From a virus: 20,415 nt of DNA. The notes beneath the pieces are model-generated. The model saw nothing but the letters and a program-made list of their open reading frames with translations. It was not told the DNA's origin and ran no database searches. The stretch's first letter is position 1, and each line of letters begins with the position of its first letter. The stretch spans positions 1 to 20,415 of IMG/VR virus record IMGVR_UViG_3300017762_002163; one strand, 5' to 3'. The position numbers and the translations under genes were made by a program. This document shows, one piece after another, positions 1 through 20,415 of this stretch.

Positions 1-46
1 AGATCGCCCTCTTAGTCACACACAACACACAAAATAGGAGATGTAA

Positions 47-247
47 ATGATTTTTACATACAAACAATTTATGGACCATAATAAAACTTTCTATGAAGAA
101 ATGGTCGACTTAAAAGTAGCCGGATGGGATACTTTTAGCAAAGCAGAAAATGCTTACACTTTTAACTTTTATAAAGATCAACTTAAAGCTATGGACGAAG
201 CTGTTCATAAGCTTGCAACAGATATGAAGGGTTACGTCAATGACTAA
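47..247 (+). CDS. Small helical protein, phasin-like (66 aa)
   Basis: A short, charged protein rich in aromatic residues and with no proline, so probably one or two amphipathic helices. There is no signal peptide or membrane segment. The start ATG has an AGGAG-type ribosome site at about 36-40. It overlaps the next gene by 8 bases (ATGACTAA), which implies coupled translation. The spacing of aromatic and charged residues recalls phasins, the proteins that coat polyhydroxyalkanoate granules, but I see no diagnostic motif. It could equally be a marine-phage-specific helical protein. The reading frame is well supported and the function is not. Confidence 0.6.
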   Translation: MIFTYKQFMDHNKTFYEEMVDLKVAGWDTFSKAENAYTFNFYKDQLKAMDEAVHKLATDMKGYVND

Positions 248-461
248 TAAGAACCCATTTGAAATTAGAGCAGACATGCTCAAACTAGCAAAAGATTACA
301 TGGATCAGCAGTATAGTATGAATGTACAGCTGATGAATGATATGTACGAACAAGGCAAGAAAAACTACGAAGAAGTACAAGAAGCATATAAAATGTATTC
401 TATGGATGATTTAATGAATAAAGCAAAAGAAATGTATTCTTTTGTATCAGATAAAAAATAG
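240..461 (+). CDS. Small helical protein, phasin-like (73 aa)
   Basis: An all-helical, Met/Tyr/Lys-rich protein starting MTNKNPFEIRADML. The opening (NPFEIRADMLKLAKDY) has the feel of a short helical protein common in marine T4-like phages and also of the first helix of phasins. It overlaps the preceding gene by 8 bases and stops 8 bases before the BMP-type gene, so the three probably share a transcript. No catalytic motif, signal peptide or membrane segment is visible. Possible roles are granule or surface association, or an oligomeric helper protein. The phasin assignment rests on general composition only. Confidence 0.6.
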   Translation: MTNKNPFEIRADMLKLAKDYMDQQYSMNVQLMNDMYEQGKKNYEEVQEAYKMYSMDDLMNKAKEMYSFVSDKK

Positions 462-469
462 GGAAAAAT

Positions 470-1525
470 ATGAAAAAATTTTTAGTTTTTATTACTGCAG
501 CCATGATGGCTACAACTGTCTTTGCGGCAGATAAAGTAAAAGTCGGATTTATTTATGTTGGACCAACCGGAGATCATGGTTGGACATATAGACATGATAT
601 CGGTCGTCAACAGGTAGAAAACGAATTTGGTGATCGTGTTGAAACCACATTTGTTGAAAGTGTTCCAGAAGGAGCTGATGCTGAACGTGTATTAACACAG
701 ATGGCAATGCAAGGAGCTGACATTATCTTTGCTACATCTTTCGGTTATATGGATCCAGTAATGAACGTGGCTGAAAAATTTCCAGATGTAAAATTTGAAC
801 ACGCAACTGGTTATAAAATGTCTGATAATGTTGCTAACTACGGATTACGCTTATATCAAGCTAGGCATGTTCAAGGCGTCATTGCAGGTATGATGACAAA
901 AACCAATAAGATTTGTTATGTCGCCTCGTTCCCAATTCCAGAAGTTATGCGTGAAATTAATACATATTATTTAGGTGCAAAGAAGTATAATCCTGATGTA
1001 GAAATTGCTATTACATGGGTATACACGTGGTATGATCCAGGTAAAGAAAAAGATGCTGCAGTAGCTATGATTCAACAGGGTTGTGATGTATTAGCACAGC
1101 ATACGGATTCACCCGCGCCTTTACAGGCAGCACAAGAAGCCGGTATTGTAGGATTTGGCCAAGCATCAGATCAAGCTAAGTTTGCGCCAAAAGCACAGTT
1201 GACGGCATCTATTGATAACTGGGGCCCATATTATATCGCTAAAGTAGGTCAAGTACTTGATGGTACATGGACATCAGGTGATTATTTTGGTACTATGGAC
1301 GAAGGTGCAGTTCAAATGGCACCGTTTGCAAATATGCCACCTATGATAGCTGAAGAAGCTCAACGTATTAAGGATGCTATTTCTAGCGGAGAACTTCATG
1401 GTTTCACTGGTCCGATTAATAAGCAAGATGGAACGCCATTCTTAGCAGAAGGTGAAGTTGCAACTCGTGCTCAACTAGATACAATGATGTTCTATGTTGA
1501 AGGTATTGACGCAAAGATGCCTTAA
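470..1525 (+). CDS. Periplasmic BMP/PnrA-type substrate-binding protein (351 aa)
   Basis: Solute-binding component of a BMP-family (Med/PnrA/TmpC-like) ABC importer, a family that typically binds purine nucleosides. The N-terminus is a clear Sec signal peptide (MKKF, hydrophobic core, Val-Phe-Ala then Ala at about residue 19/20). No lipobox cysteine is present, so a soluble periplasmic protein is expected in a Gram-negative host. The mature part begins KVKVGFIYVGPTGDHGWT, the usual first strand and ligand loop of the family, and the length is normal for a full protein. The start has a GGGAAAA leader 8 bases after the previous stop. No permease or ATPase gene is nearby, so it would have to work with host transporter subunits. 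Two hairpins follow it. Confidence 0.88.
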   Translation: MKKFLVFITAAMMATTVFAADKVKVGFIYVGPTGDHGWTYRHDIGRQQVENEFGDRVETTFVESVPEGADAERVLTQMAMQGADIIFATSFGYMDPVMNVAEKFPDVKFEHATGYKMSDNVANYGLRLYQARHVQGVIAGMMTKTNKICYVASFPIPEVMREINTYYLGAKKYNPDVEIAITWVYTWYDPGKEKDAAVAMIQQGCDVLAQHTDSPAPLQAAQEAGIVGFGQASDQAKFAPKAQLTASIDNWGPYYIAKVGQVLDGTWTSGDYFGTMDEGAVQMAPFANMPPMIAEEAQRIKDAISSGELHGFTGPINKQDGTPFLAEGEVATRAQLDTMMFYVEGIDAKMP

Positions 1526-1538
1526 TCGGTGCCCGATT
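1524..1538 (+). other. Hairpin overlapping the BMP-gene stop codon
   Basis: AATCGG (1524-1529) pairs perfectly with CCGATT (1533-1538) across a 3-base loop, beginning inside the TAA stop of the preceding gene. It has no T-run, so it is more likely a 3'-end stabiliser, or part of a two-hairpin end with the terminator just downstream, than a terminator itself. Confidence 0.5.
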
Positions 1539-1550
1539 GGATAATACTAG

Positions 1551-1592
1551 CAGGGCTATCTCTAACTTTGACGGCCCTGTTTCTCATTTTTG
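1551..1592 (+). terminator. Probable rho-independent terminator after the BMP-type gene
   Basis: CAGGGC (1551-1556) pairs with GCCCTG (1574-1579) across a 17-base loop and is followed by the T-rich tract TTTCTCATTTTT. The stem is short and the T-tract interrupted, so partial read-through into the following membrane genes is likely. Confidence 0.6.
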
Positions 1593-1604
1593 ATAGGAAA
1601 AACG

Positions 1605-1895
1605 ATGATTAGTTTTATTTACAGTAGTTGGAATGTGGTGATGGATCACAATCTTAATCCATTAAGTAATATTCCGGATTTAAATACACGACATATGATT
1701 ATGCAAGTATTAGCTTGGATGTGGTGTATTGTATTTGGTATTCTTGTAGGAAGCATGTGGGCAGGTCTTTATAGTATGATAGCACATTCATTGTTGTTAG
1801 GTGCTATTGCTATTACTGTGGCTACATTTGAAATGGCTAAACGTAAGCCATACGGTTTTTACAGCGGCAGAGGTCCTGGTGGTGAGCACGAATAA
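1605..1895 (+). CDS. Two-helix membrane protein, unknown (96 aa)
   Basis: A small inner-membrane protein with two hydrophobic segments at about residues 32-54 and 58-80 (Trp/Met-rich first helix). It has a cytoplasm-like basic stretch (AKRKPYG) and a glycine-rich tail ending GGEHE. I chose the ATG at 1605 because AGGAAAA lies just upstream. A TTG at 1590 is in frame but poorly placed. It follows the terminator of the BMP gene and precedes other small membrane genes and the pseudoazurin. I do not recognise the family. The neighbours suggest a role at the respiratory membrane, which is inference only. Confidence 0.72.
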   Translation: MISFIYSSWNVVMDHNLNPLSNIPDLNTRHMIMQVLAWMWCIVFGILVGSMWAGLYSMIAHSLLLGAIAITVATFEMAKRKPYGFYSGRGPGGEHE

Positions 1896-1903
1896 TAACT
1901 CAT

Positions 1904-2083
1904 ATGCATATAATAAGAAATAAAGAAGGCAATATTATTGCGCTATCTTCAAAAAAGGAAGATGCTATTAATATTGCAGATAAAAAAATGGACAAAGCTG
2001 ATTATATTTTGGAAGAAATATTAGACAGCATACAACTTAGAGAAATTTACAGAGTTTATTACGGAAAAATAAATAATGACTGA
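1904..2083 (+). CDS. Small unknown protein (59 aa)
   Basis: Begins ATG-CAT-ATA eight bases after the previous stop and encodes a charged soluble peptide (MHIIRNKEGN at the start, YYGKINND at the end). It ends in an 8-base ATGACTGA overlap with the next gene, the same junction type seen three more times in this window, which supports its being translated. No strong Shine-Dalgarno sequence is visible; coupling to the upstream gene is possible. Function unknown. Confidence 0.55.
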   Translation: MHIIRNKEGNIIALSSKKEDAINIADKKMDKADYILEEILDSIQLREIYRVYYGKINND

Positions 2084-2282
2084 TGAAGAAGTAAGAGCTG
2101 CAGCTCAGAAAGAAGCAGAAAAAACATTTGCCGATTTTATGCTTTGGAGTAAAAGAACTACATATGCTGCAATTGCAATGCTTTTAATTGTAGCATCATG
2201 TAACTTTGGGGTAGAGGACGACACCTATCCTGCCTATAACGGCGAACAATATAATCCGTCCAATCTTAATGTAAAGAAATAA
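2076..2282 (+). CDS. Single-helix membrane protein resembling aa3-type oxidase subunit IV (68 aa)
   Basis: A soluble, Ala/Glu-rich N-terminus leads into EKTFADFMLWSKRTTYAAIA and one membrane helix (about residues 29-44). Glu-Lys-Thr-Phe-x-x-Phe followed by a basic turn and a helix is the pattern of the short bacterial aa3-type cytochrome c oxidase subunit IV family found in alphaproteobacteria. The match is by eye and covers only about 30 residues. The acidic C-terminal tail (about 24 residues) is extra and would be periplasmic if the N-terminus is inside. It overlaps the previous gene by 8 bases and lies 14 bases before the pseudoazurin gene, fitting a respiration-linked cassette. A lone hydrophobic peptide could match by chance. 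Confidence 0.62.
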   Translation: MTDEEVRAAAQKEAEKTFADFMLWSKRTTYAAIAMLLIVASCNFGVEDDTYPAYNGEQYNPSNLNVKK

Positions 2283-2296
2283 AGATAGGAAAATCT

Positions 2297-2713
2297 ATGA
2301 AGAATCTAATTATAGCAAGTATTATGGCACTTTTCACTACTTCAGTATTTGCTGAAGATATAACAATTGAAATGTTAAATAAACGTGAAGATGGCGCTAA
2401 GATGGTATATTCTCAAGACATTGCACGTATTGATGTAGGAGATACAATTACTTGGGTACCGACACAAAAAGGACATAATGTAGAATTTATTGCAGGTCCT
2501 GATGGATGGAAAGCGCCAAAAAAATCAAAACTTAGCAAAGAAGTTTCTATTACTTTTGACACACCAGGAGTGTATCTATATCAATGTTCACCACATAAAA
2601 CAATGGGTATGATTGCTATTGTGGTAGTAGGCGATGGAGACAATGATATCTCAAAGGCTAAAGTAAAAGGTAAGTCAAAAAAAGTATTTAAGGCTTTATT
2701 GGCTGAACTATAA
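2297..2713 (+). CDS. Pseudoazurin, type 1 blue copper protein (138 aa)
   Basis: A periplasmic electron carrier that in bacteria donates electrons to nitrite reductase, peroxidases or terminal oxidases. The Sec signal peptide ends at about residue 19 (Ser-Val-Phe-Ala, then Glu-Asp). All four copper ligands can be placed: His60 (KGHNVE), then Cys97, His100 and Met105 in YQCSPHKTMGM, with the spacing of pseudoazurins. The C-terminal KAK/KKVFKALL helix also matches that family rather than plastocyanin or amicyanin. Full length, with no sign of decay. The leader GATAGGAAAA precedes the ATG, and its stop overlaps the DoxX gene start by one base (TAATG). Carriage by a phage is the unusual part; the assignment itself is strong. 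Confidence 0.9.
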   Translation: MKNLIIASIMALFTTSVFAEDITIEMLNKREDGAKMVYSQDIARIDVGDTITWVPTQKGHNVEFIAGPDGWKAPKKSKLSKEVSITFDTPGVYLYQCSPHKTMGMIAIVVVGDGDNDISKAKVKGKSKKVFKALLAEL

Positions 2714-3120
2714 TGATTAAAAAACTAGTTAACAAAATCCCAGAGTTTTGTATGACTCATTGGTTACTTAGAATACCTCTTATTGTTGTATTTTTGCAGC
2801 AAGGGCTTTCTAAGTGGCCTATTGATGTAAATGATTCTCCAGTAGAATTAACACTATTAGTTTGGACATTCGTTGTACTAGGCGAGCTAGGTGGTGCCAT
2901 CGGTCTTATTGTTGGTGGTATATTAGACTATATTAAAAAACTAAAAGAGTTTGGTGATATTATTACACGTTTCTCCGGGATTACTATGGCAAGTATTATG
3001 ACTGGAGTTATTTGGACGGGAGAACCCGAAAGCTTCACTGATGTGTTATTATATGATAATCTTCATGTATTACTATGGGTAGGCTGTATGTACTTTGCTC
3101 TTAGAGGTAATCGTTCGTGA
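2713..3120 (+). CDS. DoxX-family membrane protein (135 aa)
   Basis: About four hydrophobic helices (roughly residues 17-33, 45-67, 88-104, 112-129). The first contains LRIPLIVVFLQQGLSKW, and the second GELGGAIGLIVGG, the usual DoxX/DoxD-family signature. Members include subunits of thiosulfate:quinone oxidoreductase and proteins tied to membrane redox homeostasis; substrate cannot be told from sequence. It overlaps the pseudoazurin stop by one base, so the two are probably co-translated, and the GTG start of a tiny membrane ORF overlaps its own stop. I see no truncation. Confidence 0.78.
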   Translation: MIKKLVNKIPEFCMTHWLLRIPLIVVFLQQGLSKWPIDVNDSPVELTLLVWTFVVLGELGGAIGLIVGGILDYIKKLKEFGDIITRFSGITMASIMTGVIWTGEPESFTDVLLYDNLHVLLWVGCMYFALRGNRS

Positions 3121-3215
3121 ATCCACAAAAGCGTACTGTTTACATTATGCTATGGACTTGTGTCATATTTCACTTTGTGATTATACCTATCTGGATGTGG
3201 AGTCTAGGATTATAG
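3117..3215 (+). CDS. Very small single-helix membrane protein (32 aa)
   Basis: GTG start overlapping the DoxX stop (GTGA), with AGAGG about 9 bases upstream. It encodes a basic start (NPQKRTVYI) and then one long Trp/Phe/Ile-rich helix, ending in tandem stops TAG-TAA. The charge distribution suits an N-in membrane peptide. Because of its size, confidence is moderate. Overlapping reading frames in this stretch lack this pattern and were set aside. Confidence 0.5.
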   Translation: MNPQKRTVYIMLWTCVIFHFVIIPIWMWSLGL

Positions 3216-3245
3216 TAAGATATAAAAGATTTATTAAATGGTACC

Positions 3246-3365
3246 ATGTTCTTAGAAAAGACGGTAATACCATGGGCGTATGTAATATAGGTCCATGGTA
3301 TAGTCGTTATAATAGGTTTAATTGTATATGCTGGGCTTGGGCTAATTCTGGCACACACACTATAG
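3246..3365 (+). pseudogene. Small membrane ORF interrupted by an in-frame amber codon
   Basis: From ATG 3246 the frame reads 14 residues (MFLEKTVIPWAYVI), then TAG at 3288-3290, then 24 residues beginning VHG and forming a convincing glycine-rich membrane helix, then TAG at 3363-3365. The hydrophobic pattern continues smoothly across the stop, so this looks like one roughly 39-residue protein with a nonsense codon. No good ribosome site precedes the ATG. It is in the same frame as the 32-residue ORF upstream, so both could be remains of one longer gene. Alternatives are read-through, a bypass event, or a sequencing error. Confidence 0.4.
3267..3301. repeat. Perfect 9-base inverted repeat around the amber codon
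   Basis: ATACCATGG (3267-3275) is the exact reverse complement of CCATGGTAT (3293-3301), with a 17-base loop that contains the TAG at 3288-3290. In RNA it could form a hairpin presenting the stop codon in the loop. No T-run follows, so it is not a standard terminator. Confidence 0.6.
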
Positions 3366-3382
3366 ATGGTAAAAATTTATAG

Positions 3383-3411
3383 TTTACAAACGCCTCATAA
3401 TATGATATAAT
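3383..3411 (+). promoter_or_regulatory. Promoter for the DNA polymerase gene
   Basis: -35 TTTACA (3383-3388), 17-base spacer, -10 TATAAT (3406-3411). Transcription would start near 3418, a few bases before the GGAGG at 3422-3426, giving a very short leader. It is one of the best matches in the window to the T4 early promoter pattern. Confidence 0.75.
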
Positions 3412-3434
3412 AATTCCAACTGGAGGTTATTAAT

Positions 3435-6017
3435 TTGAATTCATTCTACACTTCTGTGAACCGTTATGGCAATTCTATTCTTTATCGTGGATATTCCCCT
3501 AATGGTTCGCCAATTAATCAACGTTATAAATTTAAACCAAAATTCTGGGTAGCATCTAAGGATCCAACAGAGATAAAATCCTTTGATGGTGGCAACATAA
3601 GCCCTATAGAATTTGAAAATATGCGTGAAGCTAAAGAGTTTCTTGAACAATATTCAGAAATGGATGGCGTAAAAATATATGGCACACGTAATTATATACA
3701 TCAGTTTATTACAGATAAGTTTCCTGATGATATTAAATTTAATCCAAGTAGTATAAATGTAGTAAACTTTGATATAGAGGTTGCCTCAGATGATGGATTT
3801 CCAACTCCAGATGCTGCAGCATATCCAATTATATCTATTGCTCTTAAATCCAGTAAATCTTCGATATATCAAGTATGGGGTTTAGATGATTATGATCCAT
3901 CTAAAACAGAAATTAATTTAGATGGTGGTCAGATACAGTATCATCAGTTTGACTCTGAACCAGCAATGATGGCTTCGTTTCTAACTTACTGGACTAAAAA
4001 TTATCCTGATATTATTACTGGTTGGAATACTAGATTCTTTGATGTTCCTTATCTTGTTAATCGTATTAAAATTATTGGTACGGAAGAAGCCGCTAATAAG
4101 TTATCTCCATGGAAACTTGTTAATGAAAGAAATACTACAATCATGGGTCGACCCCAGGTTAACCATGAGATTGTTGGTATTCAACAAGCAGACTATCTTG
4201 AACTGTTTAAAAAGTTTGGATATTCATATGGAACACAAGAATCATATAAACTAGATCATGTGGCCCATACTGTTCTTGGAGAAAAGAAACTTTCCTATGA
4301 AGAACATGGTAATCTCTATACATTATACAAACAAGATCATCAGAAGTTTATTGACTATAATATCAGAGATGTTCAGCTAATTGATAAGATGGATGCTAAG
4401 ATGGGTCTTATTAACTTAGCAATGACTATGGCATATAGAGCAGGTACTAATCTTTCCGAGACATTTGGTACAACATCTATCTGGGAATCAATTCTCTATC
4501 GTAGATTACTCTCAAAGAATATTGTGTCACCAGTAGAGCAGATTCAGAGAGTTGCTTATGAAAATAATTCTAATCCAAATATTATCGAGGGTGGCTATGT
4601 AAAAGATCCTCAAGTTGGAGCACACGACTGGGTAGTATCATTTGATTTAAATTCTCTGTATCCAAACATTATTGTTCAGTCTAATATATCTCCAGAGACT
4701 ATTATTCGTAACAAAACATGGAGAACATTTCAGCAAGGTGTTGATCACTATTTAAACGGAACAGATAAAGCTGATAGTGAATATTCTATCTGCGCAAGTG
4801 GAGTGCCTTTCTCGAGAGAAAAGCAAGGGGTAATTCCAGAACTTATTGTTGATTACTATTCAGAAAGAAGTGTTATCAAGAAAAAGATGTTAGATGCTAA
4901 GTCACAGTATGAAAAGACAAAATCATCGTATCTTGAAGCAGAAATAAATCAGCTAGAAAATAACCAGATGTCAATTAAGATTTTACTTAATTCTCTTTAT
5001 GGTGCTCTTGCCAATAAACATTTTAAATACTTTGATAATGCCCTAGCCGAGAGTGTAACACTTACTGGTCAGCTTTCTATTAAATGGGCAGAGCGTGCTA
5101 TTAATCAAGAGATGAATAAAATTCTTAAGACTGATGATTTTGATTATGTTATTGCTATTGATACGGATTCAGTTTATATTAATTTCGGTCCTCTTGTTTC
5201 AAAATTAAAGCCAAAAGATCCTGTAAAGGCCATTGACAAACTATGTCAAGATCATTTTGAAAAGATTATTGCTAAAGCATATGATGGTTTATATCATAGG
5301 CTTAATGGCTATACTCCACGCATGGAAATGGGTAGAGAAGTTATTGCAGATCGTGGAATATGGACTGCAAAAAAACGCTATATACTTAACGTACACAATA
5401 ACGAAGGTGTTCAATATGCGGAACCTAAACTAAAAATGATGGGTATCGAGGCTATTAAATCATCAACTCCTGAGGTAGTCCGAGATAAGTTTAAAGAAAT
5501 ATTTAAGGTTATTATTACTAGTACTGAAGCAGAAACTCGTAGATACATTAATGACTTTAAAGCAAATTTTAAATCTCTACCACCTGAAGCTGTTGCATTT
5601 CCACGTGGAGTTTCTGATATTAGTAAGTTTTCACATAAGAAAAATATCTATTGTAATTCTAATAATTCTAAACAATGGTCATCAGGCAGTCAGACAGCAA
5701 CAATAAAAACAACGCCTATTCATGTTCGTGGTGCTCTTTTGTATAATCATCATGTTAAAGATAAGGCACTAGATAAGAAGTACATTATGATACAAAACGG
5801 AGAAAAGATTAAATTTACATATATGAAGCTTCCGAATCCTATTCGTGAAAATGTAATTTCTTTTCCGGATTACTTACCCGAAGAATTAAATCTGCATAAA
5901 TATGTAGACTATGAGATGCAATTTGAAAAAACTTTTATTGAACCGCTTAATCCTATTCTTGAAGCCGTTGGTTGGTCTGTCAAGGATGTGCAAACACTGG
6001 AGGACTTTTTTGGATGA
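3435..6017 (+). CDS. 43: Family B DNA polymerase, T4 gp43-like (860 aa)
   Basis: Replicative polymerase with 3'-5' proofreading. Exonuclease motifs: NFDIEVAS (Asp113, Glu115), TGWNTRFFDVPY (about 195-206, Asp203) and YNIRDVQLID (about 308-317). Polymerase motifs: A, SFDLNSLYPNI (Asp404); B, KILLNSLYGAL (about 515-525); C, AIDTDSVYI (about 574-582). The C-terminus LEDFFG matches the T4 clamp-binding tail. It is slightly shorter than T4 gp43 (898) but looks complete and unsplit. The start is TTG at 3435, supported by GGAGG eight bases upstream; no in-frame ATG fits better. Its stop overlaps the next start (ATGA), coupling it to the phosphomannomutase-like gene. RegA and clamp-loader genes, which neighbour gp43 in T4, are absent here. 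Confidence 0.97.
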   Translation: MNSFYTSVNRYGNSILYRGYSPNGSPINQRYKFKPKFWVASKDPTEIKSFDGGNISPIEFENMREAKEFLEQYSEMDGVKIYGTRNYIHQFITDKFPDDIKFNPSSINVVNFDIEVASDDGFPTPDAAAYPIISIALKSSKSSIYQVWGLDDYDPSKTEINLDGGQIQYHQFDSEPAMMASFLTYWTKNYPDIITGWNTRFFDVPYLVNRIKIIGTEEAANKLSPWKLVNERNTTIMGRPQVNHEIVGIQQADYLELFKKFGYSYGTQESYKLDHVAHTVLGEKKLSYEEHGNLYTLYKQDHQKFIDYNIRDVQLIDKMDAKMGLINLAMTMAYRAGTNLSETFGTTSIWESILYRRLLSKNIVSPVEQIQRVAYENNSNPNIIEGGYVKDPQVGAHDWVVSFDLNSLYPNIIVQSNISPETIIRNKTWRTFQQGVDHYLNGTDKADSEYSICASGVPFSREKQGVIPELIVDYYSERSVIKKKMLDAKSQYEKTKSSYLEAEINQLENNQMSIKILLNSLYGALANKHFKYFDNALAESVTLTGQLSIKWAERAINQEMNKILKTDDFDYVIAIDTDSVYINFGPLVSKLKPKDPVKAIDKLCQDHFEKIIAKAYDGLYHRLNGYTPRMEMGREVIADRGIWTAKKRYILNVHNNEGVQYAEPKLKMMGIEAIKSSTPEVVRDKFKEIFKVIITSTEAETRRYINDFKANFKSLPPEAVAFPRGVSDISKFSHKKNIYCNSNNSKQWSSGSQTATIKTTPIHVRGALLYNHHVKDKALDKKYIMIQNGEKIKFTYMKLPNPIRENVISFPDYLPEELNLHKYVDYEMQFEKTFIEPLNPILEAVGWSVKDVQTLEDFFG

Positions 6018-6724
6018 ATTATATATTTGACGTAGACGGGACTTTAACACCAAGCCGTATGCGGATAGATAAAGAATTTAAGGAATTCTTTTTAGAATTT
6101 ATAAAGAAAAATAATGTTTATCTTGCTACAGGATCAGATTATATAAAAACAGTAGAACAACTTGGAATAGAAATCTGTGAGAATGTTACTAAGTGTTATA
6201 ACTGTTGTGGTAACAGCGTTTGGAAAAACGGAGAAGAAATATTTAGATCCGATTGGACGCTGTCGGACGAATTAGATAAATGGTTAAAAAAAGAACTAAA
6301 GAAAAGTAAATTTGATATAAGAACCGGTAATCATATTGAGCAAAGACCCGGCTTGGTAAATTTTAGCATTGTTGGTAGAAATGCATCCTTTGAAGAAAGG
6401 TTTATCTACACTCAATGGGATGAACAGGTAGAAGAAAGAAGAACAATTGCTAGAGAATTTAATCAACAGTTTGCATATTACAAAGCTCAAGTAGCAGGTG
6501 AGACAGGTCTTGATATTATGCCTATAGGATATGATAAGAGACAAATTGCTGATGATATTGAGGGACCAATAATATTCTTTGGTGATAAAATGGCTCATGG
6601 TGGTAATGATTATCCATTAGCTGAAGTAATACAGTATAGAGAAAATTCTTGGAATTATGAAGTAAAGTCTTGGAAAGACACCCATAAAATATTAATTAGT
6701 TTATCATATAATGGTTTACAATAA
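6014..6724 (+). CDS. Eukaryotic-type phosphomannomutase-like HAD enzyme (236 aa)
   Basis: HAD-superfamily IIB protein resembling PMM1/PMM2, which interconvert mannose 6-phosphate and mannose 1-phosphate on the way to GDP-mannose. Visible features: N-terminal FDVDGTLTPSR with nucleophile Asp6 and Asp8; TGSDY at about 39-43; the cap-domain stretch RPGLVNFSIVGR (about 111-122); GLDIMPIGYDKRQ (about 165-177); and the metal-binding FFGDKMAHGGNDYPL (about 188-202). Length is close to PMM2 (246). Bacteria normally use an unrelated ManB/AlgC enzyme, so this type in a phage is notable. I chose ATG 6014, overlapping the polymerase stop, because it begins directly at the HAD strand. A promoter for the next gene lies within its last codons. 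Confidence 0.82.
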   Translation: MNYIFDVDGTLTPSRMRIDKEFKEFFLEFIKKNNVYLATGSDYIKTVEQLGIEICENVTKCYNCCGNSVWKNGEEIFRSDWTLSDELDKWLKKELKKSKFDIRTGNHIEQRPGLVNFSIVGRNASFEERFIYTQWDEQVEERRTIAREFNQQFAYYKAQVAGETGLDIMPIGYDKRQIADDIEGPIIFFGDKMAHGGNDYPLAEVIQYRENSWNYEVKSWKDTHKILISLSYNGLQ

Positions 6725-6743
6725 GTCAAATATAGTGTATAAT
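6715..6743 (+). promoter_or_regulatory. Promoter for the cupin gene
   Basis: -35 TTTACA (6715-6720), 17-base spacer, -10 TATAAT (6738-6743), overlapping the last codons of the phosphomannomutase-like gene. Predicted start is near 6750, followed at once by AGGAG (6754-6758) and ATG 6765. Confidence 0.75.
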
Positions 6744-6764
6744 AATACTATAGAGGAGAAAAAA

Positions 6765-7124
6765 ATGAAAGCTGGTAAAGTATGGGGAACAACTGAACTG
6801 ATTGAAGCTAATGGTGCTTTAGAATTTCATCGTATTGAAATGGAAGAAGGTGGTGTATGCTCTAAGCACTTACATCGCTATAAGTGGAATGGTTTTTATG
6901 TAGAATCTGGAAAGATGCTTATTCGAACATGGCAACGTGATTACGATTTAGTTGATGTTACTATTCTTGATGAAGGCGATTATCATAAAGTTAAACCTGG
7001 TCTTTATCATCAATTTGAATGTCTTCAAGAAGGCGTAGCTTACGAGCTATATTGGGCAGAGTTTAATCATAATGATATTGAACGTGAAAGTGTAGGATAT
7101 CATATGGATGATGTAGATGACTGA
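6765..7124 (+). CDS. Single-domain cupin (119 aa)
   Basis: A small beta-barrel protein with the first cupin motif as CSKHLHRYKWNGFYVESG: metal ligands His35 and His37 and a glutamate at 47. The second motif includes His82 (PGLYHQFE). The metal site therefore looks complete. Such stand-alone cupins include sugar-phosphate isomerases (type II phosphomannose isomerase-like) and sugar-nucleotide epimerases/isomerases. Its place right after a phosphomannomutase-like gene favours a mannose-phosphate role, but this is inference. ATG 6765 is supported by AGGAG with a 6-base gap and by its own promoter; an in-frame ATG at 6711 lies upstream of the promoter and was not used. It ends in an 8-base overlap (ATGACTGA) with the next gene. 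Confidence 0.75.
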   Translation: MKAGKVWGTTELIEANGALEFHRIEMEEGGVCSKHLHRYKWNGFYVESGKMLIRTWQRDYDLVDVTILDEGDYHKVKPGLYHQFECLQEGVAYELYWAEFNHNDIERESVGYHMDDVDD

Positions 7125-7281
7125 TTCTTTTTCTGATGTAACAAGAGTAGAAGTTATTGATAATAATGGTCGATCATATACTAAAAATTGGGTAGATAGT
7201 GTAGAAATACAACTTCAAGATGACGGAAAAACTCTTAAGTTATTTGTACGCTATGATGATGAGGAAATATCAGATGACTGA
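7117..7281 (+). CDS. Small acidic unknown protein (54 aa)
   Basis: ATG 7117 lies in an ATGACTGA junction with the cupin gene, and its stop lies in a second, identical junction with the following gene. The peptide (MTDSFSDVTRVEVIDNNG at the start, alternating beta-like patterns, acidic end DDEEISDD) looks like a small beta-strand protein. I do not recognise it. The matched overlaps at both ends argue that it is a real coupled gene. Confidence 0.62.
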   Translation: MTDSFSDVTRVEVIDNNGRSYTKNWVDSVEIQLQDDGKTLKLFVRYDDEEISDD

Positions 7282-7561
7282 GTATGTAGTATTAACAGCA
7301 ATTCAACAATTTAGAACACGTTATGTGGTCCCAATAGAAGATATGGAAGACTGTGATCCTGAAACATTTATTAAAGATTCTGTTACTTTTGGCGAAGTAA
7401 AAGAGTTTAGCCAATTAGATTTAAAAGAAAATATAATCGATGTTCAAATATATGATGAGAATAATCTTTTAGATTTATTTGACAAAGATAATGATTATCT
7501 TTCTGGATGGACTAAAGAACAAAAAATAAAATGGATTAGAAATTGGGAAGAAGGACTATGA
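7274..7561 (+). CDS. Unknown phage protein (95 aa)
   Basis: Starts at ATG 7274 inside an 8-base overlap with the previous gene. A longer frame from 7220 exists, but its extra residues lie over the upstream gene. The protein begins MTEYVVLTAIQQFRTRYVVP, has an acidic middle and ends in a helix (TKEQKIKWIRNWEEG). No known motif, signal peptide or membrane segment. Its stop overlaps the next start by ATGA. Function unknown; context is nucleotide and sugar metabolism. Confidence 0.68.
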   Translation: MTEYVVLTAIQQFRTRYVVPIEDMEDCDPETFIKDSVTFGEVKEFSQLDLKENIIDVQIYDENNLLDLFDKDNDYLSGWTKEQKIKWIRNWEEGL

Positions 7562-7971
7562 GAGTAGGATTAACTGCTAGCACATTTGATTTATTGCATG
7601 CAGGTCACATAATGATGTTAAGAGAGGCTAAGTCGCAATGCGATTGGCTTATTGCTGCTTTACAAGTAGATCCTAGCTATGATCGAAAAGAAAAAAATTT
7701 TCCTATTCAAACTATTGTCGAAAGACAAGCACAGCTTGAAGCAGTAAAATATGTTGATGAAGTTATTATATATTGTACAGAGGCGGATTTACTTGATATA
7801 ATTAATATGTATCCAATTAATGTTAGAATACTAGGTGAAGAATATAGAACGCAAAATTTTACAGGTAAAGATGAATGTCGTAATAGAGGCATTGACTTGT
7901 ATTTTAATAAGCGTGATCATAGATTTAGTTCAAGTGGATTAAGAAATCGTGTTTGTGACAATCATAAATAA
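7558..7971 (+). CDS. Cytidylyltransferase-like nucleotidyltransferase (137 aa)
   Basis: HxGH-type nucleotidyltransferase of the TagD/RfaE-C/PCYT group. The N-terminal nucleotide-binding motif is GLTASTFDLLHAGHIMML (HAGH at 14-17). A later KYVDEVIIY strand and the C-terminal RFSSSGLRNR segment, corresponding to the family's S-S/T-x-x-R motif, are present. Length matches glycerol-3-phosphate cytidylyltransferase. These enzymes attach CMP or AMP to a phosphorylated alcohol or sugar; the true substrate cannot be read from sequence. It fits the surrounding sugar-activation genes. I chose ATG 7558 because it overlaps the previous stop (ATGA) and begins right at the first strand. Confidence 0.85.
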   Translation: MRVGLTASTFDLLHAGHIMMLREAKSQCDWLIAALQVDPSYDRKEKNFPIQTIVERQAQLEAVKYVDEVIIYCTEADLLDIINMYPINVRILGEEYRTQNFTGKDECRNRGIDLYFNKRDHRFSSSGLRNRVCDNHK

Positions 7972-7974
7972 TAC

Positions 7975-8003
7975 TTTACAAATTGATCAAAATAGGATAT
8001 AAT
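7975..8003 (+). promoter_or_regulatory. Promoter giving a leaderless MazG-like transcript
   Basis: -35 TTTACA (7975-7980), 17-base spacer, -10 TATAAT (7998-8003). The ATG at 8010 lies six bases past the -10, exactly where transcription should begin, and there is no room for a ribosome site. Confidence 0.72.
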
Positions 8004-8009
8004 ATAAAA

Positions 8010-8305
8010 ATGATTTATGAAGAAAAAATTATTCAGTGGCACTATGATAGAAATCTTATTGAAGGTTCTACAGATAAAGATCAGTATATGAAACTTATTC
8101 AAGAAATGGGTGAACTATCAGATAATATCTGTAAGGGTAAAGATATTAGAGATGACTGCGGAGATATTATGGTTGTTCTTATTAATATCATGGAAAGAAA
8201 TAATATCAGTCTTGAAGAATGTCTTGAAGTAGCCTATAACGATATTAAGGACCGTAAAGGTAAGATGGTAGATGGTGTCTTCGTAAAAGAAGGTGATAGT
8301 TAATG
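8010..8305 (+). CDS. MazG-like nucleotide pyrophosphohydrolase (97 aa)
   Basis: All-alpha NTP pyrophosphohydrolase fold. The metal-binding pattern E-x-x-E is in KLIQEMGELSDNI (Glu32, Glu35) and D-x-x-x-D in RDDCGDIMVVL (Asp48, Asp52). The end of the domain has KDRKGKMVDGVFVKE, typical of phage MazG proteins. Marine phages often carry MazG; proposed roles are removing non-canonical dNTPs or lowering ppGpp, neither shown here. I chose ATG 8010; an in-frame TTG at 7983 lies upstream of the predicted transcript start. The stop is TAA at 8301-8303; the next gene starts with the ATG at 8303, sharing one base. Confidence 0.78.
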
Positions 8306-9238
8306 CAACCAAAATATCCAATTTATATTATCTCTAAGGGTAGAGCCGACTCACGGCTTACCTCTAAAACTCTTGATGAGATTAGAGTACCATATAAAAT
8401 TGTTATTGAAGAAAGTGAGTTTGATGATTATAATAAAGGCATTTCAGCAGATAAGATTCTAACTCTACCTCCCGGATTTAGAGAAAATCCAAAGTATGCA
8501 ATTCCAGATAATAAAGGTAGAATCGGCGGTTCTATTCCAGCACGCAACTTTGTCTGGGATCATTCTATTAAAGAAGGTCATGAGCGTCATTGGATTATGG
8601 ATGATAATATCAAACATTTCTATAGACTACATAAAAACCAAAAGACTAAAGTGACATCTGGTACAATAATTAGATTGTGTGAAGACTTTACAGATCGCTA
8701 TAAAAATGTTAAAATGTCTGGTATGAACTATCAGTATTTTGCTCCAGCTTCTCAGAAGAAAAGACCATACACACTTAATACTAGAATTTATTCCTGTATT
8801 CTATTATCTAATGATATTAAACATAGATGGCGTGGTAAATATAATGAAGATACCGATCTGAGTTTAAATATTCTAAAAGATGATTGGTGTACAATTCTAT
8901 TTAATGCCTTCTTGTGTGGTAAGATTACAACTCTTGTTATGGGTGGTGGTAATACAGATAATGTGTATGTGGATGGAGATAATCGTTTACAATTTGCACA
9001 AGCACTTGTGGAACAACACCCAGACTTGGTTAAAGTTGTTCAAAGATATAATAGATGGCATCACCATGTTGATTATAGCCCATTTAAAAAGAATAAACTT
9101 ATTTACCGAGACGATTATGTGGTTAAAGGTGGTACTAATGAGTATGGTATGAAACTACATCCATTAACTATGGACCAATATAAAAAAGCAACAACAGAAT
9201 TTGGAAATGCGGAGAACCCCTATTATGAGCAAACCTAA
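8303..9238 (+). CDS. TET-associated-type (TAGT-like) glycosyltransferase (311 aa)
   Basis: Resembles the TAGT family of GT-A-like glycosyltransferases, known from phage DNA-hypermodification loci where they act on hydroxymethylated pyrimidines. Visible signatures: PIYIISKGRADSRLT at the N-terminus; GGSIPARNFVWDHSI (about 75-89); RHWIMDDNIKHFYRLH with the nucleotide-sugar/metal DDN at 100-102; LNTRIYSCIL (about 158-167); RGKYNEDTDLSL (about 177-188); and a His-rich end RWHHHVDY. Full length. No TET/JBP oxygenase is visible in this window, so the acceptor base is unknown. The gene overlaps the next by 14 bases. A TTTACA/TAAAAT pair inside it near 8687 is probably chance. Confidence 0.82.
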   Translation: MQPKYPIYIISKGRADSRLTSKTLDEIRVPYKIVIEESEFDDYNKGISADKILTLPPGFRENPKYAIPDNKGRIGGSIPARNFVWDHSIKEGHERHWIMDDNIKHFYRLHKNQKTKVTSGTIIRLCEDFTDRYKNVKMSGMNYQYFAPASQKKRPYTLNTRIYSCILLSNDIKHRWRGKYNEDTDLSLNILKDDWCTILFNAFLCGKITTLVMGGGNTDNVYVDGDNRLQFAQALVEQHPDLVKVVQRYNRWHHHVDYSPFKKNKLIYRDDYVVKGGTNEYGMKLHPLTMDQYKKATTEFGNAENPYYEQT

Positions 9239-9506
9239 AGGTGCTAACTTATTTGTATTAGATGGACAAGAAGACGATCTCGACCCTATGGGCTGGGATG
9301 ATATGCCAGAATTTGAACAAGAAAATCGTGAAGATTATGCTGCTATTGTGATGCGATTTAGAACAGAAGACGATCTAAAAGAATTTGCACAAAAGATTGG
9401 TCAACCAAATCTTACTAGAAAATCACGTGGTACGTTCTACCCAGCTGTTGATTTTAATGAAGCTAATCTTCTACGTTGGATGGATGAAGATCAAATACAG
9501 AGTTGA
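9225..9506 (+). CDS. Small acidic phage protein following TAGT (93 aa)
   Basis: ATG 9225 with GGAGA at 9211-9215 upstream; a longer frame from 9201 lies mostly inside the previous gene. The N-terminal 40 residues are acidic and probably disordered (GQEDDLDPMGWDDMPEFEQE). The second half is a compact alpha/beta unit (AAIVMRFRTEDDLKEFAQKI then a basic RKSRGTFYP) resembling a ferredoxin-like small domain common in phage hypothetical proteins. The 14-base overlap with the glycosyltransferase gene suggests coupled production and perhaps a shared task. No catalytic motif is visible. Confidence 0.7.
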   Translation: MSKPKGANLFVLDGQEDDLDPMGWDDMPEFEQENREDYAAIVMRFRTEDDLKEFAQKIGQPNLTRKSRGTFYPAVDFNEANLLRWMDEDQIQS

Positions 9507-9508
9507 TT

Positions 9509-10447
9509 ATGGAAGTTTCTGCAACATTCTTTAAATCTATATATGATAATAAAACTCATAAGAACATGAGTTTTTCTGGCTTTCCTCAGTTTGAGGAATT
9601 TCTATATAAACTATCTGAAAGAAAATTAGAAGATAAAAAAGCTGCTCAGCTCATATCACCAGCAACTTATATTAAAGACACTACAAGAGCAAATAAAAAT
9701 GTAGTTGACTGGGCTGGATGGGCAGCTATGGATGTAGATGACCATGAGTTTAAAGGAGATTTAAAAGATGATCTTATTCGTATCTATGGTAAGTACTATT
9801 TTGTTTGCTATAGTACTGCTAGCAGCAGAGAAAGTTTACCAAAGTTTCGTTTGGTCTTCCCACTTACAGAAAGAGTTAGAGGAGATAATATCAGACATTT
9901 TTGGTACGCACTCAACACAGAACTCCAAGCAATCGGCGATGCGCAAACTAAGGATCTATCACGAATGTATTATATCCCTGGTTCGTACTCTGGCGCTTTC
10001 AACTTTATTTTTACTAATACTGGCGGTAGCTATATAAATCCTCGAGAGTTAATGGCGAGCCATTCATATCAAGAAAAAAAGACTGGTACATTCTTAGATA
10101 GATTACCAACAGAGATGCAAAAATCTATCATAGAATATCGTAAGAATAAAATGGAGAATACTGGTGTTAGTTGGTCTAACTATGAAGATTGTCCATTCGT
10201 GAATAAAAATCTTATCAGAGATTTTAAGAATATAGCATATGTTGATAATACTGGAAGATATGCTATGGTTTATAAGATTATGGTTTCAATAGCAAGTAGT
10301 GCAATTAAGAGACAATATCCTATAAATACGTTTGAGATTGTAGAACTAATTAAGCAACTAGATGCTGATACAGCTAAGAGATATGAGAATAGACCTCTTA
10401 ATGTAGAAGCTGATCGTGCTATAGAATATGCATACAGAAATATTTAA
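9509..10447 (+). CDS. AEP/PrimPol-like primase-family protein (312 aa)
   Basis: The N-terminal half has the order of motifs of archaeo-eukaryotic primase-type phage proteins: AMDVDDHE (Asp75, Asp77) as metal site; YSTASSRESLPKFRLVFPL (about 101-119) as motif II followed by the usual 'fRlvfPL' strand; and KDLSRMYYIPG (about 148-158) as motif III. In related proteins motif II usually carries a histidine (S-H) where this has Ser-Ser, so activity is uncertain. The C-terminal third is helical and unrecognised. I chose ATG 9509 over an in-frame TTG at 9503. It could be the primase partner of the gp41-like helicase; no DnaG-type gp61 is present in the window. Fold assignment is by eye. Confidence 0.6.
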   Translation: MEVSATFFKSIYDNKTHKNMSFSGFPQFEEFLYKLSERKLEDKKAAQLISPATYIKDTTRANKNVVDWAGWAAMDVDDHEFKGDLKDDLIRIYGKYYFVCYSTASSRESLPKFRLVFPLTERVRGDNIRHFWYALNTELQAIGDAQTKDLSRMYYIPGSYSGAFNFIFTNTGGSYINPRELMASHSYQEKKTGTFLDRLPTEMQKSIIEYRKNKMENTGVSWSNYEDCPFVNKNLIRDFKNIAYVDNTGRYAMVYKIMVSIASSAIKRQYPINTFEIVELIKQLDADTAKRYENRPLNVEADRAIEYAYRNI

Positions 10448-10465
10448 AAAAGTTCATTTTAGGGG

Positions 10466-10494
10466 TTTACAAGCTATTCGTTTTATGCTATATT
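10466..10494 (+). promoter_or_regulatory. Promoter for the 93-aa unknown gene
   Basis: -35 TTTACA (10466-10471), 17-base spacer, -10 TATATT (10489-10494). It sits in a block TTTAGGGGTTTACAA that recurs before the next gene. The predicted leader is about 23 bases and contains GGAG. Confidence 0.7.
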
Positions 10495-10523
10495 GTAAGA
10501 GTAAATAGAATCGGAGACCTCTT

Positions 10524-10805
10524 ATGGCTTATTATACTTACACTAAAGATCCTATTGGTTGCTTTGTTGAGAAAGATACCGGCAATTACTTTGAGTATTC
10601 ACTTAACGACGAACCTATTTCAGGTTTTTCCGAAGACTTTCCCCATAAAGTTTGGGTAGGCGGCGGCGGTGTATGCGGCATGACGGGCTATAGATTTGCT
10701 CACGTTAAGAAGACCGTTGCTGTAATTGTTGTAGACGAAGACGAATTTGGTCTTCCCGTTACTGAAAAGTGGTATGTTAAATATCATAAACAATATGCAC
10801 TTTAG
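10524..10805 (+). CDS. Unknown protein with Gly-rich loop (93 aa)
   Basis: Starts MAYYTYTKDPIGCFVEKD, has a run of four glycines (WVGGGGVCGMTGYRF, about residues 44-58) and a mostly beta pattern after it. There is no membrane segment or signal peptide. It has its own promoter and a GGAG site near 10512. The stop (TAG) overlaps the -35 region block of the next promoter, so the two are separate but adjacent units. The middle of the gene is richer in G+C than its surroundings. Family not recognised. Confidence 0.75.
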   Translation: MAYYTYTKDPIGCFVEKDTGNYFEYSLNDEPISGFSEDFPHKVWVGGGGVCGMTGYRFAHVKKTVAVIVVDEDEFGLPVTEKWYVKYHKQYAL

Positions 10806-10808
10806 GGG

Positions 10809-10837
10809 TTTACAAACTCCTAAAAATATGGTATGTT
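10809..10837 (+). promoter_or_regulatory. Promoter for the GIY-YIG-like gene
   Basis: -35 TTTACA (10809-10814), 17-base spacer, -10 TATGTT (10832-10837). It is preceded by the same TTTAGGGG block as the promoter at 10466. The leader, about 26 bases, contains GGAAAGGA before ATG 10870. Confidence 0.65.
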
Positions 10838-10869
10838 GATTATATAAAGAGAATCGGAAAGGAACTAAA

Positions 10870-11379
10870 ATGCCTAACGTTGCTACAAATCTTACAAAAG
10901 TTGGAACTTACCTCGGATATTTTACAATTCAAGAGCATACAACAAACGTAAATAATAATAAGCCTTCTCGTACTTATGAAAAGCTTGTATTTACAAAAGC
11001 CGATGGTATGGAGACTCGTGATTTTAAAGCTATGGGTGATATTGTATACGGTATGTATGTTAACGGCAATCTTGTTAAGATTGGGAAAGCGGGTTCAACA
11101 AACGGTTGGGCTGGACGTATCGGTACGTACGGTGTTGATCCAAAAGGCGAAGCAACTAATCGTAAAATTATTACACATCTAAAAGAAGATTTTACATATG
11201 AAACACGTGTAGAAGTATATGGGATTTCAGTTCCTCGTATTCACTCAGAATATTTCTGCCCAGTAACGCGTGAAACAGTTTCTATTGAACTTCCACAGAA
11301 CCATCAAGTAGAAACTCATTTAACTACTGAAGCAGAAGCAGAAGGTACCGATCTTATGTTTTGTACACAGAAAGTTTAG
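10870..11379 (+). CDS. GIY-YIG-like domain protein (169 aa)
   Basis: A central segment reads DIVYGMYVNGNLVKIGKAGSTNGW (split here: VYGMY at about 59-63 in the place of GIY, VKIGKA at about 69-74 in the place of YIG) and is followed by an arginine (Arg83, AGRIGTYG) where the family's catalytic Arg sits. A glutamate-rich C-terminal segment (VETHLTTEAEAEG, about 147-159) could supply the metal-binding Glu. This suggests a GIY-YIG/T5orf172-like nuclease fold, possibly for host DNA breakdown or DNA editing. The first 50 residues are unassigned. The gene has its own promoter and a good ribosome site (AAGGA). The resemblance is suggestive, not conclusive. Confidence 0.6.
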   Translation: MPNVATNLTKVGTYLGYFTIQEHTTNVNNNKPSRTYEKLVFTKADGMETRDFKAMGDIVYGMYVNGNLVKIGKAGSTNGWAGRIGTYGVDPKGEATNRKIITHLKEDFTYETRVEVYGISVPRIHSEYFCPVTRETVSIELPQNHQVETHLTTEAEAEGTDLMFCTQKV

Positions 11380-11383
11380 TATA

Positions 11384-12565
11384 ATGAAAATATTCATAAT
11401 TCCATATACATTTTATACTTATTTTTCTTTTAAAGAAAGAGTAAGTGGTGTAGATGAAAGTATGTTAAAACAAATAGAAGTTTTAAGAGAAAGAGGTCAT
11501 GAAGTAAAAGCATATACTGTTTTTGGTAATCTACATGAACATTTAAATGAAATTTATTGTTATGATTATAAAGTTCCTGAAATAGGAATAAAATCATATG
11601 TAAAAGATTCCAAAAATAGAAAAAAAATTATAACGGACATTTTAGTTAAAATAAAAAAATTTAAACCTGATGTAATTTTATCCAATGCATATTACCAAAG
11701 AGGGTTTTATGATGAATTACAGAAAATAAATATACCTATAATTTATATGTGTCATGCAGCACCCGGATTTTTATCCGATCTGATGTCTGCAAATAAATTA
11801 TCAAATTTTAGTGAAAAACATTCTATTTGTGCAATGTCGGAATATCATGCGCAAAATATAAAACAATTCTATAATAGAAAAAGAAAAAACTGGGATTTTG
11901 AAAAAGAAATAAATGTAGACTCGATAGTATTTTCTTCATATAGTAATAAAGAAAAAGTATTAAATTCTGATGGTATTATTAGACATGTCTCTGCTGCAAA
12001 CAAAGATAAGCAAACTTTTTTAATACACGACTTTTTAAATAAAACAGATTTTAAAACTGAAGTATATACCACTTTAAACCATATGACTAAAGATAATGCA
12101 AATTTAAACTCTTACGTTGAAAAGGCATTTAAAAATTTTAATACTTCAAATAGATCAATCCATCTTGATGTTGAACATAAAACTATTATGGAAAATATAG
12201 GAAAATCTTCATGTTGTTTTGTCGGGTTAGCGTACTATGATAGTTTCACAATTACATCACTTGAAGCACTTTCTCGTGGTGTGCCAATTATCGTGAAAGG
12301 GATAAAAAAATTACATCCCGCAAAAGAAATGGTGGAACCAGAATATCAAAAATTTGTTCATATATATGAAAATAAAAAAGATTTTATTGATAAGGTAAAA
12401 GAGTTTTCAAATATTACAATAGAACAAAGAAAACAAATTGCAAGTTCCTGTTATAAAATTACTTCAAAGAATATGTATGGAGATAGTTTAGAAAAAACAT
12501 TAAATAATTCCATACTTAAATTTAAAGATAAAAGTGATTTACACTTAGAAAATTTTATGATATAA
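11384..12565 (+). CDS. GT-B glycosyltransferase (393 aa)
   Basis: Two Rossmann-like halves. The N-terminal half starts MKIFIIPYTFYTYF with GVDESMLKQIEVLRERGHEV, the usual helix of GT4-type enzymes. The C-terminal half has the donor-binding E-x7-E-like region in DSFTITSLEALSRGVPIIV (about 286-304). It should transfer a sugar from a nucleotide donor; acceptor unknown. Its sequence is even more A-rich than its neighbours (long AAA and ATA stretches, very Lys/Asn/Ile-rich protein), consistent with a separate origin. No strong ribosome site or promoter is visible at ATG 11384, five bases after the previous stop. The next gene's promoter lies in its last codons. Confidence 0.82.
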   Translation: MKIFIIPYTFYTYFSFKERVSGVDESMLKQIEVLRERGHEVKAYTVFGNLHEHLNEIYCYDYKVPEIGIKSYVKDSKNRKKIITDILVKIKKFKPDVILSNAYYQRGFYDELQKINIPIIYMCHAAPGFLSDLMSANKLSNFSEKHSICAMSEYHAQNIKQFYNRKRKNWDFEKEINVDSIVFSSYSNKEKVLNSDGIIRHVSAANKDKQTFLIHDFLNKTDFKTEVYTTLNHMTKDNANLNSYVEKAFKNFNTSNRSIHLDVEHKTIMENIGKSSCCFVGLAYYDSFTITSLEALSRGVPIIVKGIKKLHPAKEMVEPEYQKFVHIYENKKDFIDKVKEFSNITIEQRKQIASSCYKITSKNMYGDSLEKTLNNSILKFKDKSDLHLENFMI

Positions 12566-12566
12566 T
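12538..12566 (+). promoter_or_regulatory. Promoter for the epimerase gene
   Basis: -35 TTTACA (12538-12543), 17-base spacer, -10 TATAAT (12561-12566), overlapping the end of the GT-B gene. AAAAGGAGAA follows before ATG 12592. Confidence 0.75.
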
Positions 12567-12591
12567 AGTAACTATAAAAGGAGAATAAAAT

Positions 12592-13548
12592 ATGTCACAT
12601 ATAACAGTAACTGGCGGTGCTGGTTTTATTGCTTACCACCTTATACAAAAGCTAGTTGACGAAGGTCATACTGTAACAGCATTTGATAACTTTAATGATT
12701 ACTATGATGTTGATCTAAAAGAAGATAGAGCAAACAATTTAAAGAATCTTGGTGTTGAAGTAACTCGACTTGATCTAAAATCAAAAGAACCTTTACGTTT
12801 TTTTCTTGCTGCTCATAAACCCGATGCCGTTATTCATTTAGCTGCATATGCAGGTGTACGACACTCGTTAGAAGAACCACAAACATATATTGATAATAAT
12901 GTTACTGGTACTCAAAATCTAATTGAAGCTTGTGTGGATGCTAATGTTGAAAACGTAATATATGCATCAACATCATGTACTATGGCTGGTAATGAATTAC
13001 CTTGGAAAGAAGATGAGAAATGTGGTTATCAATTAAATCCATATGGCTATACTAAATTTACTAATGAAGCACAGTTTATGTCTAGTTCAATTATCAGGAC
13101 AGTTGGTCTTCGCTTCTTTACTGTTTATGGGCCTTGGGGTCGCCCTGATATGGCACTCTTTGATTTTACTAAAAATATTGTTGCTGGTAAGGAAATTGAA
13201 CTATTTAACTATGGCAATATGATTCGTGACTTTACATATATTGATGATATTGTAAACGGTATTGTTATTGTTTTAAATCAATCTTTATCTCAAACTGAAG
13301 AATTTAATGAAATATATAACATTGGTTATGGAGAACAAGTAAAGCTAGTTGATTTCGTTGATCACATTGAAAATAATCTTGACCGTAAAGCTAAACGTAA
13401 ACTTGTACCAATACACCCAGCTGATACTCAAGCTACTTGGTCTGATACAACTAAACTACAAAAACTTGGTTATAAACCTACAGTTTCAATTGCCGAAGGT
13501 GTGGAAAAATTTATTTCTTGGTATAAACTATATTATGGAGTAAACTAA
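12592..13548 (+). CDS. NAD-dependent epimerase, UDP-glucuronate 4-epimerase-like (318 aa)
   Basis: Extended short-chain dehydrogenase. NAD site TGGAGFIA at 7-14 (GxxGxxA form), acidic FDN at 31-33, catalytic Ser/Thr in ASTSCT (125-130) and YxxxK as YGYTK (151-155). The segment RFFTVYGPWGRPDMALF (about 174-190) and IRDFTYIDDIVNG are characteristic of UDP-glucuronate 4-epimerases rather than GalE. It would turn UDP-glucuronate into UDP-galacturonate, and the UDP-glucose dehydrogenase next door would make its substrate. Full length, with its own promoter and ribosome site. The stop overlaps the next small ORF (TAATG). Exact substrate remains inference. Confidence 0.87.
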   Translation: MSHITVTGGAGFIAYHLIQKLVDEGHTVTAFDNFNDYYDVDLKEDRANNLKNLGVEVTRLDLKSKEPLRFFLAAHKPDAVIHLAAYAGVRHSLEEPQTYIDNNVTGTQNLIEACVDANVENVIYASTSCTMAGNELPWKEDEKCGYQLNPYGYTKFTNEAQFMSSSIIRTVGLRFFTVYGPWGRPDMALFDFTKNIVAGKEIELFNYGNMIRDFTYIDDIVNGIVIVLNQSLSQTEEFNEIYNIGYGEQVKLVDFVDHIENNLDRKAKRKLVPIHPADTQATWSDTTKLQKLGYKPTVSIAEGVEKFISWYKLYYGVN

Positions 13549-13673
13549 TGCTTTACAAAACCGTTGCATTATATTATAATATATCAGTAGAAGAATTAAT
13601 TAATAGGCTTGTAAATAATGGCGAGCCTCTTATATGCAAATATTACAAGGAAGTTTATCCCGATGGGTTCTAA
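13548..13673 (+). CDS. Possible small protein (41 aa) overlapping a promoter
   Basis: ATG 13548 overlaps the epimerase stop by one base (TAATG). The peptide has a helix-like core (ISVEELINRLVNNGE) and ends KEVYPDGF, overlapping the next gene by 11 bases. Its early codons also contain a full TTTACA/TATAAT promoter. The coding pattern looks real, but a promoter in the same bases makes it possible that the stretch is mainly regulatory. Confidence 0.42.
   Translation: MLYKTVALYYNISVEELINRLVNNGEPLICKYYKEVYPDGF
13552..13580 (+). promoter_or_regulatory. Promoter for the UDP-glucose dehydrogenase gene
   Basis: -35 TTTACA (13552-13557), 17-base spacer, -10 TATAAT (13575-13580). The transcript would begin near 13587, about 76 bases before the chosen start at 13663. 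It lies inside the small ORF that begins at 13548. Confidence 0.65.
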
Positions 13674-14502
13674 ATTAAAGATTGCAATTGTTGGACATGG
13701 TTTTGTCGGTAAAGCTATTGATCACGGTTTTAATGATTATAACTGTACCAAAATCATCATTGATCCTAAATATGGAAATAGTGTCGATAGTATTAAATCG
13801 CTAGATGTAGATGTTTCTTTTGTGGCTGTTCCAACCCCTATGGGTAAAGATGGTGAGATTGATTCATCTATTGTGATAGAAACTGTAAAAAAACTTAAAC
13901 AACGGCGTAGTGGCATTATAGTAATTAAATCCACAGTAACACCTGATATTATTAAATCTCTTACTAGAGGAGGTGGTACAAGTTCAAGAGTTGTCTATAA
14001 CCCAGAATTCCTAACAGAAATTAATGCTAATTCTGATTTTATAAATCCAGATATGCATGTATTTGGTGGACATAAAGAAACCACACTACGATTAGAAGAA
14101 ATTTATAAAGAATATAGTTTATGTAAACCGTGTCCAGCTTTTCATATGTCTGCTACAGAAGCCAGCTTTGTGAAGTATGGTCTTAACTGTTTTCTTGCTA
14201 CCAAAGTTTTGTGGTTTAATCAATTCTATGATGTGGTAGAAAAGTTTGGTGGAAATTTCGGTCATATAGTAAATGCTATTGGTACCGATCCACGTATTGG
14301 TACATCACATACTAGAGCACCAGGCTTTGATGGTAAACGTGGCTATGGTGGTGCTTGTTTCCCAAAAGATACATCTGCATTTAACACTTTCTCTAACCAA
14401 GAGTTTAGCGTTTTAAACGAGGTTATTCGAGCAAATAATGAATATAGAAAAGAATATGAAAAAGATTCTCGTGAGCTAGAGCAAAACGTAAGCTATGCTT
14501 GA
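13663..14502 (+). CDS. Short UDP-glucose 6-dehydrogenase (279 aa)
   Basis: Oxidises UDP-glucose to UDP-glucuronate with NAD. The N-terminal Rossmann fold has KIAIVGHGFVGKAI (about 5-18); FVAVPTPMGKDGEID follows; then VIKSTVTP, YNPEFLTE, the linker helix with KYGLNCFLATKVLWFN, and the catalytic cysteine in GYGGACFPKDT (Cys232). The usual C-terminal UDP-binding domain is absent: typical enzymes have about 390-450 residues and this ends soon after NEVIRANNEYR. I chose ATG 13663 (AAGGAAG nine bases upstream) over an in-frame ATG at 13618, because the protein then begins at the first strand. Short forms exist in phages, so this is probably a natural variant and not a fragment. It pairs with the epimerase upstream. 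Confidence 0.86.
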   Translation: MGSKLKIAIVGHGFVGKAIDHGFNDYNCTKIIIDPKYGNSVDSIKSLDVDVSFVAVPTPMGKDGEIDSSIVIETVKKLKQRRSGIIVIKSTVTPDIIKSLTRGGGTSSRVVYNPEFLTEINANSDFINPDMHVFGGHKETTLRLEEIYKEYSLCKPCPAFHMSATEASFVKYGLNCFLATKVLWFNQFYDVVEKFGGNFGHIVNAIGTDPRIGTSHTRAPGFDGKRGYGGACFPKDTSAFNTFSNQEFSVLNEVIRANNEYRKEYEKDSRELEQNVSYA

Positions 14503-14644
14503 ATTATTAATATATGCTATTTGTATATATCTGATAATAATATTACTACAGATTTTATTTAAACCACTAATTGCAATATTAGTAATTTTTATTACACTAT
14601 TTTTATTAGAAAAATATGATATTTTTTATATACATCTATTGTAA
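14495..14644 (+). CDS. Small hydrophobic membrane protein (49 aa)
   Basis: ATG 14495 overlaps the dehydrogenase stop by 8 bases. Almost the whole peptide is hydrophobic: two likely membrane helices (about residues 3-21 and 25-40) split by FKP, with an aromatic tail (EKYDIFYIHLL). Leu/Ile-rich A+T-rich DNA can give such ORFs by chance, but the overlap and even helix lengths support a real gene. The uvsX promoter overlaps its final codons. Function unknown; small phage membrane proteins include holin-like and superinfection-exclusion peptides. Confidence 0.5.
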   Translation: MLELLIYAICIYLIIILLQILFKPLIAILVIFITLFLLEKYDIFYIHLL

Positions 14645-14657
14645 TTTGGTTTATAAT
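14629..14657 (+). promoter_or_regulatory. Promoter for uvsX
   Basis: -35 TATACA (14629-14634, one change from the window consensus), 17-base spacer, -10 TATAAT (14652-14657). GAGGAG and ATG 14690 follow after a leader of about 26 bases. Confidence 0.65.
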
Positions 14658-14689
14658 ATATAAATTAATACTATACAGAGGAGTATTGT

Positions 14690-15736
14690 ATGTCAATTAT
14701 GGACAAACTCAAGAAGAATTCAAAACTATCCCACACATCGGTTCTTTCTGAGTCTAAATTTTTTACTGAAAAAGATATGGTTCCAACAGATGTCCCTATG
14801 ATTAATGTTGCACTATCTGGTTCGGTAGATGGTGGGTTAGCCCCAGGTCTTACAGTTCTTGCGGGACCTTCTAAACACTTTAAAACTTCTTTTGCCTTAC
14901 TTATGGCAGCTGCCTATTTAAAGGCATATCCAGATGCAGTAATGCTATTCTATGATTCAGAGTTTGGATCACCTCAGAGTTATTTTGAACAATTCGGTGT
15001 TGATACATCTCGTGTTCTTCATACACCAATTACTAATGTTGAAGAATTAAAATTTGACTTAATTGGTCAACTAGAAGAATTAGATAGAAACGATAAAGTT
15101 GTGGTTGTTATTGATTCTATTGGTAACTTAGCATCAAAGAAAGAATTAGAAGACGCTAAGAATGAAAAGTCTGTAGCAGATATGTCTCGTGCAAAAGCAC
15201 TTAAAGGCTTATTCCGTATGAGTACACCATATCTTGCTATGAAGAATATTCCACTTATTGCAGTAAATCATACATATCAAGAGATTGGTTTATTTCCTAA
15301 AGCTATTGTATCTGGCGGAACTGGTATATACTATAGTGCAGATAATATTTGGATTATTGGTCGCCAACAAGATAAGAAAGGTACCGAGATTCAAGGTTAT
15401 CACTTTGTGATTAATGTGGAGAAATCACGATATGTTAAAGAAAAGTCAAAGATTCCTATTACTGTGTCTTGGGAAGGTGGTGTCAAGTCTTATTCTGGCT
15501 TGCTCGATTGTGCTCTTGCTGGTGGTTATGCTGTTAAGCCTTCCAATGGCTGGTATGCTACTGTTGATCAATCTTCTGGAGAAGTTGGACCTAAAGTTCG
15601 GTACGATGGAACTCTTGATAAGTCCTTCTGGGATCCGATCTTTGCTGAAACGGATTTTAAAGATTTCCTAAAGAAGCAATATAGCATCGGTCATCAGTCT
15701 CTTGTTGAAATGGATGAAATTGTGGTTGAAGAGTAA
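14690..15736 (+). CDS. uvsX: UvsX RecA-like recombinase (348 aa)
   Basis: T4-type strand-exchange protein acting in recombination-dependent replication and repair. The ATP-binding loop is AGPSKHFKTS (about 58-67), the T4 UvsX-like variant of the Walker A motif without the canonical GKT. Walker B is VVVVIDSIGNL (Asp142). APGLTVLAGP before the loop, NVEKSRYVKEKSKIPITVSWEGG and the acidic C-terminus EMDEIVVEE also fit. Length is near T4 UvsX (about 390), slightly short. ATG 14690 has GAGGAG upstream; an internal ATG three codons later is a weaker choice. It is followed with a one-base overlap by a small gene and then the helicase, as in T4 where gene 40 lies between uvsX and 41. Confidence 0.95.
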   Translation: MSIMDKLKKNSKLSHTSVLSESKFFTEKDMVPTDVPMINVALSGSVDGGLAPGLTVLAGPSKHFKTSFALLMAAAYLKAYPDAVMLFYDSEFGSPQSYFEQFGVDTSRVLHTPITNVEELKFDLIGQLEELDRNDKVVVVIDSIGNLASKKELEDAKNEKSVADMSRAKALKGLFRMSTPYLAMKNIPLIAVNHTYQEIGLFPKAIVSGGTGIYYSADNIWIIGRQQDKKGTEIQGYHFVINVEKSRYVKEKSKIPITVSWEGGVKSYSGLLDCALAGGYAVKPSNGWYATVDQSSGEVGPKVRYDGTLDKSFWDPIFAETDFKDFLKKQYSIGHQSLVEMDEIVVEE

Positions 15737-16050
15737 TGGGCAAGTATGTAGAAAATAAAGATTACGAATTAATATCAGATGAAAATATTAATGAAGTATG
15801 GAATGTTAGAATACTTGAAGGAGAGTTTAACGAGGTTGTAATTCGTTACGGTTCTATTCGTGTTGATGGTAAGACTCCAGAAAATGACGAAGAACTGGAT
15901 TTACATTTTGACTTTGAAGTTATCTCAGCACCAGATGAAGACCTTACGGCAGAAGATATTGGTTTACAATTAGCTGCGGGTGATTTATTATATAGTATAT
16001 TAGAATCTTCCATAGAAAACAAAGAAGAAATCCATTTAAAAGAGGTGTAA
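15736..16050 (+). CDS. Acidic unknown protein between uvsX and helicase (104 aa)
   Basis: Start ATG shares one base with the uvsX stop (TAATG). The protein is acidic and beta-rich in its first half (VWNVRILEGEFNEVVIRYGS), with an acidic helix later (DEDLTAEDIGLQLAAGDLLY). It occupies the position of T4 gene 40 but shows no membrane segment and no resemblance I can see to gp40. It is probably a conserved marine-phage protein. It ends two bases before the helicase start and contains that gene's ribosome site. Function unknown. Confidence 0.8.
   Translation: MGKYVENKDYELISDENINEVWNVRILEGEFNEVVIRYGSIRVDGKTPENDEELDLHFDFEVISAPDEDLTAEDIGLQLAAGDLLYSILESSIENKEEIHLKEV
15963..15991 (+). promoter_or_regulatory. 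Possible weak promoter upstream of the helicase
   Basis: -35 TTTACA (15963-15968), 17-base spacer, -10 TATTAT (15986-15991), one change from TATAAT. It lies inside the preceding gene, about 60 bases before the helicase start. The spacing matches the other promoters, but A+T-rich coding DNA could produce it by chance. Confidence 0.35.
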
Positions 16051-16052
16051 AT

Positions 16053-17429
16053 TTGAACACTAATATAGAACAAGTTGTTCTTAAAAATATTCTTACTAAC
16101 GAAAAATATATGCGAAAGGTCCTTCCCTTCGTAAAACCCGATTACTTTGAAGGTGTCTATAAGATGCTATTTAAGCAAGCAGGTATGTTTGTTGCAAAGT
16201 ATAATAAACTTCCGACAGCGGAAGCATTTAAGATTGAAATTGATCAGGCTGATAACTATAATGACGAACAGTATAGACATGCTGTTGAAATTATTCCTAG
16301 TTTATTTGAAGAAGAAGCGTCTGATGAAACTTGGTTAAATGATACTACAGAAAAATGGTGTCAAGACCGTGCTTTATATAATGCTGTTATGGAATCAATC
16401 TCCATCATTGATGGCAAACATCAGAGTTTAACAAAAAATGCTTTACCGGATATTCTCACGAAAGCGCTCGGCGTCTCGTTCGACCCCAACATCGGTCACG
16501 ACTATATTGAAAACTTTGAAGAGCGATTTGAATTCTACCACCGTGACGAAGAAAGATTACCTTTCGATCTTGACTACTTTAACAAGATTACAAAGGGAGG
16601 TATTCCAAACAAAAGTCTTAATGTCTGTCTTGCTGGTACTGGTGTTGGTAAATCTTTATTTATGTGTCACTGTGCTGCTGCTAATCTAAATCAAGGTAAG
16701 AATGTTTTATATCTTACTATGGAGATGGCAGAAGAAAGAATAGCAGAACGAATTGATGCTAACTTACTTGATATACCAATTGACCAGTTAGAACATCTTA
16801 GTAAAGAGATGTTTGCAGAACGAGTCAGGGGTCTTTCATCTAAAACAAATGGTAAACTTATTATTAAAGAATATCCGACTGGATCAGCTCACGCTGGTCA
16901 CTTTCGTGCTTTATTAAATGAGTTAAAATTAAAGAAATCATTTGAACCTGATATCATTTATATTGATTATTTGAATATCTGTTCTTCAAGTAGAATGAAA
17001 GGAATGGGTGGTGCAATTAACTCATACAACTACATTAAAGCAATTGCTGAAGAACTACGAGGTCTTGCGGTGGAGTTTGACTTACCGATCGTTACTGCAA
17101 CGCAGACGACTAGGTCTGGTTATAGTAACTCGGATATTGGGCTTGAAGATACGTCCGAGTCTTTTGGATTACCCGCTACCGCAGACCTCATGTTCGCCCT
17201 TATCTCTACAGAAGAACTTGAGGGAATGGGACAACTCGCAGTCAAACAATTAAAGAATAGATATAATGATCCTACATATAAGAAGCGGTTTGTGATTGGT
17301 ATAGATAGATCAAAGATGAGATTATTTGATGCTCATGAAGGCGAGCAAACATTAATAGATGATACTCCAGTATTTGATAAAACAAATAATGGTATAAATG
17401 CAAAGAAATTTGAAGGTTTTAAATTATAA
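16053..17429 (+). CDS. 41: Replicative DNA helicase, T4 gp41/DnaB-like (458 aa)
   Basis: Hexameric 5'-3' helicase that unwinds DNA at the fork and works with a primase. The N-terminal helical domain spans about residues 1-150. The RecA-like core begins near KGGIPNKSLNVCLAGTGVGKS with Walker A GTGVGKS at 195-201; Walker B is DIIYIDYLNIC (about 316-326), and a later TATQTTRSG resembles the DnaB sensor region. The length is close to T4 gp41 (475). The start is TTG 16053, supported by AGAGGTG just upstream and by the N-terminus MNTNIEQVVLKNIL; no suitable ATG exists. Two stretches (about 16454-16500 and 17065-17200) are much richer in G+C and rarer codons than the rest. Confidence 0.94.
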   Translation: MNTNIEQVVLKNILTNEKYMRKVLPFVKPDYFEGVYKMLFKQAGMFVAKYNKLPTAEAFKIEIDQADNYNDEQYRHAVEIIPSLFEEEASDETWLNDTTEKWCQDRALYNAVMESISIIDGKHQSLTKNALPDILTKALGVSFDPNIGHDYIENFEERFEFYHRDEERLPFDLDYFNKITKGGIPNKSLNVCLAGTGVGKSLFMCHCAAANLNQGKNVLYLTMEMAEERIAERIDANLLDIPIDQLEHLSKEMFAERVRGLSSKTNGKLIIKEYPTGSAHAGHFRALLNELKLKKSFEPDIIYIDYLNICSSSRMKGMGGAINSYNYIKAIAEELRGLAVEFDLPIVTATQTTRSGYSNSDIGLEDTSESFGLPATADLMFALISTEELEGMGQLAVKQLKNRYNDPTYKKRFVIGIDRSKMRLFDAHEGEQTLIDDTPVFDKTNNGINAKKFEGFKL

Positions 17430-17440
17430 GGAATTAAATC

Positions 17441-17725
17441 ATGGCTAAAAGTAAAGGCGGAAAATCAAGTGGGAATGTTTCTCAGGGCATTCATTCAAAT
17501 GTAAGTAAAACTATTCGTAAAGAAATGCGAAGAGATTACCTTAATTCACAGATGCGAGTATTAAATCAACAAAAGGCTTTACGTCAAGGTAAAGATATTG
17601 TTATGACAATTGAAAATCCAAATAAAGCAGAAACAAATAAACCTTTTATTCGTCAGAGAATTTCTGGTAAATCATACATTGATTATATGAAAAATAAAAC
17701 CTATGTTATGAAAGAAGTACAATGA
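17441..17725 (+). CDS. Basic unknown protein (94 aa)
   Basis: A Lys/Arg/Ser/Asn-rich protein: N-terminal MAKSKGGKSSGNVSQG is probably disordered. A helical stretch follows (TIRKEMRRDYLNSQMRVLNQQKAL), and the end is SGKSYIDYMKNKTYVMKEVQ. The strong positive charge suggests contact with nucleic acid or with the acidic helicase partner, but no motif confirms this. It starts 11 bases after the helicase stop with AAGGA upstream, and its stop overlaps the next start (ATGA). Confidence 0.75.
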   Translation: MAKSKGGKSSGNVSQGIHSNVSKTIRKEMRRDYLNSQMRVLNQQKALRQGKDIVMTIENPNKAETNKPFIRQRISGKSYIDYMKNKTYVMKEVQ

Positions 17726-17895
17726 GCGAGAATACATACTATTGTACAATGAAGGGGTTGCTACCGGCATTTTTAGTTATAGTTTTCATTATTATCGGTA
17801 TACCAATTCTTGCACTTATGGCTATGGTCGGGCTTGAAGAGTATGCTCGCTATTGTAATGTGAGCTGGTTGCCTTGTTTTGGTATTAGCCGATGA
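17722..17895 (+). CDS. Single-helix membrane protein (57 aa)
   Basis: ATG 17722 overlaps the previous stop (ATGA), and its TGA overlaps the next ATG (17892). It encodes MSENTYYCTMKGL, a membrane helix of about 22 residues (roughly 13-35), and a short tail with three cysteines in the protein overall after the N-terminus (Cys45 and Cys52 in the tail, Cys8 before the helix). Matched overlaps at both ends support translation. Function unknown. Confidence 0.62.
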   Translation: MSENTYYCTMKGLLPAFLVIVFIIIGIPILALMAMVGLEEYARYCNVSWLPCFGISR

Positions 17896-18128
17896 CTGAT
17901 TATAATAATGATGAATTTAAAGCCTGCTACAATAAAGTTATAAATGCGGTAAATAGTATGGTAGAAAATAATAATGAACCTTTAATGATTGCAGCCGTTC
18001 TTACAACAACAGGGTTAAGTTTATATCGGTCTTTATTACCTGAAGAAGATTATGATAAAATGCTAGAAGTTATGGTTGAATTTAAAGATGATATTAATTC
18101 ATATCAACATAGAGGATATTTAAATTGA
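17892..18128 (+). CDS. Unknown helical protein (78 aa)
   Basis: A short soluble protein, mostly helical (NKVINAVNSMVENN; PLMIAAVLTTTGLSLYRSLL; YDKMLEVMVEFKDDINSY). The middle helix is hydrophobic but contains polar residues and is more likely a core helix than a membrane anchor. It overlaps the membrane peptide upstream by 4 bases and the ThyX gene downstream by 4 (TTGA). Small proteins of this pattern occur in T4-like marine phages; I cannot name a function. Confidence 0.72.
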   Translation: MTDYNNDEFKACYNKVINAVNSMVENNNEPLMIAAVLTTTGLSLYRSLLPEEDYDKMLEVMVEFKDDINSYQHRGYLN

Positions 18129-18814
18129 AAGTTAGATTATTGGCATATAGCCAACCGATGAAACACGTGCACTCTGGAGAGCCAGGGATTATGGGTTTAG
18201 ATAATATTCAAGATCTGATTGCATATTGCGCTAGAGTATCAAATCCCGGCAACCAAGCCAATACTAAAACAACACCAAAGCTTTTATCATATTTAATTAA
18301 ACATAAGCATTGGTCTCCATTTGAAATGGCTTCAGCCACAATGGAGATTGAGACTACAAGAGATATTGCTCGTCAGTTTCTTCGGCATAGATCATTTTCT
18401 TTCCAAGAGTTTTCACAGAGATATGCAGATCCAAATGATATGGGAGAAGCATTTGTTATTCGTGAAGCCAGACTTCAAGACGAAAAGAATCGGCAAAATA
18501 GTATAAAGAATGATGATACTGCTCTTGAAGCTTGGTGGCATGCACAGCAGCAGTTTATGATTGATCATACTAAAAGAATTTACAAAGAAGCAAGAGAAAG
18601 GGGTATTGCAAAAGAACAAGCAAGAGCCATTTTACCAGAAGGTAATACGGTTTCTCGTTTATATGCGAATGGTACTATTAGATCATGGATTCATTATATT
18701 GAGCTACGTTCAGCAAACGGAACTCAACAAGAACATATGGATCTAGCAATAGAAACTGCAAAAGCAATTGCTCAGATTTATCCTTCAGTAGAAAATTTTA
18801 TTCAAGAGGAGTAG
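18125..18814 (+). CDS. thyX: Flavin-dependent thymidylate synthase ThyX (229 aa)
   Basis: Makes dTMP from dUMP using FAD, NADPH and methylene-tetrahydrofolate, supplying thymidylate for phage replication. The ThyX signature RHRx7S is present as RHRSFSFQEFS (Arg87 to Ser97), followed by QRYADP. HKHWSPFEMA before it and ARAILPEGNTVSRLYANGTIRSW after it are further family segments. Length is normal. The start is TTG 18125, overlapping the previous stop (TTGA), with AGAGGA about 10 bases upstream; it begins MKVRLLAYSQP. Some phage thymidylate-synthase relatives make modified pyrimidines; nothing here marks this one as such, though the TAGT-like gene makes the question worth asking. Confidence 0.94.
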   Translation: MKVRLLAYSQPMKHVHSGEPGIMGLDNIQDLIAYCARVSNPGNQANTKTTPKLLSYLIKHKHWSPFEMASATMEIETTRDIARQFLRHRSFSFQEFSQRYADPNDMGEAFVIREARLQDEKNRQNSIKNDDTALEAWWHAQQQFMIDHTKRIYKEARERGIAKEQARAILPEGNTVSRLYANGTIRSWIHYIELRSANGTQQEHMDLAIETAKAIAQIYPSVENFIQEE

Positions 18815-18818
18815 ACCA

Positions 18819-19037
18819 ATGGGAAGAAAACTTTCAACTTATTATTCGGATCACGGAAAGGGTTACTGTGAAATCCATTTTGATTTTAAAGAAGAATATG
18901 GTTATATAAAATACTTTGATAATAATGAAAAGTTATTTTTTACTGAAGATTATAGAAATAAATCAATGCAATATATAGAAGATGCCGCCGAAAATTGGGC
19001 TCTCGGTATTAAACTTCTTGAATCAGAATATCATTGA
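18819..19037 (+). CDS. Unknown small protein (72 aa)
   Basis: ATG 18819 has AGAGGAG upstream, in the last codons of thyX. Starts MGRKLSTYYSDHGKGYCEIHFD, alternates beta-like strands rich in Tyr/Phe (GYIKYFDNNEKLFFTEDY), and ends in a helix (IEDAAENWALGIKLLESEY). No known motif. The strand-rich body with a C-terminal helix suggests a compact domain of the kind common among small T4-like phage proteins. Confidence 0.72.
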   Translation: MGRKLSTYYSDHGKGYCEIHFDFKEEYGYIKYFDNNEKLFFTEDYRNKSMQYIEDAAENWALGIKLLESEYH

Positions 19038-19042
19038 CACTT

Positions 19043-19210
19043 ATGGCATTTCAATCCAGTAAAGAAATTATTTGGCATATAACTTGTTCTAGCTGCAAAT
19101 TTTACTTTACTCTTCCTACTATGGAAGAAAAATATATGATTGATAGAGGTCAGTTACACTGTCCTGGATGTGGAAAAAAGCAAGGCGTAAAGATAATAAA
19201 AAGCGATTAA
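19043..19210 (+). CDS. Zinc-ribbon peptide (55 aa)
   Basis: ATG 19043 is five bases after the previous stop. It encodes two CxxC knuckles, Cys15-x-x-Cys18 (TCSSCK) and Cys40-x-x-Cys43 (HCPGCGKK), separated by 21 residues, a standard four-cysteine zinc ribbon. Such peptides bind nucleic acid or protein partners; there is no other domain. The TAA is one base before the next ATG. It is short, but the paired CxxC motifs are good evidence for a real gene. Confidence 0.72.
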   Translation: MAFQSSKEIIWHITCSSCKFYFTLPTMEEKYMIDRGQLHCPGCGKKQGVKIIKSD

Positions 19211-19211
19211 T

Positions 19212-19883
19212 ATGCATAACACACATGGTTTTGAAGAAGAAGAAAATGAACACGATGTTATAGACAAAGTGTATAGTGATATAAAACCAAGAAAGCAACC
19301 CAGTAAATGGGTTGCTAATCTTAAAAATATGTCTGGTGAAAAATATAAAATATCTGGTATGTTAGATAGTATAGAATATCAAGCTGCTGAATATATAGAA
19401 TATCTTGAAAGTTTAGTGAATAAATATCATCTAGCAAATGATGCTTTTACAGGAGGTTTACCAGTGGCATATAGAACTAGCGCAAACTTATTTGAATCCG
19501 GAGAATTTATAAGTCATGCGGGTTTAAAACTTAATTGGAAGCTTGAGTGCGATGCCATTAAACCTGAAGAGTGGCACGTACTTGCTAAGATGATAAAAGA
19601 ATATGAGCACCAGCCTTGGCAAAAAGCAGTAGGTATTCCAACTGGTGGTTGGGCCTTAGGTAATGCACTTGACAAATATTCTACTGGAAATCCTAATGAT
19701 CCAATTCTTATTGCAGATGATGTATATACAACAGGAACAAGCTTTAAAGAATTTGTACAAGCTTCATATTCAGATGTTGCAACTATACAATGGTGTGTAT
19801 TTGCAAGACAGCCCACAATAGGCAAAGTAAAGGCTCTATTTACTATGCCAGATAAAGGTAGACACGGATCCATTTGGGAATAG
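19212..19883 (+). CDS. Phosphoribosyltransferase-like protein (223 aa)
   Basis: The C-terminal half (from about residue 90) is a type I PRTase fold: ECDAIKPEEWHVLAKMI, the loop GIPTGGWALGNAL (about 141-153), and the PRPP-binding motif PILIADDVYTTGTSF (about 164-178). It should transfer or hydrolyse a 5-phosphoribosyl group on a base; orotate-type enzymes are the nearest in pattern. The N-terminal 80 residues are acidic, then helical, and not recognised. The start ATG has no clear ribosome site. An internal in-frame GTG at 19464 (residue 85) is preceded by a perfect AGGAGG, so a shorter 139-residue product containing just the PRTase part may be made. Confidence 0.8.
   Translation: MHNTHGFEEEENEHDVIDKVYSDIKPRKQPSKWVANLKNMSGEKYKISGMLDSIEYQAAEYIEYLESLVNKYHLANDAFTGGLPVAYRTSANLFESGEFISHAGLKLNWKLECDAIKPEEWHVLAKMIKEYEHQPWQKAVGIPTGGWALGNALDKYSTGNPNDPILIADDVYTTGTSFKEFVQASYSDVATIQWCVFARQPTIGKVKALFTMPDKGRHGSIWE
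19294..19316 (+). repeat. Perfect 9-bp hairpin inside the PRTase gene
   Basis: AGCAACCCA (19294-19302) pairs exactly with TGGGTTGCT (19308-19316) across a 5-base loop. No T-run follows. It lies in codons 28-35 of the phosphoribosyltransferase-like gene and could affect translation or mRNA decay. Confidence 0.65.
19451..19466 (+). promoter_or_regulatory. Internal ribosome-binding site and GTG start in the PRTase gene
   Basis: AGGAGG at 19451-19456, seven bases before an in-frame GTG at 19464-19466. It is one of the strongest Shine-Dalgarno sequences in the window, and it sits at the border between the unassigned N-terminal part and the PRTase domain. Confidence 0.5.
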
Positions 19884-19893
19884 GAAATATATT

Positions 19894-20415
19894 ATGAAAT
19901 ATTATAGATTAGAACCATCAGTTAAAAAATCTGTTATTGAATGGCATTCATTTAAGAGAAAAGATGCCGACGGTAATACAATTTTTCTTCGTAAAGAATT
20001 AGGCTGGAGATACGGAGCATGGCTAATTAGTGTACCAGAGACAGATGAAGAAATTAAAGAATATCTTTCTGATAAAGGAGATTATGAATCATTTCAGGAA
20101 TATCTTGTAGACTATTATGGCGAAGATGATATGATTACAGAAGAAACCAAATTAGAAGATTACCTGCTTCCTAAAATAGATGAAGACTTTGTTGACATTA
20201 GTGAAGATTATGAAAATGCAGAAATGTTAGAAACCTGGGATGGTTGTTGGGAAGACTGGTCTCTTGTTGGAGCCGAACTTCATGAAATTGATGAAGAACA
20301 GCAAGAACAATGGATAGAAGATGCTACAGCAGCATATGATGAAGATTATGAAGATGGAGTAGAAGGATTAGGTTGGGAATTTATAGACTGCTTCTATGAA
20401 ATGCATTGTCATCCA
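19894..20415 (+). CDS. Acidic unknown protein, cut by window edge (174+ aa)
   Basis: An open frame from ATG 19894 to the last base, with AGGAAA upstream. The N-terminal 50 residues look like a compact domain (MKYYRLEPSVKKSVIEWHSF, then LGWRYGAWLISVP). The rest is extremely acidic, with many Asp/Glu/Tyr/Trp (EDDMITEETK; WDGCWEDWS; YDEDYEDGVEG). Strong negative charge can mimic DNA, as in anti-restriction or nuclease-inhibitor proteins, but this is speculation. The 3' end is outside the window. Confidence 0.75.
   Translation, partial: MKYYRLEPSVKKSVIEWHSFKRKDADGNTIFLRKELGWRYGAWLISVPETDEEIKEYLSDKGDYESFQEYLVDYYGEDDMITEETKLEDYLLPKIDEDFVDISEDYENAEMLETWDGCWEDWSLVGAELHEIDEEQQEQWIEDATAAYDEDYEDGVEGLGWEFIDCFYEMHCHP

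Follow-up and report, generated by a model that had tools for sequence, protein, structure and literature searches.

The genes between the DNA polymerase and uvsX genes of this virus probably form a uronic-acid island for DNA hypermodification in a marine T4-like phage. The genes are identifiable, they fill the slot used by T4-type phages for DNA modification, one of their glycosyltransferases is exchanged between close relatives, and a gene pair for UDP-glucuronate 4-epimerase and UDP-glucose dehydrogenase (EPI-UGD) sits beside DNA-modification genes in related phages. The window analysed here is the whole virus record, 20,415 bases long and probably a fragment of a genome; its source is a marine T4-like phage, probably with a Planktomarina- or Roseobacter-type host.

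Location and gene content of the island

The left border of the slot is the family B DNA polymerase gene gp43 (positions 3435-6017; Pfam DNA_pol_B 2.7e-30), whose nearest relative is the polymerase of phage C48C1 (53.6%), followed by those of cyanophages at about 45-46%. The right border is the UvsX recombinase gene (14690-15736; phrog_97 1.8e-91), with the gp41 helicase gene downstream (16053-17429; phrog_19 7e-121). Island genes occupy the entire gap between gp43 and uvsX (6014-14502) and, like both borders, lie on the plus strand. According to the available text of one study, T4 gene 42 and beta-gt are located between gp43 and uvsX, and RB69 carries in the equivalent slot a module thought to make an arabinose donor (PMC6024577). 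The original prediction of a sugar-activation and DNA-glycosylation system listed genes that are all present in this interval, with Pfam profile matches well beyond chance, and overlooked two others, a MazG-like gene (7983-8303) and a primase-like gene (9503-10447).

The first island gene encodes a HAD-type phosphomannomutase/phosphoglucomutase-like enzyme (6014-6724; PF03332 2.6e-26), closest among solved structures to the phosphomannomutase 5ue7 (1.1e-30) and also matching the alpha-phosphoglucomutase 4bnd (1.1e-08), which would convert hexose-6-phosphate to hexose-1-phosphate. It is followed by a small cupin (6711-7124; Cupin_2 6.6e-06, at 26.2 bits slightly below the cut-off of 27.2) that is 76-82% identical to cupins of islands bearing a gp42-like gene (L065, L067, L069, L082 and L107), and by a 113-aa protein (7220-7561) whose only match is to DUF7671 (0.016, below cut-off) and which is kept in close relatives (L004, L006, L007, L009, L017, L018 and L034). 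The cytidylyltransferase-like protein of the HxGH family (TagD/ECT-like; 7543-7971; PF01467, CTP_transf_like, 3.9e-11) matches solved structures 3elb (7.1e-20) and 1coz (1.2e-11) and is 64-89% identical to copies from other islands. The MazG-like nucleotide pyrophosphohydrolase (phrog_1992 8.4e-39, phrog_715 1.6e-35; PF03819 0.0013, below cut-off) lies directly 5' of a TAGT gene, as in 23 of 31 TAGT loci.

This TET-associated glycosyltransferase of GT-A fold (TAGT1; 8303-9238; PF20691 1.7e-42) passes the curated PF20691 cut-off (146.2 bits versus 27.5), and the acidic pair of a GT-A enzyme (D100, D101) is invariant across 15 aligned TAGT proteins. Its AlphaFold2 model (pLDDT 82.8) matches GT-A glycosyltransferases at Z 12 to 14.3, these being generic GT-A enzymes; Foldseek against the PDB returned weak E-values (best 5.7e-04), and a comparison of the TAGT1 sequence with PDB sequences found no relative. 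In BFVD the matches were TAGT-named proteins and a Klebsiella phage beta-glucosyl-HMC-alpha-glucosyl-transferase. In T2/T6, the TAGT is described as placing a further glucose on DNA cytosine that is already alpha-glucosylated, and a lone TAGT was found in 288 of 753 surveyed genomes, its role being left open by that 2026 study in the text available (PMC13216743). After TAGT1 come a 101-aa protein (9201-9506) co-conserved with TAGT in T4-like loci, the DNA primase-like protein (phrog_9765 1.8e-52), a replisome gene within the island, and a 169-aa protein (10870-11379) that is conserved in TAGT islands (also in L021, L022, L023 and L025) and matches only phrog_1111 (0.0068).

The predicted uronate branch and its context in relatives

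EPI (12592-13548; PF01370 6.7e-52) is a UDP-glucuronate 4-epimerase by signature, with the SDR motif Y151xxxK155 and R184 within RPDMA, a motif present in 46 of 48 EPI proteins among the matches listed. These residues align with Y149, K153 and R185 of 6zl6, in which Arg185 holds the carboxylate and favours epimerisation over decarboxylation. The best solved match is 5u4q (6e-81), deposited as a dTDP-glucose 4,6-dehydratase, followed by 6zl6 (2.4e-43) and MoeE5 (1.3e-33). The predicted reaction is UDP-GlcA to UDP-GalA; since the epimerisation-favouring arginine is kept, the product is expected to be UDP-glucuronate/galacturonate rather than a pentose. We therefore regard as improbable a scenario resembling RB69 and Thanatos, in which UDP-glucuronate is decarboxylated to UDP-xylose or arabinose and the pentose is placed on hydroxycytosine. 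The slot is the same as that of the RB69 module, Thanatos DNA is described as having a pentose on cytosine, and UDP-xylose is known to be made from UDP-GlcA (available text of PMC6024577); against this stand the carboxylate-holding arginine and the names of the 48 PDB sequences matching EPI at E 1e-20 or better, none of which is a UDP-xylose synthase.

The adjacent UGD (13618-14502) is a short UDP-glucose 6-dehydrogenase with a Rossmann N domain (PF03721, UDPG_MGDP_dh_N, 2.1e-17, aligned from profile position 76; Rossmann start GHGFVG), a central domain (PF00984, UDPG_MGDP_dh, 3.2e-16) and the catalytic-Cys motif GYGGACFPKD. Its C-terminal UDP-binding domain gave no Pfam match, and PDB matches stop close to the Cys motif or shortly past it. 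Such a short form is the norm: among the matches listed, all 55 distinct UGD relatives (distinct ORFs of 250 aa or more, recovered by their similarity to the window UGD) are 270-357 aa long, and 54 of the 55 have CF.KD. The enzyme is predicted to oxidise UDP-Glc to UDP-GlcA. It matches UDP-glucose dehydrogenase 4a7p (2.8e-27) better than GDP-mannose dehydrogenase (3.4e-18). Mannose-type sugars, the other product originally considered, find little support: we did not adopt a mannose pathway because of this weaker match and because no GDP-mannose pyrophosphorylase is among the window's Pfam matches, and the mutase, as noted, also resembles an alpha-phosphoglucomutase.

The uronate branch itself gains strong support from comparison with 81 loci (80 of 83 matched in the UGD list), most of them fragments and many of them near-copies that reduce to 31 clusters at 85% UGD identity. 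Among the matches listed, the gene directly 5' of EPI could be read in 55 loci: in 21 it was a DNA alpha-glucosyltransferase gene (AGT), in 15 a TAGT, in nine a GT-B glycosyltransferase and in ten another gene; counted per cluster (n=31), it was an AGT or TAGT in 16, neither in seven and unreadable in eight. EPI-UGD accompanied by a glycosyltransferase was also seen in L072, L073, L078 and L079, where the fetched stretch holds no uvsX, and UGD occurs without EPI in L092 and L100-L104. These counts bear on the possibility that the DNA carries plain glucose, with UGD and EPI merely diverting host UDP-glucose or serving another pathway. T-even DNA glucosyltransferases do use UDP-glucose (PMC13216743, in the text available), and in 10 of the 55 readable loci EPI-UGD has no neighbouring glycosyltransferase; yet in the other 45 among the matches listed the pair directly adjoins one, and we consider this explanation very unlikely.

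Marine T4-like relatives have EPI-UGD flanked by AGT on one side and a C5 DNA methylase on the other, and a dCMP hydroxymethylase of the T4 type lies close by. For example, L067 and L069, which resemble the window in uvsX (86% identical), gp41 (84%), the cupin (82%) and the cytidylyltransferase (87-89%), carry a dCMP hydroxymethylase relative, an AGT and a C5 DNA methylase (in L067, PF11440 1e-31 for AGT and PF00145 1.1e-17 for the methylase). The hydroxymethylase relative of L067 shares 53-54% identity with proteins of Citrobacter phages that are annotated as dCMP hydroxymethylase, and in the listed UGD-bearing loci all 20 distinct gp42 relatives have Asp where thymidylate synthases have Asn. 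In L085 and L086, a TAGT is located directly 5' of EPI in islands that also bear a gp42 relative and a C5 methylase; the label TAGT3 of L085-L088 was assigned by hand from gene size and position, with support from Pfam for L085 and L086, from PF20691 in the records of L085 and L087, and from BLAST clustering for all four. Phage C48C1 has EPI-UGD in the slot and TET/JBP elsewhere in its genome, and gave no PF20691 match.

Glycosyltransferase exchange and the search for an acceptor-making enzyme

The gene preceding EPI encodes a GT-B (GT4-like) glycosyltransferase (11384-12565; PF00534, Glycos_transf_1, 2.5e-06; 27.6 bits against a cut-off of 26.4) and constitutes an exchangeable slot. In a sister phage (G001; 177,535 bases, 207 called ORFs), the sequences on both sides are nearly identical to the window (98.2% for window positions 1-11378 and 98.9% for 12561-20415); the GT-B gene is unaligned, and its place in the sister is taken by an ORF of 121 aa together with a second TAGT (TAGT2; PF20691 2.1e-28), the swap falling at gene borders. 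The AlphaFold model of the GT-B protein has a pLDDT of 44, too low for use. Kinship of the GT-B protein with AGT was considered and rejected (hhalign probability 0.2).

As originally noted, TET/JBP and hydroxymethylase were not seen in the window, where the scanned ORFs gave no TET/JBP or classical thymidylate-synthase-family match; the window's Pfam matches also include no PF11440 (AGT). A search for such enzymes beyond the window, proposed at the outset, was run on the 177-kb sister record, which may be incomplete, and found no recognisable pyrimidine hydroxylase; a clear surface-glycan role, which together with such an absence was to count against DNA glycosylation, is not evident. Because the whole G001 record in six frames has no match to PF00303, PF12851, PF13640, PF00145 or PF11440, no acceptor-making enzyme is recognised there; TAGT stands in for AGT. 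A gp42-type profile found nothing significant in the window, in G001 or in TAGT1-bearing loci, and for an RB69-type 5-hydroxy-dCMP synthase the PF00303 search of G001 and this profile on the window and G001 were likewise silent. Pfam scans of 96 of the 207 G001 ORFs contained no hydroxylase family, the ORFs outside the scan being structural, near-copies of window genes, short or crossing cut points. The PF12851 search that was silent on G001 did detect C48C1; a second one matched nothing anywhere and hence by itself shows no absence. It should be noted that the absence of a hydroxylase is not decisive, because hydroxymethylcytosine occurs in the T4-like Krischvirus SAP, a member of a genus without synthase homologues according to the available text of PMC13390438.

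The window also encodes a flavin-dependent thymidylate synthase, ThyX, outside the island (18125-18814; profile match among the window ORFs), containing RHRxxSxxxxSxR, which we take to be the ThyX motif. ThyX was not adopted as the hydroxymethylase; gp42-bearing cousins have ThyX too.

The surface polymer that was originally offered as an alternative acceptor is weakened by these comparisons. Under this explanation, the UDP-uronates would serve the host capsule or LPS, in superinfection exclusion, or phage tail proteins. Capsule pathways typically combine a UGD with a UDP-GlcA epimerase, the GT-B enzyme is generic and GT4-like, and no base-hydroxylating enzyme is recognised in the sister record. 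However, the genes lie inside a replisome cluster (polymerase, primase, uvsX), AGT, gp42 and C5 methylase surround EPI-UGD in relatives, and Pfam matched no flippase, polysaccharide polymerase or membrane glycosyltransferase in 30 window ORFs. Moreover, sugar genes also form a cluster of their own in the sister, at about 83.7-94 kb, with GT25-type genes, methyltransferases and a weak GT8 match. We consider a surface or virion glycan unlikely. The sister's sugar cluster adjoins very long ORFs that are putative tail genes.

DNA glycosylation, as originally proposed, draws strong comparative support from the T4 42/beta-gt slot, the context of EPI-UGD and the exchange among TAGT, AGT and GT-B; no hydroxylase was recognised in the sister record. 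In the uronic-acid DNA-modification pathway that we favour, hexose-1-phosphate would come from the mutase and UDP-glucose from a host pyrophosphorylase; the short UGD would oxidise the UDP-glucose to UDP-glucuronate, part of which EPI would turn into UDP-galacturonate. TAGT1 and the glycosyltransferase of the pre-EPI slot (GT-B in the window, TAGT2 in the sister, AGT in cousins) would then attach a uronic-acid-containing sugar or disaccharide to a modified pyrimidine in DNA, and MazG may trim the dNTP pool. We infer that the acceptor is most likely 5-hydroxymethyl- or 5-hydroxy-cytosine. A more specific and decidedly tentative version is that acidic sugars are placed on a pyrimidine hydroxylated by an enzyme outside the gp42/5-hodCMP-synthase and TET/JBP families, with GT-B and TAGT2 cassettes swapped between strains; if so, the swapped outer glycosyltransferases would amount to "serotypes" of DNA.

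Comparison with known modification systems

Like RB69, the window has a sugar-nucleotide module between polymerase and uvsX. As far as the available descriptions go, the Mosigvirus module includes isomerase, epimerase, kinase and NTP-transferase genes whereas the window has a uronate pathway. In the same descriptions, Mosigvirus, with its arabinosyl-hydroxycytosine, and Shewanella phage Thanatos both encode a member of the thymidylate synthase family, which in Mosigvirus is the 5-hydroxy-dCMP synthase; none is recognised here. TET/JBP-linked TAGT loci share the TAGT family, which is named for that link, but the sister record has no TET/JBP match. The unexplained hydroxymethylcytosine of Krischvirus SAP parallels the missing hydroxylase here (PMC13390438, available text).

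Our literature search on glucuronate in phage DNA returned SP-15 and RB69 only, with uronate on DNA in SP-15 only; the words "dehydrogenase" and "epimerase" do not occur in the MetaGPA main text (PMC8670742), and searches found no related paper on C48C1 and none on cyanophage UDP-glucose dehydrogenase, LPS or epimerase. Bacillus phage SP-15, whose DNA was shown chemically to carry phosphoglucuronate, likewise has a cluster with UDP-glucose dehydrogenase, phosphomannomutase and glycosyltransferases. It differs in that its modified base is a phosphoglucuronylated, glucosylated dihydroxypentyluracil (a uracil, with a dihydroxypentyl group and a phosphodiester) and in having its own uridylyltransferase and hmdU synthase, while TAGT and epimerase are not among the genes listed in the available text (PMC5977210).

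The system shares with T4/T2/T6 hydroxymethylcytosine glycosylation (gp42, alpha-gt, beta-gt, TAGT) the gp43/uvsX location and the TAGT family, and in cousin islands this slot is occupied by gp42 and AGT. Unlike in those phages, neither the window nor the sister record yielded a gp42 or AGT, MazG stands beside TAGT, and the island has its own UDP-uronate pathway (UGD, EPI). Here, a TAGT lineage is linked with a UDP-uronate pathway encoded by the phage itself and with a glycosyltransferase slot where cousins bearing gp42 have an AGT, and therefore the sugar, the enzymes and a test substrate can be named. If the pathway operates as proposed, an anionic uronic acid would add charge and bulk to the DNA and could alter its recognition by restriction enzymes, CRISPR and base-sensing defences.

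Gene order and predicted sugar supply

The window is one complete virus record of 20,415 bases and probably represents only part of its phage's genome. A left flank of PnrA lipoprotein, cytochrome oxidase subunit IV, plastocyanin and gp43 DNA polymerase leads into the island (6014-14502), which runs in the order mutase, cupin, 113-aa protein, cytidylyltransferase, MazG, TAGT glycosyltransferase (TAGT1), 101-aa protein, primase, two small proteins, GT-B glycosyltransferase, UDP-glucuronate 4-epimerase (EPI) and UDP-glucose dehydrogenase (UGD), and is followed by uvsX, a 104-aa protein, gp41 and ThyX. All genes named in the original prediction of a sugar-activation and DNA-glycosylation system are present, and its list omitted the MazG-like and primase-like genes between them. 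The polymerase is closest to that of phage C48C1 (53.6%), with cyanophages next. For PnrA, the best match among 47 loci is a Planktomarina MAG copy at 79% identity, which suggests a marine Roseobacter-type host. The phage carries at 470-3120 a respiration-related set of host-like genes: the PnrA-type lipoprotein, subunit IV of an aa3 cytochrome oxidase (PF07835 4e-05), a plastocyanin/azurin, and a gene whose DoxX match is weak and falls below the cut-off.

The best solved relatives of EPI are 5u4q (6e-81, deposited as dTDP-glucose 4,6-dehydratase), 6zl6 (2.4e-43, 'epimerase domain-containing protein') and MoeE5 (1.3e-33); judging by the fit of residue numbers, 6zl6 is probably the Bacillus cereus UDP-glucuronate 4-epimerase. 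Aligned with 6zl6, R184, Y151 and K155 of EPI correspond to Arg185, Y149 and K153, and RPDMA is present in 46 of 48 EPI proteins. The B. cereus study describes Arg185 as holding the galacturonate carboxylate, and disturbance of the carboxylate end as giving a primitive UDP-xylose synthase (PMC12338863). UGD carries the catalytic-Cys motif, profile search and PDB matches gave no match to a C-terminal domain, and the short form recurs in all 55 of the listed relatives that reach 250 aa. The mutase belongs to the eukaryotic PMM type but also resembles alpha-phosphoglucomutase, so that it could yield glucose-1-phosphate as well as mannose-1-phosphate. Together, the evidence from EPI, UGD and the mutase makes UDP-GlcA and UDP-GalA the likely sugar donors. 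The cytidylyltransferase is similar to TagD and to enzymes acting on ethanolamine phosphate.

Glycosyltransferases adjoining the epimerase

The TAGT1 model has a confident GT-A fold, with Z up to 14.3 against many UDP-sugar glycosyltransferases; Foldseek matches were weak (best E 5.7e-04), and a viral-model library returned TAGT-named proteins and a Klebsiella phage beta-glucosyl-HMC-alpha-glucosyl-transferase. Neighbours of EPI were surveyed at 81 loci (the window, L005, L032 and L035-L112), with the best 80 of 83 matches from an IMG/VR scan for UGD relatives taken as the UGD loci. The 55 readable loci, with a full EPI and a legible upstream neighbour, have upstream of EPI, among the matches listed, a DNA alpha-glucosyltransferase (AGT) in 21 cases, TAGT in 15, GT-B in 9 and another gene in 10. 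At 85% UGD identity the loci form 31 clusters (AGT or TAGT 16, neither 7, unreadable 8). In L085 and L086 the gene upstream of EPI is a divergent TAGT (PF20691 1.2e-16 and 2.7e-19), within islands that also have a relative of gp42, the T4-type dCMP hydroxymethylase, and a C5 methylase. Contiguous TAGT-EPI-UGD occurs in L072, L073, L078 and L079, with no uvsX within the fetched stretch and, in L072, a gp45 sliding-clamp match nearby.

The 177,535-base sister phage record G001 matches window positions 1-11378 at 98.2% and 12561-20415 at 98.9%, but in place of GT-B it has a further TAGT (TAGT2) together with an ORF of 121 aa, the switch falling at gene borders. Because of the neighbour counts and this exchange, we conclude that GT-B, TAGT2, AGT and TAGT share one place adjoining EPI-UGD. 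The view that the uronate pathway would supply a DNA glycosyltransferase draws its strongest support from this shared place. Elsewhere, G001, a T4-like phage, has an ATP-type phosphoenolpyruvate carboxykinase gene (L121:11622-12815; PF01293 1.2e-87) flanked by gp46-like and gp45-like genes. It also has a second sugar cluster (L119:3722-13973), in which two genes of the GT25 type lie with methyltransferases, class I fructose-bisphosphate aldolase and a gene weakly matching GT8.

Island kinds and the search for an acceptor-making enzyme

Locus maps show two main island kinds and some others. In gp42-kind islands (e.g., L065, L067, L069, L080 and L084), a thymidylate-synthase (TS)-family gene, AGT, EPI, UGD, C5 DNA methylase and uvsX follow in succession, with gaps; the cytidylyltransferase gene lies upstream of this run in all five, with only the slot's own genes intervening in L067 and L069, and KdsA and cupin occur in some. 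In GenBank, the TS relative of L067 best matches proteins of T4-like phages at 53-54% identity, several of them annotated dCMP hydroxymethylase; the AGT (PF11440 1e-31) and C5 methylase (PF00145 1.1e-17) of L067 are likewise recognizable. Across 26 compared rows, one unreadable, the key TS-family position is Asp, presumably the mark of dCMP enzymes, in 20/20 distinct sequences from UGD-bearing loci (among the matches listed) and Asn in 5/5 GenBank sequences from phages with TAGT that could be read there. L067 and L069 have a backbone close to that of the window (uvsX 86%, gp41 84%, cupin 82%, cytidylyltransferase 87-89% identity), with EPI at 56% and UGD at 67%.

The maps of window-kind islands show MazG-TAGT1-101-aa protein-primase in the place of gp42, AGT and C5 methylase, none of which was found there. 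MazG lies immediately 5' of TAGT in 23 of the 31 loci from the TAGT scan; three others end at a contig edge, L026 has MazG about 0.6 kb farther upstream, and L027-L030 are without it. Other loci carry EPI and UGD, or UGD alone, with no adjoining AGT or TAGT (e.g., L074, L095, L099 and L100).

Several islands hold additional genes. Radical-SAM genes, of which one has a B12 domain, lie within gp42/AGT or gp42/TAGT islands (L067:4982-6802, L085:4437-6383) and, with KdsA, may point to additional chemistry on bases or sugars. In L031 (16165-18466), uvsX is split over two ORFs with a 228-aa ORF in between, an arrangement that looks like the insertion of an element into the gene, and L095 (4075-5211) has a DruA-like protein (PF14236 3.2e-09) between UGD and uvsX.

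Searches of relatives' records with PF00303, PF12851, PF13640, PF00145 and PF11440 did not find an acceptor-making enzyme. PF00303 matched in 1/15 and 14/24 records, none of them a TAGT1-kind record from IMG/VR, and had no match in two TAGT-bearing 47-kb phage records; PF13640 matched in 2/19 records, both of the gp42 kind, and PF00145 and PF11440 had no match in G001. The search for TET/JBP and pyrimidine-hydroxymethylase genes that accompanied the original prediction found neither in TAGT1-kind IMG/VR records, and found TET/JBP (PF12851, 1/39 records) only in C48C1. In that phage (OQ984149), the genes after the TET/JBP-domain gene encode a protein of 344 aa without a Pfam match and one that, by its sequence, resembles UDP-galactopyranose mutase (L124:584-4031); C48C1 also has a gene annotated as Nol-like carbamoyltransferase and EPI-UGD within the gp43-uvsX slot, and possibly makes another novel DNA sugar.

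Comparison with T4-type islands

Judging from location, gene content and glycosyltransferase exchange, the island most likely operates in the manner of T4-type islands that coat DNA with sugar, and makes its own uronic acid for this. It is placed in neither the gp42 nor the TET/JBP class, because searches for the genes that define these classes did not find them. The absent acceptor-making enzyme is the main weakness of the DNA-glycosylation reading, whose main rival, synthesis of a surface or virion glycan, we consider unlikely. An absent homologue is not proof of unmodified DNA, because Krischvirus SAP is described as having hydroxymethylcytosine and gentiobiosyl-methylcytosine, yet belonging to a genus without synthase homologues (PMC13390438); a synthase homologue was likewise not found in the window kind. 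In the window the sugar island occupies the slot between gp43 and uvsX; this slot is taken in T4 by gene 42 and beta-gt and in RB69 by a module thought to make an arabinose donor (PMC6024577).
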